64,000 bases of DNA from Salinisphaera sp. T31B1 (GTDB lineage Bacteria; Pseudomonadota; Gammaproteobacteria; Nevskiales; Salinisphaeraceae). The stretch lies in NCBI RefSeq assembly GCF_040361275.1, contig NZ_APNH01000001.1, positions 1,027,001 through 1,091,000 on the forward strand. Direction: 5' to 3'. The notes under the pieces are model-generated. The model saw only the letters and a list, made by a program, of their open reading frames with translations. It made no database searches and had not been told where the DNA came from. Numbering within the stretch: position 1 is the first letter of the stretch; each line of letters starts with the position of its first letter. Shown here in pieces: positions 1 to 64,000 of the stretch. Made by a program: the position numbers and the translations under genes.

Positions 1-809
1 GCCAGATGATAATCCACGCCCAGATCGGCATCGCGCAGAATCAGCTCGGGCCGGCGTTCGATCAGGTCGAGATATCGGGCCGGCCGATCGGCGAAATTCA
101 GCGTGATCCGCGCAATACGCTCGCGCGAGGCGTCCATCGGTTCGACGCCCAGCGCACGGCTGTGGTGCCAGGCATCGATCGTGGCCTGCGCGTAGTCGGC
201 GCCGCGGTCGACATCGGCAGGGGCAACCTGCCAGCCGCCGGTGCCGCTGCGGATCAGCGTCAGTCGCGGCAGGATCAGGCGGGTCAGCTGTTCATCACGC
301 CCGATCAGCCCCGGCGCCAGCCAATGGGTCCAGCCCAGCGGCTGATCGGCCAGCTCGCCCACCGCAACCAGCAGCAACGCATGCGCGGTGCGCACATAGC
401 GCGTCCCGGGGCGGGGGCCCTCGGCGCCGATGGCGATCGGCGCCTGATCGTTGAACCGCAGTACCAGCGACGGGTCGTCCATGCCGCTGACCGTCTCCGC
501 CACGGCATCGCGGGCCATGCGGCGTTCGGGGACGGCGTCGGCGAACGCCAGCAGAGCCGCCACGCGGTTGGCATCCACGCGTGCCCGGACCGGTGCGCTC
601 AGCCGCCAGCGAGCACCGTCCCGGTCGCGCGCCAGCGCGATCACGTCGTCGGGCGTGTTGACCGTGATGTCGGTAATGGCGGCCGATGCCAATCCGGTCA
701 CGCTCGGCGGGGGCGACGGCTTCGGGGCACGCATGAGCCACAGGGCACTGCACAGGGCGACCAGCCCGGCGAACAGCAGCAGATTGAACACGATTCGCTT
801 GCGATTCAT
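1..809 (-). CDS. DUF4340-like protein, 3' end beyond window
   Basis: Reading leftward from an ATG at 807-809, an open frame runs to the window edge (about 269 residues seen, no stop). It opens with a short basic stretch and one hydrophobic segment (about residues 6-24), so it is a signal-anchored or periplasmic protein. The rest alternates short beta-like stretches, with repeated 'WRLSAPV' and 'GWQVAPA' phrases typical of DUF4340 proteins. It follows the GldG-like gene by 12 bases and is the last visible gene of a four-gene ABC-exporter operon; DUF4340 proteins usually sit in exactly this place. Known of the family: companion of GldFG-like exporters, function unclear. The family call is by resemblance and neighbourhood; truncation is due to the window, not decay. 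Confidence 0.75.
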   Translation of the reverse strand, partial: MNRKRIVFNLLLFAGLVALCSALWLMRAPKPSPPPSVTGLASAAITDITVNTPDDVIALARDRDGARWRLSAPVRARVDANRVAALLAFADAVPERRMARDAVAETVSGMDDPSLVLRFNDQAPIAIGAEGPRPGTRYVRTAHALLLVAVGELADQPLGWTHWLAPGLIGRDEQLTRLILPRLTLIRSGTGGWQVAPADVDRGADYAQATIDAWHHSRALGVEPMDASRERIARITLNFADRPARYLDLIERRPELILRDADLGVDYHL

Positions 810-821
810 GGGCGTAACGGG

Positions 822-2174
822 TCAACGTCGGCGGCGCAGCCACCAGCGGCCCAGGCCGATGGCGATCAGTGCCATGGGCAGGCCGATCACGAACACCCAC
901 CACATCAGGCGAATGCGGGCGGGGGCCATCTGCAGGGTCGCATCGGGAGCCTTGGGCACGTCGACGGCAATCTGCGCATCGCGGTGAGCCAGCCACTGGA
1001 AAACAGCCAGCGCCAGGGCGCGATTGCCCAGATTGCCCAGATGCCCGTTGGCCATGAAGTCGCTATCGGCGATTACCGCGACCCGCTGTTGATCCGGCGT
1101 CGCGGCAGCGCTGGGTGCGGTTTGGTCGGCGGGCATGGCTCGGGTCAGGGCCAGGGCCATGTCCACCGGCCCTCGGGTATCGCCCTTGCCAGGCTCGAAC
1201 ACCAGGCTGGCGCGGTCGAGTGCGCCGGTCTCCAGCCAGCTGCGCGTGGTCGAACGCAGGAACACGGCAGGCTTCCAGCCATGAGTCTCGGTAGCAGCCA
1301 GGCCGCCGGCAAAGGGGAACAGGCTCAGTTGGGTGAGATGTTCGGTGATCGGCGTATCCGGGTAGTTGGCGACCAGTGCCATGGCCGGGTGGCCCGTCCC
1401 CAGCGTCTGGTAATCCGGGTACACCAGAGTGCCGGGGCGCCAGCGGACGCCCAGATCGTCGGCCAGTGCAGCCAGGCCGTAGCGCTGGCCGGGATCGTCC
1501 ACCCATAGCAGGGCGCCGCCGCGTGCAACGTAGTCGCGGATCATGCGTATTTCGCCGGGCAGCAGGGTCTGCTGCGGACTGGCGATCACCAGCACCGCGG
1601 CATTGTCCGGGATCGCCGCGGCCTGGGCGAGATTGAGCGTGCGTGTGGTCATGCCCTGGGCATCGAGCACGCCGGCCAGTGCGCTGTAGCCGCCGCTGGC
1701 GTCGTCGTCCGGCGCGCGTTCGCCGTGGCCGGTGAGAAACACGATCCATTGTCGATGTGCAGCCGACAGCCGCTGCAATGCGTTGGTCACGCTGGATTCG
1801 CTGTAGTCGGTGAGGGTCTGGGTGCGGCCCTGGTAGCCGAGCACGACGGCGCCGTCGGTGCCGATACCCAGAGCCCGCATGCGGTCGGGATGGCGGGCCG
1901 GGTCGGCGAAGGTCAGCTTCACATAGCGGCTCGCTCGGGTATAGCGGGCCAGACGGGTCCGTACCGTATCCCGCTGGGGGCCGGGATAGATATAGGCCGT
2001 GAAGGTGACCGGGTCGTCGCCCAGCGAATCCAGCACCCGCTGGCTGGCCTCGGTGAGTGTGTTGCGGTGACCGTAGGTCCAGTCGGCGCTGATCGCAAAA
2101 CGCTGGCTGGCCACGCCGGCTGCGATCGCCACCGCCAGGATCAGCACCATGCTCAACAGATGGCCGGCCTTCAC
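822..2174 (-). CDS. GldG-family ABC-type transport protein
   Basis: About 450 residues. A GTG start at 2174 overlaps the stop of the upstream permease (GTGA), so the two are translationally coupled. There is one N-terminal transmembrane helix (about residues 6-22), a large extracytoplasmic part with a 'VFLTGHGER' stretch and a Rossmann-like 'VLVIASPQQ...LLPGE' region typical of the GldG/IFT52-like domain, and a C-terminal hydrophobic helix followed by an arginine-rich tail. In Bacteroidetes, GldG partners GldA and GldF in gliding; in proteobacteria the same trio occurs without gliding and its substrate is unknown. With the ATPase, permease and DUF4340 protein it probably forms one export complex. 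The longer frame reaching 2222 would run into the permease gene and is less likely. Confidence 0.85.
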   Translation of the reverse strand: MKAGHLLSMVLILAVAIAAGVASQRFAISADWTYGHRNTLTEASQRVLDSLGDDPVTFTAYIYPGPQRDTVRTRLARYTRASRYVKLTFADPARHPDRMRALGIGTDGAVVLGYQGRTQTLTDYSESSVTNALQRLSAAHRQWIVFLTGHGERAPDDDASGGYSALAGVLDAQGMTTRTLNLAQAAAIPDNAAVLVIASPQQTLLPGEIRMIRDYVARGGALLWVDDPGQRYGLAALADDLGVRWRPGTLVYPDYQTLGTGHPAMALVANYPDTPITEHLTQLSLFPFAGGLAATETHGWKPAVFLRSTTRSWLETGALDRASLVFEPGKGDTRGPVDMALALTRAMPADQTAPSAAATPDQQRVAVIADSDFMANGHLGNLGNRALALAVFQWLAHRDAQIAVDVPKAPDATLQMAPARIRLMWWVFVIGLPMALIAIGLGRWWLRRRR

Positions 2175-2944
2175 GCGCTTCGATCCATGTCCAGCCGGAC
2201 GACGGTCAGGCCCAGAAAACACAGCGTGAAGATGAGGAAATACAGCACGTCAGCGCTGGAGAACACTCCGCGCAGCAGCGCGTCGTGATGACCGATCAAG
2301 GACAGCGTGCGAGCCAGGCCGGCCAGCGGTACGGTGGTGCCGAAGATCACGGGCTGCCAGTCTAGCGTGGAGACCGCATAGACCAGCCACAGCGTGAGCA
2401 GCGCGCCGAGTGTGGTCACCGCAGCAACGGTCGGCTCCCGTGTGAGCGATGAAATGAATACGCCAAGCGCGGTGAAGGCGGCCATGACCAGCCACAGCCC
2501 GACCGCCGCCGCCGCCAGCAGCCCCAGATCCAAGGGTGTGAACAGCCACAGCGACAGTGGCATGGCCACGATCAACAGCCACATCAGGCTGAGATAGCTC
2601 ATCAGCCCGACGAACTTGCCGGCCACCAGGGACGCGAGGCCGACGGGTGCTGCGAGCATCAATTCCAGGCTGCCGGTTTTTCGTTCCTCGGCGATGACGC
2701 GCATGGTCAGCAGCGGTATCACCAGCAGCATCACGAGGGTGGCGAACCGCAGCAGGCCACCGCCGACCAGTTCGGACACGCCGTCGTAGGCCCCGAGGCT
2801 GCGCGGATTCAGCGCGATATCGCTCAACGACAGTACGAACAGCAGACCGGTGAGCAGCTGGGTGATGGCCAGCAGGGTCCAGGCCAACGGCGAGACGAAC
2901 AGCCGGCGCAGTTCATGGCCGGCGATGGCAAACAACCCGGTCAC
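2171..2944 (-). CDS. ABC-2 type permease (GldF-like)
   Basis: 257 residues, with about six hydrophobic helices spread over the whole length and the 'AEERKTGSLELMLAAPV' signature of ABC-2 permeases around residues 85-102. That loop ('EE+ +GT+E LL + PV') is highly characteristic of GldF/NosY-like exporters. The GTG start at 2944 overlaps the upstream ATPase stop (2941-2943) and the stop overlaps the GldG start, so all three are coupled. It forms the inner-membrane channel of the exporter whose ATPase is encoded just upstream. The substrate cannot be read from sequence. It resembles GldF more than a drug exporter because of its GldG and DUF4340 partners. Confidence 0.9.
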   Translation of the reverse strand: MTGLFAIAGHELRRLFVSPLAWTLLAITQLLTGLLFVLSLSDIALNPRSLGAYDGVSELVGGGLLRFATLVMLLVIPLLTMRVIAEERKTGSLELMLAAPVGLASLVAGKFVGLMSYLSLMWLLIVAMPLSLWLFTPLDLGLLAAAAVGLWLVMAAFTALGVFISSLTREPTVAAVTTLGALLTLWLVYAVSTLDWQPVIFGTTVPLAGLARTLSLIGHHDALLRGVFSSADVLYFLIFTLCFLGLTVVRLDMDRSA

Positions 2945-3888
2945 GCGGCGGCCTCCGGCGCGTGGCGTTCACTGCCGCTGGTCAGCGCGGCGAAGCGCTC
3001 TTCCAGGCTCGGCGCGCGTCGTGTCAGCTCCAGCAGTTGCCAGCCACGGGCGACCGCCGTATCGACCAGGGTGGCCCGCACGTCGTGACCGGGGGCGACA
3101 GCCAGACGCCAGCGACCGCTGCCCAGTGCCGTGGCGTCGACCACGCCGGTGATTGCCAGCAGCGCCTCGCGCGCCGGACTCGCGCCCAGCAACAGCTCGA
3201 CGGTGTCGCCGTCGCCATGGCGCGCCAGGGCCGCGTCGTAGACCACGCGTCCCTGGTGGACGATCAGCACGCGGGTCGCCACCGCCTGGATCTCGGAGAG
3301 CATGTGACTCGACAGAATCACGCTATGGCGGGCCGCCAGGCGTGCCACCAGGGCACGCACGCCGCGCAGCTGGTTCGGGTCCAGACCGGCCGTGGGTTCG
3401 TCGAGGATCAGCACGTCCGGACGATGCACGATGGCCTGGGCGATGCCCACGCGCTGCTGAAAGCCTTTCGAAAGATGACCGATCGGCCGCCGGCCGGTGT
3501 CCTCGAGGCCGCAGTCGGCCCGTGCGGCGTCGATCGCCCGGCGTCGATCGGCCCGCGGCACGCCGTGAACCGCGGCACAGAACGACAGATATTCATCGAC
3601 CGTCAGCTCCGGATACAGGGGCGGGCGCTCGGGCAGATACCCCAGCCCTTGTTTGGCCGTGCGGGCGTCTTCGGCCAGGTCGTGCCCGTTCAGGCTCACC
3701 CGGCCGGCCGAGGGGGCCAGCGTGCCGGCAAGCATGCGCAGGGTCGTGCTCTTGCCGGCGCCGTTGGGTCCCAGCATGCCCAGTACCTCGCCCGCGGCCA
3801 GTTCAATATCGATCCCGTCGACCACCCGGCGTCCGGCATAATCGCGGGCCAGGCCCTGCGCGCATAGCTTGATATCGCGTTCCATCAT
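2941..3888 (-). CDS. ABC transporter ATP-binding protein (GldA-like)
   Basis: 315 residues from the first of two adjacent ATG codons (3888, 3885); the longer upstream frame to 4098 lacks family similarity. It carries Walker A (GPNGAGKST, residues 40-48), the Q-loop region, the signature 'LSKGFQQRVGIA', Walker B 'VLILDEPTAGLD' and the switch histidine in 'SSHMLSE'. The C-terminal 90 residues form the extra domain common to ABC-2 exporter ATPases. It powers the permease encoded immediately downstream. First gene of the minus-strand operon; the 112-base gap to the divergent gene at 4001 must hold its promoter. Closest family type is GldA/NosF/CcmA-like. Confidence 0.92.
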   Translation of the reverse strand: MMERDIKLCAQGLARDYAGRRVVDGIDIELAAGEVLGMLGPNGAGKSTTLRMLAGTLAPSAGRVSLNGHDLAEDARTAKQGLGYLPERPPLYPELTVDEYLSFCAAVHGVPRADRRRAIDAARADCGLEDTGRRPIGHLSKGFQQRVGIAQAIVHRPDVLILDEPTAGLDPNQLRGVRALVARLAARHSVILSSHMLSEIQAVATRVLIVHQGRVVYDAALARHGDGDTVELLLGASPAREALLAITGVVDATALGSGRWRLAVAPGHDVRATLVDTAVARGWQLLELTRRAPSLEERFAALTSGSERHAPEAAA

Positions 3889-4000
3889 CTGTGTCCAGCG
3901 CGTGGTGCGTAAGCGGGCGACCGGTGCGGTTCGCGTGCGCGCATCATCGGTTGATAACCTCATGACCGTAAAGCCCCACGAAGGTTCGACTGCCCCGAAT

Positions 4001-5986
4001 ATGAGCACCAAAGACCGATACGGCGAACTCGGTGTCGATACCGGCGGCACCTTCACGGACGTGATCGCGCGTGTCGGCCAAGCGTTGCAGGTGCACAAGA
4101 TCGCCTCGACGCCGGACGCGCCGGAACGTGCGGTGATCGACGGCGTGCGGCATTTCGCCGGCGACGCCGCGCCCGACTGGCGGATCGTTCACGGCTCGAC
4201 CGTGGCGACGAACGCACTGCTGGAAAACGAGCTGGCAGACACGGGCTATGTCACCAACGCCGGTTTTGCGGATCTGCTGACCATTGGCCGGCAGGCCCGT
4301 CGCGATCTCTATGCGCTGGAGCCGCGTCCTTCGCCCGTACCGGTGCCGGCCGAGCGCTGTTTCGAGATCGAGGCGCGCATGGCGGCCGACGGTCAGACGC
4401 TGGTCGCGCTGGAATCGGCCATGCTGGAGCGCCTGGTCGAGCGGGTGCGTTCGGCCGGCGTGAAGGCGGTAGCCATCAACCTGCTGTTCGCCTTCATCGA
4501 CGACCGTCACGAGCGAGCGATCGAGCAGGCGTTGGCCGAGGCCGACCCGGGGCTGACCATCGCCCGCGGCTCGCGGGTGTTGCCGGAATACGGCGAGTAC
4601 GAGCGCGGTATCGCGACATGGCTGAATGCCGCGCTCGGCCCGGCCGTGGGCGGCTATCTGCGCCGGCTCGAGGACGCACTCGAGCGGGTGGCCATCATGC
4701 ACGGTGCAGCGGGCACAGTCGGCATCGATCAGGCCGCCGACAACGCCGTCAACCTGCTGTTGTCCGGTCCGGCGGGCGGGCTGCTGGGCGCCCGCTTCGT
4801 CGCCCGGGCCGCCGGGCTCGAGCGCGTGCTCACGCTCGATATGGGCGGCACCAGCAGTGATGTCGCGTTGGTCGGAGAGGAATTGGCGCTGACCAGCAAG
4901 ACCCGTATTGCCGATTACCCGGTGGCCGTGCCGATGGTCGATATGCACACCATCGGTGCCGGCGGTGGCTCGATCGCCTGGCTGGATGCCGGCGGGCTGC
5001 TCAAGGTGGGCCCGGCCTCGGCCGGCGCCGATCCGGGCCCGGCCTGCTATGGCAAGGGTGGAACCGAGCCGACCGTCACCGATGCCCATGTCGTGCTCGG
5101 GCGACTGCCTGCCTCCACACGGCTGGGCGGGCATATGGGTCTGGACGTACGCGCGGCCCGTCGGGCCATGGCCAAGATCGCCGAACCCCTCGAGCTGAGC
5201 GTGGAGGCTGCTGCCGCCGGCATCCTGCGGGTGGCCGACGAAGCCATGACCGGGGCGCTGCGCGTGATCTCGGTTGCCCGCGGCGAATCGGTCGCCCGGG
5301 ACAGTCTGTTGTGCTTCGGCGGGGCCGGGCCCTTGCATGCCTGTGCGCTGGCCGAAGGCATGGGCATGCAGCGCGTGCTCATACCGGTGTTCGCCGGCGT
5401 GTTGTCCGCGCTCGGGATGCTGGTTGCTCGCCGCTCGCGCGAGCGTTCATTGAGCATTCTCCAACCGCTGGCCAGCGTGGAGGCCGCGGCGATCGACGAC
5501 TGGCTCGCGCCGCTGCGCGAAGACACGCGCGCCGAACTCGCCGACGAAGGCGTTGCCGATCGGGACATCGACGAGCGGCTGAGCGCCGATCTGCGCTATG
5601 CCGGACAGAGCGCGTCGCTCAATCTGGCCTGGCGCGAGCCGAACGAACTCGTCGATGCGTTTCACCAGGCGCACGAAGCCCGCTACGGCCATCGCTTCGA
5701 TCTACCTGTCGAACTGGTGAATCTGCGACTGCACAAGGCCGGGCCCGTGCCCGATATGCAGTTGCCGGATATCGCCACGCGTGAGGGCGCGCCGCAGCCG
5801 AGCGAAACCGTGGCCGTACACGATTTCGGCAGCGATGTACCCGTCTACGATCGAGACGCGCTGTACGCCGGCCAACGGTTCGATGGCCCGGCGATTGTGC
5901 GAGAGACGGTAACCACGACCTGGGTCGCAGCCGACTGGTCGGCCGAGGTCGACCCGAAGGGTAATCTGTTGTTGCGCCGACGCTGA
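4001..5986 (+). CDS. Hydantoinase/oxoprolinase A-subunit-like protein
   Basis: 661 residues. It begins with the phosphate-binding motif 'GVDTGGTFTDV' (residues 9-19) of the Hydant_A_N domain, then the Hydantoinase_A domain with 'LTLDMGGTSSDVALV' and the glycine-rich 'GAGGGSIAW...SAGADPGPACYG' segment. Family members are ATP-dependent N-methylhydantoin amidohydrolases, acetone carboxylase-like enzymes or 5-oxoprolinases and normally need a B subunit encoded next door. No HyuB gene lies on either side, so this is an orphan A subunit and its substrate is open. ATG 4001 is chosen because the motif begins a few residues later; an in-frame ATG at 3962 is an alternative. It ends at a bidirectional terminator. 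Confidence 0.85.
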   Translation: MSTKDRYGELGVDTGGTFTDVIARVGQALQVHKIASTPDAPERAVIDGVRHFAGDAAPDWRIVHGSTVATNALLENELADTGYVTNAGFADLLTIGRQARRDLYALEPRPSPVPVPAERCFEIEARMAADGQTLVALESAMLERLVERVRSAGVKAVAINLLFAFIDDRHERAIEQALAEADPGLTIARGSRVLPEYGEYERGIATWLNAALGPAVGGYLRRLEDALERVAIMHGAAGTVGIDQAADNAVNLLLSGPAGGLLGARFVARAAGLERVLTLDMGGTSSDVALVGEELALTSKTRIADYPVAVPMVDMHTIGAGGGSIAWLDAGGLLKVGPASAGADPGPACYGKGGTEPTVTDAHVVLGRLPASTRLGGHMGLDVRAARRAMAKIAEPLELSVEAAAAGILRVADEAMTGALRVISVARGESVARDSLLCFGGAGPLHACALAEGMGMQRVLIPVFAGVLSALGMLVARRSRERSLSILQPLASVEAAAIDDWLAPLREDTRAELADEGVADRDIDERLSADLRYAGQSASLNLAWREPNELVDAFHQAHEARYGHRFDLPVELVNLRLHKAGPVPDMQLPDIATREGAPQPSETVAVHDFGSDVPVYDRDALYAGQRFDGPAIVRETVTTTWVAADWSAEVDPKGNLLLRRR

Positions 5987-6115
5987 CCGGCCCGGCCCGG
6001 CCCGGTCTGGCGACTGGACGGAATTCGTCGCGTCCGGCCCGAGCGACGGGTCAGCAGCGGCTGCGCTGTCGGCCGTCAACGCGCGCTTGCTGTTGCCAGC
6101 CCGAACACAAAACAC

Positions 6116-6143
6116 AAAAAAACCGGCGCACGGCCGGTTTTTT
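6116..6143. terminator. Bidirectional intrinsic terminator
   Basis: A 7-bp perfect stem (6121-6127 with 6133-6139, 5-base loop) is flanked by a run of A on the left and a run of T on the right, so it can stop the hydantoinase transcript from the left and the rpmB-rpmG transcript from the right. Confidence 0.85.
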
Positions 6144-6178
6144 CGCGATCCATGCCGGCTCGTGCCGGCTCGCTCAGA

Positions 6179-6334
6179 TCACTTGATCTTGGCTTCCTTG
6201 AAGATCACGTGCTTGCGGGCCTTGGGATCGTATTTCTTCATCTCGAGCTTGTCGGGCGTGTTCCGCTTGTTCTTGTACGTGGTGTAGAAGAACCCGGTAT
6301 CCGCGGTCGAGACCATGCGTACCTTTTCGCGCAT
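6179..6334 (-). CDS. rpmG: 50S ribosomal protein L33
   Basis: 51 residues, the normal length for L33. It starts [11 protein letters not shown] and contains '[20 protein letters not shown]' and a C-terminal '[10 protein letters not shown]', all diagnostic. There are no CxxC pairs, so this is the zinc-independent (C-) form. The ATG overlaps the rpmB stop by one base (TAATG), consistent with the conserved rpmB-rpmG pair. It acts in the large ribosomal subunit near the E site. A bidirectional terminator follows. It is short but unmistakable. Confidence 0.96.
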
Positions 6335-6567
6335 TATGCTTTCTCCTGCTTGCGGATCTTGGCCAGCACCTGATCGATACCCTGACGATCGATGATGCGC
6401 ATGCCCTTGGCGGACACCCGCAGACGAACATAACGCTTCTCGGATTCGACCCAGAAACGGTGCCAGTGCAGATTGGGCTCGAAACGACGACGCGTCTTGT
6501 TGTGCGCGTGCGAAACGTTGTTACCGGTGACCGGGCGCTTGCCCGTCACTTGACAGATTTGGGACAT
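6334..6567 (-). CDS. rpmB: 50S ribosomal protein L28
   Basis: 77 residues, standard length. The N-terminus '[20 protein letters not shown]' is diagnostic of bacterial L28, followed by a basic middle segment and the C-terminal '[13 protein letters not shown]'-like helix. ATG 6567 is preferred over an in-frame GTG one codon earlier, with an AAGAGG ribosome binding site about 7 bases upstream. First gene of the rpmB-rpmG operon. In many Gammaproteobacteria radC-rpmB-rpmG are contiguous; here an outer-membrane protein gene is inserted between radC and rpmB. Confidence 0.96.
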
Positions 6568-6710
6568 CACTAACCTCTTGGATCGCGCGCAGCGCGTCAG
6601 CGAGCCGCGTATTTAATCATTATTGGGCGTGCGGCACAACCGCATATCGCGATAAATACGCGGGTTCGTGGCGACCATCGGCATACGGTCGGCCCCCCAT
6701 GGGGCAGGCA

Positions 6711-6738
6711 AACAAAAACACCCCGCCTGAGCGGGGTG
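6711..6738 (-). terminator. Intrinsic terminator of the barrel-protein gene
   Basis: An 8-bp stem (6719-6726 with 6731-6738) with a 4-base loop is followed, reading leftward, by a T-rich tract (seen as the A-rich 6710-6718 on the plus strand). It lies 60 bases past the stop of the gene ending at 6798. Confidence 0.8.
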
Positions 6739-6797
6739 CCGGGACCGCGGCCGCGCACCCGCGCGACCGCTTGCCTGCTGGTGACCTCGGCGACGCG

Positions 6798-7460
6798 CTA
6801 GAACGCGTAGCGGGCGCCCACGCGGACTTCGTTGTCGAAGTCCAGGCCCTGATTGCCGATGTCGTACTCGGTCGAGGCGTATTCGGCCGACAGCGCGAAG
6901 TTGTCGGTCAGATAGCCCAGCGTGCGTACACCGTAGCGCCAGCCGTCGGGCGAGCCATAGCTGATGCCGTCGCCGGAAATGCTGCCGTAGTCGACATAGC
7001 CACCGTGCGGGTTGATCTCGACGCGCGGATCGACCATCCAGCGCAGGCCGGCATCCACGCCGAAACCGGTGCCGGTGGCATCGCGATAACCCACGGCGTT
7101 GCGCAGGCCCAGGCGCTCGTAGGACACGGTGCCATAGTAGCCGAGACCGGTGCCTTCGGCGCCGCCATAGTCGTAGAAATCGTTGAGGCCGACACCGATG
7201 CTTCCGCGGTTCACGTCGAGCCCGCTGTTATCCATGTCCAGACGGTCATAACGTCCGTTGACGAACACATGATCGGTGAGCGCAGCCGATGCTTCGGCGC
7301 CGAAGCCGTCGTAATCGTAGCGGGTGCCGTCGAGCGAGCCATCGGGGATGTAGTCGCCCTGGAAATAGGTATAGCTCGGCGCACCGGGTTGATCGTTCGG
7401 AGCGGCGACAGCGGCCAGCGGCAACAGGCCGGCAGCTAGGAAGATCGCGGTCTTGTTCAT
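6798..7460 (-). CDS. Small outer-membrane beta-barrel protein
   Basis: 220 residues. A clear signal peptide (MNKTAIFLAAGLLPLAAVAA, cleaved near 20/21) is followed by alternating amphipathic strands rich in Y, G, D and S, ending in an aromatic residue ('VRVGARYAF'), the classic C-terminal signal for outer-membrane insertion. Length suggests an 8- to 10-stranded barrel of the OmpA/OmpW-like kind without a peptidoglycan-binding domain. ATG 7460 has a good GGAGAA ribosome binding site. A consensus-like sigma-70 promoter and an intrinsic terminator make it a strongly expressed single-gene unit. Function unknown. Confidence 0.82.
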   Translation of the reverse strand: MNKTAIFLAAGLLPLAAVAAPNDQPGAPSYTYFQGDYIPDGSLDGTRYDYDGFGAEASAALTDHVFVNGRYDRLDMDNSGLDVNRGSIGVGLNDFYDYGGAEGTGLGYYGTVSYERLGLRNAVGYRDATGTGFGVDAGLRWMVDPRVEINPHGGYVDYGSISGDGISYGSPDGWRYGVRTLGYLTDNFALSAEYASTEYDIGNQGLDFDNEVRVGARYAF

Positions 7461-7515
7461 AAATGGTTCTCCAAAAGCGCTTGCCGGAACAGGGGGAGGG
7501 TTCCGGCGCAGGCGA

Positions 7516-7544
7516 ACTTTAGGCAGCCGCGCGAAAAATGTCAA
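7516..7544 (-). promoter_or_regulatory. Sigma-70 promoter of the barrel-protein gene
   Basis: Reading leftward: a perfect TTGACA (7544-7539), a 17-base spacer, then TAAAGT (7521-7516). The start codon is at 7460, leaving a leader of roughly 50 bases. One of the best promoter matches in the window. Confidence 0.75.
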
Positions 7545-7586
7545 TAAAAAGTTAATTCATCGTTATAATAGTTTCAAGCATGCATA

Positions 7587-8261
7587 TTACATCATACCGC
7601 GCTCGGCCAACGATGTGTGACCCGAGCGGGTCAGGATTAAATGATCCAGTACGCGGATATCGACGAGACCCAGTGCCTGGGTCAAACGTCGCGTGATATC
7701 GCGATCGGCCGCGCTCGGCTCGGCCACCCCGGACGGGTGGTTGTGCGCGAGGATGAGCGAGGCCGCGTTGTGTCTGAGCGCGGCCTTGACCACTTCCCTG
7801 GGATACACCGCAGCGCCGTCGATGGTGCCGCGGAACAGTTCCTCGAAAGCGATCACGCGATTGCGGGTGTCGAGAAACACGCAGGCGAAGATTTCGTGCG
7901 CCCTGTCGCCCAGGCGCATCGAAAGATAGGCGCGTGTAGCTTGAGGGTCGCTTAACACGTCCTGGTCGGCGAGCGTCTCCGCGGCATGGCGCCGCGCCAT
8001 TTCCAGCACTGCCTGGAGCTGCGCGTATTTGGCTGTGCCCAGCCCGCGGGTATGACAGAACGTCTGTCGATCGGCGGCAAGCAGCGCGCCGAGGCTGCCG
8101 TACTCGGTGAGCAGTGCGCGCGCCATGTCGACCGCGCTCTGGCCGGCGATGCCGACCCGCAGAAAGATCGCGAGCAGCTCGGCGTCGGACAGGGCCGCGG
8201 CGCCGCGTTCGAGCAGTTTCTCTCGCGGTCGTTCGCTGGCCGGCCAGTCGGATATGCGCAT
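7587..8261 (-). CDS. radC: RadC family JAMM-domain protein
   Basis: 224 residues from the ATG at 8261 (the family starts with M-x-I-x-DWP; five upstream residues in frame are probably not translated). It has an N-terminal helix-hairpin-helix region ('[14 protein letters not shown]'), then the MPN/JAMM domain with 'EELFRGT' (about 140-146) and the metal-binding 'HNHPSG...SAAD' (173-186). The metal residues are intact, so it may be an active metalloprotease or nuclease-like enzyme, but no cell role is established for the family. Divergent from coaBC, as in many Gammaproteobacteria. Confidence 0.93.
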
Positions 8262-8380
8262 TGTCGTTCTCCCCATCGTCGTTGTTGTTTCTGCCAGCCT
8301 GCCGGGGCGTGGACTGCACCGTCCATGCCCGAGGGGGCGATCCGCCGCGCGAGCCGGCCGAGTCTGGTTACAATGGCGCC

Positions 8381-9592
8381 ATGCAGCAGCTGGCGCATCG
8401 TCGAATCGTGCTTGGAATCACCGGCAGCATCGCGGCCTACAAGGCGGCGATGCTGGTCCGGCGTCTGGTCGAGGCCGGGGCCGAGGTCCAGGTCGTGATG
8501 ACGGACGCGGCCAAGCGTTTCATCACGCCAATGACGCTGGCGGCCCTGTCGGGCCGGGCGGTACGCGACACGCTGTGGGACGAGGCGGCCGAACTGAGCA
8601 TGGGCCACATCGAGCTGGCCCGCTGGGCGGATCTCATCGTGATCGCGCCCGCCTCGGCTGACACCCTGGCTCGCCTGGCCGGCGGACGCGCCGACGACCT
8701 GCTGACCACGCTGTGCCTGGCCAGCGAGGCGGATGTGATCGTCGCGCCGGCCATGAATCACGTCATGTGGGCGCATCCGTCCACGTGCGACAACGTCGCC
8801 CGGCTGGCCGCGCGCGAGGTGGGCTTCGTCGGCCCGGTCGACGGCGCGCTCGCCGAACGCGAAACCGGCGCTGGCCGCATGGCCGAGCCCGAGGCGATTC
8901 ATGCTGCGATCGTCGCCTATTTCGACGACACGCGTTCGGCCGGGGTGCTGGCCGGGCGCCATGTAGTCGTCACGGCTGGGCCGACCCGCGAAGCGCTGGA
9001 CCCGGTCCGGTTCATTACCAACCATTCGTCGGGGCGTATGGGTTATGCGCTGGCCGAGGCCTGCAGCGCGGCCGGCGCGGCGGTGACGCTGGTGTCCGGG
9101 CCGACGGCTCTGGCGACTCCGCCAGGGGTGGAGCGGGTGGATATTCAGTCGGCCGCGGACATGCATGCCGCGGTCATGGCGGTCATGGATGGGGCCGACC
9201 TGTTCATTGGCGCGGCGGCGGTCGCAGACTACCGTCCGGCCACGACCGCAGCCGACAAGATCAAGAAAGCCGACGGCGACACCCAGCTGGCGCTCACGCG
9301 CACCCGCGACATCATTGCCGATGTGTCGCGCGCGTATCCGGATGTGTTCACGCTCGGTTTTGCAGCCGAGACCACCGATATGGAAGCCAGCACGCGCGCC
9401 AAGCGCGAGCGCAAAGGGTTATCAATGATTGCCGGCAACGTGGTCGGCCCGGAGCATGCCTTCGGCCGCGAGGACAACGCGTTGTTCGTGGTCTGGGAGT
9501 CCGGCGAGCGCGAACTCGCCCGGGCCAGCAAGCGGGATCTGGCCGATCAGCTGGTCGAGCTCGTCGCCGAGCGCCTGGCGGCCGGCGGCTGA
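8381..9592 (+). CDS. coaBC: Bifunctional phosphopantothenoylcysteine decarboxylase/synthetase
   Basis: 403 residues, normal for CoaBC (Dfp). The N-terminal half is the FMN flavoprotein CoaC ('[12 protein letters not shown]', active-site His in '[11 protein letters not shown]', 'PAMNHVMW'); the C-terminal half is CoaB ('[17 protein letters not shown]', 'AAVADYRP', 'DKIKK'). It makes 4'-phosphopantetheine for CoA synthesis. Oddity: the segment that in E. coli holds the decarboxylase cysteine (ACGD before GxGRM) reads '[12 protein letters not shown]' here, so that cysteine is absent; some other lineages seem to share this variant. ATG 8381 is set by the conserved N-terminus. It heads the coaBC-dut-argB cluster. 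Confidence 0.95.
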
Positions 9593-9635
9593 TTCAATAC
9601 TCACATCCAAGACAATCAGGAACGGACACATCGCC

Positions 9636-11026
<1,391 letters not shown>

Positions 11027-11049
11027 CACGCCGTTGCCGGGTCGGCACG

Positions 11050-11295
11050 CTACGAGCCGTGATCTGGCCGCGGGCGGCGCCGGTGGCCGACCCGGGCCGG
11101 ACCGAGCACGATCGCGCACAGGCCCAGCCCGAACAGGGCACGCGCGGGGCGATCGGCCGAGGCGGGCTGATGCAGTCCGCCCGCCGGCATCGCTGCTGAC
11201 CCAGGCGCGGTGGTGTTCGCTGCGACACACAACACGGCGCCGAACAGCAACACGCCGCCCAGCAGGGCCGGCGCACGACGTGGGGTGACAAGCAT
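11050..11295 (-). CDS. Hypothetical small membrane protein
   Basis: A possible 81-residue protein beginning MLVTPRRAPALL, with two hydrophobic segments (about residues 9-25 and 56-71) and an arginine-rich C-terminus. A GGGAG-like site lies upstream of the ATG at 11295, and the preceding 55 bases fold into a stem-loop. I recognise no family. The rest of the 449-base space between argB and pyrE shows nothing else. It could be a chance frame in GC-rich DNA. Confidence 0.35.
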   Translation of the reverse strand: MLVTPRRAPALLGGVLLFGAVLCVAANTTAPGSAAMPAGGLHQPASADRPARALFGLGLCAIVLGPARVGHRRRPRPDHGS

Positions 11296-11302
11296 GGAGG
11301 CT

Positions 11303-11350
11303 CCCGTGGCGTGTATTACGCCAATACCCAAGCGTGTTTCGTGCCACGGG
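11303..11350 (-). other. Inverted repeat in possible leader of small membrane protein
   Basis: An 8-bp perfect inverted repeat (11303-11310 with 11343-11350) encloses a second small stem (11313-11317 with 11323-11327). It lies directly before the possible ATG at 11295, so on the minus strand it would form a two-level structure next to the ribosome binding site. Confidence 0.35.
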
Positions 11351-11475
11351 GAGAAAGTCTTTAGTGTTGACGGGTTACGCACGCGACCGATGCCGCGACG
11401 TGGTCTTTCGTCAGTTTTTCCGACGCTGGACGACGCTCGGACGGCCCGGCCCCGGGTACGCCGACCGCGCCTCGG

Positions 11476-12120
11476 CTAGCCCGCGATCCCGTAGCGCTGC
11501 CGGTAGGCCTGGATCGCGTTCTGTGTGTAGGCGTCCAGTCGTGCGTTCCGGGCAAAGGCCACGACATCGTCGAGTGTGGCCACCGCGACGGTGGGAATGC
11601 CTTCGTCCTCTGCCAGCGCCTGGATGGGCGAGCGCGCATCGGCACCGCGTTCCTGTCGATCGAGGGCGACCAGCAACCCGGCGACTTCGCTGCCGGCGCC
11701 GCGGATCAGCTCGATGGCTTCGCGTACGGCGGTACCGGCGGTGATGACGTCGTCCACGATCACCACGCGTTTGCCCAACGGCGCACCGACCAGCACGCCA
11801 CCTTCGCCGTGATCCTTGGCCTCCTTGCGGTTGTAGGTGAACGCCACGTCGCGCTGCCGGCCGGCCAGCGCACAGGCCAGTGTGGCGACCAGGGGAATTC
11901 CCTTATAGGCCGGCCCGAACAGGCTGTCGTAGGCGATGCCGGACAGTTCGAGCGCACTGGCATAACCGTCGGCCAGGCGTGCCATCCCCGCACCGCTGGC
12001 GATCGAGCCGAGGTTGAAGAAATAGGGACTCACGCGGCCCGACTTGAGCGTGAACTCGCCGAAGCGCAGGGCATCGTAGTCGAGGGCGAGGTCGAGAAAA
12101 TCCTGGCTATGAGCGTGCAT
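11476..12120 (-). CDS. pyrE: Orotate phosphoribosyltransferase
   Basis: 214 residues, matching bacterial PyrE. It has the N-terminal 'ALRFGEFTLKSGRVSPYFFN' (orotate-site region), 'GPAYKGIPL', and the PRPP-binding loop 'VVIVDDVITAGTA'. It converts orotate and PRPP to OMP in pyrimidine synthesis. It is transcribed away from the Crc-like exonuclease gene, an arrangement shared with Pseudomonas (pyrE next to crc). The 81-base divergent space carries both promoters. Confidence 0.97.
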   Translation of the reverse strand: MHAHSQDFLDLALDYDALRFGEFTLKSGRVSPYFFNLGSIASGAGMARLADGYASALELSGIAYDSLFGPAYKGIPLVATLACALAGRQRDVAFTYNRKEAKDHGEGGVLVGAPLGKRVVIVDDVITAGTAVREAIELIRGAGSEVAGLLVALDRQERGADARSPIQALAEDEGIPTVAVATLDDVVAFARNARLDAYTQNAIQAYRQRYGIAG

Positions 12121-12201
12121 CGGCGAGCGGTCCTCTGCGTTGCGGGCGGTGTCGGGGATGCACGTATGATAAGCGCTTCATTTGTCCGACACGACCGATT
12201 C

Positions 12202-12993
12202 ATGCGGGTGATTTCCTTTAACGCCAACGGTATCCGCGCGGCCCAGCGCAAGGGGTTCTTCGAATGGATGGCCGCGCAGAACGCCGATGTGGTGTGTATC
12301 CAGGAGCTCAAGGCACAACAGCATCAGCTCGAAGGCGTCGATGCGTTCTGGCCGGCGGGCTACCACTGCTTCTATGAAGAGGCCACCCGTCGCAAGGGGT
12401 ATTCCGGTGTGGCGATCTACTCGAAGCGCGAACCGGACGAGATTCTGCGCGGCATGGGCCACGACGAATTCGACGGCGAAGGCCGTTATATCGAGGCCCG
12501 CTACAAGCGTGACGAGGGGGATCTGGCCATTGCCAGTCTGTATGCACCGTCCGGCTCGTCCGGTGATCACCGGCAGGACTCGAAAGAGCGCTATCTGGCC
12601 CATTTCCCATCGTTGTTGACCGCGCGCGCCGCCGCGCCGGGCGAGTACCTGGTGTGTGGCGACTGGAACATCGCGCACAAGGAGATCGATCTCAAGAACT
12701 GGAAGAACAACCGTAAGAACTCGGGTTTTCTGCCACACGAGCGAGAATGGATGGACCGCCTGTTCGGCGACATGGGCCTGGTCGACGTGTTTCGCCAGCT
12801 CAATCCGAACGAGGACGAATTCACCTGGTGGTCCAACCGCGGTCGTGCCTGGGACAACAACGTCGGATGGCGTATCGATTACCAGGTCGCCACACCGGGG
12901 CTGGCGGCCAAGGCGACGGCGGAATCGGTCTACCGGGCCGAGCGGTTGTCCGACCATGCGCCCCTGACGATCGATTATGACCTCGCACTCTGA
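12202..12993 (+). CDS. Exodeoxyribonuclease III family protein (Crc-like, active site intact)
   Basis: 263 residues of the exonuclease-endonuclease-phosphatase fold. It keeps the metal and catalytic residues: 'CIQELK' (Glu), 'SLYAPSG', 'CGDWNIAH' (Asp and Asn), 'WRIDYQV' and 'LSDHAPL' (Asp, His). In sequence and position beside pyrE it corresponds to Pseudomonas Crc, which has lost several of these residues and acts as a catabolite-repression co-regulator with Hfq. With the residues present here, a DNA repair AP-endonuclease/3' exonuclease role is the safer inference. ATG 12202 is the conserved N-terminus (MRVISFNANGIRAA). The downstream permease gene overlaps its end by 17 bases. Confidence 0.9.
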   Translation: MRVISFNANGIRAAQRKGFFEWMAAQNADVVCIQELKAQQHQLEGVDAFWPAGYHCFYEEATRRKGYSGVAIYSKREPDEILRGMGHDEFDGEGRYIEARYKRDEGDLAIASLYAPSGSSGDHRQDSKERYLAHFPSLLTARAAAPGEYLVCGDWNIAHKEIDLKNWKNNRKNSGFLPHEREWMDRLFGDMGLVDVFRQLNPNEDEFTWWSNRGRAWDNNVGWRIDYQVATPGLAAKATAESVYRAERLSDHAPLTIDYDLAL

Positions 12994-14476
12994 CGCTGTG
13001 GGCGAAGACCGCCCCCGGCGCGACTGGCGGGCAGCGTGGGCGATCTATGCCCAGCCACGGGTCATCGGCATGGCGTTTCTGGGGTTCTCCTCCGGTCTGC
13101 CGTTCTTGCTGGTGTTTTCCACGCTCTCGGCCTGGCTGGCCCAGGAGGGTGTATCCAAGACCACGATCGGGTTCTTTTCGTGGATCGGGATGATGTACTC
13201 GATCAAGTTCTTCTGGGCGCCCGTGATCGATCGCCTGCCACTGCCCGTGCTCGGACGACTGCTGGGGCGACGACGCGCCTGGATGCTTGTCGCCCAGATC
13301 GGTCTGGCGAGCGGACTGGTCGCCATGGCGCTGACCGATCCGACCGCCGATCTGGCGCGTCTGGCCTGGTTCGGCCTGCTGGTGGCGTTTTCATCGGCCA
13401 CCCAGGATGTAGCGATCGATGCCTGGCGTATCGAGGCGGTGGCCGACAGCGTGCAGGGCGCCATGGCCGCGACCTACCAGGCCGGTTACCGGATCGCGCT
13501 GCTCACCGCCGGAGCCGGGGCCTTTTTCATTGCCTCGGCGACCACCTGGCCGATCACCTATCTGGTGATGGCCGCGCTGGTCGGCGTCGGCATGGTCACC
13601 GTGTTGCTGATCGCCGAGCCCGAGGCCTCGGCAAATGCCGGCCGCCAGCCGCGTGAACCCTGGGTCGATGCGCATCTGGCACGGTGCGCCTTCCTGCCGG
13701 CTGCGTTGCGCGATGCCTACGGCTGGGTGCTGGCAGCGGTGGTCTGCCCTCTGGTGGATTTCTTTGCCCGTTACGGGCTGCCGGCGTTGCTGATCCTGCT
13801 GTTCGTCAGCGTGTTCCGGGTCACCGACATCACGCTCGGCGTCATGGCCAACCCGTTCTATCTCGACCTGCACTACACCCTCGCCGAGATCGCCAGCGTC
13901 TCGAAGATATTCGGCGTGCTGATGACCATCGGCGGGGCCACGCTCGGCGGCGTGCTGGTGGTGCGCTACGGCATTCTCAAACCGCTGCTGGCCAGCGCGA
14001 TCCTTGCCGCGGCCACCAATCTGGCGTTCGCGTGGCTTGCGACTCTGATGCCGGGGCCACAGGTACTGGGCCTGTTCGATGCGGGCGTGGCGGATATGGC
14101 CCGGCATGGCGCGATGAATTACCTGTTCATGCCGTCGCTGTATTCGCCATGGCAACCGGACAATCCCGGTCTCGTGGCATTGGCGTTGACCGTCTCGGCC
14201 GACAATCTGTCCGGCGGCATGGCCGGCGCGGCATTCATCGCTTATCTGTCGAGCCTGACCAATACCGCCTACACGGCCACGCAATACGCGCTGTTCTCTT
14301 CGCTGATGACCCTGCCCGGCAAGTTCCTCGGCGGGTTTTCGGGCTGGATGGTGGACCAATACGGTTATGTCTGGTTCTTTAGCTATACCGCGGCCGCCGG
14401 GTTGCCGGCGATCGTGCTCGTCTGCTGGTTGATCCGTTTCTACGGTCGGCGCCGGCTTGAAACCGAACCCGTTTGA
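12977..14476 (+). CDS. AmpG-family MFS permease
   Basis: 499 residues, about 12-14 membrane helices. The opening 'FLGFSSGLPFLLVFSTLSAWL', 'KFFWAPVIDRL' and 'ATQDVAIDAWRIE' are strongly AmpG-like. AmpG imports anhydro-muropeptides from the periplasm in peptidoglycan recycling. The ATG lies inside the end of the exonuclease gene, suggesting translational coupling. No other recycling gene is nearby, so the substrate is inferred from family only. Confidence 0.8.
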   Translation: MTSHSDAVGEDRPRRDWRAAWAIYAQPRVIGMAFLGFSSGLPFLLVFSTLSAWLAQEGVSKTTIGFFSWIGMMYSIKFFWAPVIDRLPLPVLGRLLGRRRAWMLVAQIGLASGLVAMALTDPTADLARLAWFGLLVAFSSATQDVAIDAWRIEAVADSVQGAMAATYQAGYRIALLTAGAGAFFIASATTWPITYLVMAALVGVGMVTVLLIAEPEASANAGRQPREPWVDAHLARCAFLPAALRDAYGWVLAAVVCPLVDFFARYGLPALLILLFVSVFRVTDITLGVMANPFYLDLHYTLAEIASVSKIFGVLMTIGGATLGGVLVVRYGILKPLLASAILAAATNLAFAWLATLMPGPQVLGLFDAGVADMARHGAMNYLFMPSLYSPWQPDNPGLVALALTVSADNLSGGMAGAAFIAYLSSLTNTAYTATQYALFSSLMTLPGKFLGGFSGWMVDQYGYVWFFSYTAAAGLPAIVLVCWLIRFYGRRRLETEPV

Positions 14477-14516
14477 CGCTGTCTTTGAATGGGTTGAACA
14501 CCCAGAGGAATGTCTG

Positions 14517-15902
14517 ATGATCTGCAAGCAATCCGCGAACGCCACACTGGCTGCCGCCTTGGTCTGTCTGCTGCCGGCCGCGGCCTGGGCGGCGCCGAAC
14601 GACGGCGCCTCCGAGCCCGTCGATGCCATGGCGCTCTACAACCAGGGTGCCGCCGTGGTGCAGGATACGCGTGAGCTGTCGCTGGCCGCCGGCGCCCAGC
14701 AGATCGGCTGGCCGGTCGCCGGCCGGCTGCGCACCGACACGCTCTGGCTGCAGGGCACGGGTGTGAGGCTGACCGGTTTTGCTGCGAGCACCCAGAGCGA
14801 TGCCGCTGCTGATCCGCTGGCCGCCCGCATCGGCCAGTCCGTCACGCTGGTACGCGACGACGGAACGTCGCCGGCCGATCAGCGCGAGGCTACGCTGGTC
14901 TCCGCCTCGGCCGAAGCGGTGTATGTACGCGTCGACGGCCGTATCGAGCGCTTGACCGCGGCATCGCCGTGGCAGATCACCTGGCCGGTCGATGGTTCGA
15001 CCACCCAGAGCGGTGGGCTCAACCTCGAGCTCGAAGCCGACAAGGCCGGCAGCACCCCGGTCACCGCGACCTACCAGATCGACGGGCCGAGCTGGCAGGC
15101 CAGCTACACTGGACGCTTCGATGCCTCAACCGGGCATCTGTCGCTGGTCAGCATGGCGGTGATCGACAATAGCGGCGGTGCCCACCTGGCGGCCGACAAG
15201 GCCTGGCTCGTGGCCGGCGATATCGCACGGGCCGGTCGTGGCGGGATGCCGCAACCCATGATGATGGCCCGCAGCGAAGCCAAGATGGCCGACAGCGCCC
15301 CCGAGGCGGCCGGTGACACCTATCGTTATCAGCTCGATGAGCCACTGGACGTACCGGCCGGCGGGGTACGTGCGGTATCGCTAATGGCGCCGCTCGGTTT
15401 CGACGCCACGCGCCGCTATCGCTTCACCCATGGCTGGTACGACGACGGACGCGACGGTGCGCGTGACCACGCCGAAATCCGCCTGAGCTTCGACAACGAC
15501 AGCGATCGGCCGTTGCCGGCGGGCGTGGTCCGGGTCTATGACGGGGCCGCCGAGGCGCGGCTGATGGGATCCGATCAGATCAACGACACCCCGACCGGGG
15601 CGCCGGTAACGCTAACCCTGGGCCGGTCGTTCGATATCACCAGCAGTCGTCAGATCGTCTCCGACGATGCAGCCAATGACGGCGCCCACGAACGCACGGT
15701 CAAGCTCACGCTGCACAACGCCGGCGCCCAACCCGCGGCGGTCGACGTGATCGAACAGCTGCCGCAGGGCGCGACCATCGTGTCGAGCTCGATCGGTCAG
15801 CAGAAAGACACGCCCGCCAATACGGGGACGTGGTCGATCGATCTGGCCGCGGACAGCCAGCGCCAGCTCATCTACACCGTGCGCTGGCCGGACAACGCCT
15901 AG
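14517..15902 (+). CDS. DUF4139-like exported protein
   Basis: 461 residues with a signal peptide (MICKQSANATLAAALVCLLPAAAWA). The N-terminal part ('LYNQGAAVVQDTRELSLAAG') and the C-terminal domain ('YRYQLDEPLDVPAGG', ending with a beta-sandwich) match DUF4139-type proteins, which are predicted secreted or periplasmic and of unknown function. ATG 14517 has an AGAGGA site 6-7 bases upstream and gives the clean signal peptide; the longer frame from 14457 overlaps the permease gene. It converges on ispA with only 9 bases between the stops. Confidence 0.78.
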   Translation: MICKQSANATLAAALVCLLPAAAWAAPNDGASEPVDAMALYNQGAAVVQDTRELSLAAGAQQIGWPVAGRLRTDTLWLQGTGVRLTGFAASTQSDAAADPLAARIGQSVTLVRDDGTSPADQREATLVSASAEAVYVRVDGRIERLTAASPWQITWPVDGSTTQSGGLNLELEADKAGSTPVTATYQIDGPSWQASYTGRFDASTGHLSLVSMAVIDNSGGAHLAADKAWLVAGDIARAGRGGMPQPMMMARSEAKMADSAPEAAGDTYRYQLDEPLDVPAGGVRAVSLMAPLGFDATRRYRFTHGWYDDGRDGARDHAEIRLSFDNDSDRPLPAGVVRVYDGAAEARLMGSDQINDTPTGAPVTLTLGRSFDITSSRQIVSDDAANDGAHERTVKLTLHNAGAQPAAVDVIEQLPQGATIVSSSIGQQKDTPANTGTWSIDLAADSQRQLIYTVRWPDNA

Positions 15903-15911
15903 GATCTGGTG

Positions 15912-16799
15912 TTAATGGTCGCGCTTGACGATTTCCGCGGCGATCTCTCGCAGCGGATCGGCATCGGCGCCGAATAGGTCGAGCGCTTCCATGGCCTGGT
16001 CGAACAGACGCTCGGCAAAGGCCTTGGCCTCGGCCAGGCCCATCAGCGCCGGATAGGTGGCCTTATCGTGGGCCAGATCGGCGCCCTGGGTCTTGCCGAG
16101 CGTTTCGGTGGAGGATTCGATATCCAGTACGTCGTCGCGAACCTGGAACGCCAGCCCGATCCGCCGCGCGAAGGTGTCCAGTCCGGTGCGCTGGGCATCG
16201 CTGATCCGGTGTGCGCAGTCGGCGGCCATCATGACGCAGGCGTGCAGCAGTGCACCGGTCTTGAGTGAATGCAGGCGCTCAAGCTGGTCGCGGGTAATCG
16301 TCTTGCCTTCGCTGTCCATGTCCAGCGCCTGTCCGCCGACCATGCCGTGCGACCCACAGGCCCGGGCGAGGGTTGCCATGAGGGCCGCGCGCACGCCCGG
16401 CGCATCGACCAGGCTGTCGTCGGTGGCGATCACCTCGAAGGCCAGCGCCTGAAGCGCGTCGCCGGCCAGAATAGCGGTCGCCTCGCCGAACGCGATATGC
16501 GCGGTGGGCTGGCCGCGACGCAGCGCATCGTCGTCCATGGCCGGCAGATCGTCGTGAATCAGCGAATAGGCATGGATGAACTCGACCGCGCAGGCAGATG
16601 CATCCAGATGAGCCGGGTCCAGGCCCAGGACTTCGCCGGTGGCGTAGACCAGCCGGGGGCGGATGCGTTTGCCGCCACCCAGTACACTGTAGCGCATGGT
16701 CTCGTGCAGGCGACCCGGTTGTTCATTGGCCGGCGGCAGCAGCCGGTCCAGCACGGATTCGATACGTTGGCTATAATTGTGTATTAGGCAGCTATCCAT
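15912..16799 (-). CDS. ispA: (2E,6E)-farnesyl diphosphate synthase
   Basis: 295 residues. Both aspartate-rich prenyltransferase motifs are present: FARM 'DDLPAMDDD' and SARM 'DDVLD', with 'GGGKRIRPRLVYA' near the N-terminus. It condenses IPP and DMAPP to GPP and then FPP, the substrate of the squalene synthase domain encoded divergently just to the right. In most Gammaproteobacteria ispA lies in an xseB-ispA-dxs operon; here neither is adjacent, in keeping with the mevalonate pathway encoded 20 kb away. Transcribed singly from the 185-base divergent space. Confidence 0.95.
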   Translation of the reverse strand: MDSCLIHNYSQRIESVLDRLLPPANEQPGRLHETMRYSVLGGGKRIRPRLVYATGEVLGLDPAHLDASACAVEFIHAYSLIHDDLPAMDDDALRRGQPTAHIAFGEATAILAGDALQALAFEVIATDDSLVDAPGVRAALMATLARACGSHGMVGGQALDMDSEGKTITRDQLERLHSLKTGALLHACVMMAADCAHRISDAQRTGLDTFARRIGLAFQVRDDVLDIESSTETLGKTQGADLAHDKATYPALMGLAEAKAFAERLFDQAMEALDLFGADADPLREIAAEIVKRDH

Positions 16800-16984
16800 G
16801 ATACAGCTCGACTGATCGTGATCCCGCCGGGGGTTGCGCGCCGCGACGGCGGGCTAGCTAGCCATTAAAGCCCGGCAACGTCAACTCGCACGTACGAGCA
16901 TCGCAGCGCCTGTTGTAACGTATGGGCCTGCGACGGCCCAGCGCCCGATACGAACCGGTCCAGTCAGAAGGAAATTGTGCGCTC

Positions 16985-19900
16985 ATGTCCTATGTCCCCG
17001 CCGAGTCTCAGCTGGATCCGCATGCCCGCGAGTTCCAGGACGAAATTTTGCCGCGTGTATCGCGCACGTTCGCGCTGACCATTCCCGAGCTGCCGGCGTC
17101 GCTGCGCATGGCGGTGGGCAATGCGTATCTGTTGTGCCGGATTGCCGACACGATCGAGGACGACGCCGAACTGCCGGTCGCCGACAAGGCGCACTGGCAC
17201 GCCGAGTTCACCCGAGTGGTCGAGTCCCGACAGGGCGGCCAGGCGTTCGGCGCGGCGCTGGTCGATCGTCTGGCCGCGCGTACGCCGGCCGACGAACGCC
17301 GGCTCGTGGCACATACCGAGCAGGTGATCGCGGTGACCGACAGCCTGTCGCCGCGCCAGCGCGCAGCGATCGCGCGCTGCGTGCGCATCATGTGCGACGG
17401 CATGCCGGTGTTCGAACGCAACGCCTCGATCGATGGCCTGGCGAGCCTGGCCCATCTCGATCGCTACTGTTATTTCGTGGCCGGCGTGGTCGGCGAGATG
17501 CTGGCCGATCTGTTCTGCGACTGCGACCCGGCCATCGACACCGCCAGCGACGCGCTCCAGCGGCTGGCCGTATCCTTCGGCCAGGGCCTGCAGATGACCA
17601 ATATCCTCAAGGATATCTGGGACGATCACGACCGAGGCGTATGCTGGCTGCCACGAGATGTCTTCGCCCGCCACGGGTTCGATCTGTCCACGCTCGGCGC
17701 GATGCGCGAGCGCGGTGGCGATGAGCGCTTCGCTGCCGGCCTGTCCGAGCTTATCGGTCTGGCACACGGCCATCTGCGCAACGCACTGGAGTTCACGCTT
17801 ACCATCCCTGGCGAGCAGAAGGGCATCCGCCGGTTCTGTCTGTGGGCCATCGGCCTGGCGCTGCTGACGCTGCGCAAGATTCAGGCGAACCCGCAGTTCA
17901 CCGACAGCGCGCAGGTCAAGGTCTCGCGTCGCAGCGTGCAGGCCACTGTGCTGACGACCAATCTGGCGTTGTCCGACGACGACCGCCTGCGTCAGCTGTT
18001 TCACATGACGGCCGCCGATCTGCCGGCGCTGACACCACGGCTGGCCGCCGTACCCGGCGCCGAGGTGGATCCACCCGGCGCGGTGCCCATCGCCCGCCGG
18101 GCCGAGCGCCCGACCGGGCTGGACGAGGCCATCGATGCGGCACATCAGCGTCTGCTCACCGATCAGAACCCGGACGGTCACTGGCGCTACGAATGCGAGG
18201 CCGACTGCACGATTCCGGCCGAATACATCCTGATGATGCATTTCGTCGACGACATCGAGCCGGGCATTCAGTCGCGTATCGCCAATTTCCTGCGTCACAG
18301 ACAGGCCGCACACGGCGGTTGGCCGCTCTATCACGGCGGCGATCTCGACGTCAGCGCATCGGTCAAGGCTTACTACGCGCTCAAGCTCGCCGGCGACGAT
18401 ATCGACGCCCCGCATATGGTTCACGCACGTCAGGCGATCCTGGCACGGGGCGGTGCGGCCGCCTCCAACGTGTTCACCTTGATCGCGCTCGCACAGTTCG
18501 GCCAGGTGCCCTGGCGGGCAGTGCCCTTCATTCCGGTGGAGGTCATGCTCATGCCCAAGGCCTCGCCGTTCCATCTGAGCAAGGTCTCGTACTGGTCGCG
18601 CACCGTGATGGTGCCGCTGTTCATTCTGTGCAGCCTGCGCACAATGGCGCGCAATCCGCAGGGCGTGAATGTGCGTGAGCTGTTCACGGTCGCCCCGGAG
18701 AACCAGCGCGACTTCATTCCGGCGAAGTCGATGGTCCAGCGTGCGTTCAAGGCCATGGATCAGGTCGGTCGATCCGTCGAGCCCCTGATTCCGGGGTTCG
18801 TCCGCCAGCACGCCATCCGTCGCGCCGAGCGCTGGATCGTGGAGCGGCTCAACGGCGACGACGGCATCGGCGCGATCTTCCCGGCCATGGTCAATGTCTA
18901 TGAAGCGCTGGGTGAGCTGGGCTACGCCGCCGAGCATCCCTATCGTGCGGCCACGCGCCGCGCCATCGACGATCTGGTGTACGAACATGGCGACATGGCC
19001 AACGTACAACCCTGTGTTTCTCCGGTCTGGGATACCGGCCTGGCGACGCTGGCCCTGCAGGAGGCCGCGAATGCGGGCGACACCCCGCCGGTGCGCGCCG
19101 CTCTCGACTGGCTGGCGGCACGCCAGGTGCTTGACGCGCCCGGCGACTGGCGCGACGCGCATCCGAACCTGCCCGGCGGCGGTTGGCCATTCCAGTACGC
19201 CAACGACTACTACCCGGATCTCGACGACACCGCCGTCGTGGCGTGGGGGCTGTACAACGCCGGCGACGGGGCGACCTACGGGCGCGCGATCACGCGGGCG
19301 GCCAACTGGCTCTGCGGCATGCAGTCGGCCAACGGCGGAGTGGCCGCGTTCGATTCCGACAACAACCACGAATATCTCAACCAGATTCCGTTCGCCGACC
19401 ATGGCGCGCTGCTCGACCCGCCGACCGCCGACGTCACGGCCCGCGTGCTGACCCTGCTCGGGCGTCTGGGTCGGCCCGAGGATGAAGACGTCATCCAGCG
19501 CGGCGTGGCCTATCTCAAGCGCGAGCAGGAGGCCGACGGCTCCTGGTTCGGCCGCTGGGGCACCAACTATATCTATGGCACCTGGTCGGTGCTGGTCGGG
19601 CTCGAGGCGATCGGCGAGGATATGAACCAGGGCTGGATTCAGCGTGCGGTGACGTATCTCAAGGGCATGCAGCGGCGTGATGGCGGCTGGGGCGAGGACA
19701 ACGGCAGCTACTGGAATCCGCCGCGCGGGCGAGCCGACGCCACGACGAGTTTCCAGACGGCCTGGGCCATGCTTGGTTTGCTGGCGGCCGGCGAACGCCA
19801 CACCGGCGCTCTGGCGCGCGGAGCGGCTTGGCTGATCGCCCATCAGGGCGACGACGGTGCCTGGCACGATCCGGACCACACGGCGCCCGGTTTTCCGCGC

Positions 19901-20017
19901 GTGTTCTACCTGAAGTATCACGGCTATACCCGCTATTTCCCGCTCTGGGCGCTGGCCCGATATCGCAACGCGCACGCAGGCGAGCCGGCACCGGGCATAG
20001 CGCTCGAAAGTCCGTGA
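16985..20017 (+). CDS. Squalene synthase/squalene-hopene cyclase fusion
   Basis: 1010 residues in one uninterrupted frame. Residues 1-345 are a trans-isoprenyl diphosphate synthase of squalene synthase type, with 'SRTFALTIPELP' (26-37), first aspartate motif DTIEDD (55-60) and second motif 'NILKDIWDDHDRGVCWLP' (206-223). After a linker of about 30 residues (345-375), residues 376-1010 form a full-length squalene-hopene cyclase with several QW repeats and the catalytic DLDD acid motif (745-748; DxDD of the family). One polypeptide would thus turn FPP into squalene and squalene into hopene. HpnC, HpnD and HpnE, the usual three-enzyme squalene route of hopanoid bacteria, are absent. ATG 16985 has an AAGGA site at about 12 bases. 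First gene of the hopanoid operon. Confidence 0.93.
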   Translation: MSYVPAESQLDPHAREFQDEILPRVSRTFALTIPELPASLRMAVGNAYLLCRIADTIEDDAELPVADKAHWHAEFTRVVESRQGGQAFGAALVDRLAARTPADERRLVAHTEQVIAVTDSLSPRQRAAIARCVRIMCDGMPVFERNASIDGLASLAHLDRYCYFVAGVVGEMLADLFCDCDPAIDTASDALQRLAVSFGQGLQMTNILKDIWDDHDRGVCWLPRDVFARHGFDLSTLGAMRERGGDERFAAGLSELIGLAHGHLRNALEFTLTIPGEQKGIRRFCLWAIGLALLTLRKIQANPQFTDSAQVKVSRRSVQATVLTTNLALSDDDRLRQLFHMTAADLPALTPRLAAVPGAEVDPPGAVPIARRAERPTGLDEAIDAAHQRLLTDQNPDGHWRYECEADCTIPAEYILMMHFVDDIEPGIQSRIANFLRHRQAAHGGWPLYHGGDLDVSASVKAYYALKLAGDDIDAPHMVHARQAILARGGAAASNVFTLIALAQFGQVPWRAVPFIPVEVMLMPKASPFHLSKVSYWSRTVMVPLFILCSLRTMARNPQGVNVRELFTVAPENQRDFIPAKSMVQRAFKAMDQVGRSVEPLIPGFVRQHAIRRAERWIVERLNGDDGIGAIFPAMVNVYEALGELGYAAEHPYRAATRRAIDDLVYEHGDMANVQPCVSPVWDTGLATLALQEAANAGDTPPVRAALDWLAARQVLDAPGDWRDAHPNLPGGGWPFQYANDYYPDLDDTAVVAWGLYNAGDGATYGRAITRAANWLCGMQSANGGVAAFDSDNNHEYLNQIPFADHGALLDPPTADVTARVLTLLGRLGRPEDEDVIQRGVAYLKREQEADGSWFGRWGTNYIYGTWSVLVGLEAIGEDMNQGWIQRAVTYLKGMQRRDGGWGEDNGSYWNPPRGRADATTSFQTAWAMLGLLAAGERHTGALARGAAWLIAHQGDDGAWHDPDHTAPGFPRVFYLKYHGYTRYFPLWALARYRNAHAGEPAPGIALESP

Positions 20018-20057
20018 GCGGGCCGGATTCAGGTCAACATCCGCACGGCCGATCGTC

Positions 20058-20771
20058 ATGCCGGCCGGCATCGTAGCCGCGCTGCCCGGCGAGGCCCGGG
20101 CACTCGTCCGCCTGCGCGCACGCGGCACGGCCACGCTCGCCGACGGCAGTGTGGTCGCGCTGTCCGGCCTGGGTGCCGAGCGGGCGGCAACGACTGCACG
20201 CCAGCTGGTCGCAGACGGCGCGGATCGGCTGATCAGCTGGGGCAGTGCCGCCGCGCTGGCGCCGGCACTGACCCCGGGTGATCTGCTGCTGCCCCGTGCA
20301 ATCGTGGCCGAAGGCGGGCGTCTCTATCCCTGTGACATGGCGATGATCCAGGCGCTGACGGCCCGGCTGGCGTTGACGCTGCGGATCCAGTGTGGCCCGC
20401 TGGCCGAGGCGAGCGGGGTGCTGGTCAACGTCGCCGCCAAGCAGGTGCTCTACGAGCGCAGCCGTGCGGTGGCCGCAGACATGGAAAGCGCGGCCATCGC
20501 GCGGGTCGCGGCCGAGGCCGGCATCGGCTTCATGGCCATCCGCGCGGTGGCCGACGATGCCCGAATGATCCTGCCCCCGGCCGCGCATGCCGCGGTCGAC
20601 GACGATGGAGCGCTGCGGCCGCTGGCCATGCTGCGGGCGCTGGCCGGCCGTCCGCGATCCATGCATGCACAGCTGCGTGCGCTCAAGCAGCTGGCAGTCG
20701 CCTTCAAGGCGGCCCAGGACACTCTGGGCGTGGCGGCCGGCGCGCTCGTCGATACGTCGAAGGCGGCATGA
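20058..20771 (+). CDS. hpnG: Hopanoid-associated phosphorylase (HpnG)
   Basis: 237 residues of the MTA/SAH nucleosidase/phosphorylase fold: N-terminal 'GIVAALPGEARAL', 'LISWGSAAAL' (glycine-rich), and 'AADMESAAIARVA' around residues 138-150, the conserved Met-Glu ribose-binding motif. HpnG removes adenine from adenosylhopane (made by HpnH) to give ribosylhopane. It lies 40 bases after the cyclase fusion and its TGA overlaps the hpnN ATG (ATGA), so the two are coupled. Confidence 0.9.
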   Translation: MPAGIVAALPGEARALVRLRARGTATLADGSVVALSGLGAERAATTARQLVADGADRLISWGSAAALAPALTPGDLLLPRAIVAEGGRLYPCDMAMIQALTARLALTLRIQCGPLAEASGVLVNVAAKQVLYERSRAVAADMESAAIARVAAEAGIGFMAIRAVADDARMILPPAAHAAVDDDGALRPLAMLRALAGRPRSMHAQLRALKQLAVAFKAAQDTLGVAAGALVDTSKAA

Positions 20772-23407
20772 GCCAGCGCGTGGCCCGATGGATCGCGGTG
20801 TGGGTGGCGTTCATGATGCGTCATGCCACGACCGTGGTGATTGCGGGCGTTCTCCTGACGGCGGCCTGTGGCTGGTATGCGGCGACGCATCTGTCGATGA
20901 ATACCGACAACGCTGATCTGATCAGCCCGACGGTCGACTGGCGCCAGACTTATATCGCCTACCAGAAGGCATTTCCGGTCTATACCGACAACCTCGTCGT
21001 GGTTGTCGATGGCGCCACGCCGGAGCTGGCCGCGGCGGGTACCCGACGTCTGGCCAAGGCGATGCGTGCCGATCGCGATCATTTCGAATCGGTCTATGTG
21101 CCGGGCGGGGGCGACTTCTTCGCCCGCAACGGGCTGCTGTATCTGGATACGCCCGCGCTGGAGAGGCTGTCCGACCGGCTGGTGCGAATCCAGCCGTTTC
21201 TGGGCCGCTTGTCGGCCGATCCGACGCTGGTCACCTTTTTCGATCTGCTTGACCGTGCCATGGCGCCGGATACGGCGGTGGATTTCGACCTCGCGCCGAT
21301 CTGGCGCGAACTGGACGCGGCCTTCGCCGCCAGCCAGGCCGAACAGTTTCATCGGCTGTCGTGGCAGCGCCTGATGGGCGGTACGCAGACGCCGGGGGTG
21401 TCCTCGCAGCGGTTCATCATCGCTGCGCCGGTCATGAACTACGAACAGCTGCTGCCGGCCGCCGGTGCGATGGCGCGCGTACGTGCGCTGGTCGCTCAGC
21501 TGGATCTGGACGCCGAGCACGGCATGCAGGTGCGCCAGACCGGCGAGGTTGCACTCTCCGACGAGGAGCTGGCCAGCGTATCGCGCGGGGCTGCGTGGGG
21601 AGCGGGTCTGGCATTGGCCGCGGTGGGGCTGATTCTGTACCTCGGTCTTCGCTCCTGGCGGCTGATGGCGGCGGCGCTGGCCAGTCTGATCGCCGGGCTG
21701 GTCGGCACCGCAGCGTTTGCCGCACTCGCTGTGGGCACGCTCAACCTGATCTCGATCGCCTTTGCAGTGCTTTATATCGGTTTGGGCATCGACTACGCCA
21801 TCCATCTGTGTCTGCGCTATCGCGAGGCGCTCGCCGAAGACGGCCATCCGCTTGTCGCGCTGCCACGGGCGGCCAGCGATGTCGGGCTGTCGCTGCTGCT
21901 GTGTGCCATCACCACCGCCGCCGGGTTTTTCGCCTTCATTCCGACGCCGTATTCAGGGGTCGCCGAACTGGGCCTGATCTCAGGCACCGGCATGTTCATC
22001 AGTCTCGTGATCAGCCTGACGCTGCTGCCCGCCCTGGTGGCGATCATGGGCGGGCATCGCGGTGTGCGCCCCCTGGCCGGAGCGGCCATGGCCCGGCGAG
22101 TGCCCGTCATCGGCCCACGCGGCGCCCGGGTGATCTGGGTCGCCGCAGGGCTGACCGCGCTGGCCTGTGCCACGGCGTTGCCGTTTCTGCGTTTCGATAG
22201 CAACACGCTCAACCTCAAGGATCCGAGCAGCGAATCGGTCACGACCTATCGCGAGCTGCTGGCCGACAGCGATCAGTCGCCGCTGACGCTCGTGACCACG
22301 GCCGCCACGCCGTCGGCGGCCGACGATACCGCCCACCGTCTGGATGCGCTGCCCGAGGTTGCGCGAGCGCTGACCGTCAACGATTTCGTACCGGACGATC
22401 AGAAGGCCAAGCTCGCGATCATCGGCGATCTGGCCCTGACACTGGCGCTGGGCCCGCCGGACATGGGCCAGCCGGCCGAACCGGTCGCCCAGCAGCGCGC
22501 GATTGCCGATTTTGCCATTGCACTCGATCAATGGCTGGATCGTGCGCCCGATGACGAAGCCCGCGTGGCGGGCCGCCACCTGGCCGACACGCTCGCCGAT
22601 TGGCAGGTCTGGTTGGGACAACGCCCGGCGGACCAACGGGCCCGTGTGCTCGCCGAGCTGCGGGCCAGCCTCCTGTCCGGGCTCGGTCCGCAGATCGAGA
22701 CGCTGACCGCCTCGCTCGATGCGACAGGCTTTGATCGGGCCGGACTGCCGGCGGCGATACGCAGCCGCTGGATCGGCCAAGACGGCGCTTATCGTGTCGA
22801 AGCCTTCGCCAGCGGCGATCTGAATCAGCCGGCCGTGCTGCGTCAGTTCGTGGCCAGTGCTCAGGCCGTGGTGCCGTCGATTACCGGGGCACCGGTGCTG
22901 GAGGTCGCCGCCGGGCGGACAGTGGCCGACGCCTTCGCCGCAGCGTTCGTATATGCCGCGGTGTTCATTACCGTGCTGCTGGTCGTGTTGCTGCGCAGCC
23001 TGGCCGATACGCTGCGCGTACTTGCCCCGTTGGCGCTGACCGGGCTGATTCTGTGCGCGGTGTCTGTCTGGGCGGACATACCGCTGAATTTCGCCAACGT
23101 CATCGCCTTGCCGCTGCTGCTGGGCGTGGGCGTGGACAGCGGCATCCACGTAGTCCACCGCCTGCGCTCGCACCGACCTGCCGATGGCGCGTTTCTGGCC
23201 AGCAGCACGGCGCGTGCCGTCGTCCTGTCGTCGCTGACCACGCTGGCCGGCTTCGGCAGCCTGGCCTTTTCACACCACGCCGGCACCGCCAGTATGGGAC
23301 AACTGCTGGGCGTCGGTATGGTTGCGATTCTGGTAACCACCCTTATTGTCGTGCCGTCACTCGTTGGTAATGCCAACGGTTCGTCGATCGATCGCCGCGA
23401 TCGCTGA
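20768..23407 (+). CDS. hpnN: Hopanoid RND transporter HpnN
   Basis: 879 residues with the RND/MMPL layout: one N-terminal helix, a periplasmic domain (about 45-275), five to six helices (about 275-430) with 'GLGIDYAIHLCLRYREAL', another single helix, a second periplasmic domain, and a final helix bundle with 'GVGVDSGIHVVHRLR'. The repeated 'GxGxDxxIH' segments are typical of the family. HpnN moves hopanoids from the inner to the outer membrane. It starts inside the hpnG stop. Single chain and domain duplication match HpnN rather than a three-part AcrB pump. Confidence 0.92.
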   Translation: MSQRVARWIAVWVAFMMRHATTVVIAGVLLTAACGWYAATHLSMNTDNADLISPTVDWRQTYIAYQKAFPVYTDNLVVVVDGATPELAAAGTRRLAKAMRADRDHFESVYVPGGGDFFARNGLLYLDTPALERLSDRLVRIQPFLGRLSADPTLVTFFDLLDRAMAPDTAVDFDLAPIWRELDAAFAASQAEQFHRLSWQRLMGGTQTPGVSSQRFIIAAPVMNYEQLLPAAGAMARVRALVAQLDLDAEHGMQVRQTGEVALSDEELASVSRGAAWGAGLALAAVGLILYLGLRSWRLMAAALASLIAGLVGTAAFAALAVGTLNLISIAFAVLYIGLGIDYAIHLCLRYREALAEDGHPLVALPRAASDVGLSLLLCAITTAAGFFAFIPTPYSGVAELGLISGTGMFISLVISLTLLPALVAIMGGHRGVRPLAGAAMARRVPVIGPRGARVIWVAAGLTALACATALPFLRFDSNTLNLKDPSSESVTTYRELLADSDQSPLTLVTTAATPSAADDTAHRLDALPEVARALTVNDFVPDDQKAKLAIIGDLALTLALGPPDMGQPAEPVAQQRAIADFAIALDQWLDRAPDDEARVAGRHLADTLADWQVWLGQRPADQRARVLAELRASLLSGLGPQIETLTASLDATGFDRAGLPAAIRSRWIGQDGAYRVEAFASGDLNQPAVLRQFVASAQAVVPSITGAPVLEVAAGRTVADAFAAAFVYAAVFITVLLVVLLRSLADTLRVLAPLALTGLILCAVSVWADIPLNFANVIALPLLLGVGVDSGIHVVHRLRSHRPADGAFLASSTARAVVLSSLTTLAGFGSLAFSHHAGTASMGQLLGVGMVAILVTTLIVVPSLVGNANGSSIDRRDR

Positions 23408-23471
23408 CCGGACTGGCGTGCCACTGATCGATTGCACACAATGGAAGCACGACTGGGAGAGGGGCGTCGGC

Positions 23472-24116
23472 ATGAATGAATCCTCGTACAACACCCCCGC
23501 AGATCGGCCTGCCGACCCGAGGCCGCTGGATGCGCGGCTGGCGCGTCGACTGGTGCGTCCGCTCGAGGCCACCCGTGCCACGCCCAATCATCTGACCACG
23601 CTGCGCCTGGTTTTGGGGCTGATCGCCGCGGCCTGTCTGGCGCACGGCAGCCTGGCCTGGGCGAACATCGGAGCGTTCGTGTTCGCCCTGTCGAACTTCG
23701 TCGACCATACCGACGGCGAACTGGCGCGCCTGTCCGGCCTGTCGAGCCGCTTCGGCCATTGGTACGATCTGATCAGCGACGTGGTCATTCATACCCTGTT
23801 GTTCGCGGCGCTGGGCTATGGCCTGCGTGATGGCTCACTGGGTCTCTGGGCGCCCTGGCTCGGCTTGCTGGCGGGCGCGGCGGTGGCCTTCATCTTCTGG
23901 CTGCATATGCACATGGAGTCGATACTCGGGAAAGCCGATGCGAGTCTGCCCTCGGCGCGCTATTTCGAGATCGAGGATGTGCTCTATCTGTTCCCGCTGG
24001 TCACGCTGTTCCAGATTCGCCTGCCCTTTTTGATCATGGCAGTGATCGGTGCGCCCATTTTTGCTCTGTGGCTGGGCGCCTACTTCATGCGCCTGCAGCG
24101 TCGATCGGCGGTCTGA
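23472..24116 (+). CDS. CDP-alcohol phosphatidyltransferase
   Basis: 214 residues, about six membrane helices. It carries the complete family signature DxxDGxxARx8GxxxDxxxD at residues 78-103 (starting 'DHTDGELARLSGLSSRFGHW'). These integral membrane enzymes swap the CMP of a CDP-alcohol for another hydroxyl partner (phosphatidylserine, -glycerol, -inositol, ethanolamine- and choline-phosphotransferases). Position is telling: it lies between hpnN and hpnA, in the operon that also makes AEP and two nucleotidyltransferases. I infer it may transfer a CMP-activated phosphonate to a lipid hydroxyl (hopanoid or diacylglycerol); the substrate is not shown by sequence. ATG 23472 has a GAGAGGGG site. 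Confidence 0.88.
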   Translation: MNESSYNTPADRPADPRPLDARLARRLVRPLEATRATPNHLTTLRLVLGLIAAACLAHGSLAWANIGAFVFALSNFVDHTDGELARLSGLSSRFGHWYDLISDVVIHTLLFAALGYGLRDGSLGLWAPWLGLLAGAAVAFIFWLHMHMESILGKADASLPSARYFEIEDVLYLFPLVTLFQIRLPFLIMAVIGAPIFALWLGAYFMRLQRRSAV

Positions 24117-24118
24117 GC

Positions 24119-25126
24119 GTGCGTGCGCTGATCACCGGAGCAACCGGTTTCGTGGGCAGTGCGGTTGCGCGCGCCGCGCTTCGCGATGGCATGACGGTGC
24201 GGGCGCTGGTACGTCCGAACAGCGATACCGCGGCGTTGACGGGCCTGGATATCGAACAGGCCGGCGGCACGCTGGCGGATCGCCCGGCGCTGGCCGCGGC
24301 CATGCGCGGCTGCGATACGGTCTTTCATGTCGCGGCCGACTATCGGCTGTGGGCACGCCGGCCGGACGATCTGTATGCCAACAACGTCGAGGGCACCCGG
24401 CATGTGCTCCAGGCTGCGCGCGAGGCGGGTGTGCCGCGCGTGGTCTATACCAGCAGCGTGGCCACCCTGGGATTGCCCGGTGACGGTACGCCCGGCGACG
24501 AGGACACGCCGGTGGGCCTGGCGGACATGGTCGGCCATTACAAGCGGTCCAAATTTCTGGCCGAGGAGGTCGCCCGCGAGTTCGCGGCCGACGACGCCGG
24601 CCCCGCGGTGGTGATCGTCAACCCCTCGGCGCCGATCGGCCCGCGCGACCACAAACCCACGCCTACCGGGCGCATGGTGCTGGATGCCGCGGCCGGCCGT
24701 ATGCCGGCCTTCGTGGATACCGGGCTGAACGTCGCCCATGTCGATGACGTGGCGCGCGGCCATGTCCAGGCGTTGCATCACGGCCGGTCGGGTCGGCGCT
24801 ACGTGCTGGGCGGCCACGACATGACGCTGGCCGAGATCCTCACGCTCGTCGCCGAACTCACCGATCGCCCGGCGCCGCGGGTGAAGTTGCCGCATGGTCT
24901 TGTGCTGCCGGTTGCGCATGCGGCCGAAGCCGTCGCGCGGTTGACCGGCCGGCCACCGTTCGTGACGGTCGACGGGGTCAAGCTGGCACGCAAGCGGATG
25001 TTTTTCTCGCATGCGCGGGCCAGCCGCGAACTGGGCTACGAGCCGCGCAGCGCGCGGGACGCGCTGGCCGACGCCATTGCCTGGTATTTCGCCCATCGCT
25101 ATCTGCCGGGCGGGCGCCGGCCATGA
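24119..25126 (+). CDS. hpnA: Hopanoid-associated sugar epimerase/dehydrogenase (HpnA)
   Basis: 335 residues, extended short-chain dehydrogenase. NAD(P)-binding 'ITGATGFVGSAVARAA' is at the very N-terminus; 'YTSSVATLG' and the catalytic 'YKRSK' (Y-x3-K) follow, then 'VNPSAPIGPRDHKPTPTG', a phrase typical of HpnA. HpnA is conserved in hopanoid operons and thought to act on the side chain, but its reaction is not settled. A GTG start at 24119 (two bases after the previous stop) places the motif correctly; its stop overlaps the next gene (ATGA). Confidence 0.9.
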   Translation: MRALITGATGFVGSAVARAALRDGMTVRALVRPNSDTAALTGLDIEQAGGTLADRPALAAAMRGCDTVFHVAADYRLWARRPDDLYANNVEGTRHVLQAAREAGVPRVVYTSSVATLGLPGDGTPGDEDTPVGLADMVGHYKRSKFLAEEVAREFAADDAGPAVVIVNPSAPIGPRDHKPTPTGRMVLDAAAGRMPAFVDTGLNVAHVDDVARGHVQALHHGRSGRRYVLGGHDMTLAEILTLVAELTDRPAPRVKLPHGLVLPVAHAAEAVARLTGRPPFVTVDGVKLARKRMFFSHARASRELGYEPRSARDALADAIAWYFAHRYLPGGRRP

Positions 25127-25650
25127 GCCGGGCGCTAATCATGGCCCTGGTTCTGTGGCTGCCGGCGACGACCGCCTGGGCCGACGAGCCCGCTATGCCA
25201 GGCCAGGCCATCAGCGGTTTCTGGCAGACCGAGCAGGGTGAGGCCGTGGTCGAGATCCGTGCCGATCCGGACACGCAGACCTATAGCGGCCGGCTCGTAT
25301 GGCTGCGCCAAGCGCGCTACCTGCAGGACGACCCACGCGGGATCGGCGGTCAGCGGGTGGTCGATCGCCACAACCCTGACCCCGACCGGCGAACACGGCC
25401 GTTGCTGGGTCTGACGCTGCTGACCGGTCTGGCTTATCACCCGCAGGCACGCGACGGCCGCGGGCAATGGCAGTCCGGGCGAATCTACGATACCGAGAAC
25501 GGCAAGCACTACGACTGCTATGTGTGGCTTGCCGACGCGGAGCATCTCAAGCTGCACGGCTATGTGGGGGTACGTCTGCTGGGCCGGACCACCACCTGGA
25601 CACGGGTCGCCGATCCGGCGCGAGTCGAACCCGAAGAGATGGAATCATGA
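25123..25650 (+). CDS. DUF2147-family exported protein
   Basis: 175 residues with a signal peptide (about 1-20, cleaved after AWA). The mature part contains 'ISGFWQTEQGEAVVEI' and 'WQSGRIYDTENGKHYDCYVWL', the usual DUF2147 phrases, ending 'LHGYVGVRLLGRTTTWTRV'. Proteins of this family are small periplasmic beta-rich proteins of unknown role. It overlaps hpnA before it and the catalase-like gene after it (both ATGA), so it belongs to the same transcript. Its place in a hopanoid operon hints at lipid binding or transport, which is only inference. Confidence 0.82.
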   Translation: MSRALIMALVLWLPATTAWADEPAMPGQAISGFWQTEQGEAVVEIRADPDTQTYSGRLVWLRQARYLQDDPRGIGGQRVVDRHNPDPDRRTRPLLGLTLLTGLAYHPQARDGRGQWQSGRIYDTENGKHYDCYVWLADAEHLKLHGYVGVRLLGRTTTWTRVADPARVEPEEMES

Positions 25651-26699
25651 ACGCGTATGTGCGTTTTTCCGAAGATCTCGAGGTCGAACAGCCCGACGAG
25701 GATGCCAAGATCCGCGATATCGTCGAGCTGCTGGCCGCGACCAACCGCGCGACCTTCGAGTCGGTACGCCATGCCAAGCGCGACACCCACGCCAAGGGCC
25801 AGGGTTTCGTCAAGGGCACGCTGACCGTCGTCGACGATCTGCCCCCCGAACTCGCCCAGAGCCTGTTCGCCGGCCCCGGCCGTTACCCCGTGGTCATCCG
25901 ACTGGCGACCGAGCCGGGTGCGATGCTCGACGACCGCCAGCCCGCAGCCCGCGGGCTGGCGATGAAGGTGTTCGGCGTGCCCGGCGACAAGATGGCCGGC
26001 GATGGCCGCACGACCCACGATTTTCTGTTCAACAACTGCCCGATACTGCCGCTGGCCGAGGTGACCACCTACCGCGAGATCCAGGCACTGCGGGCGCACT
26101 ATGTCGACGACCCGGACGGCCTGGCCGATGCGATCGCCGCCCGCGACGACGCCGAGCTGCAGACGCTGTTCGAGCGGCTGCCCAATATTCATCTGCTGGG
26201 CAATGCCTACTACAGCCAGTCGGCGTTTCGCTACGGCGACTACGTGGTCAAGTACGGCCTGTTTCCCAACACCGACGCCCAGCGTGCGCTCGCCGAGCGT
26301 GAGATCGATGCGGACGACCCGCCCGGCGTGCTGACCGAATGGCTGCGCGATTATCTGGCGGCTGCCGAGGCCGGGTTCGACTTCCGGGTGCAGTTGCAGA
26401 CCGATCCACGGACCATGCCGATCGAAGATGCGTCGGTGGACTGGGATCAGCGCGCCAGTCCCTATCGCACCGTGGCCCGGCTGCATATTCCGGCACAGGA
26501 TCCGTTCACGCCCGAGCGGCGTGTCTACAGCGAAGACATACTGTCGTTCGACCCCTGGGCAGGCCGCGCGGATCTGCGCCCGCTGGGTTCGATCAACCGG
26601 GTGCGGGCCAAGGCCTATCGGGCGTCGTCGACTTTCCGCCACCGCATGAACGCGCGCGCCGAGCACGAGCCCGAGCATATCGACGAGATTCCCGACTGA
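25647..26699 (+). CDS. Catalase-related heme protein
   Basis: 350 residues, shorter than true small-subunit catalases (about 480). The distal heme histidine is recognisable in 'RDTHAKGQGFVKGTLTV' (His48), followed by 'ARGLAMKVFGVPGDK' and 'TTHDFLFNNCPILPL' (catalase Asn region), and a C-terminal 'SFDPWAG...RPLGSINRVRAKAYR' typical of the catalase-like subfamily rather than H2O2 catalases. Members of this branch include proteins fused to or acting with lipoxygenases on lipid peroxides, so a lipid-modifying peroxidase role in the hopanoid/phosphonate operon is conceivable. ATG 25647 overlaps the upstream stop; a GAGATGGA site precedes it. Confidence 0.8.
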   Translation: MNAYVRFSEDLEVEQPDEDAKIRDIVELLAATNRATFESVRHAKRDTHAKGQGFVKGTLTVVDDLPPELAQSLFAGPGRYPVVIRLATEPGAMLDDRQPAARGLAMKVFGVPGDKMAGDGRTTHDFLFNNCPILPLAEVTTYREIQALRAHYVDDPDGLADAIAARDDAELQTLFERLPNIHLLGNAYYSQSAFRYGDYVVKYGLFPNTDAQRALAEREIDADDPPGVLTEWLRDYLAAAEAGFDFRVQLQTDPRTMPIEDASVDWDQRASPYRTVARLHIPAQDPFTPERRVYSEDILSFDPWAGRADLRPLGSINRVRAKAYRASSTFRHRMNARAEHEPEHIDEIPD

Positions 26700-26710
26700 A
26701 GGACGCTCCC

Positions 26711-27481
26711 ATGACGACAGCCACCCTCAATGATCGGCCGGCGGATCCGTCGGCGTCGCCGGCGACCGGCTTTCTGGCCGATCTCGACACGGACGGCCTT
26801 GCTCAGCGGTTCGCCGGTGACGACGAGTTCCTGTTCATCGACCGGTTCCTTCCGCCCGAGACCAGCGAGCAGTTTGCCGCGCGCATCGCCTCACTCGAGT
26901 CGACCGTGCACCGGAATTTCATTCCCAAGCACAAGAAGGGCGGCAGCGTCAGCCGGTACACGCTCGACGAACTGGCTCCGGAAATACCGGCGCTGTATCG
27001 GAACCCGGAATTCATCGCCTGGCTGGAGCGGCTCACCGGCGAGTCGCTGCAGGTCTGCCCGGATTCCGATCCACATGCCTATGCGCTGTATTTCTATACC
27101 GAAGCCGGCGACCATATCGGCTGGCATTTCGATACGTCCTACTACGCCGGCAAACGTTATACGCTGCTGCTGGGTGTGGTCGACGACTCGTCCAGCCAGC
27201 TCGAGTTCGAGCTGTTCAAGCACGACGACACCCGCGAAACGCTGCGCGATGCGCGCAATCTACGCCCCGGGGCGATGTGTTTCTTCAACGGCGACAAGGT
27301 CTGGCACCGGATCACCCCGCTGGGTGACGGTGAGACTCGCATCTCGCTGACCTTCGAATACGTGACCGATCCGCATATGGGGCGATGGCAGCGGTTCGTG
27401 TCGAACATGAAGGATTCCATCGCCTATTTCGGATTCCGTCAGGTCTTCTCGCGCGCGCTGGGTCGCAAGAGCGCACGTTGA
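26711..27481 (+). CDS. 2-oxoglutarate/Fe(II)-dependent oxygenase
   Basis: 256 residues of the double-stranded beta-helix fold. The iron facial triad is visible: 'GWHFDTS' (His139, Asp141) and 'VWHRI' (His199), with the 2-oxoglutarate Arg210 in 'ETRISLTFEYV'. Such enzymes hydroxylate, halogenate or desaturate; this one begins 11 bases after the catalase-like gene and its stop overlaps hpnL. Within the operon, substrates could be the hopanoid side chain or the phosphonate (2-OG oxygenases hydroxylate AEP in PhnY). The sequence does not decide. Confidence 0.85.
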   Translation: MTTATLNDRPADPSASPATGFLADLDTDGLAQRFAGDDEFLFIDRFLPPETSEQFAARIASLESTVHRNFIPKHKKGGSVSRYTLDELAPEIPALYRNPEFIAWLERLTGESLQVCPDSDPHAYALYFYTEAGDHIGWHFDTSYYAGKRYTLLLGVVDDSSSQLEFELFKHDDTRETLRDARNLRPGAMCFFNGDKVWHRITPLGDGETRISLTFEYVTDPHMGRWQRFVSNMKDSIAYFGFRQVFSRALGRKSAR

Positions 27482-28473
27482 AGCGAACCGCGCTCATCAT
27501 GGCGCTGGTCGGCATCGCGCTGTTCACGGCGGTGCTGGTCTGGCGCGGCGCGGCCGATATGGCCTCGGCGTTGGCGGCGGCCGGCTGGGGGCTGGTGGTG
27601 GTGGCCGCCTGGCATGTGCTGCCGCTGATCATCGACAGCCATGCCTGGCGGATCCTGTTCGAGCGCCCGCGTCCCGGCCCTTGGCGTATCGTCTGGGCGC
27701 GCTGGATTGGCGAGTCGATCAACGGCCTGTTGCCGGTCGCCCAGGTCGGCGGCGATGTCGCCAAGGCGCGCCTGCTGGTATTGCGGGGGTGGCCCGGCGC
27801 ACCGGTCGGCGCGACCGTTGTGGTCGACACCACGTTGGCGGTGGCCACCCAGATGGTGTTCGCGTTGATGGGCGTGGCCATGCTGCTGGCCTTGCTCGAC
27901 CGGCCTGAACTGGCTTGGGCGCTGGTGGCGGGCATCGCGGTCATGGCCACGTTGGTCGGGCTGTTCTACCGTCTGCAACGCGGCGGGCTGTTCGGTGGTC
28001 TGGCTGGTTTGCTGCACAAGCTGACGGGCGGCACGCAGGCGCTGGATTTCATCGGCAGCGGCCGCGAACTGGATCGGGCGATCGGCGCGATCTATGCCCA
28101 GCCCATGCTGACCTTGAGGGCGGCCGCCTGGCGTCTGTTCGGCTGGCTGGCGGGTGTCGGCGAGGTATGGCTCGCCCTGTATTTCCTCGGCGCGCCGGTC
28201 AGTCTGGCCGATGCGCTCATGCTGGAGGCCCTCGGCCAGGCGGTCCGCGGCGCGGCGTTCGCGATTCCGGGCGCGCTGGGTGTTCAGGAAGGCGGCTACG
28301 TGCTGCTTGGCTCGCTCATCGGCCTGTCGCCGGATACCGCGCTGGCGCTGTCACTGTCCAAGCGGGTACGCGAGCTCGCCTTCGGCATTCCCGGCCTGGT
28401 GGCCTGGCAGCTTGCCGAAGGCCGCGCCTTGCAGCGCCCGCGCCGTACCAAACATTCCGTTCAGGAGCATTGA
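27478..28473 (+). CDS. hpnL: HpnL-like membrane protein
   Basis: 331 residues, seven to eight helices, of the lysylphosphatidylglycerol synthetase/flippase-like (UPF0104) family. Typical phrases are 'WIGESINGLLPVAQVGGDVAKARLL' split over two loops and 'AAFAIPGALGVQEGGYVLLG'. HpnL-type proteins occur in hopanoid operons with hpnN and are thought to help lipid flipping. A TTG start at 27478 overlaps the previous TGA (TTGA); the next in-frame ATG is at 27499. Its stop is followed directly by the ATG of the nucleotidyltransferase. Confidence 0.85.
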   Translation: MKRTALIMALVGIALFTAVLVWRGAADMASALAAAGWGLVVVAAWHVLPLIIDSHAWRILFERPRPGPWRIVWARWIGESINGLLPVAQVGGDVAKARLLVLRGWPGAPVGATVVVDTTLAVATQMVFALMGVAMLLALLDRPELAWALVAGIAVMATLVGLFYRLQRGGLFGGLAGLLHKLTGGTQALDFIGSGRELDRAIGAIYAQPMLTLRAAAWRLFGWLAGVGEVWLALYFLGAPVSLADALMLEALGQAVRGAAFAIPGALGVQEGGYVLLGSLIGLSPDTALALSLSKRVRELAFGIPGLVAWQLAEGRALQRPRRTKHSVQEH

Positions 28474-29235
28474 ATGCACGCACTTCTACTGGCCGCCGGC
28501 GTCGGCCGACGTTTGACCGAGATCACCGGCGGTGGCCCCAAGTGCCTGTTGCCGTTCGACGGGGCCAGTCTGCTGGAACGTCACCTGCGGCTGCTGGCCG
28601 ACGCCGGCATACACCGATTGACCGTGGTCACCGGCTGTGAAGCCATGCAGATCGAGCAGGCGCTGGGCGCACTCGTGCCGCGGGTGGCGCCCGAGATGAC
28701 CGTCGATACCATCGTCAATCCGGATTTCCGGCTCGGCAGCGCGCTGAGTGTGGTCGCCGGCCGGGCGGTGCTCGAAGCCGAAGACGACGCACTGCTGATG
28801 GACGCCGATGTTCTCTACGACGCACGCATGCTTAAGCCCTTGACCGCCGCGGCCGGCGCCGATCTGCTGCTCATGGATCGCGACGTGGATCCCAACGACG
28901 ACGAGCCGGTCAAGATCGCGCTCCGTGATCAGGCGGTGGTCGGCTTCGACAAGCAGCTGCCCGCCGGTCTGGCCTACGACACCCTGGGCGAATCCGTCGG
29001 CTTCTTCCGGCTGTCGCCTGCCCGTGCCCGGGCGTTGGTCGCGAACTGTGAACGCCTGGCCGCACAGGACGCCGAGACGCCGCACGAACATGCGCTGCGC
29101 GATCTGCTGGCCGCCGAGCCGGACGTATTCGAGGTGGCCGATGTCACCGGCGTGCCGTGGATCGAGATCGACTATCCGGAGGATGTCGACCGCGCGGTCG
29201 ACATCATCGCGCCTCGGCTCGAGGCGCTGGCATGA
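28474..29235 (+). CDS. Nucleotidyltransferase, likely CMP/alcohol-phosphate type
   Basis: 253 residues. The nucleotide-binding signature '[24 protein letters not shown]' (residues 5-28, G-x-G-x-R-L and PKxLLP) is classic; '[10 protein letters not shown]' carries the metal aspartates and '[13 protein letters not shown]' is near the C-terminus, as in inositol-1-phosphate and phosphocholine cytidylyltransferases. It begins on the base after the hpnL stop and overlaps the PEP mutase gene (ATGA). Next to AEP genes it could make CMP-AEP, while the NTase domain fused to PEP mutase may do the same or another activation. Confidence 0.87.
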
Positions 29236-30866
29236 GTACGACCTCCGATGCACCCAGTCGTGCACGCCGGCTACGTGATCTGCTGGCCTCCGACGAGCTC
29301 GAATTCATCATGGAGGCGCACAACGGTCTGTCGGCCCGCATCGTCGAGGAGGCCGGATTCGCCGGCGTCTGGGCATCGGGGCTGGCGTTGTCGGCCGCTT
29401 TCGGCGTTCGGGATTCGAACGAAGCCAGCTGGACACAGGTGCTCGAGGCCGTCGAGTTCATGGCCGATGCTACATCGCTGCCGATCCTGCTCGACGGCGA
29501 CACCGGCTATGGCAACTTCAACAATCTGCGCCGGCTGGTAACCAAGCTCGAGTCGCGCGGCGTGGCCGGCGTCTGTATCGAGGACAAGCTGTTTCCCAAG
29601 ACCAACAGCTTCATCGACGGTGAGCGCCAGGCGCTGGCGGACGTGGATGAATTCTGTGGCAAGATCCGCGCCGGCAAGGATGCCCAGCGCGACCCGGATT
29701 TCTGTATCGTCGCGCGGGTCGAGGCACTGATCGCCGGCTGGTCTGTGGACGAAGCCCTCGAGCGGGCGCTGGCCTATCATGCCGCCGGGGCCGACGCGAT
29801 CCTCATTCACGACAAGGCGCCCCGGTTCGACAATATCCAGGCGTTCGCCGAGCGCTGGGACGACCGCTGTCCGCTGGTGATCGTGCCGACCAAGTACTAC
29901 TCCACGCCGACCGACGTCTTCCGTGCGGCCGGTATCAGCCTGGCGATCTGGGCCAACCATACGGTGCGCTCGGCGGTCACCGCCATGCAGCGCACCGCCC
30001 GCGAAGTGTTCGAGCAGCAGAGCGTGGCCGGCCTTGAGGACCGCATCGCACCCGTCGCCGAAATCTTTCGCCTGCAGGGCGACGACGAACTACGCGCCGC
30101 CGAACGCCGCTATACCGGATCCGACGCGCCGATCCACGCCGTCATGCTCGCCGCCACACGCGGCGAGGGACTGGAGCCGGTCACCGAGACGCGGCCCAAG
30201 GCCATGCTGGAGATCGGTGGCAAGCCGCTGCTGCGACGGCTGGTCGATGTATTCAAGGCACAGGGCGTTCACGAACTCACCGTGGTTGCCGGATACCGGG
30301 CCGATACGATCGACGTGCCCGGCGTACGCGTGGTCGAGAACACGGATTTCGAGCAGACCGGCGAACTGGCGTCGCTGGGTCTGGCGAGCGAACATTTCGG
30401 CAGCGACAACATCGTGCTCTACGGGGACCTGATCTTCCGCCGTCACGTGCTGGTCGATCTGCTCGATGCCGACGGCGATATCGTGGTGGTCGTGGATTCC
30501 GATTCAGCCGGCCCCGGCGAAACGCTGCGCGACCCGGCCTGGTGCAGTGCGCCCGATGATCGGTCGCTGTTCGCCCAGCGCGTCACCCTCGAGCACGTGG
30601 GTCGGAACGGCGCGCCCGAGACGGCCTGCTGCGGCCGCTGGATCGGCCTGATGCGCGCCCGCGGCGCCGGCCGGACGCATATTGCCCAAGCGATCGAAAC
30701 ACTGCGACAGCGGGGCGACTACGAGCAGGCCGGCATTCCGGATCTGCTGAATGTGCTGATTGGCGCCGGTGTGCCGGTCCATGTGGTGTATATCACCGGC
30801 CATTGGCTTGATGTGAACGACCTCGACGATCTGCGCGCGGCCAGCGATTTCGCCCATGGTGGCTAG
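29232..30866 (+). CDS. PEP mutase fused to nucleotidyltransferase
   Basis: 544 residues. Residues 10-295 are phosphoenolpyruvate phosphomutase with the diagnostic EDKx5NS motif ([10 protein letters not shown], 117-126) and '[10 protein letters not shown]'. Residues 302-544 are a sugar-nucleotidyltransferase-like domain opening '[25 protein letters not shown]' in two blocks. PEP mutase forms the C-P bond of phosphonopyruvate, the entry to phosphonates; fused NTases of PntC type activate phosphonates as CMP derivatives for lipid or glycan attachment. The NTase signature departs from G-x-G-x-R-L (ATRGEGLEP), so whether this domain is fully active needs testing. The gene overlaps the preceding one; a 111-base gap follows. 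Confidence 0.9.
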
Positions 30867-30977
30867 CGTGTGCCACCGGCCGGACGTCGGGCCCACGCCG
30901 GCGACCTGGGCCGTCTGCATGTTGCACAACCAGGGCGTCCCGCGCGAGGATTTCGTGAATGCCAACAGGACCTTGCC

Positions 30978-32138
30978 ATGATTCAGGCAAATGATTTCAT
31001 CGACCGGGCGGCCGCCCGCGGCTACGATTTCTATGCCGGTGTGCCGTGTTCGCTGCTCACACCGTTCATCAATACGGTGATCGACGACGCCCGTCTGACT
31101 TATATCTCGGCGGCCAATGAGGGTGACGCGGTAGCCGCCGCCGCCGGGCGCGCGCTGGCCGGCCGGCCGGCCGTGGCGATGATGCAGAACTCCGGGCTGG
31201 GCAACGCCGTCTCGCCGCTGACCTCGTTGAACTGGGTCTTTCGGCTGCCGATTCTGCTGATCGTGACCTGGCGCGGCGAACCCGAGATCGGCGACGAACC
31301 CCAGCACGAACTCATGGGCCGGATCACGCCGGAGCTGCTAGAGGCGATGGAGATCGACTGGGAAGTGTTCCCGGACAACGCCCAGGCCATCGACGACGTG
31401 CTGGCACGCGCCGATCGCCACATGCAGGCCACCGGCCGTCCGTATGCGCTGGTCATGCGTAAGAATACGGTCGCCCCGGCGCCGCTTGTCGACCGCAGTT
31501 CGCCGAGCCAGAGCCGGGGGGCGATCACGTTTCGCCCGGCGCCAGCACGGTCCCGTCGGCTGCCGGGTGTGAGCCGGCGCCAGGCGCTCGAGCGGCTGGT
31601 GGAGTCCACCGACGTCGGACACGACGTGCTCATCGCCTCGACCGGCTATGCCGGACGCGAGCTGTACGCGGTGGCCGATCGACCCAACCATCTGTACATG
31701 GTCGGCTCGATGGGCTGTGCGCCGCTGCTGGGGCTCGGTCTGGCACTGGCCAGACCAGACCTGCGCGTGATCGTGATCGACGGCGACGGCGCAGCACTTA
31801 TGCGGCTGGGCGGCATGGCCACGCTGGCCGCCTATGGGCCGACCAATCTCGCTCATCTGCTGCTCGACAACGGCATGCATGAGTCCACCGGCGGCCAGGC
31901 CACGGTCGCGGCGGGGCTATCGTTTGCCTCGATCGCCGCCGCCTGTGGGTATCGAACGACCTACGAAGGCCATGACCTGAGCCTGATCGACGATCTGCTG
32001 GCCGGTAGTTCGCAGGGCCCGGCATTTTCGCATCTGCATATCGAGCCGGGCATCGACGCCGCTTCGCTGCCGCGTCCGGCGCATGGCCCGACCGAGGTGC
32101 GCACACGGTTCATGGCCCACATCGGAGCCGCCGAATGA
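30978..32138 (+). CDS. aepY: Phosphonopyruvate decarboxylase
   Basis: 386 residues, thiamine-diphosphate enzyme. The N-terminal PYR domain has Glu48 in 'AANEGDAVAAAAG'; the C-terminal PP domain has 'IDGDGAALMRLGGMATLA' (about 268-285) and 'LLDNGMHESTGGQ' (GDG...DN motif). It decarboxylates phosphonopyruvate to phosphonoacetaldehyde, pulling the unfavourable PEP mutase reaction forward. ATG 30978 has a CAGGA site; the frame reaches 30870 upstream but without similarity. Its stop overlaps the transaminase ATG. Confidence 0.94.
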   Translation: MIQANDFIDRAAARGYDFYAGVPCSLLTPFINTVIDDARLTYISAANEGDAVAAAAGRALAGRPAVAMMQNSGLGNAVSPLTSLNWVFRLPILLIVTWRGEPEIGDEPQHELMGRITPELLEAMEIDWEVFPDNAQAIDDVLARADRHMQATGRPYALVMRKNTVAPAPLVDRSSPSQSRGAITFRPAPARSRRLPGVSRRQALERLVESTDVGHDVLIASTGYAGRELYAVADRPNHLYMVGSMGCAPLLGLGLALARPDLRVIVIDGDGAALMRLGGMATLAAYGPTNLAHLLLDNGMHESTGGQATVAAGLSFASIAAACGYRTTYEGHDLSLIDDLLAGSSQGPAFSHLHIEPGIDAASLPRPAHGPTEVRTRFMAHIGAAE

Positions 32139-33214
32139 GCGCATCGGCGATGCGGTTGCTCAACCCAGGCCCGGTTACCCTCACCGACACGGTGCGCGGC
32201 GCGCTGGCGAGCGAGGACCTGTGTCATCGCGAACCCGAATTTGCGGATCTGCAACAGACCGTGCGTTCCGGTCTGCGTGCGGTCTACGGTCTGAGCGACG
32301 AGTGGGCGCCGGTCCTGGTGTCGGGGTCGGGCACGGCCGCCGTGGAGGCCATGGTCAGCTCGTTGCCCGGCGCCGATGCCCGGCTGCTGATCGTGGAAAA
32401 CGGCGTCTACGGCGAGCGCATGGCCCGAATGGCCGAGGTGCATGGGATTGCCCACGAGCGCATGACGCTGGCCTGGGGCCAGGCGATCGATACCGCGGCC
32501 GTGGCCGAGTGGCTGCAGGCGGGGGCTTTCAGCCATCTCGCCGTGGTCCATCATGAGACCACCACGGGGCGGCTCAACGATCTAGAGGCCCTGGGTCGAG
32601 CGTGCACCGCGCGCGGCGTGGCCATGCTGGTCGACGCGGTGAGCAGTTTCGGCGCCGAGGCGATCGACTTCGACGCCCTGCCGATCGCGGCCGTGGCGGC
32701 CACGGCGAACAAATGTCTGCACGGAGCGCCCGGCCTGGCTTTCGTGATCGCCCGGCGAACCGCGCTGGCCCATGGGCAGCCGCGGACGCTGTATCTGGAT
32801 CTGGCCGAGTACTGTGCCAAGCAGGATGCGCGCAGCACGCCGTTCACGCCCGCCATTCCGGCGTTTTACGCCCTGGCTGCCGCACTCGACGAACATGCCG
32901 CCGAGGGTGGCTGGTTTGCTCGTCGCAACCGGTATCGCCGCCTTGCCGCTCAGGTGGCTGACGGCCTTGCGGCACTCGGGATCACGGCCGTACTCGATGC
33001 CGACCAGTCCTCGTGTGTGTTGCGCGCCTATCGATTACCGGCGGCGCTGGACTATGCCACCTTGCACGACCATCTCAAGCAAACGGGCTTCGTCATCTAT
33101 GCCGGGCAAGGCGGCCTGGCCGATTCCATCTTCCGGATTTCGACCATGGGCGCGCTCGACGAAGCCGATATCCAACGACTGATCGCAAGCGTGGCTTGTC
33201 TCGTGCACAATTGA
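32135..33214 (+). CDS. phnW: 2-aminoethylphosphonate:pyruvate transaminase
   Basis: 359 residues, fold-type I PLP enzyme. 'LLNPGPVTLTDTVRGALA', 'LVSGSGTAAVEAM', the PLP aspartate in 'VDAVSSFG' (D167) and the Schiff-base lysine in 'ATANKCLHGAPG' (K193) match PhnW. PhnW is best known in AEP breakdown, but run in reverse after phosphonopyruvate decarboxylase it makes AEP. Since PEP mutase and decarboxylase are coupled to it and no phosphonatase (PhnX) is here, the biosynthetic direction is inferred. It is the last gene before the hpnH promoter region. Confidence 0.92.
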   Translation: MSASAMRLLNPGPVTLTDTVRGALASEDLCHREPEFADLQQTVRSGLRAVYGLSDEWAPVLVSGSGTAAVEAMVSSLPGADARLLIVENGVYGERMARMAEVHGIAHERMTLAWGQAIDTAAVAEWLQAGAFSHLAVVHHETTTGRLNDLEALGRACTARGVAMLVDAVSSFGAEAIDFDALPIAAVAATANKCLHGAPGLAFVIARRTALAHGQPRTLYLDLAEYCAKQDARSTPFTPAIPAFYALAAALDEHAAEGGWFARRNRYRRLAAQVADGLAALGITAVLDADQSSCVLRAYRLPAALDYATLHDHLKQTGFVIYAGQGGLADSIFRISTMGALDEADIQRLIASVACLVHN

Positions 33215-33248
33215 TTGCCTGTTTGCAGCAAGTTCGTCGAACAGGCTG

Positions 33249-33254
33249 TATAAT
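33249..33254 (+). promoter_or_regulatory. Putative -10 element for hpnH-hpnB-hpnM
   Basis: A perfect TATAAT lies 96 bases before the hpnH start. The best -35 candidate (TTGCAG, about 20 bases upstream) is poor. Just upstream is a 6-bp inverted repeat (33218-33223 with 33240-33245) ending three bases before the -10, which could be an operator or the end of the upstream transcript. Confidence 0.4.
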
Positions 33255-33262
33255 GAAGCTAT

Positions 33263-33326
33263 TACGCAGGTGGGTTTGATAGCCTGCCGCACCAGTTTTC
33301 GATACGCAGAACATCGCCTGCGTATC
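33263..33326 (+). promoter_or_regulatory. hpnH leader with two mutually exclusive stems
   Basis: A 9-bp perfect stem forms between 33301-33309 and 33318-33326 (8-base loop). The same right arm can instead pair with 33263-33270 (8 bp with 33317-33324). The two pairings exclude each other and lie between the -10 and the ribosome binding site (AAGAGG near 33340). This looks like a switchable leader; no known riboswitch class is recognised. Confidence 0.45.
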
Positions 33327-33349
33327 CGGTTAGATCCAAGAGGTTTCCT

Positions 33350-34492
33350 ATGGCCGTCCCGCTGATTCAACAGTACCGCGTGGCTCGTTACATCATGGGT
33401 AAGAAGCTTGCGCGGCAGGAAAAGTATCCACTGGTGCTGATGCTTGAGCCGCTGTTTCAGTGCAACCTGGCCTGTGCCGGTTGCGGCAAGATCGATCAGC
33501 CCAAGGATGTGCTCAAACAGCGCATGTCCGTCGACGATGCGCTGGCTGCGGTCGACGAGTGCGGCGCGCCGATGGTCTCGATCCCCGGCGGTGAGCCGTT
33601 GATCCACAAGGAGATGCCGCAGATCATCCAGGGCATCGTGGCGCGCAAGAAGTTCGTCTATCTGTGCACCAACGCCCTGTTGATGAAAAAGAAGATGGAC
33701 CAGTACGAGCCCTCGCCGTATTTCACCTGGTCGGTGCACCTGGACGGGCTCAAGGAACGCCACGACGAATCCGTCTGCCAGGAAGGCGTGTTCGAGAAAG
33801 CGGTCGAGGCCATTGAAATGGCGCGCGACCGCGGTTTCCGTGTGACCATCAATTGCACGCTCTTCGATGGCGAAGTGCCCGAGGAAGTCGCCGATTTCTT
33901 CGACTACGTGACCGACCTGGGCGTGGAAGGCATTACGGTATCGCCGGGCTATTCTTACGAGCATGCTCCGCGTCAGGACGTATTCCTGGGTCGCAGCACG
34001 TCCAAGAACCTGTTCCGGAACATCTTCCGGGCCGGGCGCGAACGCGGCAGCGACTGGAAGCTCAACCATTCGTCATTGTTCCTGGATTTTCTGGCCGGTA
34101 ATGAGACCTACCAGTGCACGCCCTGGTCGAATGTAACCTACAACGTGTTCGGCTGGCAGAAACCCTGCTACCTGCTCGTCGACGAGGGTTACGAAAAGAC
34201 TTTCAAGGGCCTGATGGAGAACACCGAGTGGGACAAGTACGGTGTGGGCCGCAATCCCAAGTGCGACAACTGCATGGCCCATTGCGGCTATGAAGGTACG
34301 GCGGTCGAGGACACCTTCGCGCACCCGCTCAAGGCGTTGAAGGTTATGCTGAAGGGCCCGCGCCTGAGCGGCGACTTCGCCGAGGAGTTGCCGATCGTCT
34401 ACGGTGACCGCGCCGAGGCCACGGCCACGCGTATTCCGATCTCGGCGATCGGGCGCCGCGAGACCGGCGCCGCGCGAGACAGCGCGCGCTAG
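33350..34492 (+). CDS. hpnH: Adenosyl-hopene transferase HpnH (radical SAM)
   Basis: 380 residues. The radical SAM cluster motif CNLACAGC (C38, C42, C45; CxxxCxxC) is near the N-terminus, with 'VSIPGGEPLIH' (GGE motif) and the C-terminal cysteines 'PKCDNCMAHCGYEG'. HpnH joins the 5'-deoxyadenosyl group to hopene, giving adenosylhopane, the root of all C35 hopanoids; HpnG acts next. It has its own leader and likely promoter rather than being coupled to phnW, and ends at a strong intrinsic terminator. Confidence 0.95.
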   Translation: MAVPLIQQYRVARYIMGKKLARQEKYPLVLMLEPLFQCNLACAGCGKIDQPKDVLKQRMSVDDALAAVDECGAPMVSIPGGEPLIHKEMPQIIQGIVARKKFVYLCTNALLMKKKMDQYEPSPYFTWSVHLDGLKERHDESVCQEGVFEKAVEAIEMARDRGFRVTINCTLFDGEVPEEVADFFDYVTDLGVEGITVSPGYSYEHAPRQDVFLGRSTSKNLFRNIFRAGRERGSDWKLNHSSLFLDFLAGNETYQCTPWSNVTYNVFGWQKPCYLLVDEGYEKTFKGLMENTEWDKYGVGRNPKCDNCMAHCGYEGTAVEDTFAHPLKALKVMLKGPRLSGDFAEELPIVYGDRAEATATRIPISAIGRRETGAARDSAR

Positions 34493-34513
34493 GCGAGCGG
34501 CCACCCGGTCACG

Positions 34514-34540
34514 GGCCGCCGGCACGCCGGCGGCCTTTTT
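34514..34540 (+). terminator. Intrinsic terminator after hpnH
   Basis: A 9-bp GC-only stem (34514-34522 with 34527-34535) with a 4-base loop is followed by five T. It lies only 16 bases before the hpnB start, so hpnB needs read-through or its own promoter. Confidence 0.85.
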
Positions 34541-34555
34541 GTATGAGGCCCGCGC

Positions 34556-35686
34556 ATGCTGCCGATCGCTGCCGTCATCGCTACCCTGATATGGTTCGGC
34601 CTGCTGTGCCTGCCCTGGCAGCCGTGGCGAATGCGCGAACGTTTCGAGGCCGCGGCAGGAGCGAGCCGGGCATGGGCGGATCTGTCGGATATCACCGTTC
34701 TGATTCCGGCCCGAGACGAGGCTCAAACGCTGCCGCGTACCCTCGCGGCACTGCAGGCGCAGGGCCAGGGGCTGCAGGTCGTCGTCATCGACGATCATTC
34801 GAGCGACGACACAGCCGAGGTAGCACGCCACGCCGGCCTGGCAAATTTGCAGGTCATTCCCGCCGACCCGCTGCCGGATGGCTGGACAGGCAAGCTGTGG
34901 GCGTTGGAACAGGGCCTTGCCCGCGCGAGCCGGGCACGCGTGGTGCTGCTCGATGCCGATATTGAGCTGGCCGCCGGCACGCTGGCCGGACTGCGTGAGC
35001 GCGCGATAGCGGACGATCGGCAACTGGTCTCGCTGATGGCCGCGTTGCGTATGGACAGCCTGGCCGAGCGTCTGCTCATGCCGGCGTTCATCTATTTCTT
35101 CAAGCTGCTGTACCCGTTTGCCCTGTCCAATGCCGGTTCGCGCTGGGTCGCCGCCGCCGCGGGCGGGTGCGTTCTTATTGATCGCGCCATGCTGGAGCGA
35201 ATCGGTGGTTTCGCCAGTCTCCGCGATGCGGTCATCGACGATTGCACGCTGGCGGCGCGGGTGCGTGCAGCCGGCGGGCGGACGTGGGTCGGGGTGACTC
35301 ATGCCGCGATCAGCCTGCGCGGTTACGACGACCTGGCCTCGATCCATGCCATGGTGGCCCGCTCGGCCTTCACCCAGCTGCGCTACTCGGTGGTCCTGCT
35401 CCTGCTCTGTACGCTGGTGATGGGCCTCATGTTCTGGGCGCCGCCGGTCGCGCTTCTGGCAGGCGATGACGCTACCCGCGCAATCGCTGCCCTGGCCGTC
35501 GCAGCGATGATCGCAAGCTATCTACCCACGCTGATCTATTATCGCCAGCGATGGATCTGGTCGCTGCTGATGCCGGTGACGGCCACGCTCTACCTGCTGA
35601 TGACCTGGTCGTCGGCGGTGCGCTACTGGCGTGGCCTGCGTACCGCATGGCGGGGCCGCGACTATCATCGCGAGTCGTCGGACTGA
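34556..35686 (+). CDS. hpnB: Hopanoid glycosyltransferase HpnB
   Basis: 376 residues. One N-terminal helix, then a GT-A (GT2) domain with 'ITVLIPARDEAQTLPRTLAAL', 'VVVIDDHSSDDTA', 'VVLLDADIEL' (DxD-like) and 'DAVIDDCTLAARVRAAGG', and three C-terminal helices. The pattern matches HpnB of hopanoid operons. It is proposed to add or modify a sugar on the bacteriohopane side chain. It follows the hpnH terminator closely and precedes hpnM. Confidence 0.9.
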   Translation: MLPIAAVIATLIWFGLLCLPWQPWRMRERFEAAAGASRAWADLSDITVLIPARDEAQTLPRTLAALQAQGQGLQVVVIDDHSSDDTAEVARHAGLANLQVIPADPLPDGWTGKLWALEQGLARASRARVVLLDADIELAAGTLAGLRERAIADDRQLVSLMAALRMDSLAERLLMPAFIYFFKLLYPFALSNAGSRWVAAAAGGCVLIDRAMLERIGGFASLRDAVIDDCTLAARVRAAGGRTWVGVTHAAISLRGYDDLASIHAMVARSAFTQLRYSVVLLLLCTLVMGLMFWAPPVALLAGDDATRAIAALAVAAMIASYLPTLIYYRQRWIWSLLMPVTATLYLLMTWSSAVRYWRGLRTAWRGRDYHRESSD

Positions 35687-35753
35687 ACGTTGCGAACGGC
35701 CGCTGCGGGACGCGGTCGAACCTGAGAATCGCTGCTTGAAACGAGGAATGCCC

Positions 35754-36395
35754 ATGCCCCAGCTTCGTGAGACCATCCGTCAGACGTTGGTCTGCGTGGT
35801 CGCCACCCTGGCTATCGTCGGCTGTATCGGTATCTGGTCGGCGGCCGCGGCCGAGCCGGCGCGCGCGGTGGTCGAGCGTCTGGACGGCCATTTGCTCACA
35901 ACCATGAAACAGGCTGACGCGCTCGGCTTTGCCGGCCGTTACAAGAAACTGCGTCCGGTCATCGACGACAGTTTCGATTTGCCGCGTATCGCCCGGTTGG
36001 CGTTGGGCAGCGAATGGTCCGCGCTGGATGCAACACAGCAGGCGGCCTATGTGGCCAAGTTTCGCCAGGATACGATCGCGACCTATGCCAGCCGCTTCGA
36101 CGGATATGACGGCCAGCGCTTCGAAGTTGTCGATGCGCGTGACGTGGCCGGTGGCCGGCGCCAGGTCGACACCGCCATCGTATCGGCGGATGGCAAGCGT
36201 ACGCCGATCAACTACGTGCTCGCCCGCACCGACGGCGAGTGGCGCATCGTCAATGTCGTGGCCGGTGGCGTCAGCGATCTAGCGCTCAAGCGTGGCCAGT
36301 ATACGACCGCCATCCGCAACCAGGGCGCTGACGGATTTCTGCAGCAGTTCGACCGGCAGCTGGCCAAGTATCCGGCGCTGCCGGCCGACGACTGA
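35754..36395 (+). CDS. hpnM: MlaC-like HpnM, periplasmic lipid-binding protein
   Basis: 213 residues. The N-terminus is a long hydrophobic signal (about residues 8-34, cleaved after SAAAA), then the MlaC/Ttg2D fold with 'RYKKLRPVIDDSFDLPRIARLALG' in two parts and 'VVAGGVSDLALKRGQYTTAI'. MlaC shuttles phospholipids across the periplasm; the HpnM branch is found in hopanoid clusters and is thought to carry hopanoids with HpnN. ATG 35754 is chosen because ACGAGGA lies 6 bases before it; an ATG at 35748 would sit directly on that site. Confidence 0.9.
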   Translation: MPQLRETIRQTLVCVVATLAIVGCIGIWSAAAAEPARAVVERLDGHLLTTMKQADALGFAGRYKKLRPVIDDSFDLPRIARLALGSEWSALDATQQAAYVAKFRQDTIATYASRFDGYDGQRFEVVDARDVAGGRRQVDTAIVSADGKRTPINYVLARTDGEWRIVNVVAGGVSDLALKRGQYTTAIRNQGADGFLQQFDRQLAKYPALPADD

Positions 36396-36435
36396 GCGCG
36401 CGGGCACACCGTCGCCGGCTGCGGCCGGACCCGAT

Positions 36436-37014
36436 TCAGCAGTTCTCGACCGTGGCCCAGTGGTGGCTGCGGATACGCGGCCATTCGAGCTTGAGCCAGG
36501 GCGTATAGGCCGCCGGATTGTCCGCCAACTCGGCGTCCAGCCGCTCGGCCGACATAGTCTGGCAGGCCGAAATCTCGTTCGGATTGACCGATAGCGACGC
36601 GCTCGTGCGTCCGACATAGACCGAGCACAGCTCGTGTTCGGAACCGATGTCCCCGAAACGGGCGTGGTACTCGAAACGATAAAGAAACGTCAGCTCGGCA
36701 TCGACGCCCAGCTCTTCATGCAGCCGGCGTTTTGCGGCCGCATCCACGGTTTCGCCGCGCCGGGGATGGCTGCAGCAGCTGTTGGACCAGAAACCGCCCC
36801 AGAGCTGCTTGCCCGGGGCGCGCTGTTGCAGCCAGATATTATCGTCGTCGTCGAACAAAAAGATCGAGAACGCACGATGCAGCACGCCCTCGCCGAGATG
36901 CGCCTCGGCCTTGGGCTTGTAGCCGAGCACGTTGTCATCGGAATCGACCAGGATCAGCGGTTCGTCGTCGAAGGATACGACCGGTGCGGTATCGGCATCG
37001 GAGAAGTCGGACAT
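36436..37014 (-). CDS. idi: Isopentenyl-diphosphate delta-isomerase, type 1
   Basis: 192 residues, Nudix fold. The active-site cysteine is in 'WSNSCCSHPRRGE' and the catalytic glutamate in the 'FEYHARFG' region; 'HRAFSIFLFDDDDNIWLQQRA' is typical of type 1 Idi. It interconverts IPP and DMAPP, essential when IPP comes only from mevalonate. Bacterial mevalonate clusters usually carry the unrelated flavin type 2 enzyme, so type 1 here is less usual. It is the last gene of the minus-strand mevalonate operon, 25 bases after the reductase-kinase fusion. Confidence 0.94.
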   Translation of the reverse strand: MSDFSDADTAPVVSFDDEPLILVDSDDNVLGYKPKAEAHLGEGVLHRAFSIFLFDDDDNIWLQQRAPGKQLWGGFWSNSCCSHPRRGETVDAAAKRRLHEELGVDAELTFLYRFEYHARFGDIGSEHELCSVYVGRTSASLSVNPNEISACQTMSAERLDAELADNPAAYTPWLKLEWPRIRSHHWATVENC

Positions 37015-37039
37015 GGACAGTTTCCTGAAGCGCCGCGGA

Positions 37040-39325
37040 CTAGCGGACTTCCGTGATAAAGGTGTTGTAGCCGGCCGCGCGCATGGCGGATGCGATCGGC
37101 TGGGTACGGTCGGGCTCGGCCACCGCGATCATCGCGCCGCCGCCACCGCCGCCGGTGAGCTTGGCACCGAGCGCGCCGTTACGGCGAGCGATCTCTACCA
37201 GTTCCTCGATTTCCCACGACGATACCTGTAACGCGTTGAGCAGGCCATGATCGATATTCATCAGCTCGCCCAGCTCGGCGATATCGCCTTTTCTGAGTGC
37301 GTCAACGCCGGCCAAGGCCAGCTCGTCGATCTGGCTGAAGATGGTTTCATACCGCTTCGGGTTTTTCTGCCAGGCTGCGCGCACGTGGCCGACGGTCTGC
37401 ATGGTCAGTGTGGCCACACCTGACAGGCCGATGATCACCGGAATGGGCTCCGGGGTAGCCAGATCGCGAATCTCGGGGCGGGCGGTCGGGGCCGTCTTTC
37501 GGAACAGGATAGGACGACCGAACGTGGCCAGCGTATTATCGATGCCCGAGGGCGTGCCGTGGGCGATCTTTTCGCAATCGAATGCCAGATTGGAGATCTC
37601 GCGCTCGCTGATGGCCACGTCGAAACAGTCCGCCATCGCACGGATCACCGCCACCGCCAGCGCTGCCGAGGCGCCCAGGCCGTTGGCACGGGGAACACGC
37701 GGTACGACATCGACCCGCATGCCGCGATCGGCCACGCCGAGCCGTTCGGCGATGAGCGTGATCGAGGCATGCAGCGAGCTGATGCTGCGTTCGGGTTCGG
37801 ACAGCCGCATTTCCACGCCCCAGCGCGGAATCATCAGATCGATATGCTCGCGCTGGGCCCGCACCTCGGCGCGGATATCCAGCGGAATGGGCGCGGCGAT
37901 CGCATGGCGGCCGTACACCACCGAATGCTCGCCGAGCAGGATGATCTTGCCGTAACCGATATGCCCGGATGCCGCCTCGGCCTCGGCGTGTTCGATCACT
38001 TCCTGGGTATCGTCGGCCCGGCCGCGCGCCGTCGGGCCGCGGGCTTCCAGAGTGGCGATGATCTCGCGCGCCTTCCAGACCTTGATATCGCCGTCGGCGA
38101 TCAGCCGGTCGACCACGTCGTCGAACATCGCCTCGCTGGCGCCGGCGGCCATGGCGACACTGCGCGCATGCAGCGTCATGTGACCGCGCTGAATACCGTG
38201 GGTGGACAGCGCTTTGATGGCCGCGAAATTCTGTGCCAGGCCGACAGCGCCCATGACTTCGGCCAGCTCGGGCGCGGATTCTACCCCCAGCACGCGATGC
38301 GCGATCTTGACCGCCTGATTGGACTCGACCTGACCGCCGACCGTGCCGACCTTGAGTGGAATATCCAGCTCGCCGACGAGATCACCCTCGGCGTTGGCAT
38401 ACCAGCGCGTCAGCGACGCGTAGCGCCCGGTGCGCGCGGCATAGGCATGGGCGGCCGCCTCGATTGCGCGCCAGTCGTTGCCGGTGGCGATCGCTACGGC
38501 ATCGATACCGTTCATGATGCCCTTGTTGTGCGTGGTGGCCCGGTAAGGATCCATCTCGGCAAACTCGTTCGCCAGGATGATGCCGTCGCGCACCTCGATA
38601 CCGGCATAGTCGCCGGCCTCCAGCAGCGTGGTCGGGATCACGGCTCGGGCACGAACCAGTGCGCGGTCGGTCAGGTTCGACAGGATGCGCAGGAACACCT
38701 GGCCGCCGGAGATCTTCTCTATGAGCGGGGCGGCGCCCTCGCACATGGTGTTCACCAGGTTCGCACCCATCGCATCGCGCGTATCGACCAGCAGATGCAC
38801 GACCAGCATTTCGCCGTGGCTGGCGGTCGTGCCGTGAGTGATCACTTCGATATCGCGGGCGCCGCCGCCACGGGCGACCATGTTCGGGTGCAGGCTGTTG
38901 GCCAGGTTGAGGATCTCTTCGCGCGCCTGCAGCAAAGCCTGCTTGGCATGCGCGGCATGCGGCACGTTTACAACCTGGATCTGGCCGATCAGCAGGGGGC
39001 GTTCGGCGGTGACCGTGAAGCCGCCGGCGTGCCGGATGAGCTTGGCCGCGGAACTCACCGCCGCGATGATCGAGGGCTCCTCGACGACCATGGGCACAAG
39101 ATAATCGCGCCCGTTGACCTGGAAATTCAGCCCCAGGCCCATGGGCAGGCCGAACGCCCCGATCACGTTCTCGATCAGGCGATCGGCCTTGTCGGCATCC
39201 AGCAGCTGACCGCCGTCGATCAGCATCTCGTACTCGCTCTCGCCGATGACTTCGCGCTCGAGCAGCACACGCAGCCGATCGGCCACCGAAAACTTGTAGA
39301 ACTCGGGAATCCGGGAATGACTCAT
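37040..39325 (-). CDS. HMG-CoA reductase (class II)/mevalonate kinase fusion
   Basis: 761 residues in one frame. Residues 1-430 are a class II HMG-CoA reductase with all catalytic residues: Glu83 (VVEEPSII), Lys268 (THNKG), Asp284 (GNDWRA) and His386 (GHMTLHAR). After a charged linker (about 431-455), residues 456-761 are a GHMP-family mevalonate kinase: 'GYGKIILLGEHSVVYG' (457-472), 'GLGASAALA' (549-557), catalytic Asp596 in 'TPSGIDN' and 'KLTGGGGGGA' (722-731). It would turn HMG-CoA into mevalonate and then 5-phosphomevalonate. Normally these are separate genes; the known bacterial reductase fusion (MvaE) has a thiolase instead. ATG 39325 gives the conserved start; the frame open to 40003 overlaps the next gene. 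Confidence 0.93.
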   Translation of the reverse strand: MSHSRIPEFYKFSVADRLRVLLEREVIGESEYEMLIDGGQLLDADKADRLIENVIGAFGLPMGLGLNFQVNGRDYLVPMVVEEPSIIAAVSSAAKLIRHAGGFTVTAERPLLIGQIQVVNVPHAAHAKQALLQAREEILNLANSLHPNMVARGGGARDIEVITHGTTASHGEMLVVHLLVDTRDAMGANLVNTMCEGAAPLIEKISGGQVFLRILSNLTDRALVRARAVIPTTLLEAGDYAGIEVRDGIILANEFAEMDPYRATTHNKGIMNGIDAVAIATGNDWRAIEAAAHAYAARTGRYASLTRWYANAEGDLVGELDIPLKVGTVGGQVESNQAVKIAHRVLGVESAPELAEVMGAVGLAQNFAAIKALSTHGIQRGHMTLHARSVAMAAGASEAMFDDVVDRLIADGDIKVWKAREIIATLEARGPTARGRADDTQEVIEHAEAEAASGHIGYGKIILLGEHSVVYGRHAIAAPIPLDIRAEVRAQREHIDLMIPRWGVEMRLSEPERSISSLHASITLIAERLGVADRGMRVDVVPRVPRANGLGASAALAVAVIRAMADCFDVAISEREISNLAFDCEKIAHGTPSGIDNTLATFGRPILFRKTAPTARPEIRDLATPEPIPVIIGLSGVATLTMQTVGHVRAAWQKNPKRYETIFSQIDELALAGVDALRKGDIAELGELMNIDHGLLNALQVSSWEIEELVEIARRNGALGAKLTGGGGGGAMIAVAEPDRTQPIASAMRAAGYNTFITEVR

Positions 39326-39423
39326 GGGCAAGGGTGTCGGCTGGAGAGGCAGCGATGACGATACGGTCGCTGCCAAATGCATTATTTTATCGCAAACGCC
39401 CGGTCGGCGGGCCGGACGGCAAG

Positions 39424-40437
39424 TCAGGACTCTAAACGTACGCCTTCTGCGCCGAACGCGAGCGCCACGACGTGGGCACCGGCGTTTTCGAGCGCGGCCC
39501 GCAGCTGGTCCGCATCCGTGCCGCGACGCGCGAACGCCAGGCCGACATCGCCGCCCCCAGCCCCGGAGGTCTTGAACACGCCGCGATGACGGGCCGCCAG
39601 CGCATGCAGCGTGCGGTGACGCTGGACGATGATCCCGGCACCGGCGTGATGGTCGAGAGCCAGCAACGCTTCGTAGTATTCCTTGGCCAGCTGCAGAAAA
39701 CGGCTGGTCTGACTCAGCGCATGCTGCGCCGTGTCGGCCAGCCACGCCAGGCGCGCCAGATCCGCCGCATAGCCGTTTGGATCGAGCCGACCGTAGGCCT
39801 TCACCCGTGCGACCAGGTCGGCCGTGCTGGCACCGGTGCCGGTGACTACGGCCATGCCCTCGAGCGAGCCGGGCCACGTCAACGGTTGCGGGGCATGGTC
39901 GCGGACATAGCGGATCACGCCGCCGTAGACCGAGGCGGCGACATCGCCGCCGCTGCCGGCCCCGTCCTGGGCCTGCCGATGTGCACGTATCGCCAGTGCG
40001 CACAGGCGCGGTCGGGACAGCGGCAGGTTCGCTGCGATCGCCAGCGCCTGCATGAGCGCGGCCGCCACGGCCGCGCTCGAGCCCAGGCCGAGCTTGTAGC
40101 CGTCGCGGGCGAAATCACTGCTATCGATCTCCACCCGCTGGGGGGCCAATGGCGTCTCGAGCTGGTCGAACAGCACCTGGCGAACCGCAGCAAATACGCG
40201 CAGCTTATGGGCCTGTTCGGCGGTCAGCGAATCGTCGGCCACACCGTGCGGGCCGAGATCGAGATCGACGATATCCAGATTGGCCGCGTGCAGACGCCAG
40301 TGGCCGTCCTCGGCCGGCGTCAGGCCTACGCGTACCCGCCGGTCCACGGCGGTGAGCAGTGCGGGTGCGCCATCGATCACGGCATATTCGCCGACCAGGA
40401 AAAGCTTGCCCGGCGCGCTGACTTCGATCCGCTGCAT
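39424..40437 (-). CDS. mvaK2: Phosphomevalonate kinase
   Basis: 337 residues, GHMP kinase. 'VSAPGKLFLVGEYAVIDGAPAL' (motif 1) is at the N-terminus, 'KLGLGSSAAVAAAL' (motif 2) near 115-128 and 'FKTSGAGGGDVGLAF' (motif 3) near the C-terminus. Phosphomevalonate kinases share this GEYAVxxG and GLGSSAA spelling. It makes mevalonate 5-diphosphate from the product of the fusion enzyme, whose gene follows after 98 bases. It starts 3 bases after the mvaD stop, so the two are coupled. Confidence 0.9.
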   Translation of the reverse strand: MQRIEVSAPGKLFLVGEYAVIDGAPALLTAVDRRVRVGLTPAEDGHWRLHAANLDIVDLDLGPHGVADDSLTAEQAHKLRVFAAVRQVLFDQLETPLAPQRVEIDSSDFARDGYKLGLGSSAAVAAALMQALAIAANLPLSRPRLCALAIRAHRQAQDGAGSGGDVAASVYGGVIRYVRDHAPQPLTWPGSLEGMAVVTGTGASTADLVARVKAYGRLDPNGYAADLARLAWLADTAQHALSQTSRFLQLAKEYYEALLALDHHAGAGIIVQRHRTLHALAARHRGVFKTSGAGGGDVGLAFARRGTDADQLRAALENAGAHVVALAFGAEGVRLES

Positions 40438-40440
40438 GCC

Positions 40441-41424
40441 TCAGTCCAGCCGGTGTGCCGCCGGCCCCAGACCGCTGCGGCGTGCTTCGAGCACGCCCGG
40501 CACCTGCTCCAGTGCAGCGACCACGCGATCGGTATCGGCCGGCTGACATACGGCCTTGACCTGCGGTCCGGCGTCGATCGTGAAATACACGCCCACACCG
40601 TCGGCACGCAGTTGCCGCACGGCATGCATGGCCGCAACGGTGGCCGCATTCCAGTAGATCAGGCCGGGACGGGTCGAGAGCATCAGCCCGTGCAGCTTGA
40701 GACAGCTCATCTCCGACAGCGCGCCCAGTCGCGCGAAATCGCGGTCTTCGATGGCCTCGCGCATGGCCGCGAGGTCGGTCTCGGCGTGCCCTACCCAGGC
40801 GTCGTAGTAGTCCGAGCGCTGATCAAGATCCTGCATGCCCGTCGTCGAGTTCACGGACTTGCTGGTGGTGGCCGTGATCGCTACGACCACGTCGAGCGGC
40901 CAGGCGTCGGCATCGAGCAGCGGTTCGGCGAACGCGTCGGTGCCGTCGTCGCGCTCGCCGCGATGCATTTCGGCATAGCCGCCGAAGATCGAGCGTGCCG
41001 CCGAGCCGGAGCCCTGGCGGGCCAGTATCGACAGCTCGCGCGGCGAGAGATTCAGTCCGGCAGCCTGCGTAGCGGCCAGCGCCAAGGCTGCAAAGCCCGA
41101 CGCCGACGATGCCAGGCCTGCGCCGGTCGGAAAGTTGTTCCAGGATTCCACCCGAGCCCGCGCGGTGATGTCGGCGTGCTGGCGAATCCGGTCGAGAAAG
41201 CCGGTGAAACGGGCCGGATCGGTGGTGCGTCCGCCGATTTCGATCTTGTCCTGTTCGAGGCCGGAAACGAACGTCACACGGGTATCGGTGTATAACGCAT
41301 CCAGCGTGATCGATATCGATCCCACCGCCGGCAGATTCAGTGCGCTGTCTCGTTTGCCCCAGTACTTGATCAGGGCAATGTTGCTATAGGCACGGGCGGT
41401 GGCTGCATTGGGTCCGTGGCGCAT
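40441..41424 (-). CDS. mvaD: Diphosphomevalonate decarboxylase
   Basis: 327 residues. 'ATARAYSNIALIKYWGKRD' near the N-terminus, 'PAVGSISITLD', 'NNFPTGAGLASSASGFAALA' and the catalytic aspartate in 'YFTIDAGPQVKAV' are all diagnostic. It uses ATP to convert mevalonate diphosphate to IPP, the last step of the pathway. ATG 41424 begins the conserved region; the frame reaching 41934 is antisense to HMG-CoA synthase and not real. It heads the minus-strand operon mvaD, mvaK2, reductase-kinase fusion, idi. Confidence 0.95.
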   Translation of the reverse strand: MRHGPNAATARAYSNIALIKYWGKRDSALNLPAVGSISITLDALYTDTRVTFVSGLEQDKIEIGGRTTDPARFTGFLDRIRQHADITARARVESWNNFPTGAGLASSASGFAALALAATQAAGLNLSPRELSILARQGSGSAARSIFGGYAEMHRGERDDGTDAFAEPLLDADAWPLDVVVAITATTSKSVNSTTGMQDLDQRSDYYDAWVGHAETDLAAMREAIEDRDFARLGALSEMSCLKLHGLMLSTRPGLIYWNAATVAAMHAVRQLRADGVGVYFTIDAGPQVKAVCQPADTDRVVAALEQVPGVLEARRSGLGPAAHRLD

Positions 41425-41565
41425 GCGGCGGCGGCGTTCCTGGGGGCGTGAGTGCGCGTAAGGATACCCGATCGCAGCTGGAGCGCCCATGGACGGTCTA
41501 CGTGACAAGGTGCAGCATTTGCTAGCATACGAGTAAACAAGGTGCGCTTTGTGAGCGCCGCAAAC

Positions 41566-43086
41566 ATGACGAGAAAGCCGATGCCCGGAATCAGTGGACT
41601 GGCCCTTTATCTTCCGCCCTACCGCGTTCAACTGGCCGATTGGTGCAAGTGGAACGATCAGCCCTGGGACAAGATCAAGAACGTCGTCGGGCGCAGTTTT
41701 CGCATGCGCGGGCCCGAACAGAGTGTCTACACGCTGGCGGCAAATGCGGTCTGGCGACTCATTCAGGCCTACGACATCGATCCCGCCGACATCGGTTATC
41801 TGGCACTGGGGACCGAATCGAGCAGCGACAACTCGGCGGGCGCGGTCATCGTCAAGGGCATGATCGACGATGCGCTGGCCGTACACGGCCAATCGCGCGT
41901 GTCGCGCGAATGCGAAGTGCCCGAATACAAGCATGCCTGTCTGGGCGGCGTCTACGCGCTCAAGGGCGCACTACGTTATCTGGCCACCGATGGGCGTGCG
42001 CGCAAGGCGATCGTGGTGTGTTCGGACATTGCCGAGTACGAACGTGGCTCGTCCGGTGAGCCGACCCAGGGGGCCGGGGCGGTCGCAATGCTGCTCGAAG
42101 CCGAGCCGAGGCTGCTGGAGGTCGATCTGGCCGGGTCGGGCAGTGCCTCGGATTACCGCATGGTCGATTTCCGCAAGCCGTTTGCGCGTTTTCGCGGCCA
42201 GCCGCAGCGTCACGACGGCCAGATGCAGGATCTGCCGGTCTTCAACGGCCGCTATTCGACCAGCTGCTACGTGGATGCCACCCGTCATGCGATGAACGCG
42301 ATGCTGGCCAAGCAGAGCGACCGCCATGTCGACTATTTCCACAGTGTGGACGCCGTGTTCATGCATCGGCCGTATCACAGGATGCCCGCCGCCGGCTGGG
42401 CGATGGCCTATCTGTTCGCGCTCGCCGATGGCGATCAGACGTCGATCGACGAGCTGCGCGACCATTGCGCACGGGCCGAGATCGATGCCGATGCGTTGGT
42501 CGCCGAAATCGCCGGCGCCGCGCCCGATATGCGTGCCCGCGTGGCGGACGGGGCCAGCGGCGAGGATGCCTTCCCGCTGGCCGCCGAACTGCTGCGGCGC
42601 ATGCGGCATACCGATGAGTACCGCCGCCTGGTCGACGAAAAACTCTCGCTGGGCAGCGAAATGATGCGGGATCTGGGCAATCTGTATACCGCCGCGCTGC
42701 CAGCCTGGTTGGCAGCCGGTTTTGTCCAGGCCAACTGCGATGGCCTATCGATGGCCGGTCAGCGCTGGCTGGCGCTGGGCTACGGCAGCGGAGACGCGGC
42801 CGAAGCTTTGCCGATGACGGTAGTCGACGGTTGGGAAGCGGCCGCGGAACGGATCAATTTCAGCCAAGCACTCGGCACCCCGCTGGATCTGAACGCGCAC
42901 CAGTACGCTGCACTCCACGATGGCCATCCCGCCTCACTGGATCCGGTACCGGCGCGTGACGAGTTCGTCGTCGATCATATCGGGCGTCAGGACACCCCCG
43001 GCTTTCGCGATATCGGTATCGAATACTATCGCTACGTGCCGGGCGTGCGCCTGGTTCGCCGCAAGACCGCCACCGACGACCGCTAA
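41566..43086 (+). CDS. mvaS: Hydroxymethylglutaryl-CoA synthase
   Basis: 506 residues from ATG 41566 (an ATG at 41581 with a GAGAAAG site is an equally good start). Thiolase-like fold with Glu84 in 'LGTESSSDNS', nucleophile Cys125 in 'EYKHACLGGVYAL' and the catalytic histidine in 'FHSVDAVFMHRPYHRMP'. It joins acetyl-CoA and acetoacetyl-CoA to HMG-CoA, the first committed mevalonate step. At about 500 residues it is longer than the usual bacterial enzyme (about 390), with extra sequence after the His region (about 280-400). It diverges from mvaD with a 141-base promoter space. No acetoacetyl-CoA thiolase gene is in the window. Confidence 0.93.
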   Translation: MTRKPMPGISGLALYLPPYRVQLADWCKWNDQPWDKIKNVVGRSFRMRGPEQSVYTLAANAVWRLIQAYDIDPADIGYLALGTESSSDNSAGAVIVKGMIDDALAVHGQSRVSRECEVPEYKHACLGGVYALKGALRYLATDGRARKAIVVCSDIAEYERGSSGEPTQGAGAVAMLLEAEPRLLEVDLAGSGSASDYRMVDFRKPFARFRGQPQRHDGQMQDLPVFNGRYSTSCYVDATRHAMNAMLAKQSDRHVDYFHSVDAVFMHRPYHRMPAAGWAMAYLFALADGDQTSIDELRDHCARAEIDADALVAEIAGAAPDMRARVADGASGEDAFPLAAELLRRMRHTDEYRRLVDEKLSLGSEMMRDLGNLYTAALPAWLAAGFVQANCDGLSMAGQRWLALGYGSGDAAEALPMTVVDGWEAAAERINFSQALGTPLDLNAHQYAALHDGHPASLDPVPARDEFVVDHIGRQDTPGFRDIGIEYYRYVPGVRLVRRKTATDDR

Positions 43087-43130
43087 GGGGCCCCGCACCG
43101 CGAGCCGTTGTGCGGTACCCGCGGCCGCGT

Positions 43131-44171
43131 TCAGGGGCAGGGGTTGGGATTGTCGGCGTGAATCGCCTCGATGGCGCCGATGAGCTCGTCTGACAGCTCG
43201 ACTTCGGCGCTGTCGATATTGGCGGCCAGTTGGGTCAGATCGGTTGCGCCGATGATGTTGGCGGTCACGAAGCTGCGGCTGTTCACGTAGGCCAGCGCCA
43301 TCTGGGCCGGATCCACGCCATGGCGATGGGCGAGTGCCACATACTCGGCCGCCGCCTGGCTGCCGCGTTCGTTGGTGTAGCGCGAAAACCGCTCCCAGCG
43401 CGTCAGTCGTGCGCCCTCGGGCCGGGCGCCATCCAGATACTTGCCGCTGAGTACACCGAAGGCTAGCGGCGAATACGCCAGCAGACGCACATCCTCCCGT
43501 TCGGCGCATTCGGCCAGCCCGATCTCGAAGGTGCGGTTGAGCAGGGAATAGGGGTTCTGGATCGAGACGACCCGCGGCAGATCCATCGATTCCGCCGCAC
43601 GCAGAAAACGCATCAGTCCCCACGGTGTTTCGTTGGACAGGCCGATACAGCGGATTTTGCCTTCGGTGACGAGCCGGCCGAGCTCGCCGAGCGTATCTTC
43701 GATCGGTACGGCATCGTCCTCGGGATTGTGCACGTAGCCGCGCTTGCCGAAGGTATTGGTTCGTCGGTCCGGCCAGTGCAGCTGATACAGATCGAGATAA
43801 TCGGTATGCAGGCGCTCCAGGCTGGCTTCCAGGGCGCCGCGAATCTGGCGCGGCGTCAGGCGCGTCTCGAAGCCGCCCCGCAGATAATCCATGTCCGAGC
43901 GGCCGACTACCTTGCTGGCCAGCACCACGTCGTCGCGCTTGCCGGTAGCCGCCAGCCAGGAGCCGATGTACTCCTCGGTACGTCCGTGGGTATCGGCCTT
44001 GGGTGGCACCGGATACATTTCTGCGGTATCGATGAAATTGATGCCATGGTCCAGTGCATAGTCGAGCTGTGCGTGGGCTTCGTCCTCACTGTTCTGCTCG
44101 CCGAAGGTCATCGTGCCGAGACAGATCCGGCTGACGTCGATATCGCTGCGGCCGAGTTTTCGATACTGCAT
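43131..44171 (-). CDS. tas: NADP(H)-dependent aldo-keto reductase (Tas-like)
   Basis: 346 residues, TIM barrel. It has 'LGRSDIDVSRICLGTMTFG', catalytic 'FIDTAEMY' (Asp, Tyr), the lysine of 'VLASKVVG' and the histidine of 'YQLHWPDR'. The long loop 'TNTFGKRGYVHNPEDDAVPIE' split around residue 140 is typical of the E. coli Tas branch. The physiological substrate of Tas is unsettled. It converges on HMG-CoA synthase and is followed, in transcript order, by nothing else; the kinase gene upstream is 84 bases away. Confidence 0.88.
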   Translation of the reverse strand: MQYRKLGRSDIDVSRICLGTMTFGEQNSEDEAHAQLDYALDHGINFIDTAEMYPVPPKADTHGRTEEYIGSWLAATGKRDDVVLASKVVGRSDMDYLRGGFETRLTPRQIRGALEASLERLHTDYLDLYQLHWPDRRTNTFGKRGYVHNPEDDAVPIEDTLGELGRLVTEGKIRCIGLSNETPWGLMRFLRAAESMDLPRVVSIQNPYSLLNRTFEIGLAECAEREDVRLLAYSPLAFGVLSGKYLDGARPEGARLTRWERFSRYTNERGSQAAAEYVALAHRHGVDPAQMALAYVNSRSFVTANIIGATDLTQLAANIDSAEVELSDELIGAIEAIHADNPNPCP

Positions 44172-44255
44172 GCAGGCTCTCGTACTGTGGGTGGCCCGGC
44201 CTGAGTCCGGTCGGGCGGTGGAATTCTATCGGAGGTCGTTCAGGCGGCCGACCGT

Positions 44256-45146
44256 TCAGCTGCGTCCGCCGATCATGTCGCGACGACGATCGACCAGGCG
44301 CTGGACAAGGGGGCCGACGATAATCTCGATGGCCATGCGCATCTTCGTTCCGGGTACGACCAGCGTGTTGGGGCGGGACATGAAAGCGCCGTGGATCATG
44401 GTCAGCAGATAGGGAAAATCCACCTGCCAGCGCTCGGGATCGCGAAAACGGATCACTACCATGGATTCGTCGGCGTTGGGCACATCGCGCGCCACGAACG
44501 GATTGGAAGTATCGACCAGCGGGACCCGCTGGAAGTTGACATCGGTTCGCGAGAACTGCGGCGTGATATAGCGCACGTAGTCCGGCATGCGCCGCAGGAT
44601 CACCTTGGCGACATCTTCGGGCGCGTAGCCGCGCACATCGATATCGCGTCGGATCTTCTGTATCCACTCCAGATTGATGGTCGGCACCACGCCCACCATG
44701 AGGTCTACATGGCGCGCCAGATCGATCTGGTCGGTGACCGCACCGCCGTGCAAGCCTTCATAGAGCAACACGTCGGTATGGGCTTCGATCGGTGCCCAGT
44801 CGGTGAAGGTGCCCGGCTCCCGGCCGAATTCGGCGGCTTCGATTTCGTCGTGAAGATAGCGTCGTGTCTGACCGCCGCCGGTTTCTCCGTAATCGGCGAA
44901 CAGCGCCTCGAGGCGGTCGAGCCGATTGGCGGCCGGCCCGAAATGGCTGAAGTTCTCGCCGCGAATGGTCGCACGACGAACCGCGTCGGCCATTTCCCGG
45001 CGGCTATAGGCATGGTAGGCGTCGCCGTCGATGAACGCCGCACGGATGCGCTGTCGATGAAAGATATGCTCGAAAGCGACGCGCGCAGTCGAGGTGCCGG
45101 CGCCGGAGGAACCGGTTACCGCAACGATGGGGTGGAGCACGGACAT
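44256..45146 (-). CDS. prkB: Phosphoribulokinase-like kinase (PrkB)
   Basis: 296 residues. The P-loop 'VTGSSGAGTSTA' (residues 9-20) is followed by 'FIDGDAYHAYSRREM', 'HFGPAANRLDRLEALF' and 'YEGLHGG', matching the proteobacterial phosphoribulokinase-like family (E. coli PrkB). No Rubisco or Calvin gene is in the window, so CO2 fixation is not implied; the family's role in heterotrophs is unknown. ATG 45146 begins the conserved MSVLHPIVAVTG. Confidence 0.88.
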   Translation of the reverse strand: MSVLHPIVAVTGSSGAGTSTARVAFEHIFHRQRIRAAFIDGDAYHAYSRREMADAVRRATIRGENFSHFGPAANRLDRLEALFADYGETGGGQTRRYLHDEIEAAEFGREPGTFTDWAPIEAHTDVLLYEGLHGGAVTDQIDLARHVDLMVGVVPTINLEWIQKIRRDIDVRGYAPEDVAKVILRRMPDYVRYITPQFSRTDVNFQRVPLVDTSNPFVARDVPNADESMVVIRFRDPERWQVDFPYLLTMIHGAFMSRPNTLVVPGTKMRMAIEIIVGPLVQRLVDRRRDMIGGRS

Positions 45147-46497
45147 GATGGCGCCCAATGTGGCGGTAATGTGTCGATCGCGCAAGACCGGCGGGCCTCC
45201 ACGCGCCGAGCCCCGACGTGCCTCCTGGTGGTTCGTTGCGCCCGGCGTGCCCCGTACGCCCGCGGTGAGTGCCATGGGTTACGCCGACGACCGGATGCCA
45301 CTGGAAAACGCATCGGGGCGCCGGCACTGGCTTCTTCCGGCAACGAATACGACTCGTGCGCGTTGACCGCCCGGCATGGCATGGCCTTGGCCGGCTTCGA
45401 TGCGCCCATGCTCGGCTAGGCTGCGGCGCCGCGCTATCTGACCGGTTGTACGATTTTCGAAGACTCCGTCCGGTGCGTGCGGTTCGTCTCGGCCGAGGCA
45501 ACCGCGCTGTTCGTGCCCGTGATCGAGATCGGTCTGGTGGTCTGTGTGAGTCGTACCGACGAGGTCGTGGGCGATCTGTCGGAATCGCCGGCGCCGGGTG
45601 CGGCCCTGCCCAGCCGCCGTACCGACGGTCTGGCCGATACTGTGCGGCCGATGGTTGCGCTCGATCTGTGGAGCAATTCCATCGAGCCCGACTGATCGGT
45701 CCGGTAAACCGGGCGCGAGCGTGGCGGCTTCGTCGAACTGGGCGATCTGCTCTAGGGAAGTCGGCTAGTCGAATCGTCGACGGAACTGGGCTGGCTGGAA
45801 CAGAGCGCGGTCTTCGCCGGCGCCGGTATGGATGCCGCGACGAACGTCATCGCCGCACGCCTGATCGGTCACCGCATCATTCAGGCCGGCGCGGCGGCGA
45901 TGATCGGGCGCCGTGGCGGGTCCCTGAGCATGCAGCCGATCGTGACCACCGGCTTTTGCAGCGTCATCATCCCCACCCAGCACGCCGGCCATAGCGCGGT
46001 CGGGGATGTAGTCTTCCACCGGCTCGAAGCGGTGCGCCGACGCTATGCCGCACCGATGTTGCGTACGGCCGTGGTCGGTGCGTCCGGCGATGAAGTCCGC
46101 CGGTGCCATGACATCTGCCTGTCGGCGTTGGCAGCAGTCATGGATGTTGCGTGCGGCGGCGCTACCTTTGCCCGCGCCGTACGGGTCGGGCATGCGGCGG
46201 GCGCGTAGATCGCCGAGCGCGCGTTCTTTTCGGGCGCGTTCGGTGATCCGGTAGGTGTCCAGCTTTCGGCCTCACGGGTAGCCCCAGGTTCATCGCGGCC
46301 GATTGTCAGTCCATGGTCGCCGACGACATGGGCTTTCACCTGCCGGTCTGTCTGCGCACCTCCGGCAAGTTTGCTGTCGGTTTCAGTGAAACGGTGCCGG
46401 TGATGTCGGCCGACGCCCGGCGCAACACCGCCAACGATCTAACGCGTGCGGCCTACTGATCGCGAGCCTGCGGTGCGGGCCGGAATAGGCGTGCGGG
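45147..46497. other. About 1.35 kb without a convincing gene; possible decayed coding remnants
   Basis: Three plus-strand open stretches (about 45420-45695, 45776-46208, and a different frame 46240-46459) each look protein-like for 70-140 residues, for instance 'AARLIGHRIIQAGAAAMIG' and, in the last, 'FSETVPVMSADARRNTAND'. The first and second share a frame but are split by stops; the last needs a frame change. None has a good start or ribosome binding site and I recognise no family. They may be pieces of one or two decayed genes. Nothing else is seen here. Confidence 0.3.
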
Positions 46498-46570
46498 TTG
46501 ACACGCCGGCTGCCTATGTCAGTTTAAAAGGGGTGACATTTTTCACAAAGCTACTCAACAGGGGGGAACC

Positions 46571-47674
46571 ATGCGCCTGATGAAAACCTTCTCTACGTTC
46601 TGTGCCGTGACGCTCACGGCACTGGCGGTCGCAGGCTGCGGCCAGTCCTCGGACAGTTCGGATGCGTCCGAGAGCGCCCAGAACAGCGATCAAAGCCAGC
46701 CGAAGCAGACCTGGAAATTCGGTCTCGAGGAAATCGAAGGCAGCGTTCAGTATCAGTACGCCGCCGATTTCAAGAAGATGATCGAAAAGCAGAGCGACGG
46801 CAACATCTCCGTCGAACTGCTGCCCTACGGCAAGTGGGGCTCGAGCTATTCGGCGCTGTACGACGCGATCCAGAACGGCGCGATCCAGATCGGGTTCGGG
46901 TCCGGCGCGCTGGGCGGTACCGTGCCGGAAAGCCAGTTGCTCAGCCTGAATTTCGTGATGCCGTCCGATCAGTGGCAGACCGCGCAGGCGCTCAACTCCG
47001 ATACGTTCCTGCAGAGTGACGCCTGGCAGAAGGCGTTCGCCGATCGCGGCCTGGTACCGCTGGCCGAGCTCACCGAGGGCTATCAGGTGTGGACGGCCAA
47101 CAAGCCGATCGAAACCCCGGCCGATATGAAGAATCTTCATATCCGAGTCATGGACAACAGCCTGCTGCGCTCGACCTACAAGGCCTATGGCGCTTCGCCG
47201 ATCACCATCGCCTACGGCGAGCTCTACAGCGCGCTGCAGCAGGGCCAGGCCGAGGGCAATATCCAGCCGGTGTTCGCGCACGAGGAAATGGGCTTCTATG
47301 AAGTCCAGTCGAACATGATCTTCGCCAAGCAGTCGCAGTTCGTGGCCACGCTGATGGGCAATAAGGACTGGTTCGACGGGCTGACCGATGACCAGAAGAA
47401 GATGGTCAAGGACGTCACCACCAAGCTGGTCAAGACGGGCTACGACATCCAGGAGAAGTTCAACTCCGAGCGCCTGGACACCATCAAGTCCAAGAGCGAT
47501 ATCAATATCGTCGAGCTTAACGACGACCAGCGGGCGCAGTTCCGCGAGATGGCCAAGCCCGTGCGGCAGACGTTCATCGACGACGTTGGCGAGGGCGCCA
47601 AGAATTCGCTCGATGCCCTGCTCAAGGCCGTGGACGAATCCGGCGGCGGCGACGACAAGAAGAAGGCGCAATAG
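46571..47674 (+). CDS. TRAP transporter substrate-binding lipoprotein (DctP family)
   Basis: 367 residues. A lipobox signal peptide (LAVAGC, lipidated Cys about 23) is followed by a Ser/Asp/Gln-rich linker and the DctP fold: 'YGKWGSSYSALYDAIQNGAIQIGFG', 'LHIRVMDNSLLRSTYKAYGASPITIAYGELYSALQQG' in pieces, with the conserved substrate arginine in 'IRVMDN'. It captures a carboxylate-type ligand for a Na+-driven TRAP permease. Ribosome binding site GGGGGGAA is excellent; TTGACA at 46498 with a long 19-base spacer to TTTAAA may be its promoter. Its partner membrane genes lie downstream on the other strand. A strong terminator follows. Confidence 0.92.
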   Translation: MRLMKTFSTFCAVTLTALAVAGCGQSSDSSDASESAQNSDQSQPKQTWKFGLEEIEGSVQYQYAADFKKMIEKQSDGNISVELLPYGKWGSSYSALYDAIQNGAIQIGFGSGALGGTVPESQLLSLNFVMPSDQWQTAQALNSDTFLQSDAWQKAFADRGLVPLAELTEGYQVWTANKPIETPADMKNLHIRVMDNSLLRSTYKAYGASPITIAYGELYSALQQGQAEGNIQPVFAHEEMGFYEVQSNMIFAKQSQFVATLMGNKDWFDGLTDDQKKMVKDVTTKLVKTGYDIQEKFNSERLDTIKSKSDINIVELNDDQRAQFREMAKPVRQTFIDDVGEGAKNSLDALLKAVDESGGGDDKKKAQ

Positions 47675-47717
47675 CGCGTCTTCGACGGCCTGACGAAGCG
47701 CCCGCGCTTCGCGACCG

Positions 47718-47763
47718 CCCGGCGTTCGGTATGTGGTGTGCATACCGTCGCCGGGTTTTTTTT
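47718..47763 (+). terminator. Intrinsic terminator after dctP-like gene
   Basis: A two-part stem (47718-47724 with 47749-47755, continued by 7 bp inside) with a 7-base loop is followed by eight T. Very strong. Confidence 0.9.
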
Positions 47764-48378
47764 GGGCGGGCGCCTCGTATGCCGCGGTCGGGATGCCGCC
47801 ATCCCTTGCATCGATCCGTTCGCTGTCGGGCTGAAAACGGTCTCTACCGGAAAGACGGGTCGCGCTGTGGCGCCCCCGATCGGCGCGTCGATACGGAGTC
47901 GGGTGCCTTGCAGCGGGCAGGACACCTGCGGGTACGCGTCGGTCCAACGTGCGCCGATGGGTGATCCCCATCCAGTCGCCGTGTTGCACACGTGGCTGGC
48001 GTTTCAAGCCAGGCTGTTCACGGCAACGGACACCCTAGAGGTCGTTGCTAGTGGGTGAGGCGGCGCCCTGGCCGACGGACCGTTTCGCAGGATGGGGCGC
48101 GGCAGGCCCCGTCCCTGGCCGCGAGTCAGGCCGTCGGACTAAATGAGCCGGCTCACCGGCGCCGTTGCGCATGCCGGGGCCAGAAACGACCTGTCCGAGC
48201 GCCCACTAACCGGTTGGCGAGGCCCAACACGCGCGCCTATCGCGCCTGGGCCACAACGCGCGCACAGCAATCAACCAGCGCATGACCAAGCTGTGCTCGA
48301 TCGGTTCGCAAAGCGACCCATGCGAAACCGCAACCGAGACCGTCGATACGCGATGGACGCGCACCGACGGGTGGCGAT
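47764..48378. other. 615-base intergenic space, nothing recognised
   Basis: Lies between the terminator of the binding-protein gene and the convergent DctM-like stop. Short open frames exist on both strands but none has a start site, family similarity or consistent codon use. No repeats or RNA genes seen. Confidence 0.5.
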
Positions 48379-49668
48379 CTACTGGGCGCCGAGTGAGGGC
48401 AGGAACAGCGAGATCTGCGGAAACAGAATCAGGATGAAGGTGGCCAGCAGCAGTATGCCGATGAACGGCGGAGTGCCGCGGATGACATCCATATAGGGCC
48501 GCCGGAACACGGCAATGGCGGTGAATATATCGCAGCCGAACGGCGGGGTGGCCGAACCGATGGCCGCCTGCAGGGTCACGATCACGCCGACGTGAACCGG
48601 ATCCAGCCCGGCGGATTGGACGAGCGGCTTGAAGATCGGCACCAGGATCAGAATGACCACGATCGGGTCGACGAACATGCAGCCGACGAAGAACGCAGCG
48701 GCGATGAGCAGCAGCGCCAGGATCTGATTGTCGCCGATGCTATCGATGGCCGGGCCGAGAATCTGCTCCGGCACGCCGGCCGTGCCCAGCGCCTGCGAGA
48801 ATGCCGCGCCGACCGCCACCAGGATGAACACCACCGCGGTGATCATGCCCGTGGACAGAGCGAGACTGCCCAGGTCGCGAACGGATACCTTGCGGTAGAT
48901 CACCACTTCGAGCAGTAGCGCATAGGCGACCGCGATCGCCGAGGCTTCGACCGCGCTGAAATAGCCGCCGTAGATCCCGCCCACGACGATGACCGGGAAT
49001 CCCAGTGGCAACAGGGCCTTGCGTACCGCGACCAGCCGTTCGCTCCAGGGCGCCTTGGGCTCGGGTTCTATGCCCTTGATACGGGCGCCGATATAACAGT
49101 AGATCGAAAACATCAGCAGGATCAGCAAGCCGGGCAGGATGCCGGCCAGGAACAGATCGCCGATGGAGGTCTTCATGACCACGCCGTAGACGATGAAACC
49201 GATGCTCGGCGGAATCAGCAGCGCAATATCGGAGGCGTTGATGATCAAGGCCAGGGCGAACTTGTCCGGGTAGCCCTTGGCCAGCAGCCGTGGGCGCATC
49301 GGCCCGCCCATCGCTACCACGGTGGCCTGGGTAGAGCCGGAAACGGCGCCGAACAGCGCACAGGAGGCGGCCGTCGTGATCGGCAGCCCGCCGCGGATAT
49401 GACGGGTGAATGAATCCACCAGATCCAGAAGCCGGTTGGCGGTGTGGCCCTTGGTGAGGATGTCGGCGGCGAAGATGAACATCGGCACGGCCGCTAGAAC
49501 CCAGCTGCCGACCCCGGAAATCATCCAGCTGACAGCCTGATCGGGCCCGAAGAAGGTCATCCCCGTGAACATCATGTATAAGGTGCCGGCCGCCAGCGGC
49601 ACCATCATCGGAAACCCGAGCATCAACAGCACGAGCATGGTTATTCCAAGCCACATCAGCATGTGCAT
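48379..49668 (-). CDS. TRAP transporter large permease subunit (DctM family)
   Basis: 429 residues, about 12 helices over the whole length. Typical phrases are 'VPMFIFAADILTKGHTANRLLDL', 'GAVSGSTQATVVAMGG' and 'CMFVDPIVVILILVPIFKPL', with 'GSATPPFGCDIF' near the C-terminus. This is the Na+-coupled transport subunit. It is encoded 33 bases after the small subunit on the minus strand, convergent with the binding-protein gene 0.7 kb away. Confidence 0.93.
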   Translation of the reverse strand: MHMLMWLGITMLVLLMLGFPMMVPLAAGTLYMMFTGMTFFGPDQAVSWMISGVGSWVLAAVPMFIFAADILTKGHTANRLLDLVDSFTRHIRGGLPITTAASCALFGAVSGSTQATVVAMGGPMRPRLLAKGYPDKFALALIINASDIALLIPPSIGFIVYGVVMKTSIGDLFLAGILPGLLILLMFSIYCYIGARIKGIEPEPKAPWSERLVAVRKALLPLGFPVIVVGGIYGGYFSAVEASAIAVAYALLLEVVIYRKVSVRDLGSLALSTGMITAVVFILVAVGAAFSQALGTAGVPEQILGPAIDSIGDNQILALLLIAAAFFVGCMFVDPIVVILILVPIFKPLVQSAGLDPVHVGVIVTLQAAIGSATPPFGCDIFTAIAVFRRPYMDVIRGTPPFIGILLLATFILILFPQISLFLPSLGAQ

Positions 49669-49701
49669 GTCCCCCGGTTCATGGTTGCCGTCTCGATCCG
49701 A

Positions 49702-50331
49702 TCAGACGCCATAGGTTTCGTCCTCGACGTGCGTCTGGCCGCTGTCGTCGATCGGCACATCGGAATACTCTTCCTTCTCGGTGAACGAGCGATAGATATC
49801 CTCGCTCACGAGATTCCGTATCGTGGTCAACACGTACTGCACGCCGGCCAGACCGAAGCCGATCGGCACGGCTGCATAGACCATCCACATCGGCACATGT
49901 AGTGAAGAGCTCACGCGACCGCGGCTCTGCGTGACAATCACGTACTCGGCCGATTTGTAGGCGAAATAGAACATCAGCACCGCCGTACCCAGACAGATGA
50001 CAATCAGCAGCGCCTTGCGCAGCCGGCCGCTGAGCTGGTCGTAGATTGCCGACATGCTGATATGACGCGCACAGCGGGCGGCGTAGCCGACGCCGATGAA
50101 GGTCATCACCACGATCAGCATCTCGGTGACCTCGTAGGTACCGGGTATACCGCGATCGAAGAGCAGATTGCCCACGACATGGGCGCTCATGAGCAGGGCC
50201 ATGATCAGAACGCTGCCGGCGATGATCACGCGCTCGATCCAGCCGAGGCCTCGGTCGAGTGCGCCTAGAAAACCCAGAAAAGCACTGTGCCGGCGTGCTT
50301 CGCCGGAATGCGTCGTATCGTGTTCTGCCAT
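49702..50331 (-). CDS. TRAP transporter small permease subunit (DctQ family)
   Basis: 209 residues with four membrane helices: 'VIIAGSVLIMALLMSAHVVGN', 'YEVTEMLIVVMTFIGVGYAAR', 'LLIVICLGTAVLMFYFAYKSAE' and 'MVYAAVPIGFGLAGVQYVL' (partly listed), the DctQ pattern. The acidic C-terminal tail of about 35 residues is an extension. It pairs with the large subunit encoded next. The 273-base space upstream to trmB holds its promoter; no clear consensus seen. Confidence 0.9.
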   Translation of the reverse strand: MAEHDTTHSGEARRHSAFLGFLGALDRGLGWIERVIIAGSVLIMALLMSAHVVGNLLFDRGIPGTYEVTEMLIVVMTFIGVGYAARCARHISMSAIYDQLSGRLRKALLIVICLGTAVLMFYFAYKSAEYVIVTQSRGRVSSSLHVPMWMVYAAVPIGFGLAGVQYVLTTIRNLVSEDIYRSFTEKEEYSDVPIDDSGQTHVEDETYGV

Positions 50332-50604
50332 GTGATCAGCCTCGCGTGGCGTCAGATCGCGCTCGATCCGCTGGCCCGAATCTGTGGCTTACGGCCCTGA
50401 TCGTGCGTCGATGAATCCGAGTCAGTCGCAGCGACGGCCTGCCACCGGTGTGCCCGGAACCCCTTTTTTGACCGTACAACCTTTTCCCTGGGCTCGCCAG
50501 TTCGACCTACGTGGTATGCCGGCAGCCGCGAACCCGCCGCCGGACGGCTGTCTAGAGCGGATGCAAGATCGGTGCCCGGACAGGCGGGGTGCTGGAACGG
50601 GTAT

Positions 50605-51288
50605 TCAGACAGGGCGGCGGTAGGCCATGTCGAACACGGCGTGGCCCCTGCGCAGACCGCGGTGCTCGAACCGTGTGCCGGGACGGGGCGGGGCGCTGAC
50701 ATAGCCGTTGTCATCGCCGATGTTGTCGAACTTCGGATGCCGATCGAGCACTTCGCGAATATGGTCGCCGTAGTTGGCCCAGTCGGTGGCCAGTCGCCAG
50801 ATGCCGCCCGGCTTGAGCACACGCGCGATCTCGTCTGCAAACGCCGGCTGGACGATCCGGCGCTTGTGATGACGCTTCTTGGGCCAGGGATCGGCAAAAT
50901 ACAACAGGACGGTATCCAGGCTGGCCGGGCCGAATGCACGTGCCAGCACGTCGACCGCGTCGGTATCGAACACGCGCGCGTTGGTTGCACCGACCTCGTC
51001 GAGCCGGCCCAGCAATCGGCCGACACCGGCCCGATAGACCTCGATCCCGATGAAGTCTTGCTCAGGATGCCGTTCTGCGAGTTCGGCCAGCACCTCGCCG
51101 GCACCGAAACCGATCTCGAGCGTGCGCGGTGCGTCTCGTCCGAACACGTCGGGCCAGTTCAGCGGCGCGGGCGGCAGCTCCAGCCCATAGATCGGCCACA
51201 GCCGATCCAGGTTCTTCTGCTGTCCGGGAGTGAGACGGCCTTCCCGCTTGACGAAGCTGCGGATACGACGCGTGTGAGCCTCGGCCAT
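50605..51288 (-). CDS. trmB: tRNA (guanine-N7-)-methyltransferase
   Basis: 227 residues, Rossmann-fold SAM methyltransferase. 'RTLEIGFGAGEVLAELA' is the SAM motif, 'YFADPWPKKRHHKRR' the diagnostic TrmB motif, and 'DWANYGDHIREVL' lies near the C-terminus. It makes m7G46 in tRNA. It is 52 bases after the thiamine gene (transcript order), as in several Gammaproteobacteria where thiG and trmB are neighbours. Confidence 0.95.
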   Translation of the reverse strand: MAEAHTRRIRSFVKREGRLTPGQQKNLDRLWPIYGLELPPAPLNWPDVFGRDAPRTLEIGFGAGEVLAELAERHPEQDFIGIEVYRAGVGRLLGRLDEVGATNARVFDTDAVDVLARAFGPASLDTVLLYFADPWPKKRHHKRRIVQPAFADEIARVLKPGGIWRLATDWANYGDHIREVLDRHPKFDNIGDDNGYVSAPPRPGTRFEHRGLRRGHAVFDMAYRRPV

Positions 51289-51340
51289 GACGATCAGCCG
51301 GGGGTGTCGTGAGAGGCGGCCAAGATATGGGGTCCGTGCA

Positions 51341-52339
51341 TCAGAACGGCAGCCCGCTCATCGGCGACGACGCGGACGCATAGCGGCGGCGAGGCATGCG
51401 GCCGGCCAGAAACGCCTGGCGACCGGCGATTACCGCGTGGCGCATTGCCTGAGCCATGAGTACCGGTTTGCCGGCCTGGGCAATCGCCGTATTCATGAGC
51501 ACACCGTCGCATCCCAGCTCCATGGCGATGGCCGCATCGGAGGCGGTTCCCACCCCGGCATCCACGATCACGGGTACGTTGGCGTGTTCGACGATCTCGA
51601 TCACGTTATAGCGATTCTGGATACCCAGGCCGGAGCCGATCGGCCCGGCCAGGGGCATGATGGCCACGCAGCCGATTTCCTCGAGCCGCCGCGCGGCAAT
51701 CGGGTCGTCGCTGGTATAGACCATCACCTCGAAGCCGTCGTCGACCAGCTGACGGGCGGCCACCAGCGTTTCGGCCATGTCGGGATATAGCGTTTTCTTG
51801 TCGCCGAGCACCTCGAGTTTGACCAGGTTGTGGCCGTCGAGCAGCTCGCGCGCCATGCGGCACGTGCGCACTGCCTCGTCGGCGGTGTAACAACCGGCGG
51901 TATTGGGCAGCAGGGTGTATTTCGTCGGCGGAATGACGTCCAGGAGATTGCGCTGCTTGGCCGCTTCGGGATCGGTCAGTGCCGGGGTGCGTCGAATGGC
52001 CAGCGTGACGATTTCGGCACCGGAGGCGCCGATAGCGGCTTCGGTTTCGTCCAGATCGGCGTACTTGCCGGTACCCACCAGCAGCCGCGATTCGAACCGG
52101 CGCTCGCCGATGCGCAGGGTGTCGCTTTCCGAAACCGCCTGTCCGCCGCCGATCGCGTGCACGATCTCCAGGGTATCGCCCGGCGCTATCAGCGTTTCAG
52201 GGTGCTTGTCGCGCGGGACGATCTGGCCGTTGTGTTCGACGGCAATACGCTGATCGCCGTAGCCGAGGTCGACGATCAGTTGGGCCAGCGTGGCGTGTTC
52301 TGCGCACTCCGCCGGTGCGCCGTTGACTTCGATCTGCAT
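51341..52339 (-). CDS. thiSG: ThiS-ThiG fusion (sulfur carrier and thiazole synthase)
   Basis: 332 residues. Residues 1-66 are ThiS, starting MQIEVNGAP and ending 'EIVHAIGGG'; residues 71-332 are ThiG with '[10 protein letters not shown]', the Schiff-base lysine in '[15 protein letters not shown]' and '[16 protein letters not shown]'. ThiG builds the thiazole of thiamine using sulfur from the ThiS C-terminal thiocarboxylate. Here the ThiS glycines (64-66) are internal, so the free C-terminus needed for adenylation and sulfur loading must come from cleavage or the mechanism differs. No ATG or GTG at the ThiG boundary would make ThiG alone; a GTG exists just before the glycines. No TPP riboswitch is seen in the leader. 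Confidence 0.93.
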
Positions 52340-52533
52340 GGATGTTGCCCGAGTTGGCGTGAACGTGGCCAGCCAGCGGCCGGCACGGATCAGGCGAGGT
52401 AGAATAACGCGGCTGTCGCCGACGTGCGATGCACGACTTGCGCGTCGTGGCAGTGGCGCGCCAAGGTGGCGTCCACCGTGCTGCCGGCAGGCGTCCGGCC
52501 GACCGGTCATCATCTGTTCACGGCGTGGCCTTC

Positions 52534-54774
52534 ATGAAACGTTTCGTCAAAATTCTTATCGGCGTGGTGATCGCGCTCTTGGTGGTCGCGGTGCTGGGCC
52601 TGGGTGCGCTGGCCCTGTGGTTCGATCCCAACGACTACAAAAGCGAGATCCATGCGGCTATCGAGCGCCAGATTGGCCGTTCGGTGGATATCCAGGGCGA
52701 TATCGAGCTGTCTGTGTTCCCCTGGCTGGGTGTCGAACTGGGACGGGTCACCGTGGCCAACGCACCGGGCTTCGGTGAACAGCCGATGGCCGAAATGGCT
52801 GGCGCGGCGATCAGCGTCAAGCTGTTGCCGCTGATCACCCGCCAGATCGAGGTGGGCACTGTCAGTCTCGATGGACTGCGGCTGCGGCTGGCTCGCAACG
52901 CGGCCGGCCGGGACAACTGGACGGATATCACCGAGCATCTGTCGGCCGACCAGAACAGCGATCCGAGCGATCCGGAGCCGCCGAATTCGTCGGAAGACGA
53001 GACTGCCGAACCGGCGCCGGCCGGCGGCGAACAGGGTTTCCGGCTATCGTCGCTGCAGATCGGCGCCATCGAAGTACACGACGCGGCGGTCTCATGGCGC
53101 GATGAACAAGCCGACAGCGACTACCGGATCGACGGCTTCAACCTGGAAACCGGGCGATTGTCCGACGGCCAGCCTGTGCGGCTGGAGTTTTCCGGCGATA
53201 TAAAAGCACCGGCACACAAGGTCGACGCCGCATTCAACCTGGTCACCCGTATCGAGCCCGATGTCGCCGAGCAGTTCTATCGTTTCTCGGGGCTCAGTCT
53301 CAATCTGCTGGCCACCGGCGAGGGCGTGCCTGCCGGGCGGCAACAGGCCACGTTGTCGGGCAGCGGCGAGCTGGATCTGGCCGACGGACGGCTCAAGCTG
53401 GCAGGCGTGAGTCTGCAGGGGGCCGGCCTGAACATCACAGGCAATCTCGACAGCGTCGGGCTCAACGCCGATCCTTCTTATAGTGGACGCGTCACCGTCA
53501 AGACCTTCGATCCGCGCGCGGTGATGCGTGAACTGGATATCGCTGCACCGGCTACCCAGAAAGCCTCGGCCCTGTCCTCGGCAGGGTTCGATGCCCAGTT
53601 CAATGGCACGCCCTCGAAGATCGAGTTCAAGCAGATACTGGCGACACTGGATGGCAGCTCCCTCAAGGGGTCAGCCGGCATCGCGGATTTCGCTCAGCCC
53701 AGCATCGGCTTCGATCTCGGCCTGGACCAGCTCAACGTCGACGACTATCTGCCGCCGGGCAGTGCCGAGCAGGCCCGGACCGACACGCCGCCGGAAACCG
53801 GCGGCGGAGACCAGCAGAAAGACGCCGAGATCGATCTGTCGGCGCTCGATGACCTTCGCCTCGACGGCAAGCTCGCGGTCGCTGCGCTGACCGCCGCCAA
53901 TATTCGGGTCACCGATGCCAAGCTCACCGTCAAGGCGCGCGATGGCGTGCTGACGATCGATCCGCTGACCGCCGATCTGTATCAGGGCAATCTACGCATG
54001 GCTGCGACGGTCGATGCATCCGGCGACACGCCGGGCTATACGCTGGCCGGCAACCTGAACGGGCTGCAATTCCAGCCGCTGCTCGAGGATATGGCCGATA
54101 CCGACAAGATCTCGGCGCTGGCCAGCATGAACGTGGACGTGCGCACCGCCGGCCGCCAGGTCGCGGCCATGAAGCGCGGCTTGTCCGGGGATTTCGGTTT
54201 CGATCTCAGGGACGGATCATTCAACGGCTTCGATCTGCGCCAGATGCTGGCCGGCGCCCGGGCCCGCTTTTCCGGCAGCCAGGCCGCCGAGAGCGGCAGC
54301 GGTATCGGCTCGGAACAGAAGACGCCCTTCGGCCGCATGAATGGATCGTTCGATATCGACCGCGGCGTGGTCTCAGGCGACGACCTGACGCTGGTGACGC
54401 CATTCGCACGGGCCTCCGGCGCCGGTCAGTACGACCTGGCATCGAACGCGCTGGACTACACGGTCAAGACCACGGTGGCCGACGAGGCTAGCGGCAAACT
54501 GGCTGATCTGGCCGGTGTGAGTGTGCCGATCCATCTGACTGGCAACCTGCTGGCACCCAGCTATTCGCTGGATATCGGCAGCGCGCTCAAGGGGCTCGCG
54601 GATCAGCGATTGGCCGACGAGAAAGCCAAACTGGCCGACAAGGTGCGCCAGAAGATCGATGCGCGCGCCGACAAGGTCGAACCGGAGGTCGCCGACAAGA
54701 TCAAGCAAGGCATTCGAGGGCTGTTCGGCAACGGCGACAAGGCCGACGACGATGCGCAGCAACCCGCTCGCTAG
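52534..54774 (+). CDS. AsmA-family protein
   Basis: 746 residues. One N-terminal membrane helix (about 5-28) is followed by the AsmA N-domain 'WFDPNDYKSEI...IQGDIELSVFPWLGVEL' and a long beta-rich repeat region, with a low-complexity Asp/Glu/Pro linker (about 140-165) and a C-terminal AsmA_2 domain ('AGRQVAAMKRGLSGDFGFDLRDGSFNGFDL' in pieces). The AsmA/TamB/YhdP group forms bridges for lipid movement to the outer membrane. The charged C-terminal helix 'KLADKVRQKIDARADK' is typical. The next gene begins inside its end (23-base overlap). Confidence 0.9.
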   Translation: MKRFVKILIGVVIALLVVAVLGLGALALWFDPNDYKSEIHAAIERQIGRSVDIQGDIELSVFPWLGVELGRVTVANAPGFGEQPMAEMAGAAISVKLLPLITRQIEVGTVSLDGLRLRLARNAAGRDNWTDITEHLSADQNSDPSDPEPPNSSEDETAEPAPAGGEQGFRLSSLQIGAIEVHDAAVSWRDEQADSDYRIDGFNLETGRLSDGQPVRLEFSGDIKAPAHKVDAAFNLVTRIEPDVAEQFYRFSGLSLNLLATGEGVPAGRQQATLSGSGELDLADGRLKLAGVSLQGAGLNITGNLDSVGLNADPSYSGRVTVKTFDPRAVMRELDIAAPATQKASALSSAGFDAQFNGTPSKIEFKQILATLDGSSLKGSAGIADFAQPSIGFDLGLDQLNVDDYLPPGSAEQARTDTPPETGGGDQQKDAEIDLSALDDLRLDGKLAVAALTAANIRVTDAKLTVKARDGVLTIDPLTADLYQGNLRMAATVDASGDTPGYTLAGNLNGLQFQPLLEDMADTDKISALASMNVDVRTAGRQVAAMKRGLSGDFGFDLRDGSFNGFDLRQMLAGARARFSGSQAAESGSGIGSEQKTPFGRMNGSFDIDRGVVSGDDLTLVTPFARASGAGQYDLASNALDYTVKTTVADEASGKLADLAGVSVPIHLTGNLLAPSYSLDIGSALKGLADQRLADEKAKLADKVRQKIDARADKVEPEVADKIKQGIRGLFGNGDKADDDAQQPAR

Positions 54775-55372
54775 TCGCGCTCGGTCCGTCACCCTGGCAG
54801 CTTCGATGTCGGCGCTCGCGATACTCGGCGGATCGATGGCCAGCCCGCTGGCCCGTGCGATGCAGATCGAGCGCATGGACGTTGAGCGCAACGGCGATCG
54901 GTTCACCGTACGGGCTGCGATGGTGCTCAAAGTGGCCGAGCCGTCGGCATTCGCGGCGGCCACGGATTACGAGCGGCTGCCTGAGTACAATCCGTCGATT
55001 CTATCCAGCCGCCGATTGGGCGACGATCGCCTGCGCTCGGATATGCGTCTGTGCGCGGCATGGTTCTGCAAGACGGTGCGCCAGACTCTGACCGTGACCG
55101 AACAGCCACCTACGGCTATCGACATGCAGGTGGTGCCCGGCTCCGGGGATCTGAAGCAGGGCAGCGCGCACTGGCGTTTCCTGCCGGCCGGCGAGGGGCA
55201 TACCCGGCTCGCGTTCGAGGCCGATATCCAGCCGGCGTTCTGGGTGCCGCCACTGGTCGGCGGCTACCTGGTCGCGCGTGAGCTCCGCCGCCAGGCCGAA
55301 ATCACCGGACGCGCTATCGAGCGCCTGGCCGCCGACATGGACGCCCATCGGCCCGGGCAGGCCCCGAATTGA
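54752..55372 (+). CDS. SRPBCC-family (START-like) lipid-binding protein
   Basis: 206 residues. The N-terminus has an Arg-rich start and hydrophobic stretch (about 14-35), probably a signal peptide. The body 'VLKVAEPSAFAAATDYERLPEYNPSI' and 'GSAHWRFLPAGEGHTRLAFEADIQPAFWVPP' are typical of polyketide-cyclase/START-like proteins that bind hydrophobic ligands. ATG 54752 is inside the AsmA gene; its TGA overlaps the mutY TTG start. Ligand unknown. Confidence 0.82.
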   Translation: MRSNPLASRARSVTLAASMSALAILGGSMASPLARAMQIERMDVERNGDRFTVRAAMVLKVAEPSAFAAATDYERLPEYNPSILSSRRLGDDRLRSDMRLCAAWFCKTVRQTLTVTEQPPTAIDMQVVPGSGDLKQGSAHWRFLPAGEGHTRLAFEADIQPAFWVPPLVGGYLVARELRRQAEITGRAIERLAADMDAHRPGQAPN

Positions 55373-56439
55373 GCGCTTGCGAGCGCGACACGCCGCCGGC
55401 GCATATCGCCGGGCCCTTGCTGCGCTGGTTCGATGACCACGGTCGGCACGATCTGCCCTGGCAGCATCCCCGTAGCGCGTATCGTGTCTGGGTTGCAGAA
55501 ATCATGCTCCAGCAGACCCAGGTCGTCACGGTCGTCGACTACTTCAACGCGTTCATGACGCGGTTTCCGGATATACAGACGCTGGCCGCGGCAGACAACG
55601 ATGCGGTGATGGCACATTGGGCGGGGCTGGGCTACTACGCTCGAGCGCGTAATCTGCATGCGGCGGCCAAGCGTGTGGTCGCCGAGCACGGAGGCCGCTT
55701 TCCGACCAGCGTCGAGCAACTGATGCGGCTGCCGGGCATCGGCCGGAGTACCGCCGGCGCAATCGTCGCGCAGGCTTTTGGCATCTGGGCGCCGATCCTG
55801 GACGGCAACGCCAAACGCGTGATCGCGCGGCTGGCGGCTGTCACCGAAACACCGGGTACGGCCGCCTTCGAAAAGCCGCTCTGGCGGCTGGCCGAGCGCT
55901 ATACCCCAAACCGGCGCATCACCGACTACACCCAGGCGATCATGGACCTGGGTGCAACCGTGTGTACGCGTGCCCGGCCACAATGCACGCGCTGTCCGTT
56001 GCATAAAGATTGTCTGGCCGCCCGTTACGATCTGCAGCCCCGAATCCCCGCCCCGCGCAAACGCAAGGCACGGCCGCAGCGCGAAGTAACGGTGATCGTG
56101 GCGAGCGACGATCAAGGCCGTATCCTGCTGGAAAAACGCCCGCCCAGCGGTATCTGGGGTGGGCTGTGGAGCCTGCCCGAGCAGGAAGCCGATCTGTCGA
56201 TCGTCGCATTCTGTCGCCATCGCCTCGGCATCGAGATCGAGCCCGGCGCCCGCCTGTCGCCCATCGCTCATGCCTTCACCCATTTCGAATTGCTGATTCA
56301 TCCACAGAAGGTGCAGGTGATCGGTTCAGCCCGTATCATGGATAGTTCGCTGCAATGGTACGCACGCGACCGGCTGCCGGGTCTGCCCGCACCGATGGCG
56401 CGCGTGCTCGACACACACCAACACGCATTCGCGCTATGA
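55369..56439 (+). CDS. mutY: A/G-specific adenine glycosylase
   Basis: 356 residues. Catalytic Glu in 'AEIMLQQTQVVTV', helix-hairpin-helix 'LMRLPGIGRSTAGAI', catalytic Asp in 'ILDGNAKRV', and the 4Fe-4S cluster cysteines in 'CTRARPQCTRCPLHKDC'; the C-terminal Nudix-like domain reads 8-oxoG. It removes A mispaired with 8-oxoguanine. A TTG start at 55369 overlaps the upstream stop (TTGA) and its own stop overlaps yggX (ATGA): mutY-yggX is the usual gammaproteobacterial pair. Confidence 0.95.
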   Translation: MSACERDTPPAHIAGPLLRWFDDHGRHDLPWQHPRSAYRVWVAEIMLQQTQVVTVVDYFNAFMTRFPDIQTLAAADNDAVMAHWAGLGYYARARNLHAAAKRVVAEHGGRFPTSVEQLMRLPGIGRSTAGAIVAQAFGIWAPILDGNAKRVIARLAAVTETPGTAAFEKPLWRLAERYTPNRRITDYTQAIMDLGATVCTRARPQCTRCPLHKDCLAARYDLQPRIPAPRKRKARPQREVTVIVASDDQGRILLEKRPPSGIWGGLWSLPEQEADLSIVAFCRHRLGIEIEPGARLSPIAHAFTHFELLIHPQKVQVIGSARIMDSSLQWYARDRLPGLPAPMARVLDTHQHAFAL

Positions 56440-56708
56440 GTCACACCGTCCACTGCGTCAAGCTCGACAAGCACGCCGAAGGGCTGCCGCGCCCGCCGCT
56501 GCCCGGCACGCTGGGCCAGCGTATCTACGACAACGTCTCGATGCAGGCCTGGCAGCAGTGGCTGGTCGAACAGACCCGCCTGATCAACGAATATCAGCTG
56601 CACCTGGCCGATCCGAAGGCGCGGGAGTTCCTGGCCGAGCAGACCGAGGAATATTTCTTCGGCAGCGGCGAGACCGCGGAAACACACTACGTGCCGCCGA
56701 AAAGCTAG
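56436..56708 (+). CDS. yggX: Fe(2+)-trafficking protein YggX
   Basis: 90 residues, standard length. 'VHCVKLDKHAEGL' (with the conserved cysteine), 'PPLPGTLGQRIYDNVSMQAW' and the C-terminal 'EEYFFGS' are diagnostic. YggX protects Fe-S clusters from oxidative damage and in E. coli follows mutY, as here (ATGA overlap). Its mutY neighbour carries a 4Fe-4S cluster. Confidence 0.96.
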   Translation: MSHTVHCVKLDKHAEGLPRPPLPGTLGQRIYDNVSMQAWQQWLVEQTRLINEYQLHLADPKAREFLAEQTEEYFFGSGETAETHYVPPKS

Positions 56709-56787
56709 CGTGATTCGCGTCCGGGCGGTTGACTCGCAACGTCCGGATCGGTCTAATACGCGTTCTTCGAGATCGGTTCCACGATCC

Positions 56788-56863
56788 GGCCGGATAGCTC
56801 AGTTGGTAGAGCATGCGACTGAAAATCGCAGTGTCGGTGGTTCGATTCCACCTCCGGCCACCA
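56788..56863 (+). tRNA. tRNA-Phe (GAA)
   Basis: 76 bases with CCA encoded. The acceptor stem 56788-56794 pairs with 56853-56859; the anticodon loop 56819-56825 has GAA at 56821-56823. D-arm AGCTCAGTTGGTAGAGCA and T-arm GGTTCGATTCC are standard. Confidence 0.98.
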
Positions 56864-57271
56864 TCTTCTCCTGATTCGAATCCCTCGACAGGATCGCTCG
56901 AGATCCCGACATCTCGACGCCGCCGTATCACCGGCGCCTCCCACATCTAGCATCTGGCCGCTCGCCTGCTCGTGACGCGTTCGCAAGCAGTCGAGCCGCC
57001 GCGATCGTATCGATAGTCCTTGGCAGGCCGTCGATCGGCGCGACCCGCTGCCACACCCTCGAGGCCAGTCGACTTACCGCAGCCGCCTCGTCGAGGAAGA
57101 TTGTGCGCGATCGGACAACCGCCCCGTGCTCCATCGTCTGCGCGCGGGATAGCGCCAACGTGGTGGTCGGTCGATCCGTGAGCGGTGGCGTCGTCCGGCT
57201 CAACCAAGAGCGATCTCCTCTTCCGGTCCATTGGTCGGTTGACGCAACCGGCATCAGAGGCTACAAAGGCG
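56864..57271. other. Intergenic space between tRNA-Phe and the IclR gene
   Basis: About 400 bases with no supportable gene on either strand. The right end carries two operator-like palindromes listed separately. It may hold the promoter of the IclR gene. Confidence 0.5.
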
Positions 57272-57306
57272 GTTCTCAATATAGAACAAAGTTCAATATA
57301 CTGAAC
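57272..57306. promoter_or_regulatory. Tandem palindromes, likely IclR-type operator
   Basis: Two 16-base inverted repeats sit side by side: 57272-57287 (GTTCTCAATATAGAAC) and 57291-57306 (GTTCAATATACTGAAC), 19 bases centre to centre. They lie directly before the regulator's ribosome binding site, as expected for autoregulation by IclR-family proteins, which bind such sites as dimers. Confidence 0.7.
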
Positions 57307-57322
57307 ATCCGGGAGGGCTAGC

Positions 57323-58102
57323 TTGAGCGGTCGCGGCGCGGAACGCATTCTGTCCTTGATCGAGTGGATGGCCGAGCAGCCGTCATCGGTCGCGTTCATG
57401 GACGCGGTCCGTCAACTCGATCTGCCCAAAAGCAGTGCGCTGTCGCTGTTTCGACTGTTGACGGAACAGGGCTATGCCCGGCGTGGGACCGATGGCCGCT
57501 ACGTGCTGCTGCGCCTGCCGGGCGAGGCGAGCGCTGAACGCCGTCGCTGGGGGGTGCTCAAACGCCAGGCACAGGCGCCGCTCCAGGCGGCTGTCGACAC
57601 TTTGGGTGAGAGCGGCTTCATCGCGGTTCTCGAAGACGATCTGAACGTGCGCTATTTGCTGAAGCTGCTGCCGGCGCGAGAGATCCGCTACGACCGGGAT
57701 ATCACCATCGAGCGCCGTCCGCATCGCGTGTCTTCCGGCTTGATATTGCTGGGCGGGCTGAGCGACGACGACATCGCCGCCTATGCAGCGCAAGAAGCCC
57801 AGGCGGGCCGGCTGGACGAACCGACGAAGGCTCTCATCAAGCGTATTCACACGGCGCGCGAAGCCGGCATACAGAGCAATCCGCGCGGCGTGGTCGAAGG
57901 TGCGGCCGGCGTTGCGGCGCCCATTACCGATGGTCAAGGGCGCATCGTCGCCGCGCTCAACGTGGCCGGACCCGCCGATCGCCTCGCTGAAGATATCGGC
58001 CGTGTCGAACGCGTCGTACGCGAAGCGGCCAGCGCCGTCAGCCAGGCCATGGCCGCGGCCTCGGCGTCGCCATCCATTGCAAGCAAGGAACCCCGCTCAT
58101 GA
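57323..58102 (+). CDS. IclR-family transcriptional regulator
   Basis: 259 residues. The N-terminal winged helix ('RILSLIEWMAEQPSSVAFMD', 'LDLPKSSALSLFRLLTEQGYARR') is followed by the ligand-binding domain with 'GLILLGGLSDDDIAAY' and 'GAAGVAAPITDGQGRIVAALNVAGP'. TTG start at 57323 with GGAGGG site 5-6 bases upstream. Its stop overlaps the CoA-transferase ATG, so it is the first gene of the operon and probably controls both itself and the catabolic genes through the palindromes upstream. Confidence 0.92.
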   Translation: MSGRGAERILSLIEWMAEQPSSVAFMDAVRQLDLPKSSALSLFRLLTEQGYARRGTDGRYVLLRLPGEASAERRRWGVLKRQAQAPLQAAVDTLGESGFIAVLEDDLNVRYLLKLLPAREIRYDRDITIERRPHRVSSGLILLGGLSDDDIAAYAAQEAQAGRLDEPTKALIKRIHTAREAGIQSNPRGVVEGAAGVAAPITDGQGRIVAALNVAGPADRLAEDIGRVERVVREAASAVSQAMAAASASPSIASKEPRS

Positions 58103-59349
58103 GCGTCGCCCAGCACTGGCACAAGAAGTCGTTTTCGCCACAGGCACGTGGCCCGCTCGACGGGGTGCGGGTACTGGACCTGTCACGGCTGGTGGCCGGG
58201 AACATGACCTCGCTGCAACTCGCGGATTTCGGCGCCGATGTCGTCAAGATCGAGCCGCGGGCCAAGGGTGATCCCTTACGGGCCTGGAAGCAGGGCGGGC
58301 AAGCGACCTTCTGGAAGACCTACGGACGCAACAAGCGCTCGCTGGCGGTAGATTTCCGTACCGATGGTGCGCTGGCGCTGATCAAGCGCTTGATGAGCCG
58401 TGCGGATGTCATGATTGAAAGCTTTCGTCCGGGCACGCTGGAAAAGATGGGGCTTGGGCCGGACGTCCTCGAGCACGACTTCCCGCACCTGGTCATGCTG
58501 CGTATCTCCGGCTTTGGCCAGACCGGACCCTACAGCCCGCGTCCGGGTTTCGGAACGCTGGTCGAAGCGATGTCGGGCTTTGCCCATCGCAACGGTGAGC
58601 CCGATGGAGATCCCTTGCTGCCGCCGTTGGCGCTCGCCGACATGATTTCCGGGCTCTACGGCGCAAACGCGGTGATGATGGCGCTGCGCGCTCGCGATAC
58701 CGACGGCCACGGACAGATCATCGACGTTTCGCTGCTCGAATCGATGGTGTCGGTGCTCGGGCCGGAGCCGTTGGATTACGCACTGACGGGCAGGCCCAAG
58801 CCAAGGGTGGGCAACGGGTCGAACACCTCGAGCCCGCGCAATGTCTATCAGAGCGCCGATGGGTGCTATATCGCCATATCGGCCTCGATTCAGCGCACGG
58901 CCGAGCGTCTTTTCGAAGCGATCGGCCGTGCCGACATGAACGACGACCCGCGCTATGCGACCAATGAGGCACGGGTTGCACGCCGCGAGGAAGTCGACGC
59001 GATCGTAGGCGGCTGGATTGGTGAGCGAACGCGTGATCAGGTCATGGACGTGTTCGCTCGCAAAGGGATTACGGCAGCGCCGGTCTACGGCGTCGACGAT
59101 ATCGTCGACGACGCGCATTTCATCGAGCGCGAAATATTCGTCGATATCCCCGACGAGGATCTGGGTCAGGCGACAACGCATTCGCCCCTGCCGCGCCTGT
59201 CGCGCACTCCAGGCTCATTGCGCCGGCCCGCGCCGCGCCTGGGCGAGCATTCCGCCGAGATTCTCGCCGAAGCTGGTTATTCCGAGAACGAATACAACGC
59301 CCTGTTGACCGACGGCACCGTGTATTCGGTTAAGAGGCGGTCCGAATGA
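58099..59349 (+). CDS. CoA-transferase family III (CaiB/BaiF)
   Basis: 416 residues. 'GPLDGVRVLDLSRLVAGNMTSLQLADFGADVVKIE' in pieces at the N-terminus, 'GYGRNKRSLAVD'-like segment, the catalytic aspartate in 'LALADMISGLYGA' (D181) and 'GHGQIIDVSLLES' are diagnostic. These enzymes move CoA between carboxylic acids. The next gene encodes a CitE-like lyase, so I infer it activates a hydroxy-dicarboxylic acid (as in citramalate/itaconate breakdown) for cleavage. Overlaps both neighbours by 4 bases. Confidence 0.92.
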   Translation: MSVAQHWHKKSFSPQARGPLDGVRVLDLSRLVAGNMTSLQLADFGADVVKIEPRAKGDPLRAWKQGGQATFWKTYGRNKRSLAVDFRTDGALALIKRLMSRADVMIESFRPGTLEKMGLGPDVLEHDFPHLVMLRISGFGQTGPYSPRPGFGTLVEAMSGFAHRNGEPDGDPLLPPLALADMISGLYGANAVMMALRARDTDGHGQIIDVSLLESMVSVLGPEPLDYALTGRPKPRVGNGSNTSSPRNVYQSADGCYIAISASIQRTAERLFEAIGRADMNDDPRYATNEARVARREEVDAIVGGWIGERTRDQVMDVFARKGITAAPVYGVDDIVDDAHFIEREIFVDIPDEDLGQATTHSPLPRLSRTPGSLRRPAPRLGEHSAEILAEAGYSENEYNALLTDGTVYSVKRRSE

Positions 59350-60179
59350 GATTGCGTTCGCTGCTGTACGTGCCGGCTCACGCCGAGCGCTTCGTTGCCA
59401 AAGCCCATCAGCGCGGCGCCGACGCGATCATTCTGGATCTCGAGGATGCGGTTGCCGAGCCATCGAAGGATCTGGCCCGGCGCGCGCTCGCCGCGGCGGT
59501 GCCTGCCGTGGGTCGTCGAGGCGCGCGGGTCTATGTGCGCGTGAATACCGGCGAGCGAATGATCGCCGATACGCGGGCGGCCCTGGCGGCCGGCGTTCAG
59601 GGCGTCATGGTGCCGAAGGCGCGCGGCGCGGCTTCGATCGACGCCTTTCTGGCCGGCGCGGGCGCGGCCTGGCACAGCGGTCTGGATTTGCTTGCGATCG
59701 TGGAAGATGCCGCCGGCCTGCTCGACGCACGTGCGATCGCCGCACATCCGGCAGTCTCGGCCCTGTGCCTGGGGGCCGAGGATTTCGCGACCGACACCGG
59801 CGCATGTCCGGATATGGATGTCGTGCGGCTGCCGAAATTGCTCGTTCACTATGCGGCGAAGGCCGAGGGGAAACAGTCTCTGGGGCTGCTGCAGTCCATT
59901 GCGGATTACAACGACCCCGAGACGATCGTACAGGCAGCGCGACAGGCCGCGCGGTTCGGCTTCGACGGCGCCAGTTGTATCCATCCGAAGGTCGTTGCGC
60001 CCCTGAACGCGGCGTTTACGCCCTCCAAAGAGGCCATAACCCGGGCGCGCCGGGTGCTGGAAGCCGCCACGCGAGCCGCGGATCAGGGGCTTGGTGCCTT
60101 CGTTCTGGACGGCGAATTCGTGGATCGGCCGATGATCAGGCGTGCGCAGGCCACGATCGCCAAAGCAGGCGACGATTGA
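59346..60179 (+). CDS. CitE-like CoA-ester lyase (HpcH/HpaI family)
   Basis: 277 residues. 'RSLLYVPAHAERFVAKA', 'ILDLEDAVAEPSK', 'VYVRVNTG', the metal glutamate in 'IVEDAAGLLD' and aspartate in 'LGAEDFATDTG', and 'GASCIHPKVVAPLNAAFTPS' are all family marks. Members cleave malyl-, citramalyl- or citryl-type CoA esters. With the CoA-transferase it forms a two-step activate-and-cleave module; the likely products are acetyl-CoA and a keto acid, but the exact ester is unknown. Confidence 0.9.
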   Translation: MRLRSLLYVPAHAERFVAKAHQRGADAIILDLEDAVAEPSKDLARRALAAAVPAVGRRGARVYVRVNTGERMIADTRAALAAGVQGVMVPKARGAASIDAFLAGAGAAWHSGLDLLAIVEDAAGLLDARAIAAHPAVSALCLGAEDFATDTGACPDMDVVRLPKLLVHYAAKAEGKQSLGLLQSIADYNDPETIVQAARQAARFGFDGASCIHPKVVAPLNAAFTPSKEAITRARRVLEAATRAADQGLGAFVLDGEFVDRPMIRRAQATIAKAGDD

Positions 60180-61000
60180 TGAACAACGCCTGCGACAGCC
60201 ATGTTCACGTGCTGGATCCGGCTTTTGCCACGGTCGATGGCCAGGGTGTGCCGACGGGCATGACGGCGTCCGATTATGAGGCGGTTCAGCCGGTACTCGG
60301 CACCGACCGGGTGGTGATCGTACAGGCAAAGAACTACGGCACCGACAACCGGTGCCTGGTCGATGCGCTGGCGCGTTTTTCGCCGCGGGCGCGTGGCGTC
60401 GCGGTCGTCGACCGCCGTATCGGGGACGACGAGTTGGTGCGTTTACACAAAGCCGGCGTGCGCGGGGTGCGGTTTTCGCTATGGAATCCGACGAACGCCG
60501 TGGTCGACGCGGTCGATCTGATGCCCGTGGCCGAGCGCATCGCGCCGCTGGGCTGGCATCTGCAGCTGCATATGTCGGCCGACCAACTCGTGGCCCATCG
60601 GGCCGAGCTTGCGCGTCTTCCCTGCGATCTCGTGATCGATCATATGGCGCGCCTGCCCTCGGGCCGGGGTTGTCTTACCCATCCCGCGTTCGATCTGGTT
60701 CGCGGGCTGGCAAACGATGGGCATGCCTGGGTCAAGCTGTCCGGCCCGTATCTGAATCGGCGACCGGGCGCGGCCGGTTTCGACGATGCGCGTGCTGTTG
60801 CGCGTGCCTGGGTCGAGGCCATTGCGAACCGGCTCGTCTGGGGCAGCGACTGGCCGCATGTCACCGAAGGCGCCGAGGCGCCGGCGCCGGAGACGATTGC
60901 GGCAACCCTGCACGACTGGTGCGCCGGCGATCCGCGCCTGATCGAAACCATCGCGGTTCATACCCCGGCCGCCCTCTATGGATTTGGAACACCGGCCTGA
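60179..61000 (+). CDS. Amidohydrolase-family lactonase-like protein
   Basis: 273 residues, TIM-barrel amidohydrolase_2 type. 'CDSHVHVLDPAF' at the N-terminus, 'IVQAKNYGTDNRCLVDAL', 'DHMARLPSG' and 'LVWGSDWPHV' resemble the 2-pyrone-4,6-dicarboxylate lactonase (LigI)/galactarolactone isomerase group. It shares one base with the previous stop. Its place suggests it opens a lactone of a di- or tricarboxylic acid before the CoA-transferase step. The precise substrate is open. Confidence 0.85.
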   Translation: MNNACDSHVHVLDPAFATVDGQGVPTGMTASDYEAVQPVLGTDRVVIVQAKNYGTDNRCLVDALARFSPRARGVAVVDRRIGDDELVRLHKAGVRGVRFSLWNPTNAVVDAVDLMPVAERIAPLGWHLQLHMSADQLVAHRAELARLPCDLVIDHMARLPSGRGCLTHPAFDLVRGLANDGHAWVKLSGPYLNRRPGAAGFDDARAVARAWVEAIANRLVWGSDWPHVTEGAEAPAPETIAATLHDWCAGDPRLIETIAVHTPAALYGFGTPA

Positions 61001-61050
61001 CCGTTCGCGCGGCCTGGCGATCAAGGATCACAAAAAGGAGGACTAGACCA

Positions 61051-62034
61051 ATGAAGAAGTTCACGAACAGGCTGCTATCGACGATAGCGGCGGCGGTTCT
61101 GGTGATTGGCGCCACCGCCGGGCAGGCCGCGGACTGGCCGGGGCGCAAGATCACGATCATCGTGCCGTATGCAGCCGGCGGAAGCGCCGACCGCGTGGCA
61201 CGCAATCTGGCCCCGTATCTGGAAAAAGAACTGGATACCTCGATCGTCATACAGAATCGGCCCGGCGCATCCAGCCAGATCGGAACCATGCAGTTTCTTG
61301 CTCGGCCGGCAGATGCGAACACGCTGCTGTTGAACGCCCAGCCATATTTCAGCGCGTCGATCGTGTTGCAAGGGGCGAGCTACAGCGTCGACGATCTTGA
61401 GGTGCTCAACGTACACAACGTGGGCAATATTTCGATTACGGTCCCAGCGGATTCGCCCTATCAGACGTTTGCCGATCTCAATGATGCGATCAAAGCCAAT
61501 CCGGGCAGCGTATCGATGGGGACGGTACGCGGCGGGGCCTCGCATCTGCTGGCGCTGCTGCTCAGAGACAAGCTGGGCTGGGACGATCGTCTGGTCACCT
61601 ACGACAGCGGCGCGCCGGTTCGTACGGCATTGCTCGGCGGCCAGATCGACAGTTCCACCAATGGCGCGGTATCCGATGCGGCCATGAAGCCGAAGGTGCG
61701 CTCGCTGGCGTTGTCGACCTCGAACGGCATCTCGGCGTTTTCCGACGCGCCGTATTTGAACGATGTGCTGGCCCAGTACGACGTAAAAGTGCCGGAGATC
61801 GGCGACGTGCGTTTCCTTGCGGTCAAGGCGGGCACGAAAAAAGCCTATCCCGAGCGCTACGAAAAGCTGCTCAGCGCCTATCAGGCCGTGCTCGCCAACC
61901 CGGACTACCAGGCGTTGCTCGAAAAACAGGGTTCGGCCGAGGAAACCTCGTATCGCGGACCTGAGCAGAGCACGAAGATCGTGCGCGACATGGACGAGCT
62001 GATGCGTTCTTACAAGTCCTCCTTCGGCGAGTAG
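61051..62034 (+). CDS. TTT substrate-binding protein (TctC family)
   Basis: 327 residues with a signal peptide (about 1-26, cleaved after GQA). The mature start 'ADWPGRKITIIVPYAAGGSAD' and 'IVIQNRPGASSQIG' are diagnostic of TctC/Bug receptors for carboxylates. An AAAAAGGAGG site precedes ATG 61051. It delivers the ligand to the TctAB permease encoded next, and follows the catabolic genes by 50 bases. Confidence 0.94.
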   Translation: MKKFTNRLLSTIAAAVLVIGATAGQAADWPGRKITIIVPYAAGGSADRVARNLAPYLEKELDTSIVIQNRPGASSQIGTMQFLARPADANTLLLNAQPYFSASIVLQGASYSVDDLEVLNVHNVGNISITVPADSPYQTFADLNDAIKANPGSVSMGTVRGGASHLLALLLRDKLGWDDRLVTYDSGAPVRTALLGGQIDSSTNGAVSDAAMKPKVRSLALSTSNGISAFSDAPYLNDVLAQYDVKVPEIGDVRFLAVKAGTKKAYPERYEKLLSAYQAVLANPDYQALLEKQGSAEETSYRGPEQSTKIVRDMDELMRSYKSSFGE

Positions 62035-62098
62035 CGGCATAACGGGGCGCGTGTCTCACGCGCGCTCCGTTGGTTCGTATTGCACGGGAGTGAACGGC

Positions 62099-62536
62099 AT
62101 GCACAAAGAGAGAACGGCGAGTGCGCTGGTGGTACCGGTGCTGATGCTGGTCTTCGCCATCGTCTACGGCTGGAGCAATCGCAGCGTTCCGGCATCGGAT
62201 ATGCGCTTTGCTATGCCGGTTACGCTGCTGCTGGCTGTGTTGTCGCTGGTATTGATCGTATCGATCATGCGCAAGCGTGTACCGGTCGGGCCAGCGCTTA
62301 CCGCCGCCCGGCTCAAACGGCCGGTGATGCTGCTGGTCTGTTCTGCGGTCCTGCTGTTCGGCGCGGCCTGGGATTTCATGCTCGCGACGGCGGCCTTTTT
62401 GGCTATCGCCATTCCGGCACTGGGTGTTCGACGAGTAGCGGTCGTCGTGCCCACGGCGATCGGATTGCCCATCGCGCTGTATTTCGGTTTTTCGATGCTC
62501 GGTGTGCCTTTGAATTCTATCTGGTTCGGGGGCTGA
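62099..62536 (+). CDS. TTT small membrane subunit (TctB family)
   Basis: 145 residues with four helices, including 'ALVVPVLMLVFAIVYGW', 'PVTLLLAVLSLVLIVSIM' and two in the C-terminal half; size, topology and position between receptor and large subunit fit TctB. TctB proteins vary greatly in sequence, so the call rests largely on context. GGGAG site upstream of ATG 62099. The TctA gene begins 3 bases after its stop. Confidence 0.85.
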   Translation: MHKERTASALVVPVLMLVFAIVYGWSNRSVPASDMRFAMPVTLLLAVLSLVLIVSIMRKRVPVGPALTAARLKRPVMLLVCSAVLLFGAAWDFMLATAAFLAIAIPALGVRRVAVVVPTAIGLPIALYFGFSMLGVPLNSIWFGG

Positions 62537-62539
62537 GCC

Positions 62540-64000
62540 ATGGATACGCTGATCGCGGCGGTCACACCGCTGGCCGATGTCTGGATCGTGGCCTATATGC
62601 TGATCGGGTTGTTTCTCGGCGTGGTGTTCGGTGCCATCCCGGGTTTGAATGCCGGTATCGGCATCGCCCTCATGCTGCCAGTCACCTACGGCATGGATGC
62701 GCTGAGTTCGCTGGTGTTTCTGACTTCTATCTATACCGGCGGCGTGTTCGGTGGCGCGATCACGGCCATCCTGATCAACGCGCCGGGCTCGCCGTCGGCG
62801 GTCGCGACCACGCTCGATGGCTATCCGATGGCCATGAATGGACAGGCCAACGAAGCACTTGGTATTTCGCTGGGCGCTTCTGCGCTCGGCGGCTTTCTGG
62901 GCATGATCTTTCTATGCATCATCATCCAGCCGTTGGCCAGCTTCGCACTGCAGTTCGGCCCGGCCGAGACGTTCCTGCTGGTCATTTTCGCGTTGACCTC
63001 GATCGCGTCGCTATCGGCGGGCAGTTTCATGAAAGGGCTTGTCGCCGGGCTGTTCGGTCTGATGCTTGGCACGATCGGTTTCACGGCGTCGGGCTCGATG
63101 CGGTTTACCTTCGGGTCGATGTATCTGATCGACGGCATGCCGATCATTCCCGCGCTGATCGGGTTCCTGGCCTTGTCCGAGCTGCTCTACAAGCTGGAAT
63201 TGCCGGATGAAAGTCTGCCCAAGGCCGGGCGGCTCAATTTTGGCCGGATATTCAAGGGTTTGTTGATGGCGCCACGGCGCCTGTTCACGCTGGTCCGTTC
63301 GTCGGTCATCGGCATATTCATCGGCGCGATACCCGGCGTTGGCGCGACGGTGGGCAGCCTTATTTCCTATGAAACGGCGCGTCGGAGCAGCCGCACGCCG
63401 GAGAAGTTCGGTCAGGGCGAACCGGACGGCGTGATCGCCGCCGAGGCGGCGAACAATGCCTCAGAGGGCGGGGCTATGGCGACGATGCTGGCCCTGGGCA
63501 TTCCGGGCGGGGCGGCCACGGCCATACTGATCGGCGCATTGACGTTGCAGGGCATCGTGCCTGGTCCACGTCTGATTTATGAGCATGGCGATGTGATCTA
63601 CGGCCTGCTCGCTGCCGAGATGTTGGAACAGATTCTGCTGATCGTTGTGGGTTTCGGCGTTGCCGCGCTGTTCCTGCGCGTGATCTATATCCCTTACTCG
63701 GTTCTCGTGCCGATCGTTTTGACCATGTGCTATATCGGTGCGTTCTCCGTGCGCAACGCCGGCTTTGACGCCGGATTGCTGGTGGCCTGCGGCATTCTCG
63801 GCTGGCTGATGAAGCGCGAGGGTTATCCGGTCGTCGCCGTAGTGATCGGCCTCATGCTGGGCAAGACCGCGGATTCAGAATTGATCCGTTTTTTCCAGTT
63901 GCACGGAACCGATCTATCGGTTTTCTGGACCAATCCGATCTGTATCGTTCTGATACTGGCAACCTGCGCGAGCCTGGCCGCGCCGTGGTTTCAGGGGCGG
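62540..64000 (+). CDS. TTT large membrane subunit (TctA family), 3' end beyond window
   Basis: 487 residues seen, of about 500 expected; the frame is still open at the edge. 'GVVFGAIPGLNAGIGIALMLP', 'FGGAITAILINAPGSPSAVATTLDGYP' in pieces and 'GEPDGVIAAEAANNASEGGAMATMLALGIPGG' (partly) are the duplicated TctA signatures. About 10-12 helices. It is the carboxylate transport channel, with energy from an ion gradient. Confidence 0.95.
   Translation, partial: MDTLIAAVTPLADVWIVAYMLIGLFLGVVFGAIPGLNAGIGIALMLPVTYGMDALSSLVFLTSIYTGGVFGGAITAILINAPGSPSAVATTLDGYPMAMNGQANEALGISLGASALGGFLGMIFLCIIIQPLASFALQFGPAETFLLVIFALTSIASLSAGSFMKGLVAGLFGLMLGTIGFTASGSMRFTFGSMYLIDGMPIIPALIGFLALSELLYKLELPDESLPKAGRLNFGRIFKGLLMAPRRLFTLVRSSVIGIFIGAIPGVGATVGSLISYETARRSSRTPEKFGQGEPDGVIAAEAANNASEGGAMATMLALGIPGGAATAILIGALTLQGIVPGPRLIYEHGDVIYGLLAAEMLEQILLIVVGFGVAALFLRVIYIPYSVLVPIVLTMCYIGAFSVRNAGFDAGLLVACGILGWLMKREGYPVVAVVIGLMLGKTADSELIRFFQLHGTDLSVFWTNPICIVLILATCASLAAPWFQGR

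Follow-up and report, generated by a model that had tools for sequence, protein, structure and literature searches.

The gene block described here from Salinisphaera sp. T31B1 probably makes a hopanoid with 2-aminoethylphosphonate (AEP) or hydroxy-AEP as its head group. Observed directly are the gene identities, motifs and gene order, the pairing of AEP and hopanoid genes in distant taxa, and gene fusions. Hopanoids are the bacterial counterparts of sterols and are found as molecular fossils in rocks; the head groups described for them are amino groups, sugars or cyclitols, and we know of none with a C-P bond. We lean towards regarding phosphonohopanoids, with AEP or 1-hydroxy-AEP as the side-chain head, as a new class of membrane lipids in Alphaproteobacteria (a class assigned by inference), Burkholderiaceae, Salinisphaera-like gammaproteobacteria and Nostocales. 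If this holds, the C-P head group would add both a lipid class and a sink of reduced phosphorus, and would explain why a CDP-alcohol transferase and, in many cases, HpnL accompany the AEP genes. A dedicated CDP-alcohol phosphotransferase (CAPT) would make the product, a sterol analogue that is zwitterionic and resists phospholipases, and hpnL would gain a job in the proteobacterial versions. The reading predicts exact masses, which are searchable in existing lipidomics files: the calculated [M+H]+ is 654.4857 for bacteriohopanetetrol-AEP (C37H68NO6P) and 670.4806 for the hydroxylated form, compared with 702.5432 for AEP-diacylglycerol 34:1.

Gene content and arrangement of the hopanoid operon

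In the window, i.e. the whole analysed stretch of 64,000 nucleotides, all genes of the block lie on the forward strand. A fused squalene synthase (residues 41-349) - squalene-hopene cyclase (SHC; residues 401-1018) is encoded at 16922..20017 and reaches 799 bits with TIGR01507 (cut-off 431) and 113 bits with TIGR01559, under the cut-off of 287. It is followed by hpnG (20058..20771), encoding a hopanoid-associated phosphorylase, and by hpnN (20768..23407, predicted start), encoding a hopanoid RND-like transporter with 935 bits for TIGR03480 (cut-off 752) and 685 bits for the stricter model NF052374, under its cut-off of 1100. HpnG was identified by pairwise comparison only, with 32% identity across 195 residues (E 1e-18) to the HpnG of locus L148, which matches TIGR03468 at 1.5e-51, yet under the model cut-off; tblastn with hpnG gave matches in 19 of the 26 loci searched. 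The initial annotation had placed hpnG within 23472-33214; the gene is real, but lies upstream of this range.

Further downstream are hpnA (24119..25126, GTG start; TIGR03466, 478 bits, cut-off 368), hpnL (27478..28473, TTG start; TIGR03476, 340 bits, cut-off 196), which encodes an LPG_synthase_TM-type membrane protein (PF03706), hpnH for adenosyl-hopene transferase (33350..34492; TIGR03470, 547 bits, cut-off 225), hpnB (34556..35686; TIGR03469, 382 bits, cut-off 379) and the MlaC-like hpnM (35631..36395, true start probably downstream of 35631; TIGR03481, 205 bits, cut-off 160). HpnN, HpnA, HpnL, HpnH, HpnB and HpnM are all above the cut-offs of their TIGR models, and the window holds the SHC, HpnH, HpnG and HpnN expected of a bacteriohopanepolyol cluster. 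With the described head-group pathways (HpnG, HpnH, HpnI/J/K, HpnO) it has in common the scaffold genes hpnH and hpnG and the transporter gene hpnN. In the accessible part of PMC12583986, hpnA, hpnB and hpnL are without established function. HpnO, HpnI, HpnJ and HpnK, whose absence had been taken as leaving room for an AEP head group, indeed gave no match over cut-off among the 38 window proteins scanned (HpnB reaches 29.5 bits with the HpnI model, far below its cut-off of 310). As an argument for a free head-group slot this is weak and was dropped, because HpnI shares a gene group with the CAPT in two Nostocales.

As to layout, positions 23472-33214 hold a complete AEP pathway inside a co-directional block of hopanoid genes, partly start-stop coupled. 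The two gene sets had been described as interleaved and translationally coupled, which is borne out at several junctions: ATGA overlaps link hpnG/hpnN (the hpnG stop with the hpnN ATG), hpnA/DUF2147, DUF2147/ORF25647, NTase2/pepM and ppd/aepT, a TTGA overlap links the 2-oxoglutarate (2OG) oxygenase gene with hpnL, and hpnL/NTase2 and CAPT/hpnA are separated by 0 and 2 bp, respectively. Coupling does not extend to hpnN/CAPT, pepM/ppd and aepT/hpnH, where gaps of 64, 111 and 135 bp were found.

Enzymes for AEP synthesis and for its proposed activation and transfer

PEP mutase fused to a nucleotidyltransferase (NTase) domain with a variant signature (29232..30866; TIGR02320, 386 bits, cut-off 319.55), phosphonopyruvate decarboxylase (Ppd; 30978..32138, start predicted within an ORF from GTG 30870; TIGR03297, 429 bits, cut-off 312.5) and AEP aminotransferase (AepT; 32135..33214; TIGR03301, 393 bits, cut-off 361) are encoded side by side, each above its curated cut-off, and together make up an AEP biosynthesis pathway. 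PEP mutase and Ppd are biosynthetic enzymes, which rules out AEP catabolism. The motif EDKxxxxxNS, given in the accessible part of PMC6697681 as defining PEP mutase, is present as E117, D118, K119, N125 and S126, kept in at least 97% of 83 rows, and the best PDB match is the PEP mutase 1m1b.

The stand-alone PntC-like nucleotidyltransferase NTase2 (28474..29235) is proposed to be an AEP cytidylyltransferase. Its best PDB sequence match is Treponema denticola PntC (6pd1; residues 3-249 of 253, E 2e-7), and its signature GVGRR-x8-PK keeps the Gly, Arg and Lys of the PntC signature GxG(T/S)RX4-8PK, with T/S replaced by Arg. The NTase domain fused to PEP mutase lacks the signature Arg (Arg15 of T. 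denticola PntC): its LAATRGEGL...RPK carries Gly there, and an Arg precedes the middle Gly instead, as in 44 of the 48 rows listed.

The CAPT, a candidate CMP-AEP:hopanoid transferase, is encoded at 23472..24116 (PF01066, 51.6 bits, cut-off 22). It combines a membrane fold with the full D-x2-D-G-x2-A-R-x8-G-x3-D-x3-D signature in the alignment. The initial gene calls PEP mutase-NTase, Ppd, AepT, a second NTase and a CAPT with full signature are confirmed. The AF2 model has a mean pLDDT of 88.8, with AF2299 and IPCT-DIPPS as the best PDB folds. Both share fold, signature and the logic of an NTase plus a CAPT with the window protein, whereas identity is only 16-21% and the proposed donor and acceptor differ. 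In the CAPT tree, the window protein clusters with the CAPTs of loci L007 and L008 (support 99/99) within the cassette CAPTs; the fork separating all 61 cassette rows has a support of 93/91, with long outgroup branches. The four other CAPTs of the Salinisphaera genome fall outside this group, which rules out a housekeeping phospholipid synthase. Removal of ORFs shorter than 60% of their reference left 61 of 62 CAPT, 74 of 80 ppd, 50 of 53 2OG oxygenase and 43 of 44 hpnL rows, and one CAPT paralogue of L016 without the full signature was left out of the counts.

Arranged as a pathway, PEP mutase, Ppd and AepT would convert PEP to AEP, and NTase2, perhaps together with the fused domain, would activate it to CMP-AEP. 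The membrane CAPT may then attach the phosphonate to a hopanoid with an extended side chain, at one of its hydroxyls; SHC, HpnH and HpnG would supply this hopanoid, and the transfer would be comparable to the reaction of CDP-ethanolamine phosphotransferases with diacylglycerol. The Fe/2OG oxygenase could hydroxylate the head group or the lipid, and HpnL (where present), HpnN and HpnM would carry the product towards the outer membrane. We infer all substrates, above all the hopanoid acceptor, as well as the hydroxylation site and the transport role of HpnL.

Pairing of AEP and hopanoid genes in other genomes

AEP and hopanoid genes are also paired in other gammaproteobacteria, in betaproteobacteria (Pandoraea), in Nostocales and in a class inferred to be Alphaproteobacteria, and this recurrence in distant groups suggests a kind of membrane lipid that has yet to be described. 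Loci L007 and L008 have nearly the same arrangement as the window, while L016 is rearranged. Downstream of the Pandoraea cassette (L030) come dxs, HpnN, a gene resembling HpnM (62 bits against a cut-off of 160) and HpnH; two Nostocales have the order HpnI, B12 rSAM, CAPT, PhyH, NTase2, pepM, ppd, aepT, with hpnH and hpnA. In G676, hpnN-CAPT-hpnL lies beside a PhnW-type gene and PEP mutase is encoded elsewhere in the genome. In a PEP mutase tree of 48 rows (FastTree, midpoint root, topology only), hopanoid-linked rows occur in both main halves. No hpnL match was found in the cyanobacterial stretches searched. Overall, 18 of the 82 loci have a hopanoid gene within the fetched stretch. A CAPT is absent from the fetched stretch in 22 of the 82, two of which, L037 and L043, lie beside hpnH and hpnA; a CAPT missing locally need not be missing from the genome, because the CAPT module can sit on a separate contig, as in G653. 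Loci without a local CAPT were for this reason set aside as a control.

The main alternative, which we consider unlikely while giving it real weight, is that the CAPT puts AEP from CMP-AEP onto diacylglycerol, with joint regulation of both lipids and their joint export to the outer membrane as the reason why the AEP genes adjoin hopanoid genes. The chemistry would be identical to ethanolamine phosphotransfer, the accessible part of PMC5987646 reads this cassette, in Nostoc as in Burkholderia, as one for phosphonolipids, some of the clusters contain MlaA-like lipid transport genes, and in the Burkholderia and Cupriavidus stretches the cassette lies away from hopanoid genes. Transfer to diacylglycerol, however, needs no SHC, and it fits poorly with a CAPT whose neighbour is hpnN, hpnA or hpnL across layouts that are unrelated, and which in L151 shares one ORF of 1104 aa with HpnN (a single genome, in which the stop may have been lost or the sequence may be faulty).

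The genome counts bear on the same point. At E <= 1e-35, a CAPT was found in 7 of the 398 genomes sampled from the window's phylum and in 3 of the 194 from Cyanobacteria. All ten, two of which are the chosen centres of the samples, encode SHC, against backgrounds of 47/398 and 55/194; without the two centres the association has p = 1.8e-6 and 0.08, respectively, the genomes not being independent. In the class of G676, inferred to be Alphaproteobacteria, 29 of 289 genomes carry a PEP mutase of this kind. With the centre G676 left out, SHC is above cut-off in 28/28 of these carriers, a CAPT at E <= 1e-15 is found in 26/28, and AEP/CAPT genes and SHC/hpnH/hpnA/hpnN lie in one stretch of at most 20 kb in 19/28. 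PEP mutase itself lies in that stretch in 14/28. For such linkage, about 1.5 genomes are expected under a generous chance model. By the thresholds used, nine of the 28 show no linkage; among them, three (G934, G1058, G1147) have AEP genes and CAPT with an hpnL-like gene and no other hopanoid gene, and G1045, which gave no CAPT match, has a full hopanoid cluster with the AEP locus located away from it.

SHC is frequent in Burkholderiaceae (212 of 299 genomes), so that co-occurrence alone is weak in this family; it was set aside as sole proof, and the phylum-wide samples, the class sample and synteny were used. The SHC check of locus genomes took 50 of the 80 genome loci, with L040 left out. Among these 49 genomes only L050 is SHC-negative, and its stretch contains no CAPT; SHC is present in the genomes of the other loci that have no CAPT nearby. 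The CAPT contigs of G622 are short, one with phage head-tail genes, and this genome was kept in the counts but given no weight. The proposal of the initial annotation that AEP is transferred to a hopanoid is partly supported: the recurrence, the SHC counts and the CAPT-HpnN frame strengthen an AEP-hopanoid connection beyond what a single operon would give, while the hopanoid remains a presumed acceptor.

Other routes for AEP appear considerably less probable. NTase2 and CAPT might use another CDP-alcohol (e.g. inositol phosphate, as a split IPCT-DIPPS), with AEP going elsewhere. This improbable case draws on the CAPT fold, near DIPPS and AF2299, and on matches of NTase2 and CAPT to the IPCT-DIPPS family, at 57 and 42 bits far under its cut-off of 580. 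It conflicts with PntC as the best solved relative of NTase2, with the CAPT counts in the PEP mutase carriers above, and with PEP mutase in 6/6 other CAPT-positive genomes of the window's phylum sample (at least 649.9 bits), even when located elsewhere. Slightly more doubtful still is transfer to a surface glycan (LPS or exopolysaccharide), although the accessible part of PMC6697681 predicts most pepM clusters to serve cell-surface phosphonoglycans or lipids and HpnB is a glycosyltransferase, as is HpnI in Nostocales: no LicD-type transferase was found among the 15 operon proteins scanned, and the usual partner is a membrane CAPT that has the fold of a lipid synthase. Mere coincidence, with an AEP cassette that landed in a hopanoid operon, would suit its varying and sometimes split positions in Burkholderiaceae, but is highly improbable: the pairing recurs in several lineages with different gene orders, the genes are interleaved, some starts overlap, and there is a fusion.

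Relation to described systems

Hopanoids of Nostoc and Burkholderia have already been studied, and no report of an AEP-hopanoid lipid was found in the open-access literature. The cassette itself, put forward initially as part of an undescribed system, is already published; the hopanoid link is the new part. A 2018 paper (PMC5987646) draws the AEP/CAPT set as a phosphonolipid cluster of Nostoc and Burkholderia; its Fig. 7 legend, which follows Yu et al. 2013, names CDP-alcohol phosphatidyltransferase, OG-Fe(II) oxidase, NTP transferase, pepM, ppd, AEPT and hpnL. The accessible text reads this as phosphonate lipid synthesis of the lichen Nostoc and contains 'hopan' 0 times. A 2021 paper (PMC8776678) links PEP mutase to terpenoid genes in Acetobacteraceae and guesses in one sentence at a 'terpene-phosphonate', with no head group or mechanism and without the word 'phosphatidyl' in its accessible part. 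As described in the accessible part of PMC6697681, the PntC pathways of T. denticola and A. rimae likewise make AEP and activate it as CMP-AEP, but have LicD-like or glycosyltransferases nearby, not a CAPT in a hopanoid operon. The 2025 survey of Alphaproteobacteria (PMC12583986) gives, in its accessible part, no new candidate genes near hpn clusters.

Additional genes of the operon

Three genes absent from the initial annotation lie between hpnA and hpnL. The HalD/BesD-like 2OG/Fe(II) oxygenase (26711..27481; PF23169, 49 bits, cut-off 26) has the triad H139-x-D141 and H199 as well as R210, kept in at least 97% of 51 rows, as in Fe(II)/2OG hydroxylases; related halogenases are without the Asp of the HxD triad. 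CAPT-2OG fusions occur in 5 Pandoraea loci. The ORF at 25647..26699, for which Pfam and NCBIfam scans gave no family match, is present in L007 only among loci L005-L086, and the DUF2147 gene (25123..25650; PF09917) in L007 and L008 only.

Phosphonate genes within a hopanoid gene block

In the window (genome of 4.36 Mb in nine contigs), a co-directional hopanoid gene block occupies positions 16922-36395 of the plus strand. It comprises a fused squalene synthase-squalene-hopene cyclase (SHC), hpnG, hpnN, a CDP-alcohol phosphotransferase (CAPT), hpnA, a DUF2147 gene, an ORF of no known family, a 2OG-Fe oxygenase, hpnL, a stand-alone PntC-like nucleotidyltransferase (NTase2), a PEP mutase fused to a nucleotidyltransferase domain (pepM), phosphonopyruvate decarboxylase (ppd), 2-aminoethylphosphonate (AEP) aminotransferase (aepT), hpnH, hpnB and hpnM, in this order, as assigned by family models and, for hpnG, by pairwise comparison. 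Stop and start codons overlap at hpnG/hpnN, hpnA/DUF2147, DUF2147/ORF25647, oxygenase/hpnL, NTase2/pepM and ppd/aepT, with remaining intergenic gaps of up to 135 bp. Every gene named by the initial annotation for 23472-33214 was found, hpnG lying upstream of that range.

The fused cyclase is a single 1031-aa ORF (16922-20017). SHC frames of about 1020-1050 aa also occur in the genomes of two related loci (L007 and L008); Burkholderia has long open frames around SHC too, and frame length is no proof of fusion. The 350-aa ORF at 25647-26699 had no match in Pfam or NCBIfam, and its relatives among 82 loci around cassette relatives were confined to L007. Mevalonate-pathway genes adjoin the block on the minus strand (36436-41934): Idi, a 987-aa HMG-CoA reductase-mevalonate kinase fusion, diphosphomevalonate decarboxylase and a phosphomevalonate kinase-like gene with a model score below the cut-off.

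Catalytic motifs of the encoded enzymes

The PEP mutase carries EDKxxxxxNS, the defining motif of the enzyme (PMC6697681); among solved structures it is most similar to PEP mutase 1m1b. In the 80 best loci retained from 475 relatives, the closest PEP mutases (77% identity) are those of a Salinisphaera and of a MAG with the label Lysobacterales. Of the nucleotidyltransferase signature, the Gly, Arg and Lys are present in NTase2, which aligns with PntC (6pd1) over residues 3-249 of 253. In the domain fused to the mutase (30130-30860), an Arg precedes the middle Gly of the signature in 44 of 48 aligned rows, and the position of Arg15, which PntC requires (PMC6697681), holds Gly, Glu, Lys or other residues, a family-wide variant. 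Since NTase2 retains these signature residues and the PntC match while the fused domain has other residues at the Arg15 position, NTase2 is our preferred candidate for making CMP-AEP; the fused domain may be active, altered in activity or structural.

The CAPT shows the complete family signature in the alignment; its AlphaFold model has a mean pLDDT of 88.8, with AF2299 and IPCT-DIPPS as closest structures. The four other CAPTs of the genome are encoded elsewhere, and in the tree they form long branches apart from the 61 cassette CAPTs. The oxygenase keeps the HxD...H triad and the Arg. PhyH-type enzymes lie in or near the CAPT gene group in some Nostocales and in several genomes of the class of G676, a CAPT-bearing genome described below; they resemble methylphosphonate hydroxylase, with scores under the model's cut-off.

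Recurrence of the cassette

A DNA search retrieved Burkholderia and Cupriavidus. The Burkholderia cassette has the window's order (CAPT-oxygenase-hpnL-NTase2-pepM-ppd-aepT), lacks hpnA, DUF2147 and the family-less ORF, and lies apart from hopanoid genes. In a scan of genome contigs, from which the 80 best loci out of 475 relatives were retained, this order recurs in Burkholderia, Cupriavidus, a Ralstonia, Pandoraea, Pararobbsia and one Paraburkholderia. In many cyanobacteria the set comprises CAPT, an oxygenase, NTase2, pepM, ppd and aepT; no hpnL match was found in the cyanobacterial cassette stretches. No CAPT was found in the stretch at 22 of the 82 loci. In one genome (G653) the cassette is divided between two contigs, CAPT-oxygenase-hpnL-NTase2 versus pepM-ppd-aepT, and HpnL thus belongs with the transfer module in these proteobacteria. 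CAPT and oxygenase form a single protein at five Pandoraea loci, and in a genome from the class of G676 (G945) one 1104-aa open frame spans a CAPT and HpnN.

Within the stretches retrieved, many of them shortened by contig ends, a hopanoid gene (>100 bits) was present at 18 of the 82 loci (L005-L086): three gammaproteobacterial, six from Pandoraea or Pararobbsia and nine cyanobacterial, three of the latter counted on an HpnI match alone. At the Pandoraea locus L030 the cassette is followed by dxs, HpnN, an HpnM-like gene and HpnH; SHC lies just past the end of the stretch, on what we take, from the contig number, to be the same contig. Two Nostocales gene groups combine HpnI, a B12 radical-SAM protein, CAPT, PhyH, NTase2, pepM, ppd and aepT with hpnH and hpnA.

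Co-occurrence with squalene-hopene cyclase

Among 398 genomes of the window's phylum, 7 carry CAPT (E <= 1e-35) and 47 carry SHC (over cut-off), and all 7 CAPT genomes are among those with SHC; the 6 besides the centre also encode the fused PEP mutase, scoring at least 649.9 bits. By the same thresholds, 194 Cyanobacteria gave 3 and 55, with both in 3/3. Excluding the two centres, which had been picked for carrying CAPT, the hypergeometric p was 0.08 for Cyanobacteria and 1.8e-6 for the phylum, the latter being too small because the genomes are related (4/6 from one family). When 49 genomes encoding this PEP mutase were compared, 48 had SHC; the exception, L050, had no CAPT in its stretch. The test is weak in Burkholderiaceae, where SHC is common (212/299).

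For G676 we infer the class Alphaproteobacteria from group size and from its belonging to the same phylum as the window but to a different class. Here hpnN-CAPT-hpnL adjoin a PhnW-type AEP transaminase (over cut-off), and a second contig holds PEP mutase, Ppd, NTase2 and PhyH. PEP mutase was detected in 29 of 289 genomes of the class. Excluding G676, all 28 had SHC over cut-off and 26 had CAPT at E <= 1e-15, a threshold looser than in the phylum samples that may admit other CAPT kinds. Stretches around PEP mutase, CAPT or SHC were taken from all 28. PEP mutase and at least one of SHC, hpnH, hpnA and hpnN lay together in a stretch no longer than 20 kb in 14 genomes, and any AEP or CAPT gene did so in 19, which is no blind count because stretches were partly picked where search rows placed these genes together on a contig. 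By a chance model made generous on purpose, 1.5/28 would be expected, with a maximum of 9 in 200,000 draws. By these thresholds nine genomes showed no linkage, some on few-kb contigs or at contig ends. One 20-kb stretch (genome G1043) contains a squalene synthase-like gene, HpnE, SHC, HpnG (just below cut-off), HpnH, IspH, CAPT, HpnL, HpnA, a second CAPT, NTase2, HpnN, HpnM, PEP mutase-NTase and Ppd.

Proposed pathway

What we observe directly is limited to gene identities, motifs, gene order, recurrence and fusions; all substrates we infer. Most likely, PEP is converted via phosphonopyruvate and phosphonoacetaldehyde to AEP and CMP-AEP, and CAPT then moves AEP from CMP-AEP onto a bacteriohopanepolyol hydroxyl. 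The route would also include an oxygenase step, and the product would be exported via HpnN and HpnM, plus HpnL where present. Placement of AEP on diacylglycerol, giving a phosphonolipid, would account for the chemistry equally well but leaves the company of SHC unexplained. The cassette, including hpnL, has been drawn as phosphonolipid synthesis in PMC5987646, in whose text 'hopan' is absent. Terpenoid genes by the mutase in Acetobacteraceae were taken to suggest an undiscovered terpene-phosphonate (PMC8776678). PMC12583986 describes hpnA, hpnB and hpnL as having no established function, and alphaproteobacterial hpn clusters as having no obvious new candidate genes nearby. Among the matches listed from literature that covers few subscription journals, no title or abstract opening reported a hopanoid bearing AEP or phosphonate, and phosphonohopanoid-type names gave no match; novelty is unproven thereby.

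Additional neighbouring genes

Two CAPT genes per cluster occur at L146, L147, L148, L149, L152, L178, L016 and L032, and three CAPT matches at L159. At L100 (G622:C125) a CAPT homologue beside phage head-tail connector and capsid-assembly genes on a 7.4-kb contig may be a phage gene or a binning artefact. In Nostocales, a radical SAM protein is encoded upstream of CAPT (L013:6651-8288, L032:1965-3617, L023:3635-5302). It is PhpK-like (76-78 bits, far under the cut-off of 600), has B12-binding and DUF4070 domains in L013, and could add a methyl group to either the phosphonate or the hopanoid. MlaA-like lipoprotein genes lie in or near clusters at L146:11866-12699, L150:8437-9240, L113:12257-13258 and L016:20200-20937, which suggests an Mla-like system for hopanoids that includes the MlaC-like HpnM.
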